DNA from: Asparagopsis taxiformis | Taxonomy: Eukaryota > Rhodophyta > Florideophyceae > Bonnemaisoniales > Bonnemaisoniaceae | Length of the DNA: 64,000 nt | Direction of reading: 5' to 3' | Assembly (NCBI GenBank): GCA_030407315.1 | Contig: JALQPE010001955.1 | Span: 62,001-126,000, forward strand | Shown: one piece after another, positions 1 to 64,000 of the stretch | Numbering within the stretch: position 1 is the stretch's first letter | Layout of the letters: each line of letters opens with the position of its first letter | Translations under genes and position numbers: made by a program | The notes under the pieces: generated by a model | The model's input: the letters and a program-made list of their open reading frames with translations, nothing else | What the model was told of the DNA's origin: nothing | Database searches by the model: none

Positions 1-557
1 CCATCCATGCGAGCAGAGTCCGTTCCGCGAATTGTCTCCTCAATGGTCCCGGTAGTCACATACCCCCCGCGCCCTCCACCGTTCGATACCTTCCGACGTT
101 CCATTGGAGCTGGAACGGTCTCCTCCCTCTCTGAAAGAATTGTTTTGACACGTATTCTTGATTAAAGAGGTCACAACTTGGCAGCGCAATTCAATGTGGT
201 TCCGGCCGGCAAGCGTCCTATTGAACACATCCTTTCGCTCATTGCTCTGCCTGGCGAACATCAGCGTATTGATTAGCTGGCATCCGTTGAAATGCCTATC
301 CCTCTTATCCACCATTGCCTTCGTGTACGTGGAACAACAGCACACAGCACAGCACACACCATTTCGAACGTGAACGATTTCTCCGCATCCTGCGCAATGC
401 GGAGACGTTCCCTGTCCTTCTCGGAGGCGATCTTCTTCGGATGTCCTTGTCCCTGGCTCAGAAGCCCATCGACGATGCTCTTGACCTCCTGCATATCGGT
501 GTTTAGCATGGAGAGTCTTGGCGACATTTCCGAGAGTCTCGCGTAATTGAATGGTGC
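1..557 (-). pseudogene. Coiled-coil element protein, C-proximal/middle fragment (broken copy)
   Basis: Near-identical to 37,249-37,803, the middle and N-terminal part of the intact coiled-coil gene at 36,393-37,919. The window opens inside it, so the C-terminus is missing. Against the intact copy it has a one-base gain in a C run near 62-66, a one-base loss near 330 and a two-base loss near 505, so it cannot encode the protein. At 557 it is cut by a copia retrotransposon and resumes at 6,638. No function is assignable beyond that of the intact copy. Confidence 0.88.
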
Positions 558-938
558 TGATGGGAAAAACGATTCCCGAAATTAAAAATGACAGTGTTCG
601 GTTTTGATTGGCGCACGGTACGCCGGTGTATCGCGAATACTCGCGCTGGGGGATGATCGTGTGTGATGAGGTGGTTGTTGATGGTAAAGATGTGGATGAT
701 CTTGCCTCGGCTCCGGAGCAAGTCGCCTATTTATCTAGTTCTAGCTTCTACAACTACAATCCTAGGTGGCTAGCGAATTCAAAACATAGGTAGCATAGTG
801 TAGGAACTTCCGTCTGAGTGACCAAAAACGGAATATAGTGTTACCTACAAATTGATTCATATTGTAGCCTACCTTTTATGTAGATTGAATAGTGTGGGCT
901 ACATAGTGTAGCCTACGAACAAGTGTAGCCTACGAACA
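558..938 (-). repeat. Copia LTR (3' LTR in element sense)
   Basis: 381 bp, TG...CA on the plus strand, paired with 6,254-6,637. The two differ by a few small indels and substitutions, so insertion is not extremely recent. The inner flank 939-948 (CTTCCTCTCT, purine-rich on the coding strand) is the likely polypurine tract. Confidence 0.93.
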
Positions 939-968
939 CTTCCTCTCTGGAAGTCGAAGACGGTTCAA

Positions 969-3900
969 CTAATGCTCGATCACATATTGTTCAACGGGAT
1001 GAGAGATCTTGTGAGTTTCCAAAAGTTGTTTTAGAGCTTCATTGCATGCAAGTTTGGTTAGACCATCGGCAGGGTTAAACTCGGATTTGATCAAGGCAAT
1101 GTTATTGATCTCTTTCTCGTTGTAGGCTTGACGTGCAGCTGCAATGTCTATCATTAGCCTTTTTTTCCGTAGTGTATTTGGATCTTGTAATGACGTCGAA
1201 GAGAGCCTTAGAATCAGTCAACATGAGAAGAGGGATACTTTTGTTTAACACTTTTTCAAGATCAAACTTGATTGCATATGCAGCGTCGAATGCATCAGCA
1301 AAAGCGAATGTTTCAGCTGCCATAGAAGATCTGGCAATGCGTCTGGATTTATATGAAGAGTACCTCAGAATAGCGCAATTGTTCGTGGCATCTGAGAGTA
1401 ATATTATGAATCCGATTTGGGACGAATTATCATCGTTATTGGAGAATGATGCGTCTGAGTATGTTGTGATACGCAGTGAATCTTGATCAAGTTTTGGGAA
1501 GCGAGAGAGCGATACTTCGTTTTCTTCAAATGTTTTATCACGCGGTTAATGTCGCGTATATGATTTGACTGGAATGTATTCGAGGTGACGGTAGAAGATC
1601 TGGAACGGAGAAGGCTATGTCCGGACGAGTGTTCGTTAACCAGTTCAACTTTGCTCTCGTGGATCGGAAGTCTTCGAAAGAGCAATCGGATTTAAGTAAT
1701 TCAAGTCTTCCGATATATTCTGATTGCGATAAGGATTTTGAGTAATTTCCGTCTTTAACTTGTAGTCCAGTGAAGGTAAAAGAATTTCTCTCGGCTTTTT
1801 GTGTCAAAGGTAGAAGCGGTCATGTGTTGTGATGAATGTTCAAATTATTCGTTCCGCAACGAATTATGTCATCAACGTAAGATCCAGACATTCCTACGAG
1901 TTTGTTTTCCGATATGTTTAAAAATAATGAGAAATCTCCTGTAGTCTGCTTCATTCGTAAGTCTTTAACATGGTGGGAATGCAATGTTTCACCCAATAGT
2001 CACCAGCATCTGTGAGTCCATAGAGAGGGTTATGACTTGTAGAAGTTCTCCGTGATTCAACTCCATGATGTTTGGCTTGATGAAAACGTCACGCTTCAAT
2101 TTAGATGCAGACTGTAGGTAAGCCTGTTTAATGTCGGTGGACCATATTTTTGAAGCCGAATATGCTTGCCATGGCGAGGAGAATTCTGATTGAGGATTGT
2201 TTCAGAGTCGTCGAATTGTGAACAATTGTTCTTTTTTCTTTGTCTCGATGTCCTCCAAGGACAATCGAGCTTTGAGGACTTCTTTGTTGTTTTCGCCATT
2301 CTTAATTGCGAGTACAAAACGAGAGGGTATTATATTTGCATTTTCGGGTAAATCTTCTTGGAGTACAATTTTGAAAGTTCCGCGATTGATGAGTCCTTCA
2401 ATTTCCTTTCTTTTCGCATCTTCAAAAAGTTTTTCGCGGGGGTCCCCTTTGTTAATTATTTCAGTGAAGAAGATTTTCGACGATTCAGAGTGATTTGAGG
2501 AAGGGAATAGTGCTGGTTTGACACTTGAAATGTTGTAGTGTCGGGATCCTTGCCTTTCCCCGAGGTCAACCAGCACCTGTTTTCTGTCGTTGCTAATGAC
2601 AATATGAGGACCTGTCCATTGTTTAAAGCGTTCTCGGTATACGTAACCATGTTTCCAGGACTGATGTCGAAGTCTGTGGAAGGAGGGGGGTTTTTGCGTA
2701 AAGCTCGATTCAATTTTTGAGAGGAGATGATTCTCGCAAATTCATTTCTTGCTGACTTCATTGCTGTAAGGCGTTTTCCTGTTGTGACTTTGACTGTGGT
2801 TTGATATGCGGTATGTTCGGTAAGGCGCCGAATACTAGAAGGGTTGGCACGAGTCCATTGGGACCTGCAGTGTCGTTCATTGCTTTTGTTGATAGCGAGA
2901 GTACGAGTTCGGGAGAGAAATCTGGGTGTTCAAGTCTGACTTTGTTGTAAATGCGTCGTAGCATAGCATGATAAGTTTTCTCCATTCCCTAGTGAGTTGT
3001 GGGATTCTGTCCCTGTGTGACGAAGTCTATGTTTTGATGAATGACATGACGTTGTCCATTCTTTGGATACGAGACTGATCCTTGGTCCGTGAGCATGCTT
3101 TCTGGGAATCAATGTAACAGTTAGCCCATGCTTGTAGAAAAGTGTTCCAAACTGTGGTTGTGTCTTGTTTCGGGATGAACCTTGCCGCGCTGAAGTTGGT
3201 TGCAGAGTCGATTATGTTAATACGGGCTTGCTGTCCAGAAACATCAGGTCTAATTTGATTCCTGTTGAATCTGACATTGTCGTTGTCTCTGATTTGAAAA
3301 GTGATGGCTTTCGGTCGGTGCGAAAGATTGACAAGGGTGGCAACTTTTTTGTGATATCTTCGATAAGCGATTTTGTTTCGGTCGTCATTTGTTCTGGAGA
3401 TGCTTTGTTTAGAAACTCATATAGCTTCTTGGAGCTGGGGTGGAACATGTGTTTATGAATTCGTGTCAACTGGGCTTTGAGAAAAAAATTCTTAAACTGT
3501 ATTTTCCAAGTCATGTAGATGTGTCCGAGTTTACGTGAGAGAGGTATATTCCAACCTTCAGGGACGGATTGAAGGGAATTCTCGACAGTAAAGAACGTTC
3601 CATTTGTTTTTTCCAGTGAATCGAGGCCTATTAGAAGTGGTATATCTTGAGGGATGATGTCAGTTCTAATGGTACTGAATCCAGATGGTGTGGGAAGTAT
3701 AATGTTCATCCATCCGATGGAGGAAGTGGAGTAGTTTCCAAAGAGAATTTTGATTTTGATTTGAAGTGTTCGAAGGGTATCCCTGCTTCATACAATATGC
3801 ACGGGCTTGTTTACGCCAATGACCGTCTTTTCTGCTCCAGTGTCAAATAATGCTCCCTTGAATGCATGGATAGAATTGTTGAGATATCGTTTGAGATTCT

Positions 3901-5393
3901 GAATGGGTATTTGAACATGGAGAGATTTTGGATAGATAGTTCTGTTCGTGTTCTGGAATTTATCTCCAAAACGGTAACGGTGCATCATTGTTTCGTCCCG
4001 ATATACAGCTTGACAAGAAGTCATTGAAGGTGTCATCTGCTATGTCTCCTTATTGTGTTCCTCGGTTGCTTCATGCTCATCGTATTGTTCAGTCAGCTCG
4101 AAGAGGATTTTGGCAGCAGCTTGGACGGGATGTTCATGTTGGTTTCGGATTCTGCTGCGCACGGCGTCGTTCATAGTCATGCGTTTCTGTTCTCGACAGT
4201 TGAATGCGTAGTGCCCCTTCTTATAACAGCGGTAGCACGTGACTTCTGATTTGTTGCGATTTTTGAAACTTGAGTTTCGGTGTGACGCTTATGGTGCGGG
4301 TTGGCATACCTAGCACCGTAGTGAATGAAGTCATATGGTCGCAAAGTGACTGTGGTCACTAGTGATAGACGTATCTAAACCCTTCTTTCGCTGGGACTCT
4401 TCCCAGAGTAAAGCTGAACTAGATAGCTCGGAGTATATCTGTGCGAATGATAAGTTCTCTCCAGAGTTCGTTTCTTAGCATTCTGGGCCCACTCGAAGTT
4501 ATCTACTACGTGGAGGAGTTGTTCAGTTTTTGAAAACTTCACCACGTTTAGATTTTGTCCCTTGGGGGTTGAGCCGGTCTATTTTCGTTGTATATGTGTC
4601 CGAGTGCTTGGACAGTTCCGCATTGTAACTTATGGGCAGTTTCTTTCATCGACAGTGACGATATGATATGGTCAATCTGCTTCTGGTGAGTCGCAGTATC
4701 GAATTTGTTTCGTGAGAGAATCGAATACGGAGCCTATTTGAGTGATAGCAGGTTATCTCGGATGTGACTGGACCAGAACGTCCAAGCCGGTCCACGTAAG
4801 GCATAATGGACAAGTTGTACTTTCTCTGATGGAGAAAAACTTTTGTCATGACAGTATGTCAGGTAGGCGTTTTTTGTTTCTGGGAGACTAGGATTCTCGC
4901 CAAGGATACCACTGTACTTCTGTTTCTCTGAGAAGTGACGAGCGGTATCGTCAACCTTACGCGATATGTCCGGCGTATTATAAGTATGTTGCGGTGGTGC
5001 CGGCTCACGATCTGTGGAAGTGACAATGACGGGCTGACTAGTGTCCTTTCGAGAATCTGAGATTAGTTGTAATGCTTCTCGCTTGAGGTCATCAGGGTAC
5101 ATCTTCTCTGCTATAGCTTTTGCGATCATTAGGCCAGATCGTCTCGGGATTCGGTGACCATTGCTGTCGCAGATAGCTCTTATGTGGGAGAAGAGAGCTG
5201 TGTTGTAAGCAGTCCCTATGGAACAGGAATTGCGGGGGGAATAATTCGCAAAAGGTGGTGGCGAACTCGTCTTCAGGTGGTTCTAGTGTGATAAGGCAGC
5301 GGCAGCTCCTGTCATCGATTTTTGTATGTCGTTGCACGTATTGAGATTTCCAAGAGCGACCCAAGTAGGATTGTCATCGTATGGGGTCGCCAT
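969..5393 (-). pseudogene. Copia gag-pol polyprotein, broken by stops and frameshifts
   Basis: Read on the minus strand from the ATG at 5,393 (MATPYDDNP). A gag region around 4,734-5,129 has the GPAWTFW type motif. A CCHC zinc knuckle (C-x2-C-x4-H-x4-C) lies near 4,200-4,245. The aspartic protease motif DTGA is near 3,850. Integrase remnants lie at 2,758-3,709 (His pair HKHMFHP, catalytic-core start LDLMFLD). The reverse transcriptase N-terminus is at 2,202-2,576 (EIEGLINRGTFKIV, IPSRFVLAIKN), and its C-terminal part (TRPDIAF) is near 1,600. RNase H is at 969-1,323 (LTDSKALFD, NPADGLTK). These are hallmark Ty1/copia motifs in the expected order. The segments fall in different frames and an in-frame stop lies soon after the gag start, so the gene is dead. 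Confidence 0.9.
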
Positions 5394-5468
5394 TATGTAC
5401 AGTTGGTACAAGGGAACAATTAATTCAGATCTGTTTCAATTGATCGTATGAATTACCCTTTAATTGTA

Positions 5469-5912
5469 CTACTTATTCTCTGCTTTGCGCCTAGCGTTGC
5501 GATGCTTGTCACCAAATTGGTGGTTGTCGAAGTTGTGCACGCTGTTGAAGTCTATGTCGCAAATATCGCAGCGGAGGGGTTTTTTCTCTAACTCGGTCTT
5601 CTCTAATTTGTTTTTGTGACCCTTAGATCCCCTATGAATAAGCAACTGCTTGCGAGAGGTGAAGGTGCGGTCACAGAGCTTACACTTCGCTGGCTTTACA
5701 GTGCGTTTTTCGATCCTGTCGGTTGCGACGCGGTGAATGTGTCGAGCTGCGCGGTCGTCCAATACTTGGAGGCCACCTGTCGAGGAAGATGCCTGATTGG
5801 CTGAGGAAGCGGAAGCCCGATTGGCTGGTCGGCTGCGGAGGGCCCTTTCGCGAAGGACCGCGGGGTCGTTTTCCGGGCCTCTTGCAACGAGCCACTGTAA
5901 GTAGGTTAGCAA
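5469..5912 (-). CDS. Copia-internal ORF with two C2H2 (U1-type) zinc fingers
   Basis: The ORF lies inside the copia element between the 5' LTR and gag, on the same strand. It has two fingers, C-x2-C-x12-H-x5-H around KCKLCDRTF and a second around RCDICDIDF, and a basic C-terminus. Spacing fits the U1-like/JAZ type that binds RNA or double-stranded nucleic acid. No ATG opens the frame. On the coding strand a branch-like TGCTAAC and an acceptor TTACAG lie at its 5' edge (about 5,912-5,896), and a GTAAGT donor sits about 60 nt further upstream (complement of 5,952-5,957), so the true N-terminus may be on a spliced upstream exon that I could not resolve. It is not a standard copia domain; it may be an accessory ORF or captured host sequence. 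Confidence 0.6.
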   Translation of the reverse strand: MLTYLQWLVARGPENDPAVLRERALRSRPANRASASSANQASSSTGGLQVLDDRAARHIHRVATDRIEKRTVKPAKCKLCDRTFTSRKQLLIHRGSKGHKNKLEKTELEKKPLRCDICDIDFNSVHNFDNHQFGDKHRNARRKAENK

Positions 5913-6253
5913 TCTCCTTTTTGAAATGTTTTTCTTTTGGTTTTTTTTTCAACTTACTTTTCTTTCGATTATTTGCAGCGAGTGAAAATATACCGAAGTA
6001 TACAAGAATTTGAAAATTCAGGGGAAAAATGTCCACAAAGTGATATTATCTGATAGGATAATGACCGCAGGGTGAAATTAGTCCTTTGCACACGTGTAAA
6101 AATCTTTTTCTTTTTTTTTTTTTTTTTTTTTTTTTTTGCTCTTTTGGCTTTTTTATGAGCTTTGGCTTTTTTCTTTCTTTCTTTTTTTTTGCCTTTTTGC
6201 CTTTTTTTCAGATTATTTTGATTTTGGGAAAGAAGTTTCCCCGGACTTGCAAG

Positions 6254-6637
6254 TGATGGGAAAAACGATTCCCGAAATTAAAAATGACAAGTGTTCGGTT
6301 TTGATTGGCGCACGGTACGCCGGTGTATCGCGAATACTCGCGCTGGGGGATGATCGTGTTGATGAGGTGGTTGTTGATGGTAAAGATGGTGGATGATCTT
6401 GCCTCGGCTCCGAGCAAGTCGCCTATTTATTCTAGTTCTAGCTTCTACAACTACAATCCTAGGTGGCTAGCGAATTCAAAACATAGGTAGCATAGTGTAG
6501 GAACTTCCGTCTGAGTGACCAAAAACGGAATATATAGTGTTACCTACAAATTGATTCATATTGTAGCCTACCTTTTATGTAGATTGAATAGTGTGGGCTA
6601 CATAGTGTAGCCTACGAACAAGTGTAGCCTACGAACA
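6254..6637 (-). repeat. Copia LTR (5' LTR in element sense)
   Basis: 384 bp, TG...CA, partner of 558-938, followed by the right-hand target duplicate GGTGC at 6,638-6,642. In element sense this LTR drives the copia transcript. Confidence 0.93.
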
Positions 6638-6759
6638 GGTGCTCTTCTCGACGGCATCCATTTTATCACTCAGGGCTTTCAACTCTGCAGTGATGTTCGA
6701 AAAGCCTCACGCGTTATTTCGGAAAATGCGGCGATGCTTACGGAGGTTTCGGGATTCAT
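6638..6759 (-). pseudogene. Coiled-coil element protein, N-terminal fragment (continues 1-557)
   Basis: Matches 37,798-37,919 of the intact gene, up to the complement of the start ATG at 6,759. A one-base loss near 6,705 shifts the frame. It is separated from the rest of the pseudogene by the copia insertion. Confidence 0.87.
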
Positions 6760-7432
6760 GTTGAACTTGCAATTGGAGTTTGCTAAAAGGAGAAGTGGAG
6801 AAGTGCTTTGAAGGAAGGTTGTCACGCTAGTACAGCAGTGTTGTAGCAAATATCATTTCAGTGGATGCATCCATCCTGGTCTACTCTACATAATAATAAT
6901 GCTTCTCAGTGCTCCGTAACGGTTATTTTTCATAATTTAGTGGTGGATGGTGCGTATTCTTTCTTTGCCACCACCCACGTCCTGTGCATACCACACCTCG
7001 CTACCAGACTGACGTCTCCTACTAGACACTTTCAATGCAAAGATAGATAGGTATAATTTGAAATGCCAAACTCAACATAATATAGCTACTCTGTACATTC
7101 TCTCCTTACGGTGAGACAAACGAGATATGTCAATCTTCCCAATCTTCCATTCTACGTCCTATTCAACATCTAGCTTCCCTGCACCCAACTATCTGTAAAG
7201 CACCATCACAATTACTATAGTCGTATACCACACACACCATTCCAGTATTTACCTTCACACCAACACTATGCACCACATTTTCCTGTCAAGTCCACTCCAC
7301 CAGACAGTGTTGTGAACCAATGCACGGTACTACCCGCAGACAATACAATTTGCTATCTACACTACTGTCTACAGATTTACCCAGACAGTGCAGTAATACA
7401 ATACAATGCATTGCCTCAGACAGTAAAATGTA
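6760..7432. mobile_element. Right-end non-coding segment of an older element X copy, truncated at 7,432
   Basis: Collinear with 37,920-38,590: the 5' flank of the coiled-coil gene followed by the beginning of the ACAGT subterminal repeats. It is cut at 7,432, where another CACTACGG terminus begins, so the natural terminus seen at 38,826 is lost here. No gene is visible in it. Confidence 0.8.
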
Positions 7433-7788
7433 CACTACGGTGTTGAAAAGGGGGCCTCAGACAGTACTGCGAGACAGTGATTTTTACTGTCTGAGACAGT
7501 AAATTCACTATGCGGCAAATGAAAATTAATGCCACACTTGGAGACAGTGATTTGCACTGTCTGGCAGACAGTACGGAACACTGTCTGCAGACAGTAAAAA
7601 ACACTGTCTCACAGTACTGTCTGAGGCAGTGAATGGAGACAGTAAAAATTAATGATTTATTCAATAGTTGGATATGATGTAATTTACTGTACTGGGCAGT
7701 GTTGGCGGATAGTGTTTTGTATTGGCCAAGGCAACATGGCCGGATAGTGAAATACGCTGCCTGGGACAATAGATGGAACCAACACGGT

Positions 7789-8033
7789 GCACTGTCCTGG
7801 GCAGTACCTGGAGACAGTGATTTTCACTGTCCTGGGCAGTACCTGGAGACAGTGATTTTCACTGTCCTGGGCAGTACCTGGAGACAGTGATTTTCACTGT
7901 CCTGGGCAGCACCTGTAGACAGTACTTTGTGCTGCCCTGGGCAGCACCTGGAGACAGTATTTCGTACTGCCCTGGGCAGCACCTGGAGACAGTATTTCGT
8001 GCTGCCCTGGGCAGCACCTGGAGACAGTAAAAG
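7789..8033 (+). repeat. 35-bp tandem array, about 7 units
   Basis: The unit has CTGTCCTGGGCAGTACCTGG followed by AGACAGTGATTTTCA, with later units drifting to GCTGCCCTGGGCAGCACC. Each unit contains inverted ACAGT/ACTGT and GGGCAG/CTGCCC motifs. The homologous array at 13,893 has about 13 units. Dense short direct and inverted motifs near a terminus resemble the subterminal repeats that CACTA accessory proteins bind. Confidence 0.9.
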
Positions 8034-8731
8034 TAGTGTCCTGATATAGTAAAATTCGGTGTCTGGGAGTGGTGGATGAGATGGAGCGTCACGCTGTCGT
8101 GGGCATCTTTCTGGGGTAGAGGAAGGCAGTTCTAGCGCTATGAGGATGGGGCATGGACGGTATTCATATAGGAATGGACAGAATAGTACGGCTAGGAATT
8201 TTTATTTCGTAGTGACTATGAGCTAGCGAGAGGTATACGCGGTAGGATAGGTAGCAATCTAAGAGGGTGCGATATGGGAAGCTTCACTCTGGATTTGTTT
8301 ATTTGCGCAGGCTACATTGCGAATAAACAATCCCTATGTTAAAAATGCTACTACAACTAACACTATTCCGACGAGTAAAACTAAAACTACTAGAAAAGTC
8401 TAGAAATCTATCAACTGATTGAGCTGCATGAATAAGCTAGGAAATGAAGAGAAGAAGAAAAAATGATGTAGAGAAAGGAAACAAGTTAGTGACGTTGAAT
8501 TGGAGAGGGAAATTGATGGTGATTAGGAGACTAACGTACCTTAACAAATACCATTGCATCCCAAATTGAGATATGTACTCACAGGCAGAAAAGAAAAGTA
8601 GTGGAGAAGTGGTAAGAGAGAAAGATAAATGAAAGTAGAAGTGGAACACTCACCGACTGGAAACCTGAGAAAGAGAAAACAAATAGAAAACTGGGTTAGT
8701 GGCGTGAGTTGTGGAAACGTACCATCATGGT

Positions 8732-8870
8732 TCATATCCGTCGGAGACAAAGCAACAACTTTGGCCTTGGAAGCCGTATTGATGATCTAAAACTTACGCT
8801 TTGGAAGCAGATTAGATGATCTATACGGCTACCACGGCCAGGGTTGTTGCTTTGTTTCCGACGGATATGA
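8732..8870. repeat. 139-bp imperfect inverted repeat (hairpin)
   Basis: Begins TCATATCCGTCGG and ends with its complement CCGACGGATATGA. The inner arms pair around AAGCCGTAT/ATACGGCT and GATGATCTA, with a loop near CTTACGCTTTGG. It is conserved at 15,042-15,180 in the second copy. Confidence 0.85.
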
Positions 8871-9764
8871 AGATGGAAACAGGGATTTCCAGAATCTGTT
8901 GTTTAAGTAGCACTCTGCGGGCGGAAATGACGTGTAGGAGAACAATAGAGGGATGAATTTGAAACAGAGCGGTGCGATGGGAGGCCCAGAAAAACGATAC
9001 CTAGGCTGCGAATTACGCTTGGAAGCACATGATCTGGCAGAGGAGGCGCACATTATCGTATCTTCTACCGCCTTTTATTGTCTAGAATGACGTCATCACT
9101 ACAGAAATATAGGAAAACACTAGCATATGGGGCCTACAGGACAGGCGGAGGTGAAGAGTAAGAAAATGGCGCACTTTCCTGGACGAGGAGTCCGCGCTTC
9201 CAGTGATGATGTGGATGGTATATATCGATAACGTCATTGTATGCTCCGAGTACACTTGGCAGGCAGTCAAAGCGGGCCACGTGGATGGTGGCGGTTAGGA
9301 AACAGCAGTGTCGAAGAATTTTTATAATTTTCATGTTTCAAGCGAGCAGTGAGTCTGCATTGCAATATATAAATGTATCCTAATTTAAGATATCACACCG
9401 AGTACGATTCAACGAGACATCGTGTTTTCACCTTGTGAATAGGGCCGAGAATATGGTAGAGTATACGAGTAGGAACTACGTGCATGAGAAAATCAGATTC
9501 AGTATTAGTGCTTAGAGCATCACTGCGTAACAAACGGAAGTGGATACGTCTTGGCCAGGCTGGTGTTTAGGGAATGCGATACAAGATAGCAAAACGATAT
9601 TGAGTAGGTCGAGCCCGGATGAAATAGCAATCATTCTGCATAAAGTAATGAGCATAGGACAAATCATTGTGGTGAAACAGTTCATTGGATCGAATGAAAG
9701 CCAGGAAAGGTTTCTTAATGGTTGAATTTAGTGGCGGAGAAATATAATTCTGCACTATAGCGGA

Positions 9765-12098
9765 GAAGTAGCGGAAAAGAGTAAATCTCCTTCAGCAAGC
9801 GAGACATGCATCAATATTGCCCAGTATAGTTCGTCTGAAGTGCAAGTTGAACCTCGCAAAGTGAATATCAGAGGTCGTTGGCTAGTGGTTGAAGAAGTCT
9901 GCAACGATGGAGCAATTCTTGAAAAACGGATTTGGCTGCAGAAAACTATTCCGAACAGGCCAGAGCTCGTGCAGTTCTCTTCGACGGAGAATCTGGCTGG
10001 GTGTACGGTGAAATTGTTGTTCAACGGATCGTTTAGGGGTGCTCCGGACGTCCAAAATTGTGTCAACCTCGAGATGACGGCGTACTACACTTGTAGCCGT
10101 TGGTGGGCCGGGCTGAAACCGAACTCGGTTGGTACCATTGGGCAGGAATGGATTGCTGGTTTGTTGGAAATCTTCGGGTACGTGAAGGAGGTGGCCGATT
10201 ATTGGAACGTTTCGGATGTGTTGAGGATGCTGGATGGCTCCATTCCCAGCGTGGGTGACCCGAGCAAGAGCTTCGACATTCACTCACGCGTTGTCGAAGT
10301 TTTTGCGCTGATGGTGCCCAAGAAGGGGTTCTGAGCGGACTTACATCCCAAGGAAGGCCCTCCCAATGGCTCCAAGTTTGAGAACATCTTTCCCAATCGG
10401 AAGTCTGTGTTTTGAAAGGACGCCAGGAAAATGCTCCTGCGCGTAACTGGCTACCGCGACATGTAAATGCGGAAACAATTTTACGTGGTGGACCCACACA
10501 TCCCACATGCTGCGCTCCCAGTCACATGTGGTCATGATTCCGCCAACCCTTCCCCTTCCATTTCCATTTCCCTGACCATCCCTTCATCCTCCATTCCTTT
10601 GCCTTTGAAGAATCCAATTGAGGTAGTACCACCTCAATTAGATTCTTCCAGCTATTCCGAGGCTGCCTCTGTTTCTGCCACTACCCCTGTCGTGTCTGCA
10701 TCGTCCGGAGTGGAAACGTCTGGGAAAGTGATGCCCAAAAGGAGTACTTGCCTGAAAGAGAGTCGTTCCGGTCGTGGTGGAACAGCGACGGCGGGTGGTG
10801 CGAGCCCTGTTCAGGTCGTCGAGCTGGAGAGCGCACCCAAGGATGCGGGTAAAAGCTCCATCCTCGGGAAGCGCAACTGGGAAACCGCTTCTGCGACGCC
10901 CGAGCCCTCTACCAAAAAGAGGAAGCTCAGTGAGACTTCATCAAAGTCGTCGTCAAAGAAATCCAAGTCGGCTTCCAGAGGACGTTCTCGGGAGCCGATT
11001 CTCCAGTTCGACGACGCCCATGAAAATCCTATTCCCGACAGTATCGTCGATGAGAATGTGGCCGCCGTTCTCCCCAGCGCAATTGCGTCTGGTAGCCCGA
11101 TGAAGTACTACATGGAAATTACGACGGTAGAGACGGTGCGGGCGGAAATAAAGGCGGCAGCATTCCTGGCAGCTGCATCGCCAGGTGCTGAGGACTCGGT
11201 GGTGGAATAGTACTTTGCGGTGAAGCGGCGTTGCTGGACAACATGGGGGTGGTTGTTGTGGAAGGCCTCTTGCAGTCATCCACGGCTGGTAGTGCGACGC
11301 ATGACCTCTTCAGTCACTTTTCTCGGCAGTTCCAGCTGGTTGAGGAGGTTGAAAAGCCACAGAAACCCTCCCAGCAGTCTGATTCTGATTATGAAGACAG
11401 GAAACCACAGGACGAGCCGCCAGATTTCGCCAAGCCCGGTTTTGATCCTTCGCCGTGGCATTTCATCCACAACGTGGGTGCTGCGAAGGACCGCATAGAT
11501 GGTGGTCGTGGGCGACTCCCCCTGCCGCGGTGTGAATTGTGCGACAAGCTGGAGGAGGGGAATTTGGATATGTACAGGAACAAGTTGGTGGCAGAGCTTG
11601 CTATTGGTGTTTGTGCGGATTTCTTGAAGTTGGGAATGGAGGGTGAGGATCCTGTCTTTTTTCCGAAGACAGGATTACGGTTGCTTCTTAAAACAGATGG
11701 GGCTGCGGACCAGGATGGGCACACGGACTTCTGAGTATCCCAATTTTGAGGAGTCGGACCTACCCAATCCCCATCCTATTTCATGATGTCGAGCGGATCC
11801 GATGGGTTCTTTATAGTAGCTGCACCTTATAGTCATGTATGCCTGGTCCATACGGACGCCGACATGTGGAAGGTTCCCGTTAACCACTTTTATGTGCCAC
11901 CCTATTCCGTCTTAGTTGATCGCGGTGACCTTTACCATTACGGGGTCGGCTTCAGGTGAGGAGATCTTCCTGTGGGAGCAGAATTTAGTCTATGGTCTGC
12001 CCACGCGCGGCCACATCTACTTGAAGACGGAGAAGGACGTCCTCACGGACCACATCCACACCATCGAATATTAAAAGTATGACAGGAGCAATAGATAG
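9765..12098 (+). pseudogene. Decayed ParB-like/2OG-dioxygenase gene with internal deletion
   Basis: The first 100 bases match the N-terminal coding region of the 21,168 gene (KVQVDPRKV region). Near 9,890-9,955 the similarity switches to the middle of the 25,955-29,600 gene (from about 27,090), so the ParB core is deleted. The remainder follows that paralogue to the same terminal codons at 12,096-12,098. Stops at 10,332, 10,462 and 11,208, a frameshift near 11,215 and a scrambled stretch after the HTDF motif (about 11,733) show it is dead. The serine/lysine-rich linker and the HTD motif remain recognisable. No transposase gene lies between the left end and this pseudogene, consistent with an internally deleted derivative. 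Confidence 0.88.
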
Positions 12099-12426
12099 CA
12101 TACGAGAAGTATTAAAACCTATGCTATTGTTCCCTGCTATGAAGTTCTGTCTTTCTCATCTCAACATTATTCGCTTAGCCCACCTTTCTATTTTCATCTA
12201 TACATCTGACCTTCATGTCATAGTTTAGTGCTACTAAGCCTATTGATTGCTACATTTTTGTATTAGTCTACAACTTTACATGATTTCACTAGCTAGACCG
12301 TAGGGGGGGACTAGTTTTAGACCTTGACAACCCGTGAGGTTCGACTATAAGAGACGTTGCTGAGATAACACATGACACAGAATGCTCCTGGAAGCCACTC
12401 ACAGCCGTACAAACTTTCTGCTGAGC

Positions 12427-13024
12427 CATGTTCCTGACTTCCCAATTCCTTGCTCACCCTTCCCTAGGTGGGAGGGGACGGAACTCTCAGCCCCTTACAG
12501 CGGAAGCCGTTTACCGGGGATTCTTACAGCAAAGTCATCGTTACGATGACTTTGCTGTAAGAAAGCGTTTCCATTACAGTGGCCAAGAATTTTTTCACCG
12601 GGTAAAAACAACCATGGCAGCTGTAATGATTTATTTTCTTACAGCAAAGTCATCGTAACGATGACTTTGCTGTAAGAAAACGTTTCCATTGCAGTGGCCA
12701 AAGAAATTTTACCGGGTAAAAAATCAGCAAGAATTTTACCGGGTGAAAAATCGTGGCTTCTGTAATGATTTATTTTCTTACAGCAAAGTCATCGTTACGA
12801 TGACTTTGCTGGAAGAAAGCGTTTCAATTACAGTGGCCAAGAATTTTTTTACCGGGTAAAAAATCATGGCTGCTGTAATGATTTGTTTTCTTACAGCAAA
12901 GTCATCGTAACGATGACTTTGCTGTAAGCATCCCTGGTAAATTGCTTCCGCTGTAAGCGGCAGGAACTTCCGTCCTTTCCGACCTAGGGAAGGGTGAGGA
13001 AGGAATTATGAAGTCAGGAAACAG
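12427..13024. repeat. Palindrome cluster A: foldback repeat with four 39-bp palindromes
   Basis: Contains four copies of a palindrome with 18-bp arm CTTACAGCAAAGTCATCG around a 3-bp centre (12,523-12,561; 12,638-12,676; 12,777-12,815; 12,890-12,928). The centre alternates TTA, TAA, TTA, TAA, so successive units are inverted. A second palindrome, TTTTTTACC[CG]GGTAAAAAA framed by CATTACAG and CTGTAATG, alternates with them. The whole block folds on itself: the left flank (TTCCTGACTTCC, CACCCTTCCCTAGG, CTTACAGCGGAAGC) recurs inverted on the right. It lies just downstream of the ParB/dioxygenase pseudogene. Confidence 0.92.
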
Positions 13025-13534
13025 GGTATAGGAATGGTATGGACGGCTGTAGGCGGCATTAGGTAACACATTGTGTTGTTTACACCCGGTTTGAGCTGGG
13101 TGTTGTGTCTAGTATGGTTGGAGGAGTGTACGAAATTTCTACCACGTGGTCGGAAATGGTTCAATTTTCTCACGACAGAGATTCTGACTTTCGAAATTCA
13201 AACTCGTTAAAGTGGGCTGGAGTTGGTGTGAACACCTCCAGGACCTCTGGGAAGGATCTGGTAACACATGTCCTGTGACTGCACGCGGTTCCTCTCTGAA
13301 ATCAACCATAGATTATCGGAGGGCAAAATCTACTCTTGGTGCCGTGTGGCACATTGACTATACAAAACCGTCTGTTTCCAGTTTTTATATACTTTACTCT
13401 CGAGTAGATAGGATTTCAGCTGTCCAAGTAAAGAATGGGCCATATAAATGTTTCATTTCAACACAAGCATTGTGCAATTCAACCTCTTCCAGGTCCAAAA
13501 ACTTGTCCAGAGTACACTTCCAGGCCATCGCCTG
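13025..13534. other. Unassigned spacer between cluster A and the element X left end
   Basis: About 510 bp with no repeat, RNA or convincing coding region that I can recognise. It does not carry an inverted CACTACGG terminus, so the right end of the deleted element starting at 7,433 is not identified. Confidence 0.6.
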
Positions 13535-13551
13535 CACTACGGTGTTGAAAA
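13535..13551 (+). repeat. Left terminal inverted repeat of element X
   Basis: CACTACGGTGTTGAAAA. The first 14 bases are the exact complement of the end at 38,813-38,826, and 16 of 17 match overall. The same sequence starts the related unit at 7,433. Confidence 0.8.
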
Positions 13552-13892
13552 GGGGGCCTCAGACAGTACTGCGAGACAGTGATTTTTACTGTCTGAGACA
13601 GTAAAATCACTATGCGGCAAATGAAAATTAATGCCACACTTGGAGACAGTGATTTGCACTGTCTGGCAGACAGTACGGAACACTGTCTGCAGACAGTAAA
13701 AAACACTGTCTCACAGTACTGTCTGAGGCAGTGAATGGAGACAGTAAAAATTAATGATTTATTCAATAGTTGGATATGATGTAATTTACTGTACTGGGCA
13801 GTGTTGGCGGATAGTGTTTTGTATTGGCCAAGGCAACATGGCCGGATAGTGAAATACGCTGCCTGGGACAATAGATGGAACCAACACGGTGC

Positions 13893-14338
13893 ACTGTCCT
13901 GGGCAGTACCTGGAGACAGTGATTTTCACTGTCCTGGGCAGTACCTGGAGACAGTGATTTTCACTGTCCTGGGCAGTACCTGGAGACAGTGATTTTCACT
14001 GTCCTGGGCAGTACCTGGAGACAGTGATTTTCACTGTCCTGGGCAGTACCTGGAGACAGTGATTTTCACTGTCCTGGGCAGTACCTGTAGACAGTACTTT
14101 GTGCTGCCCTGGGCAGTACCTGTAGACAGTATTTGTGCTGCCCTGGGCAGCACCTGTAGACAGTACTTTGTGCTGCCCTGGGCAGCACCTGTAGACAGTA
14201 TTTGTGCTGCCCTGGGCAGCACCTGTAGACAGTATTTCGTGCTGCCCTGGGCAGCACCTGGAGACAGTATTTCGTGCTGCCCTGGGCAGCACCTGGAGAC
14301 AGTATTTCGTGCTGCCCTGGGCAGCACCTGGAGACAGT
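13893..14338 (+). repeat. 35-bp tandem array, about 13 units (element X left end)
   Basis: Same unit as at 7,789 but expanded. The first six units carry ACAGTGATTTTCACTGTCC and the later ones ACAGTA-TTTGTGCTGCCC. Upstream, 13,560-13,760 holds scattered ACAGT/ACTGT inverted pairs. A likely binding platform for an element-encoded DNA-binding protein. Confidence 0.9.
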
Positions 14339-16140
14339 AAAAGTAGTGTCCTGATATAGTAAAATTCGGTGTCTGGGAGTGGTGGATGAGATGGAGCGTC
14401 ACGCTGTCGTGGGCATCTTTCTGGGGTAGAGGAAGGCAGTTCTAGCGCTATGAGGATGGGGCATGGACGGTATTCATATGGGAATGGACAGAATAGTACG
14501 GCTAGGAATTTTTATTTCGTAGTGACTATGAGCTAGCGAGAGGTATACGCGGTAGGATAGGTAGCAATCTAAGAGGGTGCGATATGGGAAGCTTCACTCT
14601 GGATTTGTTTATTTGCGCAGGCTACATTGAGAATAAACAATCCCTATGTTAAAAATGCTACTACAACTAACACTATTCCGACGAGTAAAACTAAAACTAC
14701 TAGAAAAGTCTAGAAATCTATCAACTGATTGAGCTGCATGAATAAGCTAGGAAATGAAGAGAAGAAGAAAAAATGATGTAGAGAAAGGAAACAAGTTAGT
14801 GACGTTGAATTGGAGAGGGAAATTGATGGTGATTAGGAGACTAACGTACCTTAACAAATACCATTGCATCCCAAATTGAGATATGTACTCACAGGCAGAA
14901 AAGAAAAGTAGTGGAGAAGTGGTAAGAGAGAAAGATAAATGAAAGTAGAAGTGGAACACTCACCGACTGGAAACCTGAGAAAGAGAAAACGAATAGAAAA
15001 CTGGGTTAGTGGCGTGAGTTGTGGAAACGTACCATCATGGTTCATATCCGTCGGAGACAAAGCAACAACTTTGGCCTTGGAAGCCGTATTGATGATCTAA
15101 AACTTACGCTTTGGAAGCAGTTTAGATGATCTATACGGCTTCCACGGCCAGGGTTGTTGCTTTGTTTCCGACGGATATGAAGATGGAAACAGGGATCTCC
15201 AGAATCTGTTGTTTAAGTAGCACTCTGCGGGCGGAAATGACGTGTAGGAGAACAATAGAGGGATGAATTTGAAACGGAGCGGTGCGATGGGAGGCCCAGA
15301 AAAACGATACCTAGGGTGCGAATTACGCTTTGAAGCACATGACCTGGCAGAACAGGCGCAAAATTATTGTATCTTCTACCGCCTTCTCTAGTCTATAATG
15401 ACGTCATCACTACAGAAATATAGGAAAAACACTAGCATATGGGGCCTACTGGAAAGGGGGAGGCGAGGAGTAGGAAAAATGGCGCACTTTCCTGGACGAG
15501 GAGTCCGCGCTTCCAGTGATGATTTGGACGGTATATATCGATGACGTCATTGCATGCTCTGAGCACACTTGGCAGGCAGTCAAAGCGGGCCACGTGGATG
15601 TGGGCGGCTAGGAAACAGCAGTGTGGGAGAAATTTTATAATTTTCATGTTGCAAGCGAGCAGTGAATCTGCATTGCAATATATAAATTTATGCTAATTTA
15701 AGATATCACACCGAGTACGATTCAACGAGAGATTGTGCTTTCAACTTGTAAATAGGGCCGAAAATGGTAGAGTATACGAGTAGGAAGTACGTGTATGAGA
15801 AAATCAGATTCAGTATTAGTGCCTAGAGCATCACTGCGAAATAAACGGCCGTTTTCCGGAAATGGATACATCTTGGCTGGGTTTGTGGTTAGGGGATGCG
15901 ATACAAGATAGCAAAACGATGTTGAGTCCGGATGAAATAGCAATCAATGTGCATAAAGCAATGAGCATAGGGCAAAGCATTGTGGTGAACCAGTTCATTG
16001 GATCGAATGAAAGCCTGGAAAGGTTTCGTAACGGTTAAAAGTAGTAGTACTGTATTGAGATAGTAGTCATGTCATAGAAGTTTAGAGTTGTATTCTATGC
16101 AACAAAACTGAGCGAAGAAGAAAAGAACAAAAACATCAAG
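14339..16140. other. 1.8-kb non-coding leader between the tandem array and the transposase
   Basis: Conserved with 8,034-9,725 up to about 16,037. It contains the long inverted repeat at 15,042-15,180 and otherwise no recognisable gene. The conserved short ORFs on the minus strand are low-complexity and interrupted between copies. The A-rich stretch just before 16,141 (AAAACATCAAG) is the likely 5' leader of the transposase mRNA. Confidence 0.6.
15042..15180. repeat. 139-bp imperfect inverted repeat (hairpin), element X copy
   Basis: The arms start TCATATCCGTCGGAGACAAA and end with the near-complement TTTGTTTCCGACGGATATGA. Inner pairing runs through AGCCGTAT and GATGATCTA. The sequence matches 8,732-8,870 with few changes. 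Confidence 0.85.
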
Positions 16141-19100
16141 ATGGCTCCGAGACGGACTCCTATTCGAAAGAAAACCACAAGTCGTAGGACAAAGGCGAGA
16201 TTCGATTCACTCAATGTGGCCAGTCCCAGTAAACAGCTTCCTGGGAAACTGCAGGGAGAAATCCGCAGCAGTGATGCAGCCTGCATGAACAAAGAAATCC
16301 CGAGAGGTAATGAGCTACGACGTGAGTGTACCACAGATGACCTATTGGAGTCCCCAATCCCTATGGGTGACACAATAGAAGGTTGTATTGATGTGTACAG
16401 CAACAACGATGAAGCTGGAAGTGACATCTACGTAGCATCGAGCACGCTAATGGAATCGGAAGAAGCAACCGGACGAGGTTCTGATTCCATTTCAACTGGA
16501 GGCCCGATAGACCGAAATGCTGGGGATGAAGCATGTGGTGATTTCAAGGCATTACTACAATGGCCTGCGATGTATGGGGCTCTTCAGCTGAGTGGAACTC
16601 AAAGAATGACAAGAGCCCACTATGAAGGTACCCTGTTCGGAATGAATTTCCGCAGAGATCCAAGTGAGCACGTCCCGTCGGACTCTGTGATGCGACAGAA
16701 GATACTACCATTCTTGAGGAAACACTGCTATGCAAAGAGCTGTGACATCGAGTTTCCGATAGACCTTCGAAAGAGCGGAGCAAGAGCTGCACAGCATCGA
16801 GGTGCAGTAGGAACCCGTGGAACAACAGATGACAGAGACAATTGTGGAGGAATGGCGAAAGTTCGTATTGTACTCCCAAGCACATGGGCTCTGAAAGATG
16901 TCCAGACTCGACCAATCTTTAAAGCATTCCGCAGTGATGCGAACAATCGAAGCTCGGAAGGAGAAAAATCAACCGCAGAGTGCAGCATTGAAGATTCGTT
17001 CATTGCAAAGTGCAGGAGGGGTGTTTTGAGCGACCCATTCGTTCGCACAGCAGTTGTTCCCATTGACAGCGATGGGAAAAAGGGTTTGAAGCACATTTAT
17101 GTACCTGATGGAACAGCAATTCGAATCCGATGTCATCCAGGAGCTCGTCAGGTTGCCGTCATCGAAAGAGCAAAAGGGTTCAGGAAGAATGACAGAGATG
17201 GTGGGAAACCGAAGAGGAGAAGAGTGGCGGTTACGTCGTTGTGGGAACTTCATGCTAGGACCATAGTTACCTATGAGGCTCGACACGACGGTGAGCATGA
17301 TGTGCATGTCGAAAAATATCTGCAGCCGCGAATGTCACATCTATTGGAATGGGAGAGGCAGCATGCTCTGCGAGCGATATCGCAATGTGTAATCGGAGCA
17401 GGAGCCAAGGGAAAAGGAACACGAGCTGGGGACGTGATAACCGTTCTATTACCAATTGGAATGGAAGAGGGTGATATTGTTCCACACGTCGTATTGGTGA
17501 ACAGGTATTTGAAAGAGCAGGTCGGAGAAGCATCCACCATGTTACTTTGCTTTTCACCGGGCGCGAGCTTTGCTGAAGCCAGAAACCCGCCCGATAGACT
17601 AGGAAGCCCCAACTATGAAGAAATTCGTGTTTCAGGGGTGTTCTCGGATGGTTTCGGAGACCACAGGTCGCAATGGCACCCAGCGTCTCCGCGAGAAGAT
17701 GCACCATGTTGGGGAAAGCTGGAGGATGGTCGAAACTACTTTGTTTACCGATTTCTCCTTTACACGGATGACTTTGAACCATTCACAAGCAGGAAGGGAA
17801 GTTTTGGTGGATGCTATATGTTACCTCTCAATCTACCGCCTCGGAAAAGGGGAAGCTACCAAGCGGTTCGAGTGATTGGTTTGCCACCTCCGGGAGTGTC
17901 CACAAATTGTGTATTGCGATATATCGTTCAAGATATAGTGCGAGGAAGCACAGAGGGTTTCCCAACGAAAAATGCAGAGGGAGAAGATATTGTGGTATTT
18001 CTAGACCCAGTGGGGAGCATTGGAGACTATCCTGCAGTTTCACATACCCTGGATGTTCTTGGACACACATCAAACTCTCCGTGCCACATCTGCAGTTTCC
18101 GCAAATATGACCTGAGCAGTACTGGTGGCACGAAGAATGCATACACTTCGGTAGTGAACGGGCAAACATCGACGCATGCCAGGAGCAAGTATCGGAATGC
18201 ATCGACACGTAAGGATGCCACAGAAACCCAGCTTCGCACTCTCGGACTGGCTGCAGAAGAAGGGGAAGATTTACCATTTCATGTCCTGAGCACTTCCTTG
18301 GAAGCAGTGCAGGAAGAAGTACCGAAGACGGAAAACGGAGTTTCAGTTGTCCCAGCAATTTTTGACCCGTACCGTTCCGCAGTGATAGCACCTGACCATC
18401 TATTGTCTGGACTGGCACAAGATGTACTGAACGCTTGTATTTCAGCTGCCAGCCCACGAATTCGAGAGGTAGCTGAATTGCAAATTCTGGGCGCTCTGAA
18501 GAAGTTCAGGATGGGAAGGCAGAACCGTTTATTTGGAACCAACAATCTGCTTTCCATGAACATGAGTGACATATTCAGTGTGCTTCTGATAGCACCTATG
18601 GCATTCGAAAACGCAGCTCGAATGATGGATGGGAAAGGGGAAGGTCATCGTGAAAAATTTGATGGGGCCGTCAAACTAGTAGTGATGTTTCAGAAGCTGG
18701 TTTCGTGTATTAGTTTCATGCCCGTATGGTGGAAAGACGGTCCCCATGAAGTAGAGACGGCTGACGGAGAAGGTGGCAGGAATGAATACATTCTGGGAAG
18801 AACTGTAGACTACGTGGAGACGTTGAATGAGTATTGTCGGAAAGTGAAGGGAGCAGGAGCACATTTGGACAAGCCTAATGTTCATCGTCTTGTCGAGTTT
18901 TGTGTTCATACGCTTCCTGCCTACGGCTCTGTGAAGCACGTGCAGGAGCTTATATTCGAACGGATGCATCAGCCGCTGAAGAAAGGTGTGAGAATGTCCA
19001 ATCACCAAAGCGAACAGCTTTCAGCGCTGGAATTAGTTCTTGCGGATGACTGGCAGACGAGAGTGGCCATTGTTTTGCGCGAAATCGGCATGGAGCCACA

Positions 19101-19944
19101 ACATTGGTCCTCGTCCGAATGCTCTCAAATGGTCAACGTTCTTTCACAGGAGCTAGGGAGAGAAATAGATGTGGAAGACGAGGTAGTGAAAAACTGCTTC
19201 CAGGAACCGGTTCTCCAGCTTCTCTCCCAGCGTCGAGGAAAGATATTGTCGGCGGATGGTGAAATTGTGACGTGGAGAGGGCATGGAGGTATATCTATTG
19301 ACGAGGTCAAGGAGTACATGAATGGAAAATGTGATATGGCAGAGGGTGCTGTAGGTGTTTTCAAACGGTTCTTTACCGAAAGGTACGGAAGCGGAACAAG
19401 CGGGTGTGGAAAGTATGCCGAATGGGTGAGAAGAGTTTCTAGAAGCACTACGACAGAGTGGGGAAGGAAAACAGTGCAGAGGTCTGGCTCTCTAGAATCA
19501 GGAGCTATCATCCATGCTGTTTGCCCTGAACAGATGAAATGTGAGGATGGTGCAACTTCACAAGCGATTCTGTACCCGGCGTCTCGTCTCACATCAGAGA
19601 TAATGCGGGGAAGAATTAATTATGAACCGCGGTTTTTTATTGTTCTAGCGTTCTTTATCCTGAGGAACGAGAGTGCGAGAGATGAGCAAGGTACAGCTTA
19701 TGGAGTTTGCCTGGGTTTGCAAAAAACTGATGAAGGAGTGTTCAAGGTCGAAGAGAGGCGACGAACAGTAATTGTGGAGATGAGTGAGGGAGTCACTGAG
19801 GTGTTTGGTATGCACTATTGCAATGGGAGTGTATGCGAATATGATGAGAACATGAGGGAGGTAAGGCACGGACCCGGACTGCTGGAGGGTGGAGAGATAT
19901 ATGCACTATGTAGGCGAGACGGATTTCCACCGAGGGCTGCATGA
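16141..19944 (+). CDS. tnp2-like (CACTA/Transposase_21-type) DDE transposase, 1,267 aa
   Basis: The predicted enzyme cuts and joins the ends of element X. The ATG at 16,141 sits in a good context (AAGATGG). The N-terminus (to about 60) is Arg/Lys-rich, a likely nuclear and DNA-binding tail. The catalytic core resembles tnp2: VFSDGF near 500 (first Asp candidate), YMLPLNLPP near 560, then GDYPAVSHTL near 627 and CHICSF near 644, matching the tnp2 pattern in which D-x-P-A is followed by a C-x2-C knuckle. Later come FDPYRSAVIAPDHLLSGL and, near 935, HVQELIFERMHQPLKKG, a candidate position for the final Glu. The gene is intact. AATAAA lies at 19,957-19,962, 13 bases after the stop. It sits closest to the left terminus, as a transposase in an autonomous CACTA element could. 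The catalytic residues are assigned by eye and are not certain. Confidence 0.8.
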   Translation: MAPRRTPIRKKTTSRRTKARFDSLNVASPSKQLPGKLQGEIRSSDAACMNKEIPRGNELRRECTTDDLLESPIPMGDTIEGCIDVYSNNDEAGSDIYVASSTLMESEEATGRGSDSISTGGPIDRNAGDEACGDFKALLQWPAMYGALQLSGTQRMTRAHYEGTLFGMNFRRDPSEHVPSDSVMRQKILPFLRKHCYAKSCDIEFPIDLRKSGARAAQHRGAVGTRGTTDDRDNCGGMAKVRIVLPSTWALKDVQTRPIFKAFRSDANNRSSEGEKSTAECSIEDSFIAKCRRGVLSDPFVRTAVVPIDSDGKKGLKHIYVPDGTAIRIRCHPGARQVAVIERAKGFRKNDRDGGKPKRRRVAVTSLWELHARTIVTYEARHDGEHDVHVEKYLQPRMSHLLEWERQHALRAISQCVIGAGAKGKGTRAGDVITVLLPIGMEEGDIVPHVVLVNRYLKEQVGEASTMLLCFSPGASFAEARNPPDRLGSPNYEEIRVSGVFSDGFGDHRSQWHPASPREDAPCWGKLEDGRNYFVYRFLLYTDDFEPFTSRKGSFGGCYMLPLNLPPRKRGSYQAVRVIGLPPPGVSTNCVLRYIVQDIVRGSTEGFPTKNAEGEDIVVFLDPVGSIGDYPAVSHTLDVLGHTSNSPCHICSFRKYDLSSTGGTKNAYTSVVNGQTSTHARSKYRNASTRKDATETQLRTLGLAAEEGEDLPFHVLSTSLEAVQEEVPKTENGVSVVPAIFDPYRSAVIAPDHLLSGLAQDVLNACISAASPRIREVAELQILGALKKFRMGRQNRLFGTNNLLSMNMSDIFSVLLIAPMAFENAARMMDGKGEGHREKFDGAVKLVVMFQKLVSCISFMPVWWKDGPHEVETADGEGGRNEYILGRTVDYVETLNEYCRKVKGAGAHLDKPNVHRLVEFCVHTLPAYGSVKHVQELIFERMHQPLKKGVRMSNHQSEQLSALELVLADDWQTRVAIVLREIGMEPQHWSSSECSQMVNVLSQELGREIDVEDEVVKNCFQEPVLQLLSQRRGKILSADGEIVTWRGHGGISIDEVKEYMNGKCDMAEGAVGVFKRFFTERYGSGTSGCGKYAEWVRRVSRSTTTEWGRKTVQRSGSLESGAIIHAVCPEQMKCEDGATSQAILYPASRLTSEIMRGRINYEPRFFIVLAFFILRNESARDEQGTAYGVCLGLQKTDEGVFKVEERRRTVIVEMSEGVTEVFGMHYCNGSVCEYDENMREVRHGPGLLEGGEIYALCRRDGFPPRAA

Positions 19945-20059
19945 TTTTTAGGGAAGAATAAAATGAATAACCAGATGCATCACATATGAATTGTACACTC
20001 TAGGGCGGTGGTGGATTGGTGCAAAGTAGTGGGGAGAGGATCTGAGAGGATGGAGGGAG

Positions 20060-20500
20060 GTATGCTTACAGCAAAGTCATCGTTACGATGACTTTGCTGT
20101 AAGAAAACGTTTCCATTACAGTGGCCAAGAATTTTTTACCGGGTAAAAAAATCGTGGCAGCTGTAATGATTTGCTTTCTTACAGCAAAGTCATCGTAACG
20201 ATGACTTTGCTGTAAGGAACCGTTTCCTTGCAGTGGCCGAAGAATTTTTTACCGGGTAAAAAATCAGCAAGAAATTTTACCGGGTAAAAAAATTGTGGCC
20301 GCTGTAATGATTTGCTTTCTTACAGCAAAGTCATCGTTACGATGACTTTGCTGTAAGAAAACGTTTCATTACAGCGGCCACAATTTTTTACCCGGTAAAG
20401 AAATCATGGCTGCTGTAATGTTTTCTTTTCTTACAGCAAAGTCATCGTAACGATGACTTTGCTGTAAGAAAACGTTTCATTACAGCAAATTCATCGATAG
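20060..20500. repeat. Palindrome cluster B, four 39-bp palindromes
   Basis: Same arm (CTTACAGCAAAGTCATCG) and same alternation of centres (TTA, TAA, TTA, TAA) as cluster A, with the intervening TTACCGGGTAA-type palindromes. It lies between the transposase 3' end and the intact ParB/dioxygenase gene. The outer foldback arms of cluster A are absent. Confidence 0.92.
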
Positions 20501-21167
20501 TTAAGGTTAAGTAACCAACTTTAGGATGTCCAGAGGACCTGCTCGTTGTAAGGAATAAGGAATATTGATCAACTGACGAAGAGGAAGCATTTTGAATCGA
20601 CTAGGGTAGGAACGCAATGAGATTTGGTATGCAAGAAAACTGAATCGCAGTAGTGAATAGGTAGTTGAAATGAATTCATATTGATGTTCTTTGGTGTATT
20701 GTCCATTGGAGCACATTGAAAACCATTTATATGATCACCGTTTAAATAGTCTATGAATCCTTTGCAGCCGAGTACGCCAATAGGAAGAAATTCAAGCAGT
20801 GGCCTGCACGGGAACCGTTTATTTGTGAGTAGCAAAAGTTAGTGTAGAAATGAATTTTTCAGACTTGTAGGAGAGGTGGATCGTAGTAAATGTATAAAAC
20901 TCACGTAGAATCGATTGATAGGAATCAATGGTACGGAAGAAGAAGCGAGGTGGAGAGTGTGGATGAAATAGGTTGTTGGAATATGAATGATAATTGACGT
21001 GGTGAGGTAAACGGGTTCGATTGCATTATATGCGCTAGAGGTACATACTATTAGGTGTAGATTGATGGAAAGGGCTAAACGCTTTGTGGAGGTATCAGGA
21101 TCAGGTAGAGTCAGAGGTGCTGAGCGGGTGCAGCGTAAGGTTCATCAGGACTGAACGTAGGTAGGGA
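20501..21167. other. Upstream region of the ParB/dioxygenase gene
   Basis: About 670 bp with no gene or repeat I can support. It presumably contains the promoter of the 21,168 gene; no clear TATA box stands out. Confidence 0.5.
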
Positions 21168-24100
21168 ATGTCTTGTCCGGACAGTATAAGAGAGGAAGCT
21201 GAGAGACGGGAAGCGCACTCGGAGGTACCACAATTGTGGATTTCATCGTCTACACAACATTTGAACAGAGAACCGATTGAACGAACTGAGATTGCAGGGA
21301 TTACAATGGGAGACAATAGTATCATGAATACTACAGCGGAGAAGAGCAATTCTCCTTCTGCTGAAGAGAAAAGCATCACTATTGCTCAGTACAGCTCTTC
21401 TAAAGTGCAAGTTGATCCTCGCAAAGTGAAATTTCCGACAGTGACCTCCCGTTTGGTGCGACCGGGTCGTGTAAACGAACTGGCCAGCATTTTCATGGAT
21501 AGAGGTTTCTCTACCACTGGAACTATGATTACAGTCTGCAAAATGGAAGATAACGAAGGAGACGAGTTTTACTGCATCGATGGCTCTCATCGCATAGCTG
21601 CTCTGCAACTATGCCTGGAGAAGTACTCAGGAAAGAACAGGGATTCCTTGGAATTGGTTTGGGTACAACAGTTGATTGCGCCGAACGGGCGTCTAATTTT
21701 CGATGCGCTGGAGGTTCTGAAACTGTCTCTCGAAGCCAATATACAAACTCACGATGTCGCTTCTGTGAGCATTGCCGACAATGTGTGTGCGGTCATAGAG
21801 TTTCTCAGGTTTTCCAACCAGATGGATCTTCCTGTTGTCCGGCTTATTCCTATTCTGAAAGAAGTGAGCTATATTCTGCCGTCCGACAGGAACCGTTCGG
21901 AGAACTCGTATAGGCAGTACATCAACATTGCGAAGGGGTTCAATCGCACAGACAGCGTTGCTTTCGTGTACTGGAGCTCTATCCCTAGCGTTTACAATGC
22001 TTTGGATAGGAACAGAGAAATCGAGGATGCAAGAACCGAGGGAAGAGATCCGGACTTTTCTCGAATTGACTCTGCCGATATGTACGGGTGCGTGCTCGAT
22101 CTTGTCAATAACGCAATATTCCGCAATGGCACGGACGGACGCGGGACGCGCGATAAGGAGTGGTTCCAGTGGTTTGTGCTCGAGATGACAGCGTCGTGGA
22201 CAAGGATGAGGAGGAAGAGAGGACTTGTCAGAAATATCGGAAGCGGAAGTCCGTTCACGATGCGCACTTGGCTACTGGCTCTGTTGGCCATCTATGATAT
22301 GGCAGAGGTCGTCCGCAAGTGGTTGAACTCTGCAACGATGGAGGAATTCGTGCGAACGGATTTGGCAGCAGAAAACGCGAAGGAGGTCGGGGATAATGAT
22401 CATCGCATTGGAGAGCGCATTGTATTCGTCCTTGTCGACTTTCATGACGACGTGGTAGACAGTAGCAGTCTGAGAACCAAGAACGGGATGTTTACAAACA
22501 GTTTTTACGACAAACTGGAATATGCTACCGGGACAAAGGCAATGCAGGAGACGAAAGCGGAGGAGGAGAGGGAACGGAATCGCATGACCCCCGGAGAAAT
22601 AGAAAAAGCACTTGTTGATGGCGCCAAAGCAGAAGACGAAGAAGCACCTACTGCCGCAGAACAGGGAAATAATTCTACAGAGAAGGAAACTGTGGAAACT
22701 TCTGGTCCTGTTCAAGCAGAAGAAGGAGTATCTGCCGAAGCCCAAGTAGAGCAGGAAGTTTCTGCTGTTGTGGAGGAAGAACAGGAAATTACTCCAAATG
22801 TGGTGGCTGAAGAAGTGATTCCTGCTGTCGCGACGAAAGCAATAGAAGAGGCACCTCTGAGCACCCCGAAAGAAGCAGAAGACCGTCCTGCCGCAGCAAA
22901 AGAGGGAGGACAGGAACGTCCTGCCACGCGTCTTGCAGCAGCTGAGAAGAGGGAAGCAGAACGTCTTGCTGTTCTCCAAAAAGAACAGGAACGTCTTTCA
23001 GCTTCAAGGGCAGAGCGGGAAAGTCGTGCCAGGGATAATTCGCCGGGAAGGATTGTCAGAGAAGATCTTCCTCAGGGAAGGAAACAAAGCGGCGATACGC
23101 AAAGTCTGGATATCAACTTGGACAATAGTGGTCGCATGGACATAGACACGCCTGGACAACAAGCTGGAGATGCGCAGAACCGCTCTGTGATATTGAAACT
23201 TCGAATCAGGACACCAGAAACTTACAGCACTAGCCCGGCCGAAGTGGACAAGGAGAATTCGGGAAGAAGCAGGAGTTCTGGTGGAAGCGGCGATGAAAAC
23301 GAGTCCAGGTTGGATAAGAAGCGAAGAAGGGAAGATACTAGCGCGAAGTTTTCTGAGCCCAATACGCCGGATGACAACATTGAGATTGGGCCTCCCCGGG
23401 AAAAGAAGAGTAGAGTCAATGCAAGAAAACGAACGACTGGAGAAGAAGCACCACTCTTCACTGACGAGCAAGAAAACTCCCTTCCAGACCGCACATTCGC
23501 AGAGGACATACCTGAGAAGCTGCCTTTATGCGTTCCTTCCAACTCGAGAATGAAGTATTATATCACAGAAGAAGACATTGATACAATCCGGACGGAGATA
23601 ATGGAAGCAGCTGCAGGCTACTCTACTTTGGTATGTCCCCTCGGTTCTTGTGAAAGCCAACAATACTTCAGCTACCAGAGAAGAATGATCGACGAGCTTG
23701 GTTACGTGGTGTTGCAAGACATTTTCTCTTCTACTACAGTGGGAGCAGCTACGCACGAGTTATTCACACAGATGGCCAGCACATTCCAAGGTACTACAAG
23801 TGGCTCAAGTGCAAGTCAGAAGAACCCGTGGAAACCACTTCGACCGAAAGACAGCACTGGTGTATTCAAGACGGACCGGAAAAGCATCTGCGATGACCTT
23901 GAGCAAGAAAGCGCGCGGCAGTACAGGAACAAGCTGATTCTGGAGCTAGGTAAGGCGATTTGTGCGGAGAACCTGAAGCTCGGGTTTGGAAGAGAAGAAG
24001 CGGTGGTCTTTCCAGAAACGGGTCTTCGTCTGATTTTGACCGCAGAAGGTAGTCAGGAGCAACTTATGCATACCGATGTTCCCGTCCGTGAGGGAACTGG

Positions 24101-24428
24101 AACTGGTCCTCTCAACTCGCCATCATATTTCATGATGGCTGCTGGTGCGGATGGGTTCATCATTCGTATCGCCAAGTTCAGCCATGTGTGCCTAAGTCAT
24201 CCAGCGAAAGACAAGTACCGCGTGCCAGTGACGAACGTGCGCATCCCACCGTATTCCCTGCTTGTATGCCGAACGGACGTGTATCACGGAGGAATGGGAT
24301 TCGCGGAGGGTCGTTCTTCGGTGAGGTACCAGCATCCTATCCGGTCCCATCTATCACTGCGAACTTCCAGGGAGAAGTTGCTACAGCCTCCCTTCAATGT
24401 CAACTACTGGGAGCGTTTAGATATCTGA
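21168..24428 (+). CDS. ParB-like domain + 2OG-Fe(II) dioxygenase-like protein, 1,086 aa, intact
   Basis: A ParB/sulfiredoxin-fold N-terminal domain lies at about 80-150 (VDPRKVKF, LVRPGRVNELASIFMDRGF, then CIDGSHRIAAL with D-G-x-H-R at 138-142), followed by a helical ParB-like region (ASVSIADNVCAVIEF). Residues 450-650 are Glu/Ala-rich coiled coil, then basic tracts (KKRRRED, KKSRVNARKR) likely act as nuclear signals. From about 790 comes the dioxygenase unit: MKYYITEEDID, ELGYVVLQDIFSS, then the iron facial triad H968-T-D970 and H1040 (YHGGMGF) with Arg1049/1053 as possible 2OG ligands. The order H-x-D...H...R is that of double-stranded beta-helix oxygenases; it could act on modified DNA bases (TET/JBP-like role) or on protein. 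The ATG at 21,168 is the first; 21,306 (MGDNS) has a better context. It is flanked by palindrome clusters B and C. The substrate is unknown. Confidence 0.75.
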   Translation: MSCPDSIREEAERREAHSEVPQLWISSSTQHLNREPIERTEIAGITMGDNSIMNTTAEKSNSPSAEEKSITIAQYSSSKVQVDPRKVKFPTVTSRLVRPGRVNELASIFMDRGFSTTGTMITVCKMEDNEGDEFYCIDGSHRIAALQLCLEKYSGKNRDSLELVWVQQLIAPNGRLIFDALEVLKLSLEANIQTHDVASVSIADNVCAVIEFLRFSNQMDLPVVRLIPILKEVSYILPSDRNRSENSYRQYINIAKGFNRTDSVAFVYWSSIPSVYNALDRNREIEDARTEGRDPDFSRIDSADMYGCVLDLVNNAIFRNGTDGRGTRDKEWFQWFVLEMTASWTRMRRKRGLVRNIGSGSPFTMRTWLLALLAIYDMAEVVRKWLNSATMEEFVRTDLAAENAKEVGDNDHRIGERIVFVLVDFHDDVVDSSSLRTKNGMFTNSFYDKLEYATGTKAMQETKAEEERERNRMTPGEIEKALVDGAKAEDEEAPTAAEQGNNSTEKETVETSGPVQAEEGVSAEAQVEQEVSAVVEEEQEITPNVVAEEVIPAVATKAIEEAPLSTPKEAEDRPAAAKEGGQERPATRLAAAEKREAERLAVLQKEQERLSASRAERESRARDNSPGRIVREDLPQGRKQSGDTQSLDINLDNSGRMDIDTPGQQAGDAQNRSVILKLRIRTPETYSTSPAEVDKENSGRSRSSGGSGDENESRLDKKRRREDTSAKFSEPNTPDDNIEIGPPREKKSRVNARKRTTGEEAPLFTDEQENSLPDRTFAEDIPEKLPLCVPSNSRMKYYITEEDIDTIRTEIMEAAAGYSTLVCPLGSCESQQYFSYQRRMIDELGYVVLQDIFSSTTVGAATHELFTQMASTFQGTTSGSSASQKNPWKPLRPKDSTGVFKTDRKSICDDLEQESARQYRNKLILELGKAICAENLKLGFGREEAVVFPETGLRLILTAEGSQEQLMHTDVPVREGTGTGPLNSPSYFMMAAGADGFIIRIAKFSHVCLSHPAKDKYRVPVTNVRIPPYSLLVCRTDVYHGGMGFAEGRSSVRYQHPIRSHLSLRTSREKLLQPPFNVNYWERLDI

Positions 24429-24674
24429 TGAAATTAGTTCTTAATAGCATTCTATGGCAGGCATCAAGGCCGCCTTCAAGTAAACGATGAAAGTTAGGCT
24501 AGTACATGACGTTTGCGTATGTAGACGGGTCAGAGATATACAATACTCAATTTAATATGAGAAGGGGAGGAAACTATGGTGGGCACTACTAGAATAGAAC
24601 AAGGTAATATCGCAGTCGTCTTTGGTTACAACATTGAGGTGAGGAAGGCTTACAGATGATGCAGTTTCGCTGGG

Positions 24675-24960
24675 GTGCTGACAGCAAAGTCATCGTTACG
24701 ATGACTTTGCTGTAAGAAATCAAATCATTACAGCGGCCACAATTTTTTACCGGGTAAAAAATTCTTGCTGATTTTTTTACCCGGTAAAATTTTCTCACCA
24801 CTGTAATCAAACCTTTCCTTACAGCAAAGTCATCGTAACGATGACTTTGCTGTAAGCATCCCGGGTAAACGGCTTCGGCTGTAAGCGGTTGGGAGTTTCG
24901 TCCGTCTCCCACCCTGGGAAGGGTGAGAAGGGAAGTGTGGAGCCGGGAACATCGTACAAC
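24675..24960. repeat. Palindrome cluster C, two 39-bp palindromes plus right foldback arm
   Basis: Two palindromes (centres TTA near 24,694, TAA near 24,836), an ACCGGGTAA-type palindrome between them, and on the right the outer arm seen in cluster A (GGCTGTAAGCGG, TTCGTCC, GGGAAGGGTGAGAAGGGAAG). Immediately downstream of the intact ParB/dioxygenase gene. Confidence 0.9.
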
Positions 24961-25440
24961 GATGGTTTGGACGACTGTTGACGGCTCTGGGGAGCACTCT
25001 GCGTCGTGCAAGCCTGGTTTGCGCTGGCTGCACTACCTGGTATTGAACGGTTCTGTGCGCAAAGTTTACTCATGAAGGAGGTAGGGTGTTGTGTACCACA
25101 CCAACCATAGTTACTAACATTTGCAGTGTACTCTAGTGATGTAATTATTATTCTAGTTTCTAGCTATACAATGATATTAAGTAAGTCAGATGTGCACAGA
25201 GCATGGTCTAAGCCTAGCACGGTAGAGAAAGATGGAAGAAAGATTGAAGGGTAGGCATGCAGAGGTATGAAGGCAGCAGTATGTGTAGACTATGGCAGTG
25301 GTAAGAAAATATTTCATGCACCAAAGGGTGGGCAGAGTGACATTAGAGAGGTGGTGTGTAGGGGGAAGGTAGGTGGAGATGATGAAGGAGGACAACAGAA
25401 ACGAGAGCGAGGGTTGAGACCAACGGCTTACAGATGGAGC
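24961..25440. other. Spacer between palindrome clusters C and D
   Basis: About 480 bp without a recognisable gene. The first part (to about 25,060) continues the cluster C flank and resembles the outer arm of cluster A. Confidence 0.5.
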
Positions 25441-25745
25441 AGTTTACCAGGGATGCTTACAGCAAAGTCATCGTTACGATGACTTTGCTGTAAGGAAAGG
25501 TTTCATTACAGTGGCCATGATTTCTTTACCCGGTAAAAAAATTCCTGGCCGCTGTAATGAAAACGTTTTCTTACAGCAAAGTCATCGTAACGATGACTTT
25601 GCTGTCAGGAAACAAAACATTACAGTGGCCATGATTTCTTTACCCGGTAAAAAAATTCCTGGCCTCTGTAATGAAACGTTTCCTTACAGCAAAGTCATCG
25701 TAACGATGGCTTTGCTGTAAGGATCCTTGGTAAACTGCCTGAGCT
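25441..25745. repeat. Palindrome cluster D, three 39-bp palindromes
   Basis: Centres near 25,472 (TTA), 25,588 (TAA) and 25,700 (TAA, with one arm mismatch). The inner palindromes have TTTACCCGGTAAA. It lies 210 bp upstream of the start of the second ParB/dioxygenase gene, so it may also overlap promoter sequence. Confidence 0.9.
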
Positions 25746-25954
25746 GTAATTGTCGTACAACGAAAAGTGATGTGGAAGGTTCGGATTGGTCAACCGCTGA
25801 ATATCATTACCAGGGTGTATACTAATAGGAATATGTCAGATCTCTAAGTTTCGCCTATCTTACTCAGCTTACGCAGCAAAACAGCTTGTCGTTCAGATCT
25901 TCTTCTCTCTTTCTCAATCTTTCACTCTTCGTTTGTCAATCACTCACCAAAGCA

Positions 25955-28900
25955 ATGGCTCAACAATCCCCCAACGCTTTCGACCGCCAGGTGCGCTCTG
26001 CCAGCCGCCGTGACAACGATTCTCCCACTCCTTCTCCCTCTCCTTCTCCCTCTCCTTCTCCTTCTCTGGCCCCCCCTGTCCCCATGGACGTTTGCGAAGC
26101 TGCTGCAGCGCTGACCCAGCTCAGCCCAGCACCTAAGCCCGTCCCCTCCCCCCCTTCCGCTTCCGATCCCGCGGTTGTCCCGACAATCGACGCTGGCGTT
26201 CCCGCAACTCCGCTTCCGGCTCAATCTGCCGAAGCGGCGCCAGCCGTCGAGGGATCTGGTGCTCCTCTGCCTAGCTCGCCTGCTCCGGACATGATCATCG
26301 CGTCCGGCAGCGACTTGGCAGAGGATGCGGAGAAGGTCGATGATCACAACGCTCGTGACATCGTACCGAACAAGCCTCTCCGCAGCACCAGGCTGGCCTA
26401 CCCTGGCACAGTGCCCATCCCGGTGGATGTGGACTACGACATAAGTCCGGAGAGCTGCCGAAACATTCCAGTCTTCATTTCCCCTCTGGATGTTTCTCCT
26501 CCGGCAGTCGTGTCCAGGGTGGTCAGGCCGCATCGCGTTGATGAGTTGAAGAAAACGTTTCTCACTCAGGGATTTTCCGTGATTGCTTCACGCGTGTCCG
26601 TCTGCGAGGTGATTGATTCCAATGCAAAAGTACGACTGCAATATGTCGATGGATCTCACCGAGTGACCGCGTTGAAGGCCATTCTCGAGTCGGCTGGACC
26701 TGCTCCTGCGAAGGACAGTCCAGAGTGGGAGGAGTTTGTCAAGTCTGACATCTACCGTCGCTTTGGAACTATTCCAGTCGACTTTCTCCTCCCACCGACT
26801 CGGCTTGGCCGGGATGTCTTCTGCTCCGAAGAAGTACTCCCGCTTTCACGGCTGATGAACTTCCACACCCACAATGTCAGCGAGGTAACAGTTGCTGACA
26901 ATGTGTGCTCTGTGATGGAGTTCATCAATATCCACCGCCTGGGAAAGAAGAAGATCGAGCCGACCGTTCAATACATAAAGAACGGAAAGCGCTGAGCTGG
27001 ATTCGTCCGAGACAGCTCATGCGCTACGTCTCGATCGCGCGAGGGTTCAAGACCATTGAAAGCCCTGCTTTCAAGTACTGGTCGAGCATCCCGAACAGGC
27101 CGGAGTTCGTGCAGTTCTCTTCGACCGAGGATCTGGCTGGGTGTACGGTGAACTTGTTGTTCAATGGGTCGTTCAGGAGTGCTCCGGATGTGCAGAAGTG
27201 TTTCATCCTGGAGATGACGGCGCGCTACACTTGTAGCCGTCGGTCGGCCGGGCTGAAACCGTACTCGGTTGGTACCATTGGGCAGGAATGGATTGCTGGT
27301 TTGTTGGAAATCTTCGGGTACGTGAAGGAGGTGGCCGAGTACTGGAACGTGTCGGATGTGTTGAGGATGCTGGATGGGTCAATTCCCAGCGTGGGTGACC
27401 CGAGCAAGAGCTTCGACATTCGCTCGCGCGTTGTCGAAGTTCTTGCTCAGATGGTCCCCAAGAAGGGGTGCTGGGCAGACTTCCGTCCCAAGGAAGGCCC
27501 CCCCGATGGTTACAGTTACGAAAATATTTTTCCCCGTAAGAAGTCTGTCTTCGGGAAGGACGCCAGGAAAATGCTCCTGCGCGTCACTGGGTACCGCGAC
27601 ATGAAATGCGGAAACGCTTTCACGCGATGTACCCAGACATCCCACATGCTGCGCTCCCAGCCACATGTGGTGATGATGCCCCCATCCCTTCCTCTTCCAA
27701 TTCCTTGCCCATCCCTTCATCCTCCATTCCTTTGCCCCCACCACCTCAACTGGAATCTTCCAGCAATTCCGAGGTTGCCCCTGTTCCTGTCTCTACCCCT
27801 GCCGTGTCGGCATCCTCCCCTGCGGTGACCCCGGTCAAGCCGACTGCGCGTGGTCCCCAGGATGGCAGCGAACGCTCTGGTCCAGTTTCCCACGCCGGGA
27901 CTGGTACCCCCAACCGTCCTGTCCAAGCCGCGCAGGAGCAGGTCTCACCGGCTTCGCAGCCTGAGCCTGCGACTCCGGCTGCCGAGCAGCACCCTGCTGC
28001 TCCGGCCCCCGCTGTCGAAGCTTCCCGTTCTGCATCTGCTAGCAGTTCGGGAAGCTCCAGCGATGACAGTTTCGTCCCTTCACCATCCGGTGGGGTTGGA
28101 CAGAAGACGGTTGCGAGGATTTCGACGGAGGGCCCTACTCCCGAGAATGTGGTCGAGGGCAGCAGTGCGAAGGGCGGTGCAGATCCTGACGAAGATGTCA
28201 TTGAAGTCAGTGATTCTGCACCGCCCGGAGTGGAAACTTCTGGGAGGAAAGTGATGCCCAGAAGGAGTACCCGCCTGCAAGCGAGTCGTTCCGGTCGTGG
28301 TGGAACGGCGGGTGGTGCTGTGGAGGTCGTCGAGCTGGAGAGCGCCCCCGAGGATGCGGGTGAAAACTCCATCCTCGGGAAGCGTAACTTGGAAGCCGCT
28401 TCTGCGACGCCCGAGCCTTCTACCAAAAAGAGAAGGCTCGGTGAGACTTCATCAAAGTCGTCGTCAAAGAAATCCAAGTCGGCTTCCCGAGGTCGCTCTC
28501 GGGAGCCGGTTCTCCAGTTCGACGACGCCCAGGAGAATCCCATTCCCGACAGCATCGTCGATGAGAATGTGGCCGCCGTTCTCCCCAGCGCAATTGCGTC
28601 TGGCAGCCGGATGAAGTACTATATGGAAAGTACGACGGTGGAGACGGTTCGGGCGGAAATGAGGGCGGCAGCATTCCAGGCAGCTGCATCGCCGGGTGCT
28701 GAGGATACGGTGGTGGACAGGTACTTTGCGGTGAAGAAGGCATTGTTGGAAAACTTGGGGGTTATTGTTATGGAAGGCCTGTTGGCATCGTCCACGGCTG
28801 GTAATGCGACGCATGAGTTGTTCGGTCACTTCGCTAGGCAGTTCCCGCTGGTTGAGGAGGTTGAAAAACCCTCCCAGCAGTCTGATTCTAACGATGACGA

Positions 28901-29600
28901 CAGGGAGCCACAGGACGAGCCGCCAGCTTTCGCAAAGCCCGGCTTCGATCCTTCGCCGTGGCAGTTCATCCACAACGTGGGTGATGCGAAGGACCGCATC
29001 GATGGTGGTCGTGGGCGCCTCTCTCTGCCGCGGCGTGAGTTGTGCGACAAGTTGGAGGAGGGGAATTTGGAGATGTATAAGAACAAGTTGGTGGCAGAGC
29101 TTGCTCTTGGTGTTTGTGCGGAGTTCTTGAAGTTGGGAATGGAGGGTGAGGATCCTGTCTTCTTCCCGAAGACAGGATTGCGGCTGCTTCTTACAGCAGA
29201 TGGGGCTGCGGACCAGGATGGGCACACGGACTTCAAGGTAGCGACGAATAGTGTTGGAAGTCCTACCACGTCTCCATCATATTTCATGATGTCGAGCGGA
29301 GCCGATGGGTTCTCTATAGTAGTTGCCCCTTATAGTCATGTATGCCTGGCCAATCCGGACGCCGATATGTGGAAGGTTCCCCCTCTCATCTTTTGGGTGC
29401 CACCCTATTCCGTATTGGTTGGTCGCGGTGACCTTTACCATTACGGGGTCGGCTTCAGCCGAGGAGATCTTCCTGCAGGCGAGAAGTTAGTCTATGGCCT
29501 GCCCACGCGCGGCCACATCTACTTGAAGACGGAGAAGGACGTCCTCACGGACCACATCCACACCGTCGAATATTACAAGTACGATAGGAGCAATAGATAG
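25955..29600 (+). pseudogene. ParB-like + 2OG-dioxygenase paralogue split by two frameshifts
   Basis: The ATG at 25,955 (AGCAATGGCT) follows a pyrimidine-rich leader. Order: Ser/Pro-rich N-terminus; ParB-like domain (VVRPHRVDELKKTFLTQGF, DGSHRVTALK near 26,650; VADNVCSVMEF near 26,895); frame change near 26,980-26,995; helical middle with WSSIPN and GTIGQEWIAGLLEIFGYV; second frame change near 27,600; Ser/Pro/Glu-rich linker with a basic nuclear-type stretch (SSKKSKSASRGRSR); MKYYMESTTVETVRAE; LGVIVMEGLLASS; then HTD near 29,224, YHYGVGF near 29,440 and a downstream basic region. The pseudogene at 9,765-12,098 keeps one frame across the second break, so a base was probably lost here. Without the indels it would be about 1,200 aa, colinear with the 21,168 protein. 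Sequencing error is possible; otherwise the gene is inactive. Confidence 0.82.
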
Positions 29601-30030
29601 CATATCAGAAGTATTAAAACCTATACTACTGTTCCCTGCTATAAAGTTCTGTCTTTCTCATCTCAACATTGTTACCTTAGCCCATTTTTCAGTTCTCATC
29701 TATACATCTGTCCTTCATCTCATAGTTTAGTGCTACTCAGCAGATTGCTTGCTACTTTTTAATATTAGTCTACAACGTTATATGATTTTACTAGCTAGGC
29801 CGTAGGGGGAGACTAGTTTCAACCCTTGACAACGCGCAGATTTCGACTACGAGAGCCGTCACTGTGATAAATTATTGGTAGAATTTTCGTCTATCTTCCC
29901 ACCTACACTAGGCTACCTATATATATACAGGGTATAACCTGAACAGAGACCACGTGAGGTAAAATACTCCTGAGAGCTGCTCACAGCCGTACAGACCTTT
30001 GCTGAGCAATTTACCCGACTTCACACTTCG
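29601..30030. other. 3' flank of the ParB/dioxygenase paralogue
   Basis: Similar to 12,099-12,420 downstream of the 9,765 pseudogene (TATAAAGTTCTGTCTTTCTC, TTTTACTAGCTAGGCCGTAG) and, from 29,734, to 57,339 onward. A TATATATACAGGGTATAAC stretch near 29,920 is repeated at 57,525. No gene is seen. Confidence 0.6.
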
Positions 30031-30500
30031 CTTCTCACCTTTACCAAGATGGGAGAAGGACGAAACTCCCTGCTGCTTACAGCCGAAGCCGTTTACCAGG
30101 GTTCCTTACAGCAAAGTCATCGTTACGATGACTTTGCTGTAAGAAAAGAAAACATTACAGCAGCCACGATTTCTTTACCGGGTAAAAAATTGTGGCCGCT
30201 GTAATGATTTGCTGTAAGGAACCGTTTCCTTGCAGTGGCCAAAGAATTTTTTACCGGGTAAAAAATCAGCAAGAAATTTTACCGGGTAAAAAATTGTGGC
30301 CGCTGTAATGTTTTGCTTTCTTACAGCAAAGTCATCGTTACGATGACTTTGCTGTAAGAAAACGTTTCATTACAGCGGCCACAATTTTTTTACCCGGTAA
30401 AGAAATCATGGCTGCTGTAATGATTTGTTTTCTTACAGCAAAGTCATCGTAACGATGACTTTGCTGTCAGCATCCCCGGTAAACGGCCCGCACTGTAATG
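30031..30500. repeat. Palindrome cluster E, three 39-bp palindromes
   Basis: Left foldback arm (GATGGGAGAAGGACGAAACT, CTTACAGCCGAAGCCG), then palindromes centred near 30,122 (TTA), 30,339 (TTA) and 30,450 (TAA). A fourth, collapsed to a stub GATTTGCTGTAAGG near 30,207, sits where a TAA-centred unit would be expected. It lies between the convergent 3' ends of the 25,955 and 30,775 genes. The right foldback arm is absent. Confidence 0.9.
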
Positions 30501-30774
30501 GGGTGACTGCTTCTCCTACATCGCTCTCTTACTGGTGTTCTACATGCTGCGTTGCTACACAATTTCGCACTCACATCTTTCTAGTTTCTCTCCTTTTCGT
30601 ATCCATAGGTATAGCAGTAGAAAAGTGGATAGTTTGCACTCCAGGCCGCAGATGCCTTCCTGCAGTCATGTCACGATTGTTGTAGTGTAGTCTATAATAT
30701 CTAGCGCTCTTGGAAGATGATGCACAGTCTATTGTCTCTGTCAATGCGTGTTTACTCAAATCTATCAAAGTAGC
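30501..30774. other. 3' flank of the ParB/methyltransferase/SET gene
   Basis: Nearly identical to 58,031-58,304. No gene is seen; it presumably holds the 3' UTR of the minus-strand gene. Confidence 0.5.
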
Positions 30775-33700
30775 TCAGTTAGCTGGCCAATATTTTCTAC
30801 CATAGTCAGCAAATATCTCCTCATCAGCTTCAACGTCTCTGGTCAGAACGACCTTGACAGCATGGGGATTCTTGATATTTGAAGCAAAGTCCGGTTTGTC
30901 TATGGCATCGCCTTGTCGAAACTCGGCTGACTGTGTTCGACTCACCTCGGTCGCTTTCTCCGTTCCGTCAATGACCCGACAATCATTGAGGTAGCTGGTA
31001 CAATTATAGACCGCTGGAACGAGCCAGACCTTCCGAACAGGTGCACCCCTCCCTATGTACGTGGTTTCCAATTCCATGTTGTAGTCCTGGAACCTCTCTC
31101 CTGTGCACCCAAATCCTTCCGGGCCGTACATCACTGATCTCTGCGGTTCCGAGTCTCGAATCTTCGCATAGAAAATCGTCCCGTTGTACCAGCCAATGAC
31201 CGTCCCCTTCTTCAGTTTCTTCGCCGCGAATACGCCAAACCCACCACCTCTTACCTCCGATTGCGAAACATAGACACCGTAGAATGCGGCATCAGCAGCC
31301 AGAATCGCGTCCGGGTCTATGCTCCAAAACGAGTGCATGTCCTCGGCCGGCCACTGGTCCATAGGCACCCCGCTCAATCTGTGAAGCATAGACCCGTCCT
31401 TCTTCATTGACGCAACGAACACAAGCAGATGGTTCGGCAATGCTGTCACAGCAGGTAAACCTTCTGGTGCATCTGAGATGTGCTTCTGACGAAGCCTTGG
31501 AGCTTTTCCTGTGACCGGTACCGACTCGTCCCCAAGAATACTCTCCACCTCACGCTGCAAGATCCCCCCATATCGCCCGGCTTTCACCTCACTGACGAAA
31601 GCATGCAGTATCCACTCCTGCGATGCATCGTGGCACCTTTTTTCCTTCTCACACCCAATGAACCGACGATACGTACCATCCCTCAACGTCATACACGCTA
31701 TGGCTGTGCTGTATGTTCCCGAGAAGAAATCCATCACGATATCGTTCTGCTTCGAAAATCGTTCCAGAAGCTCACGAAGAGTGGTCAACGCCTTCTGCTC
31801 ATGGCGCAGTCGGTTGTTCTGCCCATCGTATTGAGCTTCACCAGCCGACAACCTCGGAACGTTGTCAATCGCGTTGGTGAACCCAGGGTGCCTCGATATG
31901 TCCGGATTGTGCAACCTGTAATCCACCATATCGTATGCAGCCATACCCTTCCCCCGCTTATACGCATGGATAACGAAATCGTGCATATTATGCAGTGTGC
32001 ACGTTTTCGTCGATGGATTGGACGTAAAGCTGTGTGGTCGGCGAGATAGCACGACTGGAACACTGTCCACAATCATCTTGCCAGGCTCGGCATTTCTGAT
32101 TGCATCCATCCATGCCACGAGTTGGCGCACGCTGGAATAGATTAGAGCATGACCGCCAGGCCGAAGAACTCGAACTATTTCACACGCAACACTCGCCAAC
32201 TCTTCCGGCTCCAGAATATCGTACTCCGAGTTTTCTCTGCCGCCTTCCCGCCTCGTGTTGAATGGAGGATCAGTGAGCACAAGCTGAACACTGTCCTCCA
32301 ACACGCCATCTTCCAGGAAACTAATTTTGTCCTCCACCTCTTTGGCTACATCAGTGGCGTCACAATTCACAGTGTGAATGTAACGCCCCATCACAGCTTC
32401 CAGCTTGGTGACATATTCCGGCTTGGATTCCTTTCCGACGTCAACGAGCGGTGCTTCTGTAGGCGATACAGTGTCAACCTCCATAGCGTCATCCTCGGCC
32501 GCACCTTCTCTTGTTGCTGTTTCGCTAGCAACCGCCGCATTATCGTCCTCTCCACCACCGCGCTCCAGCCTAGCCTTCTTCCTCTGTGGCTCCAGACTAT
32601 CCTCTTCTATATCCTCGCTGCCATTGTTTGGCACTGCTGCGGATATTTCCATCTGCGCAGGTGCACCTTCAAGGATGCCAGGCTCGGGCGTATCCTCAAG
32701 ACTGTGCAACTCATCCATGGTCAGAGGAAGCTTTCGTTGCTCTCGGGTTCGCAATAACCAAGCCTTCAGCCTCCTCTGACCATCCAGGGCATGAGACGTG
32801 TTCAACTTGGCTCGCATGAACGAGTTCAATCCGAACTTGTCAGGAGTGTCGAAAAGCAAGGCTCGAAGTCTCTGCATCAGCTGACCACGCTCGGCGAACA
32901 CATTCACCTCAGTGACACATTGGCGTATCGACAGCAGGAAGGCGCTTGTCAATGATCGCAGCCTTGCATCCACAGCCACTGGAAGGTCGGCACAGAACCC
33001 GTTTTCACTGTCTACAGTTTTCGGGACAATGGTCAGGTTTTTCCGATGCTCCTCGACCGCGCAGCCATCAGACCGATTCGGGAGTGACCTGAAGCAAAGG
33101 CTCGCAGGATCGAATACCATGAACGGCCAGCACATCGATTCAACATCCTCATACCCCAACACTCTTGCCCCGGTATCCCACGCAGCTAACACACGGTCGA
33201 CAACAAATCCAAGCTGGTTGGCTTGCGCACTGGATGTTGCAATTCCAACCATTCCACCACCACCAATGGCCCCGGATGTGGCTCTGGCCCGCCTAGATGG
33301 CACACTGCCCATCTCCTTACTGCGAATAGCCAAGATACACTGGCACATCATAACCATCAGCCTCCTGAACCGCTTCTGGCTAGCCTGCAAAGAATCTTGC
33401 ATGTCGGATGTAGCGCCGTCCAGAAAGTACCTGCTCGAAAGCAGTTCGCGGTTCAGTGGAGAGGACAATTCTCCGCGGGGTGTCTTGCCAAACATTTCGA
33501 CGGCACGAGAACTAGTCACCCCCACCTGTTTCGGAAACTCAACCATCCTCGGAGAATCACCCATCTCTGCATTGAGTCCCCATGCATGACAAAACATTTG
33601 CCACAGACGCAAATCAATCGCACTCGAATCTTCTGCTCGGTGATACGGCCGAAGCACAGCCAGGATAGACATGCATGAGCTGTACTGCGGTTTACCACTC

Positions 33701-34242
33701 AGGCTTGAAGCAATTTGGCCGCTTGGATCGCAGGATTTGATCCAGCCCAACACATCGGCCATCCTCACAGACGAAATATGAGCGTACTTGTCCTTTCCGT
33801 TTTGGACCCAGTACTCGTCTCTGAGATCAACGGCGATCATCAGATACTCAACAAACATCATGCGCCTTTGCAGGCCTGCAATGTCGTTGGATGTCGTCGC
33901 TCTCACACGGTCCAGCACAACAGCAGTACTGCTGTTGGTGTCCGCCACGATAGACTCTTCTCGCATAGGAATCGTAACGCCAGGAGGAAAGACGCCCTTC
34001 TCCATTCCACGTACAATTGCCATGCAGCGGTGCGCTCCATCCAATATCTCCAGAACGCCTTCTCGAAACCTGCCAGTCACGGGATGAGCTGTGTCATAAC
34101 CGCTGTTGCGAATGCTCTCCATGAGCGCTTCCACATGACTTGCATCAACATCGCGAATCGATACGAATTTGCTGACTTGATTGGGGTCGATGAACACCCA
34201 TCCGTCGTGCTTTTCACCGTGATTGTGGAACGTTCCTTCCAT
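30775..34242 (-). CDS. ParB-like + DNA N6/N4-methyltransferase + SET domain fusion, 1,155 aa, intact
   Basis: Start chosen at the ATG at 34,242 (MEGTFHNH); the frame is open a little upstream but without ATG. The ParB-like domain at about 10-95 has SIRDVDASHVEALMESI and LDGAHRCMAI. A helical region follows, then an acidic/basic linker (about 500-600). The methyltransferase has motif IV LTDPPFNTRR at about 655-665, LRPGGHALIYSS after it, and motif I DFFSGTYSTAIAC near 837; IV before I is the beta-class order, and DPPF favours adenine N6 over cytosine N4. The SET domain at about 985-1,155 has GGGFGVFAAKKLKKG near 997, YLNDC near 1,084 and DEEIFADYG near 1,147. It would deposit a DNA mark and a histone-lysine mark from one chain, guided by the ParB-like part. 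It is divergent from the Tudor-like gene (514-bp gap) and has a near-identical copy at 58,305. Confidence 0.88.
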   Translation of the reverse strand: MEGTFHNHGEKHDGWVFIDPNQVSKFVSIRDVDASHVEALMESIRNSGYDTAHPVTGRFREGVLEILDGAHRCMAIVRGMEKGVFPPGVTIPMREESIVADTNSSTAVVLDRVRATTSNDIAGLQRRMMFVEYLMIAVDLRDEYWVQNGKDKYAHISSVRMADVLGWIKSCDPSGQIASSLSGKPQYSSCMSILAVLRPYHRAEDSSAIDLRLWQMFCHAWGLNAEMGDSPRMVEFPKQVGVTSSRAVEMFGKTPRGELSSPLNRELLSSRYFLDGATSDMQDSLQASQKRFRRLMVMMCQCILAIRSKEMGSVPSRRARATSGAIGGGGMVGIATSSAQANQLGFVVDRVLAAWDTGARVLGYEDVESMCWPFMVFDPASLCFRSLPNRSDGCAVEEHRKNLTIVPKTVDSENGFCADLPVAVDARLRSLTSAFLLSIRQCVTEVNVFAERGQLMQRLRALLFDTPDKFGLNSFMRAKLNTSHALDGQRRLKAWLLRTREQRKLPLTMDELHSLEDTPEPGILEGAPAQMEISAAVPNNGSEDIEEDSLEPQRKKARLERGGGEDDNAAVASETATREGAAEDDAMEVDTVSPTEAPLVDVGKESKPEYVTKLEAVMGRYIHTVNCDATDVAKEVEDKISFLEDGVLEDSVQLVLTDPPFNTRREGGRENSEYDILEPEELASVACEIVRVLRPGGHALIYSSVRQLVAWMDAIRNAEPGKMIVDSVPVVLSRRPHSFTSNPSTKTCTLHNMHDFVIHAYKRGKGMAAYDMVDYRLHNPDISRHPGFTNAIDNVPRLSAGEAQYDGQNNRLRHEQKALTTLRELLERFSKQNDIVMDFFSGTYSTAIACMTLRDGTYRRFIGCEKEKRCHDASQEWILHAFVSEVKAGRYGGILQREVESILGDESVPVTGKAPRLRQKHISDAPEGLPAVTALPNHLLVFVASMKKDGSMLHRLSGVPMDQWPAEDMHSFWSIDPDAILAADAAFYGVYVSQSEVRGGGFGVFAAKKLKKGTVIGWYNGTIFYAKIRDSEPQRSVMYGPEGFGCTGERFQDYNMELETTYIGRGAPVRKVWLVPAVYNCTSYLNDCRVIDGTEKATEVSRTQSAEFRQGDAIDKPDFASNIKNPHAVKVVLTRDVEADEEIFADYGRKYWPAN

Positions 34243-34755
34243 GGCGAACAAAGGTAGAGTTTTTAAGAAAGGGATAGTTGGTTGCTGCTTGACCAGGGTG
34301 GCGCAAAGCAGAAGTTGGTTGTTTAAAACAAAGTGTCAGCGAGTGGTAGCACTTCGGTGGCTGTTTCCTTTCCACCCCTGTCCGAACCTTTACAAGATAA
34401 CTACATCGACTGTTAGCTCAATAATCAATGTAATACTAAAGTAATACTCAAAATATTTTTCCATGCAATTTATTGGGCCCCGTAACATCTCTAAGCGTAT
34501 CTTTGTAGTCCAATCGTATGCATCCGACATTCACTTCTAGAACGATTATTCACATCAAATTTTATGCTGCAATCAGTTCATGGCAGACATCATCCACACT
34601 GACGTGTCAATTTTGTCAATTGTCCATTCTATTTCTACACCACCTAAACATCTCTTCTGGACCTTTCCAATCCTCCTAGTATATACTACTCTTTAGCAGA
34701 AGGTAACGGTTAGGCTTTCACTAATACAACAATTCTATCCCATAGCTATCCCAAC
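34243..34755. promoter_or_regulatory. Divergent promoter region of the ParB/MTase/SET and Tudor-like genes
   Basis: 513 bp between opposed start codons, conserved with 61,774-62,286 with only a few substitutions. TAGTATATACTAC near 34,677-34,689 is about 70 bases before the plus-strand ATG and is a TATA-like candidate, itself palindromic. No other gene fits here. Confidence 0.45.
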
Positions 34756-36117
34756 ATGCTTCCTCTCGCTCCAAACGACGTTATAGAAGTTCAATGGGAA
34801 CTTCGGCCGTTTGGGAGGAAACGAAAAATTGTGTGGTGGTCTGCAATCGTCAAGGAAATTACTCAGGTCAAGACTGAAACAGACCCATTCCTCCATGCAT
34901 TGCTCGAATACAAAGCTGAATATGGTTTCGACTCTACCCTTTCTCAAGTCAAGATTTCAGATCGTAACGAGCTCGTCGACAAGGATTCCGGAAGGGTTCT
35001 CCCGTGGCGAAGTGGTGAGCTTCGCAGTATGGACTCACCTGCATCCCCAGCAGAGAGAGACCCGGACTACGGCATTGACCACACTCGCCACCGCCACCGC
35101 GGCATCCTTCAAGATTGCACTGCGGATCAAATGAAGAAGACCATAGCAGAAATGCTGGCAAGATTGGAAAAGCTGGAGTCAGCTGCCAAACATCCTCTTC
35201 CCCCTCCATTCGATTCCAACAGCTCCATGACCTCCTCTGCTCTGACTGTATGTAGCATTCTGTTTCAGAAGCTTGGTGTGTACACGGACAAGCCCCTCTC
35301 CCTCCGGATGACAAAATCCGAGCACTCCAGGGGAATGCGACAAACATCGCAAGAAGAAATCAGAGTACAGGCTGACTGCTCCCTTGCTCAATTCCGCACT
35401 ATTGCCATTCAATGCAAGGCGAAAGAGAATCGTGATGTTCTCTTCCTGCCGTCCTTTGAGGACATCACCTTTCCCTCTGGAAATGAGTCGGATCTTTCCA
35501 TCATTTTCCCCACCTTTCAGGCACTATGTGACTCCATAGGTACCTCGCAACACGGGTTCCAGAAAATATTGGTGAAGAGCAGGGCGGAACGCGATGGAGG
35601 CAGCTCATCGATTGTCCGAATTTTAGGAAATCTAGTCGACGTTGACTGCTCTCATGATGCTCCTTCTTCCGCATTTCTCGTCGGCTCATCTGCTTACGTC
35701 CTGTCCAGCCCAGACCAACGTATGACAGTTCTTTGCAGAGACTCCTACGAGTTTGACCATGTCAACAATACATTTTTACATCCCCTATGTCTTAGCCAAC
35801 TATCACAGTCTAGCATCGTGGACTCTTTCCACCTACGTGATAAGGCTACTGTTACTTATGGAGCAACGTTTTCGTTACTGTGGAGACGTATTCAGCGCCG
35901 AGCTTGTTACAGCACTTTCCAGCCTCTATCAACCGCAGAGACGTTTGGTACACTACATCTACGCTTACCTTGCTGTATTTTCAGTGGTACTACTATATGC
36001 CAGGAGCTTGAAGACATTGGCTATGAGGCTATCTCTCGTCTTGGCTTCAATGCGGATTCAGACACTACCCACCCACCCTCTCCTCCACCTGCCACCTGCA
36101 GTCCGGAGCAAAAATGA
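34756..36117 (+). CDS. Element X protein with Tudor/Agenet-like N-terminus and coiled coil, 453 aa
   Basis: ATG at 34,756 (CAACATGC). Residues 1-60 read DVIEVQWE..., then KIVWWSAIVKEI and ALLEYKAEYGF, a V-x-V-x-W ... W-W-x-A-x-V ... L-x-Y pattern like the small beta-barrel of Tudor, Agenet or PWWP methyl-readers. This is suggestive only. Residues about 118-140 (QMKKTIAEMLARLEKLESA) form a short coiled coil. The remainder is a globular region I do not recognise (SLAQFRTIAIQCKAKEN, SIVRILGNLVDVDCS). It shares a divergent promoter with the ParB/MTase/SET gene, so it may read or support the marks that enzyme lays down. The copy at 62,287 keeps the full frame with only a few changed residues, which suggests selection or very recent copying. 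Confidence 0.6.
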   Translation: MLPLAPNDVIEVQWELRPFGRKRKIVWWSAIVKEITQVKTETDPFLHALLEYKAEYGFDSTLSQVKISDRNELVDKDSGRVLPWRSGELRSMDSPASPAERDPDYGIDHTRHRHRGILQDCTADQMKKTIAEMLARLEKLESAAKHPLPPPFDSNSSMTSSALTVCSILFQKLGVYTDKPLSLRMTKSEHSRGMRQTSQEEIRVQADCSLAQFRTIAIQCKAKENRDVLFLPSFEDITFPSGNESDLSIIFPTFQALCDSIGTSQHGFQKILVKSRAERDGGSSSIVRILGNLVDVDCSHDAPSSAFLVGSSAYVLSSPDQRMTVLCRDSYEFDHVNNTFLHPLCLSQLSQSSIVDSFHLRDKATVTYGATFSLLWRRIQRRACYSTFQPLSTAETFGTLHLRLPCCIFSGTTICQELEDIGYEAISRLGFNADSDTTHPPSPPPATCSPEQK

Positions 36118-36392
36118 TAAAGCACACCTATCCGTAGTTATCCTGTTCCTGGGTATTCCATTCTAGAGCTCCTGTGGCCATCAATTTCTAGTAAAGACGG
36201 ATACCCTCGCCCCTTCCTACTTCGACTATTCCACTACCTGTCTCTGCGCTTTTCCTTCGACTTGACACTATCGTCTGACTGGTTTCCTGATGTCTCGCAT
36301 CTATCTACTTCCATCTATTACAAAATTCACCTCAACAGAAATTTTATTTCTTCATTCTTCGTCTACTACACCGAAACTGGTTTCATCCGATA
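36118..36392. other. Spacer between convergent 3' ends
   Basis: 275 bp between the stop of the Tudor-like gene and the stop of the coiled-coil gene; nothing else recognised. Confidence 0.5.
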
Positions 36393-37919
36393 CTACTCCC
36401 CTTCATTCTCGATTTCATCATCGACGAATACCTTCACATATTCTGCATCTCCTCCGTCCTCTTCCATAGACCTGAAGCTCTCCTCCAGCACTGATTCCCC
36501 CCCATCGTCTACGTTCAGTTCTTCATATCTATCACGCGATATAGTCAAAACCTCCTCATTCATGAACCGACTACTCACCCGCTCCCCGGGAAGAAGCAGT
36601 TTCACTGCTTCATTGATTTCCCGGATTTGCGCTCCTTCCACCTCTGTTCCACTTTGAAATTTCAAAATCGTTCGGAACCCGTATGCAAGTATGTAGATGA
36701 ATTGCAAGGAGTATTCTGAACGTCGCAGGAACATGTTCTTATCAGAACATTGCGTGTAGGCGACTGCAAAGTTCAGTGCAACCTCTACTAAATTGATCCT
36801 CCTAGTCAAAAACCTCTTGTCCGGTTCTCCAATTATTTGAACTTCGTACTCGACTTTGAATAGCATTTCTTTTCGCACTGCAATGAAGTCGCGAAGAATC
36901 TTCATATTCTTGTCATCCATTGCTGCACGCTCCGCTGCATTCATTTTCCTCTGCGCCGAGTACAGACTTGGAACTGACTCAATGTCCAGCCCACCGTCGT
37001 GCAAATGATGCTCCATTCGGACTGAACCTTGAAACCCACTGTATAGAACGAATCCAAGATCTCGGATGAACCGGTTTCGCACATGATCTCTGGACTTGTT
37101 CATAAACCCGGTCACTGCCGTGAGTGCCGATTTCGTCACAGTGATGCCTACCTCCTTTCTGTGCAACGGCCCATTGTCTCCAACCTTTCTTCGCTTCTGC
37201 TTTCGAGCGGCCCCATCACTTCCCTCGGACGTCCCATGCATTCCATCCATGCGAGCAGAGTCCGTTCCGCGAATTGTCTCCTCAATGGTCCCGGTAGTCA
37301 CATACCCCCGCGCCCTCCACCGTTCGATACCTTCCGACGTTCCATTGGAGCTGGAACGGTCTCCTCCCTCTCTGAAAGAATTGTTTTGACACGTATTCTT
37401 GATTAAAGAGGTCACAACTTGGCAGCGCAATTCAATGTGGTTCCGGCCGGCAAGCGTCCTATTGAACACATCCTTTCGCTCATTGCTCTGCCTGGCGAAC
37501 ATCAGCGTATTGATTAGCTGGCATCCGTTGAAATGCCTATCCCTCTTATCCACCATTGCCTTCGTGTACGTTGGAACAACAGCACACAGCACAGCACACA
37601 CCATTTCGAACGTGAACGATTTCTCCGCATCCTGCGCAATGCGGAGACGTTCCCTGTCCTTCTCGGAGGCGATCTTCTTCGGATGTCCTTGTCCCTGGCT
37701 CAGAAGCCCATCGACGATGCTCTTGACCTCCTGCATATCGGTGTTTAGCATGGAGACAGTCTTGGCGACATTTCCGAGAGTCTCGCGTAATTGAATGGTG
37801 CTCTTCTCGACGGCATCCATTTTATCACTCAGGGCTTTCAACTCTGCAGTGATGTTCGAAAAGCCCTCACGCGTTATTTCGGAAAATGCGGCGATGCTTA
37901 CGGAGGTTTCGGGATTCAT
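36393..37919 (-). CDS. Element X coiled-coil protein, 508 aa, unknown function
   Basis: Start chosen at the ATG at 37,919 (MNPETSVSIAAF); the frame extends 28 codons upstream without ATG. Residues about 10-100 are coiled coil (FSNITAELKALSDKMDAVEK, VSMLNTDMQEVKSIVDG), followed by a basic KKIASEKDRERLRIAQ stretch. The middle contains a Cys/His-containing helical region and a disordered Gly/Ser/Arg-rich insert. The C-terminal domain (RNRFIRDLGFVLYSGF, VEYEVQIIGEPDKRFLTRRI, SLQFIYILAYGF) resembles the C-terminal part of the 49,287-51,570 protein of element Y by eye. It is the last gene before the right terminus. Decayed or partial copies lie at 1-6,759 and at the window end. No family is recognised; an accessory DNA-binding or transposition factor is one possibility. 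Confidence 0.7.
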   Translation of the reverse strand: MNPETSVSIAAFSEITREGFSNITAELKALSDKMDAVEKSTIQLRETLGNVAKTVSMLNTDMQEVKSIVDGLLSQGQGHPKKIASEKDRERLRIAQDAEKSFTFEMVCAVLCAVVPTYTKAMVDKRDRHFNGCQLINTLMFARQSNERKDVFNRTLAGRNHIELRCQVVTSLIKNTCQNNSFREGGDRSSSNGTSEGIERWRARGYVTTGTIEETIRGTDSARMDGMHGTSEGSDGAARKQKRRKVGDNGPLHRKEVGITVTKSALTAVTGFMNKSRDHVRNRFIRDLGFVLYSGFQGSVRMEHHLHDGGLDIESVPSLYSAQRKMNAAERAAMDDKNMKILRDFIAVRKEMLFKVEYEVQIIGEPDKRFLTRRINLVEVALNFAVAYTQCSDKNMFLRRSEYSLQFIYILAYGFRTILKFQSGTEVEGAQIREINEAVKLLLPGERVSSRFMNEEVLTISRDRYEELNVDDGGESVLEESFRSMEEDGGDAEYVKVFVDDEIENEGE

Positions 37920-38449
37920 GTTGAACTTGCAATTGGAGTTTGCTAAAAGGAGAAGTTGCTTTGAAGGAAGGATGTCACGCTTAGTACAGCAGTGTTGTAG
38001 CAAATATCATTCCAGTGGATGCATCCATCCTGTTCTACTCTACATAATAATAATGCTTCTCAGTGCTCCGTAACGGTTATTTTTCATAATTTAGTGGTGG
38101 ATGGTGCGTATTCTTTCCTTTGCCACCACCCACGTCCTGTGCATACCACACCTCGCTACCAGACTGACGTCTCCTACTAGACACTTTCAATGCAAAGATA
38201 GATAGGTATAATTTGAAATGCTAAACTCAACATATTATAGCTACTCTGTACATTCTCTCCTTACGGTGAGACAAACCAGATATGTTCTGTTCTCCCAATC
38301 TTCCTTTCTACAACGTCCTATTCAGCATCTAGCTTCCCCGCACCCAACTATCTGTAAAGCACCATCACAATTAATATAGTCGTATACCACACACCATTCC
38401 AATATTTACCTTCACACCAACACTATGCTCCATATTTCCTCTAAGTCCA
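37920..38449. other. 5' flank of the coiled-coil gene inside element X
   Basis: Collinear with 6,760-7,310. No gene is recognised. It carries the likely promoter of the minus-strand coiled-coil gene. Confidence 0.5.
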
Positions 38450-38826
38450 CTCCACCAGACAGTGTTGTCAAACAATGCACGGTACTACCCGCAGACAATA
38501 CAATTTGCTATCTACACTACTGTCTACAGATTTCCCCAGACAGTGCAGTAATACAGTACAATGTATTGTCTCAGACAGTAAAATGTACTGTCTGCACATA
38601 CTGTCTGGCGGCAACACTTCCGGACAGTAAAATTTACTGTTCTGGACAGTAAATTTTACTGTTTTTGGTACTGTCCAGATTTCGTGCCAGTTTACTGCTG
38701 CAGCAGTATTCTGAAATTTCCAGACAGTAAATTTTACTGTCTCCGCGCACTGTCTTGGCCAGACAGTAATTTTTACTGTCTCAGACAGTAAATTTACTGT
38801 CTGTTTTCATTCTCAACACCGTAGTG
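38450..38826. repeat. Right subterminal repeats and terminal inverted repeat of element X
   Basis: At least ten inverted pairs of CAGACAGTAAA/TTTACTGTCTG type, many forming the palindrome ACAGTAAATTTACTGT. The sequence ends TCAACACCGTAGTG at 38,826, the complement of the left terminus. The ACAGT core is shared with the left-end arrays, as expected for subterminal motifs bound by one protein. Confidence 0.85.
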
Positions 38827-39320
38827 CACCGGACGTCCATTTCAGGTTGGTCGTGAGAGAGTGGGGCGGGACCATGATTAAACAAGGACCAAGACCTGTC
38901 CCTGGCGTATTGAGCCTGAAATCGACCCTTCGTGAGACGCCATTTTGGCTTACAGTTGGTGCTTATAGAAGCCAGTGATAGCCCCGATCGGGGCGGTGGC
39001 CGGTTCCGGCTTACAGTTGGTGCTTACAGACGCCAGTGATAGCCCCCGATCGGGGCCGGCGGTCGGTTCCTGGGGCCGTTGTGGCCAAATTAGACACCCT
39101 GATTTGAATTAAAATTTGGGCTATTCTCAAAAACATGCACATGTGAACATGTTTTTGAGATGGGGGTGTGCCGTACGGCACTTTCGACCGCCCAAATCGA
39201 TAAAATTTTGCAATATTTTTTTGTGCCCGAAATTGTAGAATTTCTGGGCTGGCCAGCAATGCATCTGAGCTGGACATCCACCGGACGTCCATTTCAGGTT
39301 GATCGTGTATCGTGCACATC
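38827..39320 (+). repeat. Element Y repeat, copy 1 with preceding duplicated segment
   Basis: Two tandem copies of a roughly 60-bp segment (GCTTACAGTTGGTGCTTA, GCCAGTGATAGCCCC, palindromic CCCCGATCGGGG) at about 38,950-39,070 lead into the roughly 230-bp Y repeat. The Y repeat has nested palindromes TCTCAAAAACATG/CATGTTTTTGAGA (39,125-39,160) and GTGCCGTACGGCAC, ending GGACATCCACCGGACGTCC. It lies downstream of the 3' end of the Y ParB/dioxygenase gene. Confidence 0.85.
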
Positions 39321-39575
39321 CACCCATTACCGGAAGCAAGTAGGCGATGAAGCACGTACAAACCCAATTGTTCTGCTATTTCTAGCATAGACCATCCAGT
39401 CTAGAGATGTGAGGGAATCGTCCTGGAAATCATGCTCCAGCCCACGAGGGAATGGACAATCTAGTTTGAAAGCATGGAACGGAAGTACATTATAGTAGGT
39501 TCATAGATTGAAAGTGATAAAGGAGATGATTATATTCTCGATAATTGTTTCCTAAAGTAGTTGTTGTTAAGCTAT
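39321..39575. other. 3' flank of the Y ParB/dioxygenase gene
   Basis: About 255 bp, no gene or repeat recognised. Confidence 0.4.
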
Positions 39576-42500
39576 CTAGCCGTCGGAAAATTCTTCTCCG
39601 TCTTCGTCCTCATCATAATCAGGATCTCCCGGCAGAATAGGCATGAACGGGACCCCACCAATTGTGTAGTCCATAGGCTTGCGTTCTGGCTTGCGTTCTG
39701 CCGTCTTCATCCGCATCATTCCGAGCTGCCCTGTCTTCGGCCTACGATCTTTCTTGACCGGGATGGGAACAACTGTCTTGTGGCGAACATTGACAGGTCC
39801 CGGTTGACTTTGCCTGGCAGACCGGCGCGGAGCATTGGGGATTACTTCTTCTTCGAATCCCAACCGCCTGATGAAACCAAACGAAACATTGTCGGGAATC
39901 GGATACGACGCATTCCTGAAATACGTGTGATACCTCGTTGTCGTGTGTGACACTACTCTGTCGACATGCCCTGCCCCGGCATGTTGTACATGGCCGTGAC
40001 CGATGAAGACTGAACGTGGCGGAACGATTACCTTCTTCAGCTTCATCGCCTTGGCGTACATATCTAATTCCAGCGCTTTGGAAAAGACGTACTTGTGGGA
40101 CCCTGGACACACCCAGATAGGGAATGGGTCATCTCCGTTGGCAATAACAAAGTAACCCGGAAGTTGATCTTTGCGGTCGCGAGGAGGAACAGGGAAATCA
40201 TTGTGTGGGACCTGCCGAGGACACCCCTTTCCCGTTATCAAAAACCGTCCCCCAGATGCCGGCATGACAAGTTTTTCTCCCGGTAAACCGCACTCCTCCA
40301 GCCCTATCAGCCGGACAAGGATTCCCAACCACACATCCAGCAGGGCTCGCCGCTCACAAACTTGAACCGGTCGATATGCGTCTCATCGTTCTCGGCATAG
40401 TCAACCAGGCAGTGGCGCGTAGACGTGAAGCGAGCCCTCCCCTCATTCCGGTTCTTCTCATCTGTTTCATCGTCCCCAGTATTGACAATGGGACTCCACA
40501 GCTGCCGGTTCCCAGGGTCCTTGTGCACCTCCTCCCCCTCCCATGTTCCCAAGAAGTACCGAAACAATTCCTGGTTAGGAATTTCTTCCATGAGACCCAA
40601 GTCAAATGGGAACTTGTCCGACGCATCGAGGTAGCTTACATCCGCGAAATTGTGCATCACCGTATACCCTCGCTCGTTGATTTCCGTTCGGCAATTGTGG
40701 AAGTACGCCATACCAGTGCCGGCCTCATACGAATCCTTCCAGCTTGTAGACATTCGCGCAACCTGGGCGAAGTCCAGCCTCGAGGGTAGAAAAGTCGATG
40801 TAGGCTCACACATCGCCTTGGCAGCCATCTTCCACGCTGCGAAAAACATCGGATAGATGGTGTCGATCTCGAAAACAAGATGACGAGCCCGATGTTGCTC
40901 CGGAATATGCAGCCCCTCAAACACAGGGTCCATCGCCACTTGCTTCAAATACCTCACCTCTCTGCCCTCCTCATCGATTTCCACACTCTCCAATAACAAC
41001 CTGAGCTCAATCGGGGGCAGACAGCCAACCCTCACCGATGCGATGACGTCCGCGGGACGCTGCGCCAGATGATGCCCTTCAGCTCGGTCTTTGACTTCGA
41101 AATCGTCAGGAAGAGATGGCATACGGTCGTCGAACAGGAGGTCGTGTTCAGAAGGAGAGTCACGAACGATGTAACCGTCTTCATCGACTTCGACTCCTTC
41201 CGGAACAGTGAGTGTAATTGTCACTTCGCGGACCCCCTTGCTTTTGACATGGCCCTCGTCTGCACTGTTGTTTTCTTCCTCGTCCGAAACGTTATGGACA
41301 GATTCTTGGTTGGAGGGAGTCGCACCAGCACGTTGGTTATCTTGGGGGACAATCTCAACGGCAGAATCGGGGGAACGGGCGGAGTCTTCGTCAACCTCAT
41401 CACCGGAAGCAGTGGCTTGTTGTTGATCGGTGGGTTTATCAACAACGGCCTGCTCTTCTTCCCCGGCGGATTGTTGTACCACAACCGGCTCTTCTTCCTC
41501 GAGTCGTGTGCTCCCCGTCGAGCGAAGTCGCTGTGAACGGCGGCGGATGCCATGCGAAGCAGGCTCATGTTCGACATTCCGCTGCTTCTTGTGAGTGAGT
41601 CTCACATTGGCAGCAGAAGGGCGGCGTTTGCGTCGAGCCTTAGTCTTCTTCTTCAATGTCGGATTGAGAAACTCTTTCAAGTTCGTTTCCAAATCCTGTA
41701 AACGCGTGGTTCTCCGTCGCATTCGAACCTCACTGCTCCGGTCGTCCCCTCTATACATTGCAATGGCATTGGTGAGATGCCATTGCAACTCCTTCGGCTG
41801 CTTAACCGACCCAATTGCCATCTCTGTGCTCAGAAATGACTTGCGCATAATACTCTTTGGGCGCCCAAACGCAGCGTACAGAGAATTTGCTATTGCAGTC
41901 ACGCGACGGAAGTATGTATAGAAGTCGTTCACGTCAAAGCGTCCATCCGGACGTCCACCATGAGCAGGGTTCAAGTACTCCGAAAGACCACGCAAGACGA
42001 AGACAAAGTTTTCTTCCAGCAACTCGCGCACTATCTTGTGGTCCAGGTGCGTTATCCCAATCTCGTTGCGGCGCTCGGAATTGTTCAGCTCACGCAACAC
42101 GTCGTCGAGAACAGGATGCTTCAGCGTTGCTATAGCCAAACGCGTCCACCGCCGGGCCGTGTTCGTTGAATTCATCATCCCCATGAACTGCGCCTCGAAC
42201 AATGTTCGGATGACATCAGACTCACGCAAGTCGCCAGCGTTTTCCACGTTATTTGCAACAGCAATCGTACGGATGAACTGCTGGATGGACGACAAGATTC
42301 GAACCAGGGAGCGCTCCGTCAGTTGCGTCCCAGTCGTATGGTTCGACTCTGCACTCTTGTGGATGATCTCATGAGGCTGAAGATCACTGTCGTCCTTGCG
42401 GCGAAGGTAGTACACATCCAGAGGCTGAGTAACCCAGCGCAAGCGGTTTGCGTCCTGTGGAAGCTTGGTTCTGTGCATACGGGTGAGGCGCGTGAAGTCA

Positions 42501-43549
42501 TCGGCAATGCTATGCATAGCATTGAGACGATGCAGTCCGTCGATCACGGTCACGTTCGCATTGGCATGGAATTTGCCATTCTGGAACAGACGCGTGTCGG
42601 CGGGCAGATGCGTGTTCTGCGACCTCAGCACCGTCACAGTGATACGCGAAGAGCTCACATACCCCACAGCCAACATATTGTTGCGCAGGTCCTCCACGTG
42701 GTCTTCTTTCACATCCCGAAGGGTCACGGCCGGTTCCACTAGCTGCCTCACCAACACAGTCGCTCCTTCTCCGACGTAATCCGACGTCACAAACTTGGGC
42801 ACCGTAATTTGCGTCCCCTGCTGCTCACGAATGCTCTCCGCCACCTCCGGTTCGTCGTCCACCTCGGTTACGTCCTGCGTAGTAGCCTCGGTGACGTTGG
42901 AGCGAGCAGGGTGCTTCGTGCCTCCCGAAACCGGGACGGAGCGTGCTGGATGCTTCGTGCCTCCACTGGAGGGTCTTGCAGAGCGAGCAGGGCGCTTCGT
43001 GCCTCCCGAAACCGGAATGGAGCGTGCTGGATGCTTCGTACCCCCCGAACCAGTGATTTCGCCTGCTGGACCGGTACTCGGCATCTGTCCCGAGCTGGCC
43101 TGGTTCGTCGCTGCGTTGAAGTTTGACGCTGCAGCAGGGGTACGAATGTCGCTAGGGCCATCCTCCGCAGCGGGGCGCATCATCCGAGTATCCCAAGGGT
43201 AAAACGCCGCGGCGTATGCTCCACCCATCGTCTCCGGCGGTCCCTCGGCGCCATCAAACATGTACGGGAACGGGAGGTCCTTGAACTTGTCCTTAGTCGC
43301 AATGTTGCGCACGACAATATAGTCCGCCTCGTCGGTTTCCGGCAGCTTGTGGTTGTGCAGCGTGCGCGGAAGGCCAACATCGCCACCAGCAGTGCTCACC
43401 GAAGCCGTCCCAATATGCACAGCCGCATCGTCCACGTCTGCAAACAAATTGACATCGACGCCGCGCTTGAGTCCGCGCGACTCCGCTGACGCGCTCACTT
43501 GATCGCCGCAAACCGTTGAAAACAAACTGCTGAAATGCGTATCCGCCAT
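39576..43549 (-). pseudogene. Element Y ParB-like + 2OG-Fe(II) dioxygenase gene with one frameshift
   Basis: The ATG at 43,549 is in a strong context (ACCATGG). The N-terminal part has four SGGTK[HR]PARS basic repeats (42,898-43,056). The ParB-like domain has TLRDVKEDHVEDLRNNM and IDGLHRLNAM near residue 335. After a long linker with basic runs comes the oxygenase: NERGYTVMHNFADV, HID near residue 1,057, then the frame breaks. The frame ending at 40,307 overlaps the one that resumes by 40,334, and that second frame has no ATG. It continues with WVCPGSHKYVFSK, VPPRSVFIGHGHVQHAGAGH and TTRYHTYFRN, giving the distal His and Arg. The PGSH and H-A-G motifs resemble phytanoyl-CoA-hydroxylase-type oxygenases. 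It is probably a single-base indel, real or from sequencing; an intron is not evident. Joined length would be about 1,320 residues. Divergent from the methyltransferase-SET gene. Confidence 0.8.
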
Positions 43550-43837
43550 GGTTGTTGAGTTGGAAAGGAAAAGCGATGGTTGACGTTGACGTATTGGAGT
43601 GATGTGGATGGTAGGTTTCACGTTGCTTGAAGAATGGTCGTGAACGCCAATCGCTGGAAATAATAACACAATACAACCGAAATTTTGTTAGGTACAAACC
43701 TATCGTGACCGCTGGAATGCAAGACAGGCAATCGAGATGTGAGTGTCCGTTCGGAACGGGCCCGAGTCGGGCTCTCGAAACCTGACGAGGTGGCGTGAAG
43801 CAGGCAGTGTCCTTGATGTGTAATGTGTTAAAATTAC

Positions 43838-44107
43838 AGCTGTCAAGCTAGGCGGCTTTTGGGGCGGCTGCGAGCACCCCTTTATCCGGGGAACACCCTG
43901 ATTTGAGTTAAAATTTGGGCTATTCTCAAAAACATGCACATGTGAACATGTTTTTGAGATGGGGGTGTGCCGTACGGCACAATCGACCCGCCCAAATCGT
44001 TGATTTTTGCAAGATTTTTTGTGCCCGAAATTTTAGAATTTCTGGGCTGGCCAGCAGTGCATCTGAGCTGGACATCCACCGGACGTCCATTTCAGGTTGG
44101 TCGTGTG
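43838..44107 (+). repeat. Element Y repeat, copy 2
   Basis: Same nested palindromes as copy 1 (about 43,924-43,959 and GTGCCGTACGGCAC after it). Its left flank (AATTACAGCTGT, AAGCTAGGC, GCGAGCACCCC) recurs inverted at 49,066-49,105. Together with the 48,840-49,105 copy it makes an inverted pair of about 270 bp around the methyltransferase-SET gene. Confidence 0.85.
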
Positions 44108-44264
44108 CTGCCTACATCCACGCATTGCAGAAACTAAGCCAGCGGGTTCACTACTAATACAAAGTACACGGAATATGAGTAACGTGATGGGTGAGTAGTG
44201 TTTGTGTTGAGGGAGTAAGGCGGGACCATGATGAAACACGGAAAAAGATGTCACCCAAGCATAA

Positions 44265-44606
44265 CTTAGGCTTCAAGCCTGGAATCGAACCTTCGTAAGA
44301 CGCGATTTTGCCTACAGTTAGTGCTTACAGAAGCCAGTGATGGCCCCGCTCGGGGCGGCGGCCGGTTCCTGGGGCCGTTGTGGCCAAATTAGACCCCTGA
44401 TTTGAATTAAAATTTGGGCTATTCTCAAAAACATGCAGATGTGAACATGTTTTTGAGATGGGGGTGTGCCGTACGGCACAATCGACCTGCCCAAATCGTT
44501 GATTTTTTACAATTTTTTGTGCCCGAAATTTTAGAATTTCTGGGCTGGCCAGCAGTGCAATCGAGCTGGACATCCACCGGACGTCCATTTCAGGTTGGTC
44601 GTGAGA
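44265..44606 (+). repeat. Element Y repeat, copy 3
   Basis: Includes the ACAGTTAGTGCTTACAGAAG lead-in, CCCCGCTCGGGG and GGGGCCGTTGTGGCC, then the 230-bp palindromic core ending in CCACCGGACGTCC. Lies in the intergenic region between the divergent Y genes. Confidence 0.85.
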
Positions 44607-45090
44607 GAGTGAGGCGGGACCATGATGGAACAAGGACCAAGACCTGTCCCTGATTGAGCCTGAAATTGACCCTTCGTGACGCCTTACAGTTAGTGCTTAC
44701 AGAAGCCAGTGATGACCCTCGGGTAGACGCGATTTGTGAGAACGTGATGGACCCCGACGTCGGTTGGCGGTGCGGCCAGGTTCACTGGGGCCGTTGTGGC
44801 TTCAAGCCTGGAATCGAACCTAGACGCGACCAGTTAGTGCTTACAGAAGCAGTGATTCGTTCTGGGGCCGTTGTGGCCAAATTAGAAGCCTGATTTGAAT
44901 TAAAATTTGGGCTATTCTCAAAAACATGCACATGTGAACATGTTTTTGAGATGGGGGTGTGCCGTACGGCACAATCGACCGCCCAAATCGATGTTTTTTT
45001 GCAATATTTTTGCTGCCCGAAATTGTAGAATTTCTGGTCTGGCCAGCAATGCATCTGAGCTGGACATCCCCATGTCCAGTGGCCGTCCGG
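44607..45090 (+). repeat. Element Y repeat, copy 4 with rearranged lead-in
   Basis: The lead-in segment is duplicated and scrambled (44,690-44,870), followed by the palindromic core at about 44,870-45,080. The right end diverges before the GGACGTCC motif. Closest Y repeat to the methyltransferase-SET start. Confidence 0.82.
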
Positions 45091-45419
45091 ATGTCGCTCA
45101 CCTGGTAAGCGTGATGCACCTGTGACAACCTATGTGACTGCAGTCACAGCCGCCATGGCGGCCGTGCAGTACAACCCTCAAAGACAGGGAATCACAATCT
45201 TTTTAAAATTTTTGTCTACCACGTATCCGTCACAACTTATTACCTACACCGGTTACGGGTTTCAAGACCTTTCCAGTGCTGTGTACCCGTATACTCTGTT
45301 CCGTTCGATATCAACCAGTGTTCCTCACGAAAGAGTGCAAACGTCACGAGATACGTCGTCAAATTTGACTGTCTCGCCGAGCGGTCGCCATCCTGTACCG
45401 AATTTCCACTCATTCCATT
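45091..45419. promoter_or_regulatory. Upstream region of the methyltransferase-SET gene
   Basis: About 330 bp between the last Y repeat and the ATG; presumed promoter and leader. No clear TATA box. The short leader before the ATG ends TTCCATT, like the TTCATT before the ATG of the neighbouring coiled-coil gene at 49,287. Confidence 0.35.
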
Positions 45420-48400
45420 ATGACGAATAAGCGCAGGCGCAACAGCAATCCGATCGTTGACGACGCAACCGTGCCAATTCTGCGCGAACCCGCTAGCCCT
45501 TGGGAGGATTCTAGTGACATGGGTACACGTCGAAACGTAGGTCGCGCCGCCCGCGAAACTACTCTCGCTGGCAAAGACTTCCTCCGCCTCTTGCTGGATT
45601 TGTTCGCCCACTCAAGTTTCGCAGACTTGACGGACAAGCCGGGAGGTTTCACATACGCGGACCTTGGCGCTTGGGTTGCGCAGGGCACGGAAGAACAATT
45701 TCTGGCGCTGCAAGGTCGACTCAGCATGGCCTTCAGCGGTCGTTCGAAGAATGCTGGAGTCGAGGCGGATGTTGCCGAAATCGTCATGGCAGAGATGAAC
45801 GTTGAGCGAGCCAAGCAGATTGTTCGTCTGGCATTACCGATTGCCGAGTTTTCAAGACAGGATGAGCGTATCGGGCAATGGGTTGAGCACTGCATCCTTT
45901 CTGGGATCGTGCCGCAGACCTTCCTTATTGGATGTAACATGCTTCCTTCGCCACTACAGGCGCCGCAGCGCGGGGAACCAAGCGCCTTCGTTCTTGCTCC
46001 ACCGGAAACGTTCGAGGTATTGATGTATTTCCAAGCGTTGTCTATCATCCGAAATCACAACAAGAACCTGCCGCGTCGCCGAATAGGCGACGCGGCCGAG
46101 GAGGGGAACGAAGCCGCACGCGTCCCAGCCCATCGGAAAAGCACTAATCGAGCTTGTTACGTGGTTCAAGTTTTATACCATGCTTGGACCGATGTGGCCT
46201 TCGCCGCAAAGTTTTCCAGCTTCGAAGAGTTGATGGCGCCGTACATCATTTTCGACAGCAGTGAGCATTGGTTTGACGTGCTCGATGAAGGTCTATTCGC
46301 ACCGATGGAGCAGAAGCTAGATCTCTACCACGACAAAGCTCCCCTATCTCATCCTGATGGATATGGTGGAAAAGTAGAGACAAGAACCAGTGCGCAGCAC
46401 AGTGTATTTAGGGACCTTGTGAGGAAGTTCTTCGACCGGTTGCAGTTTCTTATCGTCAACCCGGACCTGTACACCTGGCCGGAGTCCGACCGCTGGGGGG
46501 CGCTGGAAATATACTTGTCAAGCGGAAATCCGGACAAGCTGCCAGCGTACTTTGACACCCTCGACGAAGACGTTATGGCTGTCCTCCGCCCGGCACCACA
46601 AGCCGCGGACGCAGAAAAGGTCCCCAAGCCGGTTGATGACACTCCCACTCGTCGCAACACAGGAGGGAGAGGTTTGGTTCCGTCGACAAGACACACAACC
46701 AGGCTTCAACTTGGACCTGGGAGGACCAGTCTTACTGCCCAAGGGCCGTCGTCTCCCCCGTCACCGTCACCCCATGCGACAGAAGAGCAGGAAAGTGAAG
46801 GGCAGGCTCTCGCAAAGGACTTTCTTTCGAAAATGAGTCAGTATTGCCGGGTGTACGACGTCCCTTTCGAAGATTTGGTCAGTGCCGACGAGAGCCGAGA
46901 ACACGTGCCCATCACGGGCAACGTTCAGCTCATTCTGACAGATCCGCCCTACAATGTTCGTCGTAAGAGGAACGATTCCAACTCTTCGTACGACAGGCTA
47001 ACTGCAGAAGATATGCAGGCTAGCATCGAAGTGTTTGACGAGCTGTTGCGCCCCGGTGGCCACGGCATCGTGTTCTGCTCCGTTTTGCAGTTCTACGAAT
47101 GGTTCCATTACTTGGAAACGTACAAAGGACCGCAGTCAGAAGGCCCAACCGATGCTGCTGCCAGTGATGACGGGTCGGATGAAGAAGAGGTTACGTCCAT
47201 GAATTCGGACTCCGAAGCATCGCAGCACAGTGGCGAAGAAAGTGCGGATGAGGAGGAGGAGGAGGACGAGGAGGAGGAGGACGTCGTTCGGAATTCAGTT
47301 TTCTTCGTTGACGAGGTACCTCTGTTGTTTGTCCGACTACCTGGGCACCTCTATCAAATGCCGGGGCGGAAGAGGTACCAACGCATGAACATGGCAGAGG
47401 TCGCTATCCACTTCTGGAAGCGAGGTGTTCCGTTCAAGACTGGAAGCGAGATGGTGGCCTATAGGAACCACGGATACATGGACGGCACGTACCCGGCGTG
47501 GTGCAACGTCACCATCAATATGCCCGCCATCGATTCGAATGAGATGGTGTGGCGAACAAGGAGCACAACCGGTGCTACGGTCAGAGTTCGTGCAGAGCAG
47601 AAGAGCGTCGCTCTCATGATGGAGTTGATCAGCCAGCATTCACAGCCTGGTGATATTGTTGTCGATCCATTCTCTGGCACTTTCGCAACGGGAAAAGCAG
47701 CTATGAGCTTGCCTGAGCACCGTGTTTTCGTCGGCAGTGACATGGACAAATTGTGTGTGGCACGATCGCTTCCAAAGCTGTGTGCAGTCATGTCACGTGT
47801 AATTCTTTCAAACAACACTGACATGAGGGTCACGACAGAAGCGAAACAGAGTGCTGAGAAGTTCTTGGCGTCCCCCTCTGTCACGATGCGTACACAGAGG
47901 GAACGCAGGATCATCGAACCCCCACCTGGCCTTCCCCTGTACCAGAGGTTCCCGAAATATATTCGGCAGTACCTCTGGCAGCTGTGCCCAGAGTCGATTG
48001 CGTCGCACGAGCACATGGAAAAACCGGTACATTATTGGCCACCTTCCCTGCGCCGCTGGTTGCAAACTGAAAACCCTCGCGTGATGCGGGCACACGATTG
48101 TGTTGCGAAAAAATTGAGCGTTCGACCATCGCTGATTAAGCATCCAAATGCAGGAAGAGGGCTCTTCGCTGAACAGACATTTAATGTTGGCGACGAAGTA
48201 TGTGCATACTACGGAACTGTTGTGTACTCTGATATGAGCAAGGAGTCGATGAGGTTCGCGTACGGAGAGGGTCACATGGCGATAACGAAGGAAACATTCT
48301 TGATGTATGCCATCAAGCTGTATGCAACAGCGGAGGACGACGAAAACATCGAGCATCCAATTTGGATTGTTCCGGCTCCGTTCTGTTCGGCGCAGTTCAT

Positions 48401-48626
48401 CAACGACCCGCGGTATTTGCGAGGTGAGGACACTCCGGCGGAAGACACCAGGCGGATGGCCAACGTCGAGTTTGTCGAGAACTACAGCAGCGGTTCGACG
48501 GGGAAGAAGCTCAAGGCGAAGGACCTAGAAAATCCGAAGATCATTGTAGTACGTGCAATCCGCGATATCCGTCCGGGGCAGGAGCTCTACGTTCATTATG
48601 GGACAGCGTTTAGAGCATGGAATTAG
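45420..48626 (+). CDS. DNA N6/N4-methyltransferase + SET domain protein, 1,068 aa, intact
   Basis: ATG at 45,420. The N-terminal 480 residues are helical with no clear ParB motif. The methyltransferase has motif IV LILTDPPYNVRRK near residue 508, then LLRPGGHGIVFCS, a strongly acidic insert (about 577-622, runs of Glu/Asp), VAIHFWKRG, and motif I VVDPFSGTFATGKAAMS near 748. The order IV then I is beta class; DPPY suggests adenine N6. SET from about 900: AGRGLFAEQTFNVGDEV, SAQFINDP, PGQELYVHYG. The domain order matches the element X fusion minus ParB; here ParB is supplied by the divergent neighbour. Both enzymes would need S-adenosylmethionine. An AATAAA at 48,658-48,663 lies 32 bases past the stop. 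An inverted pair of Y repeats encloses the gene. Confidence 0.86.
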   Translation: MTNKRRRNSNPIVDDATVPILREPASPWEDSSDMGTRRNVGRAARETTLAGKDFLRLLLDLFAHSSFADLTDKPGGFTYADLGAWVAQGTEEQFLALQGRLSMAFSGRSKNAGVEADVAEIVMAEMNVERAKQIVRLALPIAEFSRQDERIGQWVEHCILSGIVPQTFLIGCNMLPSPLQAPQRGEPSAFVLAPPETFEVLMYFQALSIIRNHNKNLPRRRIGDAAEEGNEAARVPAHRKSTNRACYVVQVLYHAWTDVAFAAKFSSFEELMAPYIIFDSSEHWFDVLDEGLFAPMEQKLDLYHDKAPLSHPDGYGGKVETRTSAQHSVFRDLVRKFFDRLQFLIVNPDLYTWPESDRWGALEIYLSSGNPDKLPAYFDTLDEDVMAVLRPAPQAADAEKVPKPVDDTPTRRNTGGRGLVPSTRHTTRLQLGPGRTSLTAQGPSSPPSPSPHATEEQESEGQALAKDFLSKMSQYCRVYDVPFEDLVSADESREHVPITGNVQLILTDPPYNVRRKRNDSNSSYDRLTAEDMQASIEVFDELLRPGGHGIVFCSVLQFYEWFHYLETYKGPQSEGPTDAAASDDGSDEEEVTSMNSDSEASQHSGEESADEEEEEDEEEEDVVRNSVFFVDEVPLLFVRLPGHLYQMPGRKRYQRMNMAEVAIHFWKRGVPFKTGSEMVAYRNHGYMDGTYPAWCNVTINMPAIDSNEMVWRTRSTTGATVRVRAEQKSVALMMELISQHSQPGDIVVDPFSGTFATGKAAMSLPEHRVFVGSDMDKLCVARSLPKLCAVMSRVILSNNTDMRVTTEAKQSAEKFLASPSVTMRTQRERRIIEPPPGLPLYQRFPKYIRQYLWQLCPESIASHEHMEKPVHYWPPSLRRWLQTENPRVMRAHDCVAKKLSVRPSLIKHPNAGRGLFAEQTFNVGDEVCAYYGTVVYSDMSKESMRFAYGEGHMAITKETFLMYAIKLYATAEDDENIEHPIWIVPAPFCSAQFINDPRYLRGEDTPAEDTRRMANVEFVENYSSGSTGKKLKAKDLENPKIIVVRAIRDIRPGQELYVHYGTAFRAWN

Positions 48627-48839
48627 GGTCACGAAAGATGTTTTCATTTCGACTACAAATAAAGCTACGTTCCAGAGTTGAAGTATATCATATAATGCAG
48701 CATGTCCAGCCACCATTAGTCCAGGGTGAAACCTATTCGGCAGTACTCACCTGCCAAAAACCAATCGTTCACACTCCAGGTGCACTTCGTCCGAGCAGTG
48801 AACCTGACTGCTTGGTTGCTGTTATGCGTGCAGATGCAA

Positions 48840-49105
48840 AATACAAGACCAAGTTGAAATGGACGCCCGGTGGATGTCCAGCTCAGTTGCATTGCTGTCC
48901 GGCCCAGAAATTCTACAATTCAGGGCAGAAAAAAATATTGCAAAAAACATCGATTTCAGCGGGTCGATTGTGCCGTACGGCACACCCCCATCTCAAAAAC
49001 ATGTTCACATGTGCATGTTTTTGAGAATAGCCCAAATTTTAATTCAAATCAGGACGTCTTCCGGACATAGGGGTGCTCGCGGCCTAGCTCTACAGCTGTA
49101 ATTGT
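48840..49105 (-). repeat. Element Y repeat, copy 5 (inverted)
   Basis: Reverse orientation of copies 1-4: GGACGCCCGGTGGATGTCC, GTGCCGTACGGCAC, TCTCAAAAACATG/CATGTTTTTGAGA, then GGGGTGCTCGCGGCCTAGC and ACAGCTGTAATT. It pairs with 43,838-44,107. Confidence 0.87.
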
Positions 49106-49286
49106 ACCTCATTAAATACTGTTGATGACTGCCTACCGTATACAATCTGGGCTGTTGGCGTATTCTCCGGTACTTGACCTGACCTGAACGTTCATCGCAG
49201 ACCGTTGTGGTTACCGACACTATACAGCAATCTTTTTTGTATCTCGTGCAACTCAATCTTCCCATCGCTTCCGGGAAAGCTTCATT

Positions 49287-51570
49287 ATGCCGCCGCGTAT
49301 TGCGAAGAAAGCTCCAAAGCCTCCGGGCCTCCAGAAAACCCGGTCAGCAGCTGCTGTATCGAGTGCCCGACAATCCCGTGCGAAGAAGCGGTCCGGGCCT
49401 ACCGGCAGCATTGAACCGCGGTCCGGTAGTCGCAAGACGGACCGGCGCAGAACTGGGGATCCGCAGCGAGAAAGTGAGGAAGGAGGAACGGCGCGGAGAG
49501 AGATGGGGCTTGACCGAGGCAAGCGTGCTCGCAGGGACAGTGAACATCATGATGATGACATGATAGTGGCTCAAAACATGTTGGAATTGCGGCAGAGTGC
49601 TATGGCAAAGGTAGTTCCTCCCGGGTTGGCAGATGCGGAGGTGCTGCAGACGGAGTCCCAGCCGGGGGTTCCGACACACTGGAGGCTGTGACCCCCACTG
49701 CGCCAACTATGCCGAGTACATCAGCCCCAGCAGGTAATGCAGTCAGGGACCCGAGGATAGCGGCAAGGGATGTTGTTTCTGAGCAACGTTCACAGGATGC
49801 CAACTATCATCGGCGGTCAGGTGGTACTGAGGGGAGAGAGCAGCCGGAGTGCGGGCCTCGTCACAACAGAGTGTCATTGGTGCCAAATATGCGCGTAACG
49901 CCCCCGCGACGTCAGGCTATTGGCGATGGAGGACATCATATTCCCGATAGCGTGGGAGATGGGGGGACGGTGAGGGCAGAGAGGTTGCATCCGCCGGAAT
50001 CCATCGATTTAATGGCGAGTCGCATCAATGCGCAGAAGAAGAAGATCGCGGAGCTGGAAAAAAAGTGTTTAGCCAGGACATAGCAAACAAGGCGCTCACC
50101 ACGGAGATAGTTGCGTTGGAGGCTAAGGTGAAGACTCTGCAGGCGGAAAATGCCAGCCTTACTGCAATTGCGAGAACAGGTAGAATCAGTGATCACGGTG
50201 GCGGTAAGTCGAAAATACAGAAAGCCATTCCTGTGAAATACCTTGGAGTTCTTAGGGCGGTTGAGGAAAACCTGACAAAGTGGTGCAAGAACGAGACTAT
50301 GGAGCTGGACCCTATAGCGGAACAAACGCAGAGACGTTGGACTGGACGTACCATCGAGGTAGAGCCGGTAGAAGGGGCACTTTGGAGCGAAAACGGTGTA
50401 GGATATATTGCTACCCCTCCGGGCTATATCATCAAGAATCTGCAGTGGTATACACCTTCGTACAGGGACGAGAGTGATCTGCTGAATGACTTGGTGCGAC
50501 ACGTACTGCGTCAAAGTCCGTGGTGTGATGTGTTTTCCGATGAGGAGCAGCGTGTGTGCTGTCAAGAGGCTGTGGCGGGGAGCAAGGAATTGAAAGTGAA
50601 GGTGACGCAGAAACTGTCCGACGTGATGAGTGCACGGAAGCGTAATGCGAGGGACAGATTGTTCGGTTCGCTGGGGTACACGAAATTAATGTCTAGATGC
50701 ACGATGCTGACGACGCGAGCTGAGATGGACGAGCGAGAGGAACAAAAGCGCGAAGCGTCTGAGAAGCTTTTGAAACGGGAAAGTAACGGTGATTTGGATA
50801 TGGGGAGGTGGCGAACGGCACCGTTCTCAGAGCTGCGATACAGCAAAGGCTTGGTTCCTGACAGCTTCGAAATGGAAGTGAATGGTGATGCATGGTTTAA
50901 CAACCGAGTAGCTGTGAATGTGCTGGACATCTTCAGGGGTTATTCGATACGACCAGAACAAGTAATGGACATAGAGACGAGCATACTAACGCTGGCGCGC
51001 CTGGATGCTTGGCTAGTGACTACTGTGGAGTGTTTGGATGAACCGAAGGGGAAAGGAGGTGCACGGCAGAAGGAGTTTACAAGGCGGTACAGTCAATATG
51101 TGGGGGTAGCTTTTCAGCAATTAGTTGGTATGGTGGTGTACTGCATGTCTTGTCTCCAAGGCTCGCAAGCAAGGGAAGAAACGGACGTTGTCGAGAGCGA
51201 ACAGCGGACTAGTGCACAGTCACGGCATGTGTTTGCAAGCCGTACTGTGACGAGAGAGGCTGTTGAAGTGTGGCAAAGCGGAGAGGGGTCTGGAATTGTT
51301 CATGTCGTTGATGATGTAAACCGCTGCTCATCACTTGTTCTAGTGTCCGAGGATTGGATTCAATCGCATATTACGTCAAACCTCGGTGCTGTAATGGATT
51401 GTGTGATTGCGCAAGGACTAATTGGCGCAGAACTTTTCGTCGTTGACCCATATGCTGGACACCTGAGTGCAAACCTGAATGTCGAAATCAATGCCCCACA
51501 GTATGGGGGCATGGAGCGGCGCCATGCAGCCACTGCTGATAACGGTTTTGGCGTAATGGAGGATGGTTGA
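49287..51570 (+). pseudogene. Element Y coiled-coil protein in three overlapping frames
   Basis: ATG at 49,287 (CATTATGCC) opens a basic N-terminus (MPPRIAKKAPKPPG). A frame change near 49,670 leads to a Ser/Pro-rich part. A second at the A7 run of 50,056-50,065 interrupts a heptad pattern (RINAQKKKIAELEKK, then ALTTEIVALEAKVKTL), which is strong evidence that the two sides were once one coiled coil. The 500-residue remainder has RDRLFGSLGYTKLMSR and a helical C-terminal domain resembling that of the 36,393 protein, most clearly around LG and in the two long helices that follow. Homopolymer indels may be sequencing or assembly errors, so the gene could be intact in the organism. Function unknown. 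Confidence 0.68.
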
Positions 51571-51647
51571 AATTAGTGCAGTAAATGTGACGTTGACTAG
51601 AAGGTTTTTCATGTAGTACATTATCAATAGAGTGCTGCGATTTAGAT

Positions 51648-54600
51648 TTATTCTTCTTCATTATCATCTGTGAATTGGTAATCAGTGTTGGTGTAGAAGC
51701 GGTTGAGATAGAAACGGTGGTCCGACCAGTGCATTTGTTTCGTAAATGGCTTGACTGGAAAGTTACTTCGTACGATGTGCACGGTGCCAGATATAGTAGA
51801 TGCAGGAATGAGGTCAAACCAAGGACCACCTGCACTGTGGGATGCAGTGTCATTGCTGTCAACGGATCCGTTGTCCGGGTCCCATGTGGACCACTTTAAA
51901 CAAATGCACCCAAGTGATTTTTCCACAGCGGTTTTTGGGGCAAAGCAGGTCATATACTGAACGAAAGCGAGTTCTACAGGTTGAAACAGGTTTGGAGACT
52001 GCAGGCGTACCAGTGCCAGGACGCGCCCTACCCATATGGTTCTGTAGTCATCGGCAGTTCCGGAGATGACGACAAAGGAGTACTGCGATCTCTTTGCGGG
52101 GCCGAACGATGAAGTCGCAAAGACACGCTGCTGCTTGTGCCTCGACACGTTTGTGGGGCGGAGCATGCCACTGTGCGGGTCAAAGTCGTCGGCATCTGGG
52201 ACGTACCCTCCCATGACGTAGGCGGACTTTACCACGGTGACGGAAATGTCCATTTCATGTATTGGAGGGCCTTCTGCCGTGGCGCGCAGTCTAGCGAGGG
52301 TGAGGAACGCTTGTGCAGCTGTGTCACCGAGTTGCTGGAATAGCGTTATGGTGGCAGACGGGAAAGAGGAGTTGTGCAGAGGCAAAAGAGTGGCAGGATC
52401 GGGCTGTCCGTCGATATCTGCAACGAGGAGGGTTGCATCGGGCAGCAGGGAGGCAAAGTCGTGCAGTGCAACGGTGAATCCGTCGCGAACGAGTACTGCA
52501 CCGTCTGTGGGCGATATCATGCGTGCGTTTCCCAATGTGTTCGATGGGGTATGACCAGTTGGAGTGGCCAAGGAGAATTCCATGTGGCGAATAGTCTCTT
52601 CCATGGCTGTGGAGCGCCTTCGAGAGGTTTTCCTATAACTCTGTTTGAACAGAAGATGCGAGTGTTCGTAGGGGCCTGCATCAATGTGTTTCAGGTCGCC
52701 ATATCTCGGAAAGTCACCGGGAAGATGGTCTAGAAGATGGAACTTGAAAGTTTTGAGACCTGTGGTGTGGAATGGGCCGAGGGTGGAGAGCATTGATTGT
52801 TTGAAATAGGAAATGGAGTTCTGGAGGCTTTGTAGTTCGGCGGCAGTCCAGTGCTTGATGCGACCGCGTTTCATGACCCATGCGACGAGGTCAGAGTATT
52901 GCGTGCAGATGGAAGTGAGGGGGGCTGTATCTACTTCGTCACAGCATGTGTCAATGAATGCTGCGATGAAAGGGAACAACATGTCGACATGGTGATAGTC
53001 TTTGGCTGCGAGCATGCCGCGTATGCCGTCCTCCGTGAAGAGGCCGTTCAAATTGGTGCCCTTCTCACCCTTGGAGAAGTCGACATGAAGAACGGTGATG
53101 TAGTAGTCGCGTTCGATAGCGGACAGAATGCTGTTTGAGCCGGCGAGGATGGATTTTTTCACCTTCTTGAAGGTGCGAAGTGTCCCGGAATGGGAGGCAG
53201 TGGTGGTGGTGAGGTCTGGGGAGCTGAGGCGGTGGACAATGCACTGTTTGATGAGCTTTGAGATGCCTAGGTGGAGATTGTGCAGAGGCTCGAAGGAGAA
53301 AATGTTGTAGGGGTCTAGGGGACTGTTGGTGGGTAAAAGAGCGGTCGATTCGAGGACAGAGTGTTGTTCGAGGAGAGAGAGAGCTTCGAGCGGAGCAGTT
53401 GTATGCTCCTGAGCGCTCTTTTGGCGTGCAGAGCGTGTATCATCAAGGGAGCGGGGCTGGTGTGGCGCGCTGGATTCAAGTTGAGTGGCGGGGATGTAGC
53501 AGCGGTGGCAGGGATGTGTGGTGGTAGTGCTGTTGCGAGTGCATGAGAGCTCTTTGGCCTCTGGAAAGTCGCAGCAATAATTGGCTAGGATGGGAAAGCA
53601 TTGGCGGGCAGTTGCAGTGGAGTCTGTGCAGGGGAACCCGGAAGAGAACGCGGTGGATAGGGACGAAAACACTTTTTCGAGTGCTTTATGAAGAATATCA
53701 ATTTTGCGAGCGCGACTAGCAGAACTAGAGGTTGTCGGCATTTCATCACCGAACAAGGCGTTGGACGAAGGGTTCACAATGTACGGAAGATACCCGACGA
53801 TGGTGAGGCCGGTACGGATGCAGTGGCGACGGAGGGGGGCGGAGAAGTTGAGCAGCGTGACGTGTATGGGGTATGCGACGATTGCGGAGCTCTTGAGGCT
53901 TGTGCTGCTCTTGTCGGAGTACACTTGGAGGAGGCCGGCAAAGGAGGAAGGTGTGGGATCAGTTTCCTCTGCCCATACGACCTGTGGATCTTCCGAGAGC
54001 TGCACGCGCTGTCTAGTAACCTGGTGCAGCGTTTTCGCGAATTCTGTGTGTAGGGGATGAGAAAATATTGCGGTGCCGTCTGGGGCGGTCTGTGGGGAGG
54101 GGTGGAAGAGAGTATTTTGGTCGTTAGCCAGTGCTAACTGCCTGCGGAGCATGTCGACTGGGTCGCGGAGGTACAGCTGTGCCGAGTACTTACCAGTTTT
54201 GTCTGGAATGATGTGGCTCTTGTAACCTTCGGTGCGGAAATGTGTTTCGACCATGGAAGCGGTAACGTGGCGACATTCTTCTACGGTGCGAACGGCGCTG
54301 TTGAACTTTTCTAGGGAGAATGCGGGGTCTTGTAGGATGGTGATGACTTCGCTCACGCGGCCAGCGCCGGCCTTGTACTCGAGGGTTGTGAGACTGGCGG
54401 CGAGGGATTGCACGAGGAGGTCTGCGCGGGAGGGGGTTGAGGTTGGTGGCAGTGAAGCGTCACAGGGTGAGTCGCTGGAGGAAGCACGACCAGATTCTGG
54501 GTCTGGGGAGCTGGGTTGCGGGGAATCATGGTCGCCGTTTCGAGCAGGCTCATGGGTGACGGCAGGGACACGAGCGTTGTTGAAATGTTGGGGAGAGGGG

Positions 54601-54689
54601 TTGAAACGGTAGCGACACGTTCGCTCATGCAGCGTGAGCGCATAAGCATCTACGCAGTAGTAGAAGCACCCTTCATACTTGCATTCCAT
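51648..54689 (-). CDS. Plavaka/KDZ-like DDE transposase of element Y, 1,013 aa, intact
   Basis: ATG at 54,689 (MECKYEGCFYYC). The first 30 residues contain a zinc-finger-like C-x4-C ... H-x4-C, as many Plavaka-type transposases have at the N-terminus. The core has AYPIHVTLLNFSAPLRRHC and TGLTIVGYLPYIV, then NYCCDFPEAKEL followed by CHRCYI, the D-x-P-E and C-x2-C arrangement related to tnp2. After that come FEPLHNLHLGISKLIKQ and, near 650-700, KFHLLDHLPGDFPRYGDLKH and GPYEHSHLLFKQSYRKTSRR, the likely region of the last acidic catalytic residue. It is clearly a different lineage from the 16,141 transposase. AATAAA overlaps the stop codon. It is the presumed mobilising enzyme of element Y, although Y termini were not found. 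Confidence 0.8.
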   Translation of the reverse strand: MECKYEGCFYYCVDAYALTLHERTCRYRFNPSPQHFNNARVPAVTHEPARNGDHDSPQPSSPDPESGRASSSDSPCDASLPPTSTPSRADLLVQSLAASLTTLEYKAGAGRVSEVITILQDPAFSLEKFNSAVRTVEECRHVTASMVETHFRTEGYKSHIIPDKTGKYSAQLYLRDPVDMLRRQLALANDQNTLFHPSPQTAPDGTAIFSHPLHTEFAKTLHQVTRQRVQLSEDPQVVWAEETDPTPSSFAGLLQVYSDKSSTSLKSSAIVAYPIHVTLLNFSAPLRRHCIRTGLTIVGYLPYIVNPSSNALFGDEMPTTSSSASRARKIDILHKALEKVFSSLSTAFSSGFPCTDSTATARQCFPILANYCCDFPEAKELSCTRNSTTTTHPCHRCYIPATQLESSAPHQPRSLDDTRSARQKSAQEHTTAPLEALSLLEQHSVLESTALLPTNSPLDPYNIFSFEPLHNLHLGISKLIKQCIVHRLSSPDLTTTTASHSGTLRTFKKVKKSILAGSNSILSAIERDYYITVLHVDFSKGEKGTNLNGLFTEDGIRGMLAAKDYHHVDMLFPFIAAFIDTCCDEVDTAPLTSICTQYSDLVAWVMKRGRIKHWTAAELQSLQNSISYFKQSMLSTLGPFHTTGLKTFKFHLLDHLPGDFPRYGDLKHIDAGPYEHSHLLFKQSYRKTSRRRSTAMEETIRHMEFSLATPTGHTPSNTLGNARMISPTDGAVLVRDGFTVALHDFASLLPDATLLVADIDGQPDPATLLPLHNSSFPSATITLFQQLGDTAAQAFLTLARLRATAEGPPIHEMDISVTVVKSAYVMGGYVPDADDFDPHSGMLRPTNVSRHKQQRVFATSSFGPAKRSQYSFVVISGTADDYRTIWVGRVLALVRLQSPNLFQPVELAFVQYMTCFAPKTAVEKSLGCICLKWSTWDPDNGSVDSNDTASHSAGGPWFDLIPASTISGTVHIVRSNFPVKPFTKQMHWSDHRFYLNRFYTNTDYQFTDDNEEE

Positions 54690-55290
54690 GTCGAGTTTTG
54701 ACGCAAAAGGGAGGATTGCGAGCTGAACAGGGGAGACTGTGCCGTCCAGATGCGACCAATTTTATTTTTGTGGTGCTTTCGAGACTTGGAATGTAACGTG
54801 TTCGTTCGTAGTTTTTTGGGTAGTAGTTTTGTGCTCACTCCAGCTGACATCCCAACGGTGGAATTTAACCGAGAGTTCAATCATTTCCAACTGTTACATC
54901 ACATTGCGTGCTGGCAACGTGTGCATGGAAGGACGAACGACTGCCCTGGGACATGAATTTTCAATTAATTCATTTGTAATAATAAACTTTTTTATTTCCA
55001 AACTTCGTGGAATCTGAATGTGCTTTACAGCGGATATGCCACGGATCATGTAATGAAAGCAAATGGATTCTCATATATATGATTATATGTTTATATTCGT
55101 TGTTCTCGATCCGGATCTCATTGTTCGGGGAATCAGAGACCATGGCTTGGGCCATACTCAATCTCACTGCCGGCGATGATTTCGAGTATGCACAGCAAGA
55201 CTTAAGCGGACGCTGAAAGCTGTCCGGTCGACGCCGCAGGCTCCACTCCGCCCTCATCACCGACTGAGATTCTTTGACCGACTTTGCTTT
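54690..55290. other. Region upstream of the Plavaka-like transposase
   Basis: About 600 bp. It contains the presumed transposase promoter on the minus strand and possibly the Y terminus, but I see no inverted partner of 38,827-39,100 here and no gene. Confidence 0.4.
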
Positions 55291-55328
55291 GTACGTGCGC
55301 GAATCTTGATCAAGATTCGCGCACGTAC
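55291..55328. repeat. Perfect 38-bp palindrome
   Basis: The two 19-bp arms GTACGTGCGCGAATCTTGA and its exact complement abut with no spacer, centred on TTGATCAA. It lies at the left edge of the 55,330-56,420 repeat array. Confidence 0.95.
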
Positions 55329-56420
55329 CTTCGTTCCATCCTCTGCCCTCGAGGGTATGCGTTGAGGGAAGCGTGGGTTTTGAGTCTGACTATTTCCGTT
55401 GATGCGATATTTTTCATGGGAAGCCTGTTGACTGATGGTGTGTATTGAGCGGAGGATAGAAGAGAGGTACGTGAAGTTTTGAAAGTATGCTGTGAGGGAA
55501 GGTTGATTTTGAGTCTGACTGTTGTGGTTGATTCCGATGTTGTGTAGATGATGCAGGAATGTTGATGACGGAAGGTAAGTTTCATTGAGTGCCAAGATGT
55601 GCTTTGCGAAGATATGGACTTCTGACTATGATTATTGTTAATTGCAAGGTTTTTGGATCATGATTTGTATTGTGTGTAGGATGGATGAGAGGTACATTTG
55701 CGAGTTCTCAGGGTATGTAGCGAGGGAAACGTTGGTTTTCAATCTGACTGTTGCGATTGAATCCGATGTTGCGTAGGTGATGGAGGAATAGTGATGACGG
55801 AAGGTAAGTCACATTGGGCGCCCAGACCGGTTGTGCGAAGATGCGGAATGCTGACTACTTTTCTTGGCTACACGATTACGTGATTTATGGTTTTTATTGT
55901 GTGCAGGATGGAACAGGTAAGGTAAGTGTGCGAGTTTTGAAAGTAAGCAGCGAGGGAAGGTTGGTTTTGAGTCTGACTATTTCCGTTGATGCGATATTTT
56001 TCATTGGAAACCTATTGAGTCATGGTGTGTATTGTGTGGAGCGAAGGTAAGTGTGCGAGTTTTGAAAGTATGCTGTGAGGGAAGGTTGGTTTTGAGTCTG
56101 ACTGTTGTGGTTGATTCCGATGTTGTGTAGATGATGCAGGAATGTTGATGACAGAAGGTAAGTTTCACTGAGCACCAAGACTTGTTTTGCGAAGATATGG
56201 ACTGCTGACTTTGATTATTCATTGCAAGGTTTTTGGATCATGGTTTGTATTTTGTGTAGGATGGATGATTCACTCATCCTCTCGGAGAGGTAAGTAAGGG
56301 AGTTTCTAGGATATCTGTCGTGGTAAGCGTTGCTTTTGAATCTGACTGTTGGGGTTGATGTTTTGTATGTGATGCAGGAGTGGTGAAGCAGGAACGGCAG
56401 GACTGAAGGAGAGTGAAGAA
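55329..56420. repeat. Diverged tandem repeat array with splice-site-like motifs
   Basis: Three main units of 240-350 bp recur. Each has GAGTCTGACTGTTG, TTGATTCCGATGTTG, TGTGTAG followed by GATGCAGGAATG, TTGATGAC, GGAAGGTAAGT, then GCGAAGATATGGAC, CTGAC, TTTTTGGATCAT and TTGTATTGTGTGTAG followed by GATGGATGAGAG. GTAAGT and TGTGTAG/TGTGCAG would be 5' and 3' splice signals on the plus strand. No long ORF runs through. It could be a spliced non-coding transcript, a decayed multi-exon gene with micro-exons, or simply a satellite. Confidence 0.6.
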
Positions 56421-56724
56421 GGGATCTAGGAAGATGGGGAATGAAGCTGTGAGGTGTTTCTGGTATGTGTATATTTTCGGGCATACGATAGAAGTGAGAG
56501 TGGGTTTCAAGTGGTGTAAGATTTTGCTGACCATGTTCGTGTTTGATGTCTTGATGATTTAATGGGCTGGGGTGGTGTCGAGGAAAGCGGGGATGGTATT
56601 GGGAAGGAGCGTATTTTTTGTAATCTAGGTCGTGAGGGTTCTTGAAGTATGTGCGGATGGTGGTGCATGGCGTTCGGATGGTAGGGAGAACGCGATAGTG
56701 AGGGAGATGAGTGATCGACGATAT

Positions 56725-56880
56725 GCTGACAGGTATGTTGTATTCTGGCTGTATACGTATTTCGTATTCTGGCTCGATACATATTACGTATTCTGGCTGG
56801 ATACGTATTTCCTATTCTAACCGGGTATTTATTTCCTATTCTGACCAGATATGTATTCCCTATTCTAGAGAGACGTATTG
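56725..56880 (+). repeat. Short tandem repeat, roughly 22-26-bp period
   Basis: Units around GTATTCTGGCTGGATACGTA drift towards CTATTCTGACCAGATATGTA over six to seven repeats. Confidence 0.8.
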
Positions 56881-56991
56881 TATACGAGCAGTTTCGTAAA
56901 TGAGAGAATAAAATACGGTACGATATGGGCCCTGAATTTACCATCCGCTGTGATTTCTTCCCTCCCGGTTTTCGCTGATATATTGTATACT

Positions 56992-57215
56992 GGATGTCGG
57001 GTCCTAGTATTCCGCCATATGTACGAGAGAAAGTGGATGTCGGGTCCTAGTATTCTGCCAAAGGTACTAGAGAAAGTGGATGTCGGGTCCTAGTATTCCG
57101 CCAAACGTACTAGAGAAAGTGGACGTCGGGTCCTAGTATTCCGCCAAAGGTACTAGAGAAAGTGGATGTCGGGTCCTAGTATTCCGCCATATGTACTAGA
57201 GAAATTGGACGTTCG
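56992..57215 (+). repeat. 43-bp tandem repeat, about five units
   Basis: The unit reads GTCGGGTCCTAGTATTCCGC, CAAAGGTACTAG, AGAAAGTGGAT. Spacing is constant and units differ at one to four positions. Related words (GGGCCGACTAGGACCC, TACTAGAGAGACTGGACG) continue inverted to about 57,320. Confidence 0.88.
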
Positions 57216-57639
57216 CATCCAAAAAATTTTTATTTTTTTTTGGACGCGGACGCTCATTTGTTCTAGTAAATCTCGGGGCCGACTAGGACCCGTACTAGAG
57301 AGACTGGACGTACGCGTCCACTTCCGAAAACACAGACGTACTCAGCAGATTGCTTGCTACTTTTTAATATTAGTCTATAACGTTGTATGATTTTACTAGC
57401 TAGGCCGTAGGGGGAGACTAGTTTCAACCCTTGACGACGCGCAGATTTCGACTACGAGAGCCGTCACTGTGATAAAGTCTTGGTATAATTTTCGTCTATC
57501 TTCCCACCTACACTAGGCTACCTATATATATACAGGGTATAACGTGAACAGAGACCACGTGAGGTAAAATACTCCTGAGAGCTGCTCACAGCCGTACAGA
57601 CCTTTGCTGAGCAATTTTCCCGACTTCAAACTTCGCTTC

Positions 57640-58025
57640 TCATCTTAACCAAGATGGGAGAAGGACGAAACTCCCTGCTGCTTACAGCCGAAGCCGTTTA
57701 CCAGGGTTCCTTACAGCAAAGTCATCGTTACGATGACTTTGCTGTAAGAAAACAAATCATTACAGCAGCCAAGATTTCTTTACCGGGTAAAAAAATTGTG
57801 GCCGCTGTAATGATTTGCTTTCTTACAGCAAAGTCATCGTAACGATGAATTTGCTGTAAGGAACCGTTTCCTTGCAGTGGCCAAAGAATTTTTTACCGGG
57901 TAAAACATCAGCAAGAAATTTTACCGGGTAAAAAATTGTGGCCGCTGTAATGATTTGCTTTCTTACAGCAAAGTCATCGTTACGATGACTTTGCTGTCAG
58001 CATCCCCGGTAAACGGCCCGCACTG
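57640..58025. repeat. Palindrome cluster F, three 39-bp palindromes
   Basis: Centres near 57,730 (TTA), 57,841 (TAA, with one arm substitution GATGAATTTGC) and 57,980 (TTA). The left foldback arm is as in cluster E. It keeps the full TAA unit that is collapsed in cluster E and has lost the unit equivalent to 30,432-30,470. Confidence 0.9.
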
Positions 58026-58304
58026 TAATGGGGTGACTGCTTCTCCTACATCGCTCTGTTACTGGTGTTCTACATGCTGCGTTGCTACACAATTTCGCAC
58101 TCACATCTTTCTAGTTTCTCTCCTTTTCGTATCCATAGGTATAGCAGTAGAAAAGTGGATAGTTTGCACTCCAGGCCGCAGATGCCTTCCTGCAGTCATG
58201 TCACGATTGTTGTAGTGTAGTCTATAATGTCTAGCGCTCTTGGAAGATGATGCACAGTCTATTGTCTCTGTCAATGCGTGTTTACTCAAATCTATCAAAG
58301 TAGC

Positions 58305-61300
58305 TCAGTTAGCTGGCCAATATTTTCTACCATAGTCAGCAAATATCTCCTCATCAGCTTCAACGTCTCTGGTCAGAACGACCTTGACAGCATGGGGATT
58401 CTTGATATTCGAAGCAAAGTCCGGTTTGTCTATGGCATCGCCTTGTCGAAACTCGGCTGACTGTGTTCGACTCACCTCGGTCGCTTTCTCCGTTCCGTCA
58501 ATGACCCGACAATCATTGAGGTAGCTGGTACAATTATAGACCGCTGGAACGAGCCAGACCTTCCGAACAGGTGCACCCCTCCCTATGTACGTGGTTTCCA
58601 ATTCCATGTTGTAGTCCTGGAACCTCTCTCCTGTGCACCCAAATCCTTCCAGGTCGTACATCACTGATCTCTGCGGTTCCGAGTCTCGAATCTTCGCATA
58701 GAAAATCGTCCCGTTGTACCAGCCAATGACCGTCCCCTTCTTCAGTTTCTTCGCCGCGAATACGCCAAACCCACCACCTCTTACCTCCGATTGCGAAACA
58801 TAGACACCGTAGAATGCGGCATCAGCAGCCAGAATCGCGTCCGGGTCTATGCTCCAAAACGAGTGCATGTCCTCGGCCGGCCACTGGTCCATAGGCACCC
58901 CGCTCAATCTGTGAAGCATAGAACCGTCCTTCTTCATTGACGCAACGAACACAAGCAGATGGTTCGGCAATGCTGTCACAGCAGGTAAACCTTCTGGTGC
59001 ATCCGAGATGTGCTTCTGACGAAGCCTTGGAGCTTTTCCTGTGACCGGTACCGACTCGTCCCCAAGAATACTCTCCACCTCACGCTGCAAGATCCCCCCA
59101 TATCGCCCGGCTTTCACCTCACTGACGAAAGCATGCAGTATCCACTCCTGCGATGCATCGTGGCACCTTTTTTCCTTCTCACACCCAATGAACCGACGAT
59201 ACGTACCATCCCTCAACGTCATACACGCTATGGCTGTGCTGTATGTTCCCGAGAAGAAATCCATCACGATATCGTTCTGCTTCGAAAATCGTTCCAGAAG
59301 CTCACGAAGAGTGGTCAACGCCTTCTGCTCATGGCGCAGTCGGTTGTTCTGCCCATCGTATTGAGCTTCACCAGCCGACAACCTCGGAACGTTGTCAATC
59401 GCGTTGGTGAACCCAGGGTGCCTCGATATGTCCGGATTGTGCAACCTGTAATCCACCATATCGTATGCAGCCATACCCTTCCCCCGCTTATACGCATGGA
59501 TAACGAAATCGTGCATATTATGCAGTGTGCACGTTTTCGTCGATGGATTGGACGTAAAGCTGTGTGGTCGGCGAGATAGCACGACTGGAACACTGTCCAC
59601 AATCATCTTGCCAGGCTCGGCATTTCTGATTGCATCCATCCATGCCACGAGTTGGCGCACGCTGGAATAGATTAGAGCATGACCGCCAGGCCGAAGAACT
59701 CGAACTATTTCACACGCAACACTCGCCAACTCTTCCGGCTCCAGAATATCGTACTCCGAGTTTTCTCTGCCGCCTTCCCGCCTCGTGTTGAATGGAGGAT
59801 CAGTGAGCACAAGCTGAACACTGTCCTCCAACACGCCATCTTCCAGGAAACTAATTTTGTCCTCCACCTCTTTGGCTACATCAGTGGCGTCACAATTCAC
59901 AGTGTGAATGTAACGCCCCATCACAGCTTCCAGCTTGGTGACATATTCCGGCTTGGATTCCTTTCCGACGTCAACGAGCGGTGCTTCTGTAGGCGATACA
60001 GTGTCAACCTCCATAGCGTCATCCTCGGCCGCACCTTCTCTTGTTGCTGTTTCGCTAGCAACCGCCGCATTATCGTCCTCTCCACCACCGCGCTCCAGCC
60101 TAGCCTTCTTCCTCTGTGGCTCCAGACTATCCTCTTCTATATCCTCGCTGCCATTGTTTGGCACTGCTGCGGATATTTCCATCTGCGCAGGTGCACCTTC
60201 AAGGATGCCAGGCTCGGGCGTATCCTCAAGACTGTGCAACTCATCCATGGTCAGAGGAAGCTTTCGTTGCTCTCGGGTTCGCAATAACCAAGCCTTCAGC
60301 CTCCTCTGACCATCCAGGGCATGAGACGTGTTCAACTTGGCTCGCATGAACGAGTTCAATCCGAACTTGTCAGGAGTGTCGAAAAGCAAGGCTCGAAGTC
60401 TCTGCATCAGCTGACCACGCTCGGCGAACACATTCACCTCAGTGACACATTGGCGTATCGACAGCAGGAAGGCGCTTGTCAATGATCGCAGCCTTGCATC
60501 CACAGCCACTGGAAGGTCGGCACAGAACCCGTTTTCACTGTCTACAGTTTTCGGGACAATGGTCAGGTTTTTCCGATGCTCCTCGACCGCGCAGCCATCA
60601 GACCGATTCGGGAGTGACCTGAAGCAAAGGCTCGCAGGATCGAATACCATGAACGGCCAGCACATCGATTCAACATCCTCATACCCCAACACTCTTGCCC
60701 CGGTATCCCACGCAGCTAACACACGGTCGACAACAAATCCAAGCTGGTTGGCTTGCGCACTGGATGTTGCAATTCCAATCATTCCACCACCACCAATGGC
60801 CCCGGATGTGGCTCTGGCCCGCCTAGATGTCACACTGCCCATCTCCTTACTGCGAATAGCCAAGATACACTGGCACATCATAACCATCAGCCTCCTGAAC
60901 CGCTTCTGGCTAGCCTGCAAAGAATCTTGCATGTCGGATGTAGCGCCGTCCAGAAAGTACCTTGCTCGAAAGCAGTTCGCGGTTCAGTGGAGAGGACAAT
61001 TCTCCGCGGGGTGTCTTGCCAAACATTTCGACGGCACGAGAACTAGTCACCCCCACCTGTTTCGGAAACTCAACCATCCTCGGAGAATCACCCATCTCTG
61101 CATTGAGTCCCCATGCATGACAAAACATTTGCCACAGACGCAAATCAATCGCACTCGAATCTTCTGCTCGGTGATACGGCCGAAGCACAGCCAGGATAGA
61201 CATGCATGAGCTGTACTGCGGTTTACCACTCAGGCTTGAAGCAATTTGGCCGCTTGGATCGCAGGACTTGATCCAGCCCAACACATCGGCCATCCTCACA

Positions 61301-61773
61301 GACGAAATATGAGCGTACTTGTCCTTTCCTTTTTGGACCCAGTACTCGTCTCTGAGATCAACGGCGATCATCAGATACTCAACAAACATCATGCGCCTTT
61401 GCAGGCCTGCAATGTCGTTGGATGTCGTCGCTCTCACACGGTCCAGCACAACAGCAGTACTGCTGTTGGTGTCCGCCACGATAGACTCTTCTCGCATAGG
61501 AATCGTAACGCCAGGAGGAAAGACGCCCTTCTCCATTCCACGTACAATTGCCATGCAGCGGTGCGCTCCATCCAATATCTCCAGAACGCCTTCTCGAAGC
61601 CTGCCAGTCACGGGATGAGCTGTGTCATAACCGCTGTTGCGAATGCTCTCCATGAGCGCTTCCACATGACTTGCATCAACATCGCGAATCGATACGAATT
61701 TGCTGACTTGATTGGGGTCGATGAACACCCATCCGTCGTGCTTTTCACCGTGATTGTGGAACGTTCCTTCCAT
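58305..61773 (-). pseudogene. Second ParB-like/methyltransferase/SET copy, split by a 1-base insertion
   Basis: Nearly identical to 30,775-34,242. An extra T near 60,962 (TACCTTGCTC against TACCTGCTC) ends the ParB-containing frame in the helical region after about 280 residues. The downstream 875 codons, with DPPF motif IV, FSGT motif I and the SET domain, stay open, so a shorter methyltransferase-SET protein without ParB could still be made from an internal ATG at 60,932, like the natural element Y gene. The few substitutions elsewhere do not touch the catalytic motifs. Either recent decay or an assembly error. Confidence 0.85.
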
Positions 61774-62286
61774 GGCGAACAAAGGTAGAGTTTATAAGAA
61801 AGGGATAGTTGGTTGCTGCTTGACCAGGGTGGCGCAAAGCAGAAGTTGGTTGTTTAAAACAAAGTGTCAGCGAGTGGTAGCACTTCGGTGGCTGTTTCCT
61901 TTCCACCCCTGTCCGAACCTTTACAAGATAACTACATAGACTGTTAGCTCAATAATCAATGTAATACTAAAGTAATACTCAAAATATTTTTCCATGCAAT
62001 TTATTGGGCCCCGTAACATCTCTAAGCGTATCTTTGTAGTCCAATCGTATGCATCCGACATTCACTTCTACAACGATTATTCACATCAAATTTTATGCTG
62101 CAATCAGTTCATGGCAGACATCATCCACACTGACGTGTCAATTTTGTCAATTGTCCATTCTATTTCTACACCACCTAAACATCTCTTCTGGACCTTTCCA
62201 ATCCTCCTAGTATATACTACTCTTTAGCAGAAGGTAACGGTTAGGCTTTCACTAATACAACAATTCTATCCCATAGCTATCCCAAC
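61774..62286. promoter_or_regulatory. Divergent promoter region, second copy
   Basis: Counterpart of 34,243-34,755 with the same TATATACT-containing stretch and only a few base changes. Confidence 0.45.
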
Positions 62287-63648
62287 ATGCTTCCTCTCGC
62301 TCCAAACGACCTTATAGAAGTTCAATGGGAACTTCGGCCGTTTGGGAGGAAACGAAAAATTGTGTGGTGGTCTGCAATCGTCAAGGAAATTACTCAGGTC
62401 AAGACTGAAACAGACCCATTCCTCCATGCATTGCTCGAATACAAAGCTGAATATGGTTTCGACTCTACCCTTTCTCAAGTCAAGATTTCAGATCGTAACG
62501 AGCTCGTCGACAAGGATTCCGGAAGGGTTCTCCCGTGGCGAAGTGGTGAGCTTCGCAGTATGGACTCACCTGCATCCCCAGCAGAGAGAGACCCGGACTA
62601 CGGCATTGACTACACTCGCCACCGCCACCGCGGCATCCTTCAGGATTGCACTGCGGATCAAATGAAGAAGACCATAGCAGAAATGCTGGCAAGATTGGAA
62701 AAGCTGGAGTCAGCTGCCAAACATCCTCTTCCCCCTCCATTCGATTCCAACAGTTCCATGACCTCCTCTGCTCTGACTGTATGTAGCATTCTGTTTCAGA
62801 AGCTTGGTGTGTACACGGACAAGCCCCTCTCCCTCCGGATGACAAAATCCGAGCACTCCAGGGGAATGCGACAAACATCGCAAGAAGAAATCAGAGTACA
62901 GGCTGACTGCTCCCTTGCTCAATTCCGCACTATTGCCATTCAATGCAAGGCGAAAGAGAATCGTGATGTTCTCTTCCTGCCGTCCTTTGAGGACATCACC
63001 TTTCCCTCTGGAAATGAGTCGGATCTTTCCATCATTTTCCCCACCTTTCAGGCACTATGTGACTCCATAGGTACCTCGCAACACGGGTTCCAGAAAATAT
63101 TGGTGAAGAGCAGGGCGGAACGCGATGGAGGCAGCTCATCGATTGTCCGAATTTTAGGAAATCTAGTCGACGTTGACTGCTCTCATGATGCTCCTTCTTC
63201 CGCATTTCTCGTCGGCTCATCTGCTTACGTCCTGTCCAGCCCAGACCAACGTATGACAGTTCTTTGCGGAGACTCCTACGAGTTTGACCATGTCAACAAT
63301 ACATTTTTACATCCCCTATGTCTTAGCCAACTATCACAGTCTAGCATCGTGGACTCTTTCCACCTACGTGATAAGGCTACTGTTACTTATGGAGCAACGT
63401 TTTCGTTACTGTGGAGACGTATTCAGCGCCGAGCTTGTTACAGCACTTTCCAGCCTCTATCAACCGCAGAGACGTTTGGTACACTACATCTACGCTTACC
63501 TTGCTGTATTTTCAGTGGTACTACTATATGCCAGGAGCTTGAAGACATTGGCTATGAGGCTATCTCTCGTCTTGGCTTCAATGCGGATTCAGACACTACC
63601 CACCCACCCTCTCCTCCACCTGCCACCTGCAGTCCGGAGCAAAAATGA
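62287..63648 (+). CDS. Tudor/Agenet-like + coiled-coil protein, second copy, 453 aa
   Basis: Same length and frame as 34,756-36,117. Visible changes are conservative or single (for example DV to DL near residue 9, DHTR to DYTR, CRDS to CGDS). The intact frame beside a frameshifted partner suggests either selection or very recent duplication. Function as for the first copy, unproven. Confidence 0.6.
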   Translation: MLPLAPNDLIEVQWELRPFGRKRKIVWWSAIVKEITQVKTETDPFLHALLEYKAEYGFDSTLSQVKISDRNELVDKDSGRVLPWRSGELRSMDSPASPAERDPDYGIDYTRHRHRGILQDCTADQMKKTIAEMLARLEKLESAAKHPLPPPFDSNSSMTSSALTVCSILFQKLGVYTDKPLSLRMTKSEHSRGMRQTSQEEIRVQADCSLAQFRTIAIQCKAKENRDVLFLPSFEDITFPSGNESDLSIIFPTFQALCDSIGTSQHGFQKILVKSRAERDGGSSSIVRILGNLVDVDCSHDAPSSAFLVGSSAYVLSSPDQRMTVLCGDSYEFDHVNNTFLHPLCLSQLSQSSIVDSFHLRDKATVTYGATFSLLWRRIQRRACYSTFQPLSTAETFGTLHLRLPCCIFSGTTICQELEDIGYEAISRLGFNADSDTTHPPSPPPATCSPEQK

Positions 63649-63923
63649 TAAAGCACACCTATCCGTAGTTATCCTGTTCCTGGGTATTCCATTCTAGAGC
63701 TCCTGTGGCCATCAATTTCTAGTAAAGACGGATACCCTCGCCCCTTCCTACTTCGACTATTCCACTACCTGTCTCTGCGCTTTTCCTTCGACTTGACACT
63801 ATCGTCTGACTGGTTTCCTGATGTCTCGCATCTATCTACTTCCATCTATTACAAAATTCACCTCAACAGAAATTTTATTTCTTCATTCTTCGTCTACTAC
63901 ACCGAAACTGGTTTCATCCGATA

Positions 63924-64000
63924 CTACTCCCCTTCATTCTCGATTTCATCATCGACGAATACCTTCACATATTCTGCATCTCCTCCGTCCTCTTCCATAG
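63924..64000 (-). CDS. Coiled-coil element protein, second copy, C-terminal end only (partial)
   Basis: Matches the last codons of the 36,393-37,919 gene, with the stop at 63,924-63,926 (complement). The remainder lies beyond the window. Confidence 0.8.
   Translation of the reverse strand, partial: MEEDGGDAEYVKVFVDDEIENEGE

What the first reader, a model, noticed from the sequence alone, without database searches (positions are those of the whole stretch)
30775..34242. A ParB-like, DNA methyltransferase and SET histone methyltransferase fused in one transposon-borne protein
Visible motifs: LDGAHR (ParB/Srx-like), DPPF then FSGT (beta-class DNA methyltransferase), and GGGFGVFAA, YLNDC, FADYG (SET). 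ParB plus N4/N6-methylase fusions are known from bacteria and phages, but adding a eukaryotic SET domain gives one chain that could mark DNA and histones at the same locus. I know of no described transposon protein with this order, though I cannot search.
Basis: partly seen in the sequence, partly recalled or inferred. Interest (0 to 1): 0.93.

Follow-up and report, generated by a model that had tools for sequence, protein, structure and literature searches.

The report
Algal transposon encoding DNA-and-protein methyltransferase fusion
A 25,000-base jumping gene in what is probably a red seaweed carries one protein that joins a bacterial-type DNA methyltransferase to a histone-methyltransferase-like domain behind a ParB-like domain; if active, the transposon could write its own chromatin marks on both DNA and protein.

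Summary
Window 30775-34242 (-) is one intact 1155-aa frame with a ParB/sulfiredoxin-superfamily domain, a beta-class N6/N4 DNA methyltransferase and a SET domain, in that order. It lies in a 25.3-kb CACTA/Plavaka-like DNA transposon (13535-38826) with CACTACGGTGTTGA terminal inverted repeats; the genome has 1106 left-end matches. Of 150 scored copies of this SET domain (1977 candidates), 149 are identical as protein and 82 of 150 lie in open frames of at least 1000 aa. A second, diverged family in the window (26% identity, no ParB on this protein) carries the same methyltransferase-SET fusion near a Pfam-detected Plavaka transposase. Both families also encode a ParB-like protein with a dioxygenase-like HxD...H signature (motif only), and each has its own palindrome (8363 and 7549 sites). 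The host is a phycobilisome-bearing alga, probably Asparagopsis taxiformis. Transposons carrying SET genes or TET dioxygenases are in print; my searches found no described DNA-methyltransferase-SET fusion in a transposon. Best reading: a self-encoded chromatin-modifying kit that alters the element's silencing state, perhaps addressed by the palindromes. Activity, substrates and ParB-palindrome binding are inferred. New variant of a known kind.

The parts
30775..34242 (-). ParB - N6/N4 DNA methyltransferase - SET fusion protein, 1155 aa, single open frame
   Evidence: frame; domains
33931..34203 (-). ParB/sulfiredoxin-superfamily domain (about residues 14-104; motif LDGAHR at 67-72)
   Evidence: PHROGs; PDB profile: SbnI, sulfiredoxin; 7 invariant residues in 8 domains
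31618..32289 (-). beta-class amino-methyltransferase domain (residues 652-875; DPPF ... DFFSGT)
   Evidence: Pfam 2.3e-16; Foldseek: TTHA0409 7.5e-11, CcrM 2.4e-10, M1.HpyAVI 9.2e-10
30799..31242 (-). SET domain (residues 1001-1148; GGGFGVFAA, YLNDC, FADYG)
   Evidence: Pfam; profile of the two SET domains: EHMT2 1.5e-5, KMT5A 1.6e-5
13535..38826 (+). Element A, 25,292 bp CACTA/Plavaka-like transposon holding the fusion gene; no TSD at this copy
   Evidence: ends; copy of 25,264 bp on C74 with 2-bp TSD gc; 19.4-kb copy on C436, TSD ga
13535..13548 (+). 5' terminal inverted repeat CACTACGGTGTTGA
   Evidence: 1106 matches (up to 2 mismatches) to the 24-base left end genome-wide, reversed-pattern control 0
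38813..38826 (+). 3' terminal inverted repeat TCAACACCGTAGTG
   Evidence: 795 matches (up to 2 mismatches) to the 21-base right end, control 0
16141..19944 (+). putative Plavaka-like transposase of element A, 1267 aa
   Evidence: no Pfam hit at E up to 5; two collinear BLASTP matches to the Plavaka transposase of element E, E=0.010 and 0.078
21168..24428 (+). ParB-like + putative 2OG-Fe(II) dioxygenase, 1086 aa (DGSHR; HTD...H...R)
   Evidence: motif alignment only; no HMM support; model pLDDT 34
25886..29600 (+). second ParB-like + putative dioxygenase gene, broken in this copy into overlapping frames 25886-26995, 26905-27828 and 27606-29600
   Evidence: another copy reads as a 1253-aa frame with DGSHR and HTD (L114)
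34756..36117 (+). 453-aa ORF, unknown function, seen in other copies (L012, L014, L016, L019, L020, L029)
   Evidence: no Pfam match at E up to 5
36393..38003 (-). 536-aa ORF, unknown function, Pfam matches below cut-off only
20058..20486 (.). intergenic array of palindrome P1 (ACAGCAAAGTCATCGTTACGATGACTTTGCTGT), 4 exact sites
   Evidence: 8363 exact sites genome-wide, reversed control 0
24648..25750 (.). intergenic P1 arrays (24648-25005 and 25426-25750), 4 exact sites
30075..30506 (.). P1 array between the 3' ends of the dioxygenase-like and fusion genes, 3 exact sites
45420..48626 (+). Element E methyltransferase-SET fusion without ParB, 1068 aa, 26% identical to the element A protein
   Evidence: MTase 3e-15, SET 9.8e-7; 7 other loci carry it
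39576..43669 (-). Element E ParB-like + putative dioxygenase, split here into frames 40307-43669 and 39576-40334
   Evidence: in L010 one frame runs through the junction and past HND, but stops before the second His
50065..51570 (+). Element E 501-aa ORF, unknown function
51648..54689 (-). Element E Plavaka transposase, 1013 aa
   Evidence: PF18759 E=3.9e-24, 85.9 bits against 26.3
57339..64000 (+). second, left-truncated copy of element A (99% identical over 30278-36469), running past the window; its fusion gene is split by a frame change
   Evidence: right end in L010

Best explanation
The protein is a chromatin-modifying accessory enzyme of a CACTA/Plavaka-like DNA transposon. SHOWN: one chain, three domains; residence in a terminal-repeat transposon; high copy number with kept frames; the same MTase-SET fusion in a second transposon family; a partner gene with a ParB-like domain and HxD...H signature; family-specific palindrome arrays between the genes. 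INFERRED: the MTase puts an amino-methyl mark (6mA more likely than 4mC, from the DPPF/DPPY motif and the nearest structures) on DNA, preferably the element's own; the SET domain methylates a lysine on a histone or other nearby protein; the ParB-like domains help address both this protein and the dioxygenase-like partner to the element, perhaps through the palindromes, in the manner of ParB and parS. The net effect is to change the element's own silencing state so that it can keep being expressed and transpose. Anti-silencing is favoured over self-silencing because the partner resembles a dioxygenase and the family has amplified very recently.
For: Domains. Transposon. Recent amplification with the gene kept: 149 of 150 scored SET matches (of 1977 candidates) are 100% identical as protein, 82 of 150 in frames of at least 1000 aa; 145 of 150 scored MTase matches (of 2605 candidates, all ParB/MTase families of the genome together) hold no stop. 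Constraint: pooled pN/pS 0.34 over 11 element-A sequences and 0.42 over 8 element-E sequences. Motifs in 10 other element-A copies: LDGAHR, DPPF, FSGT 10 of 10, GGGFGVF and YLNDC 9 of 10, DYG end 8 of 10. Parallel in element E: MTase-SET beside a ParB-dioxygenase-like gene in 6 of 7 other loci and beside the 501-aa ORF in 6 of 7, the match reaching the Plavaka transposase in 4. Palindromes: 16 exact P1 sites in the window, 11 of them inside element A; 10 of 12 other loci holding the element-A fusion have P1, 0 of 7 element-E loci, and 0 sites in 885 kb of viral and prokaryote loci; 8363 and 7549 sites genome-wide, controls 0. Precedent for transposon-borne epigenetic enzymes: PMC12730594 (abstract, section 3.2.2 and passages).
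Against: No expression, methylation or chromatin data. The SET His of NHS is Asp in both families. The dioxygenase reading rests on motif and alignment alone. ParB is missing from the element E fusion, and its first 51 residues are missing in 2 of 10 element-A copies (L017, L029). The N-terminal 250 aa show the weakest constraint (pN/pS 0.85, inflated by three junction codons of those two copies). P1 is absent from 2 of 12 loci holding the fusion (L014, and L029, which ends with its contig). The P1 arrays lie between genes, one between two 3' ends, not at the promoter of the fusion gene. ParB-P1 binding is untested. The pN/pS sets were chosen for frames of at least 900 aa, and one search left in the out-of-frame tails of L015 and L029. 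The scored copies are the best matches of longer candidate lists.
Confidence: 0.5

Rival explanations
1. Self-silencing or copy control: the MTase and SET lay down repressive marks on the element's own copies, as a temperate transposon or as self-exclusion, in the way the bdelloid 4mC methyltransferase and SETDB1 reinforce silencing.
For: N4CMT-SETDB1 precedent, PMC8885841 (passages, parts of the abstract among them); the nearest SET structures by sequence include EHMT2 (its H3K9 specificity is in the molecule names of that call).
Against: Very recent, large amplification does not suggest tight self-control; the dioxygenase-like partner points rather to removal or remodelling of marks.
Confidence: 0.2
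2. Transposition factor: ParB nicks or binds DNA and the MTase marks donor or newly copied DNA, so that the transposase acts at the right time or only on its own family; SET acts on the transposase or another non-histone protein.
For: A bacterial ParB-methylase, Bce_0392, has nicking activity (PMC5512222, passage); family-specific palindromes; in element E the fusion lies near a transposase in the window and in 4 of 7 other loci.
Against: The palindromes are internal; the element-A ends carry a different motif (ACAGTAAATTTACTGT-like).
Confidence: 0.15
3. Passenger cargo: captured enzyme genes hitchhike and are no longer needed; P1 arrays are satellite-like or terminator hairpins.
For: Some copies have lost pieces: the C436 copy lacks part of the transposase and first dioxygenase-like genes; frames are broken in several copies; 61 of 150 scored SET matches lie in frames under 900 aa.
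Against: Two families 26% identical keep the same fusion; pN/pS well below 1 outside the N-terminus.
Confidence: 0.12
4. Assembly or gene-call artefact joining separate genes.
For: None found; the region is repetitive.
Against: One intronless frame repeated in dozens of contigs, and the MTase-SET join is seen in a second family.
Confidence: 0.02

Closest known systems
TET+ Plavaka and other TET/JBP-carrying DNA transposons of fungi (PMC12730594: abstract, section 3.2.2 and passages read)
   Same: Plavaka-type transposase with a linked dioxygenase gene thought to counter silencing; 2-bp TSD
   Different: Here the host is a phycobilisome-bearing alga, element A termini are CACTACGG (the paper gives TGT..ACA or CATCA..TGATG for Plavaka), the dioxygenase-like region matches no Pfam family, and a DNA MTase-SET fusion and ParB domains are added
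HarbingerS and MuDR elements of Phytophthora that carry a SET gene (cited in PMC12730594; seen as a passage, originals not read)
   Same: DNA transposon encoding a SET histone-methyltransferase-like protein
   Different: Other transposon superfamilies; the passage mentions no DNA methyltransferase or ParB fusion
Bacterial ParB-methylase Bce_0392 (PMC5512222, passage) and the viral ParB-MTase protein L036
   Same: ParB domain fused to an amino-methyltransferase; in L036 the order ParB then MTase is the same
   Different: No SET domain in L036; prokaryotic or viral
Bdelloid rotifer N4CMT (PMC8885841: passages, parts of the abstract among them)
   Same: Bacterial-type N6_N4 MTase joined to a eukaryotic chromatin domain
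   Different: The domain is a chromodomain reader, not a writer; a host gene acting on transposons, not transposon-encoded
Plavaka giant repeats of Amoebidium (PMC11244446, section 7 read)
   Same: Large intron-poor gene clusters flanked by a Plavaka transposase
   Different: Section 7 stresses tyrosine recombinases; the paper's main text holds no 'SET domain' or 'ParB'

Membership tests
Plavaka / CACTA-like (CMC) DNA transposon | Plavaka-type transposase | tested here: met
   Element E: PF18759 3.9e-24. Element A: only a weak collinear match, E=0.010, no Pfam hit; that half is inconclusive
Plavaka / CACTA-like (CMC) DNA transposon | Terminal inverted repeats and a 2-3 bp TSD | tested here: met
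   Element A TIR CACTACGGTGTTGA; exact 2-bp TSD in 4 of 9 end pairs, not in the window copy; termini differ from those PMC12730594 gives for fungal Plavaka. Element E ends were not resolved
Beta-class N6/N4 DNA methyltransferase | Pfam fold and order DPPY/F before FxGT | tested here: met
Beta-class N6/N4 DNA methyltransferase | Methyl transfer to DNA; adenine or cytosine | not testable with these tools
   needs enzyme assay or native long reads
SET lysine methyltransferase | Pfam SET above cut-off; glycine-rich N motif and catalytic Tyr | tested here: met
   32.9 and 34.6 bits against 22.4; GxG, Asn and DYG/HYG Tyr kept (motif roles recalled)
SET lysine methyltransferase | NHS motif | tested here: not met
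   NDC and NDP; Asn kept, His is Asp. Active SET-like PRDM enzymes without the His are recalled, not tested
ParB/sulfiredoxin superfamily | Profile match and DGxHR-type active-site motif | tested here: met
   Pfam's ParB models do not call it
ParB chromosome/plasmid partition protein | CTP-dependent clamp, parS site, ParA partner | tested here: inconclusive
   Palindromic sites exist; binding, CTP and ParA were not examined; the best PDB matches are SbnI and sulfiredoxin, not partition ParB
2OG-Fe(II) / TET-JBP dioxygenase (partner protein) | Profile or fold match to the superfamily | tested here: not met
   No Pfam match and no relevant PDB sequence match; model pLDDT 34, so the fold could not be tested; only the HxD...H...R motif is conserved in 3 paralogues

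The most novel reading that the evidence does not exclude
Two transposon families each encode a complete, self-addressed epigenetic system. ParB-like domains load at thousands of family-specific palindromes (a eukaryotic, transposon-borne analogue of ParB-parS) and deliver a dual DNA-and-protein methyl writer together with a dioxygenase that edits marks, so that the element sets its own chromatin identity across the genome.
Probability: 0.2. Interest if true: 0.93.

Novelty: new variant of a known kind. Interest (0 to 1): 0.74.

Why it matters
A single chain that can write on DNA and on protein would be a natural analogue of the targeted dual epigenome editors built in laboratories, here apparently under selection in a transposon with over a thousand left ends. 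It would show that transposons can bring a bacterial DNA-methylation enzyme, histone-type methylation and possibly mark removal into one mobile unit. It gives a clear test case for whether 6mA or 4mC is a genuine, element-directed mark in a photosynthetic eukaryote. It also offers a candidate DNA-addressing code, the family-specific palindromes, that can be tested directly.

Tried and rejected
Rejected: assembly artefact (independent copies). Rejected: simple prokaryotic contamination (Plavaka transposase, SET, 141.5 Mb genome with phycobilisome linkers). Same architecture sought elsewhere, by motif and frame: of 79 viral relatives 1 has DGxHR before the MTase (L036); of 43 prokaryote relatives none has DGxHR (4 of the 43 showed no DPPY-type motif in the frame taken, and L120 has a DGLRR). 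SET alignment in viral contigs: 79 stretches matched a pattern, none confirmed. Dioxygenase-like alignment: 15 stretches, none confirmed. Phages by tblastn: 4 records, MTase part only.

Led nowhere: AlphaFold of the dioxygenase-like region (pLDDT 34; no fold search run on it); PDB sequence search of the same region; ends of element E; Rfam on the window (nothing); 18S search for the host (no answer). Sigma-70 promoter scan at chance level and not meaningful here.

Papers: some searches answered; others failed. None of the titles and abstract starts listed names a DNA-methyltransferase-SET fusion in a transposon. Most subscription papers and Repbase reports are not held, so absence from print is only as good as these searches.
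Full report
What is there. The reverse-strand frame 30775-34242 encodes 1155 aa without interruption. Pfam finds an N6_N4 DNA methylase (2.3e-16) and a SET domain (4.1e-6), both above the curated cut-offs. The N-terminal ParB reading, which Pfam does not give, is supported by PHROGs (phrog_4272 1.6e-6; 'ParB-like partition protein' 0.0018), by a profile of eight such domains that meets SbnI (5.9e-4) and sulfiredoxin (0.0036) in the PDB, and by seven residues invariant in all eight. One of the eight is a viral ParB-methylase, L036, in which Pfam does call ParB_N, so the eight-domain profile leans partly on it. AlphaFold gave a confident methyltransferase core only; its nearest solved structures are TTHA0409, CcrM and M1.HpyAVI, with the bdelloid 4mC enzyme further down. 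A profile of the two SET domains meets EHMT2 (1.5e-5) and KMT5A (1.6e-5) as whole-sequence scores; the single EHMT2 stretches shown are weak.

Where it sits. The gene lies in a transposon of 25,292 bp, 13535-38826, with inverted ends CACTACGGTGTTGA. On contig C436 a 19.4-kb copy has the same ends (one base differs at the right) and a 2-bp duplication, with an internal deletion. Nine paired ends were compared: four show an exact 2-bp duplication, including a 25,264-bp copy on C74 that holds methyltransferase and SET matches; five, the window copy among them, do not, and some of those pairs may not be true mates. The genome has 1106 left-end and 795 right-end matches at up to two mismatches, against 0 for reversed patterns. 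Gene order in element A: putative transposase, two ParB-dioxygenase-like genes (the second broken here), the fusion on the other strand, and two ORFs of unknown function. The transposase assignment for A is weak (BLASTP 0.010 with collinear motifs).

A second family. Element E, next to it, carries a 1068-aa methyltransferase-SET fusion without ParB (26% identity to A), a ParB-dioxygenase-like gene, a 501-aa ORF and a clear Plavaka transposase (3.9e-24). In seven other loci with this fusion (L021-L027), the match runs on to the ParB-dioxygenase-like gene in 6 (in L022 with the fusion segment inverted; L025 starts at its contig end) and to the 501-aa ORF in 6, and reaches the transposase in 4; L027 lacks that side. 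The fusion is therefore not a one-off.

Are the copies intact? One search scored 150 of 2605 methyltransferase candidates: 145 hold no stop in the match, 101 lie in frames of at least 900 aa. These also include ParB-methyltransferase proteins without SET. For the element A SET domain 150 of 1977 candidates were scored: 149 are identical over 171 aa, one is 99%; 82 lie in frames of at least 1000 aa and 61 in frames under 900 aa. The Pfam SET search scored 150 of 1661: 10 are much stronger matches, presumably host genes (not inspected); 140 are of the weaker, transposon-like kind, of which 73 are in frames of at least 900 aa. These listings favour the best matches. Among 10 other element-A copies with frames of at least 900 aa, ParB and methyltransferase motifs are kept in 10; the SET N-motif and YLNDC in 9; the catalytic-Tyr end in 8 (missing in L015 and L029). 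Of 7 element-E copies, 6 keep the final Tyr motif. Pooled pN/pS is 0.34 (A) and 0.42 (E); counting each variant once it is 0.39 and 0.44; the out-of-frame tails of L015 and L029 were left in. By region in A, with those tails taken out, it is 0.25 for SET, 0.40 for the methyltransferase, 0.26 for the middle and 0.85 for the ParB-containing N-terminus; the last is inflated by two copies (L017, L029) that lack the first 51 residues. The region counts are small (7 to 23 amino-acid changes in the four named regions).

The partner. Three paralogous proteins end in a region with an invariant H-x-D, a later H and R, the recalled signature of 2OG-Fe(II) oxygenases. No profile, PDB sequence or usable model backs this, so it is a lead, not an identification.

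The palindromes. Spaces between element A genes hold units of about 111-114 bases built on a perfect palindrome, ACAGCAAAGTCATCGTTACGATGACTTTGCTGT. The window has 16 exact copies: 11 inside element A, 3 in a fragment to its left, 2 in the second copy. Of 12 other loci holding the element-A fusion 10 have it; L014 and L029 do not. None of the 7 element-E loci has it. Genome-wide there are 8363 exact sites against 0 reversed. Element E has a different one, CTCAAAAACATG-N{4,14}-CATGTTTTTGAG (5 sites in the window), 7549 sites against 0. That two families with ParB-like proteins each have their own palindrome recalls ParB-parS; binding is not shown, and terminator or satellite roles are open.

Host. 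Thirteen phycobilisome-linker matches mean a phycobilisome-bearing alga. The size (141.5 Mb, 3156 contigs) is close to the Asparagopsis taxiformis L6 assembly (142.47 Mb, 3308 contigs; PMC12115072, passages). That name is an inference.

Mechanism and rivals. I favour a transposon-encoded anti-silencing kit: DNA methyl mark, lysine methyl mark, ParB-like addressing, and mark removal by the partner. Self-silencing, as bdelloid N4CMT and SETDB1 do for the host (PMC8885841, passages), and a direct transposition role (a bacterial ParB-methylase nicks DNA, PMC5512222, passage) are the main rivals. No step beyond the anatomy is demonstrated.

Known or new. SET genes in Harbinger and MuDR transposons, and TET dioxygenases in Plavaka and other transposons, are in print (PMC12730594, abstract and passages). 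ParB-methylase fusions are known (PMC5512222, passage). A DNA-methyltransferase-SET fusion, with ParB in front, inside a DNA transposon, did not turn up in the listings of searches. I rate it a new variant of a known kind.

Noticed in passing
L003, L011, L013, L031, L032 (G000 contigs C2077, C2012, C197, C100): The same genome has several ParB-methyltransferase families without SET; L011 and L013 end in Cys/His-rich stretches instead. L032 has a Retrotrans_gag ORF nearby (1.6e-6).
   Followed up: partly
window 7433: An element-A left end is inserted inside the right end of another element-A copy (nested insertion).
   Followed up: partly
G000 C20:85041-85215 and C214:6108-6282: A right end and a left end of element A lie 130 bases apart in the same arrangement on two contigs, perhaps haplotype copies.
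   Followed up: no
window 55291-55328: A 38-base perfect palindrome (GTACGTGCGCGAATCTTGATCAAGATTCGCGCACGTAC) near the probable right end of element E.
   Followed up: no
window 56991-57209: 43-base tandem repeat, about 5 copies, next to the junction of element E with the second element-A copy; copies also on C436.
   Followed up: no
L017 and L029: Two copies of the fusion gene share the same altered start and lack the first 51 residues, which removes part of the ParB domain.
   Followed up: partly
Asparagopsis taxiformis mbb locus (literature): PMC12115072 (figure legend) lists site-specific and adenine-specific DNA methyltransferase genes in its scheme of the contig that holds the bromoform gene cluster; these could be transposon genes of the present kind.
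   Followed up: no
window 34756-36117 and 36393-38003; 50065-51570: ORFs seen in several copies of elements A and E with no recognisable family; part of the transposons' gene sets.
   Followed up: partly
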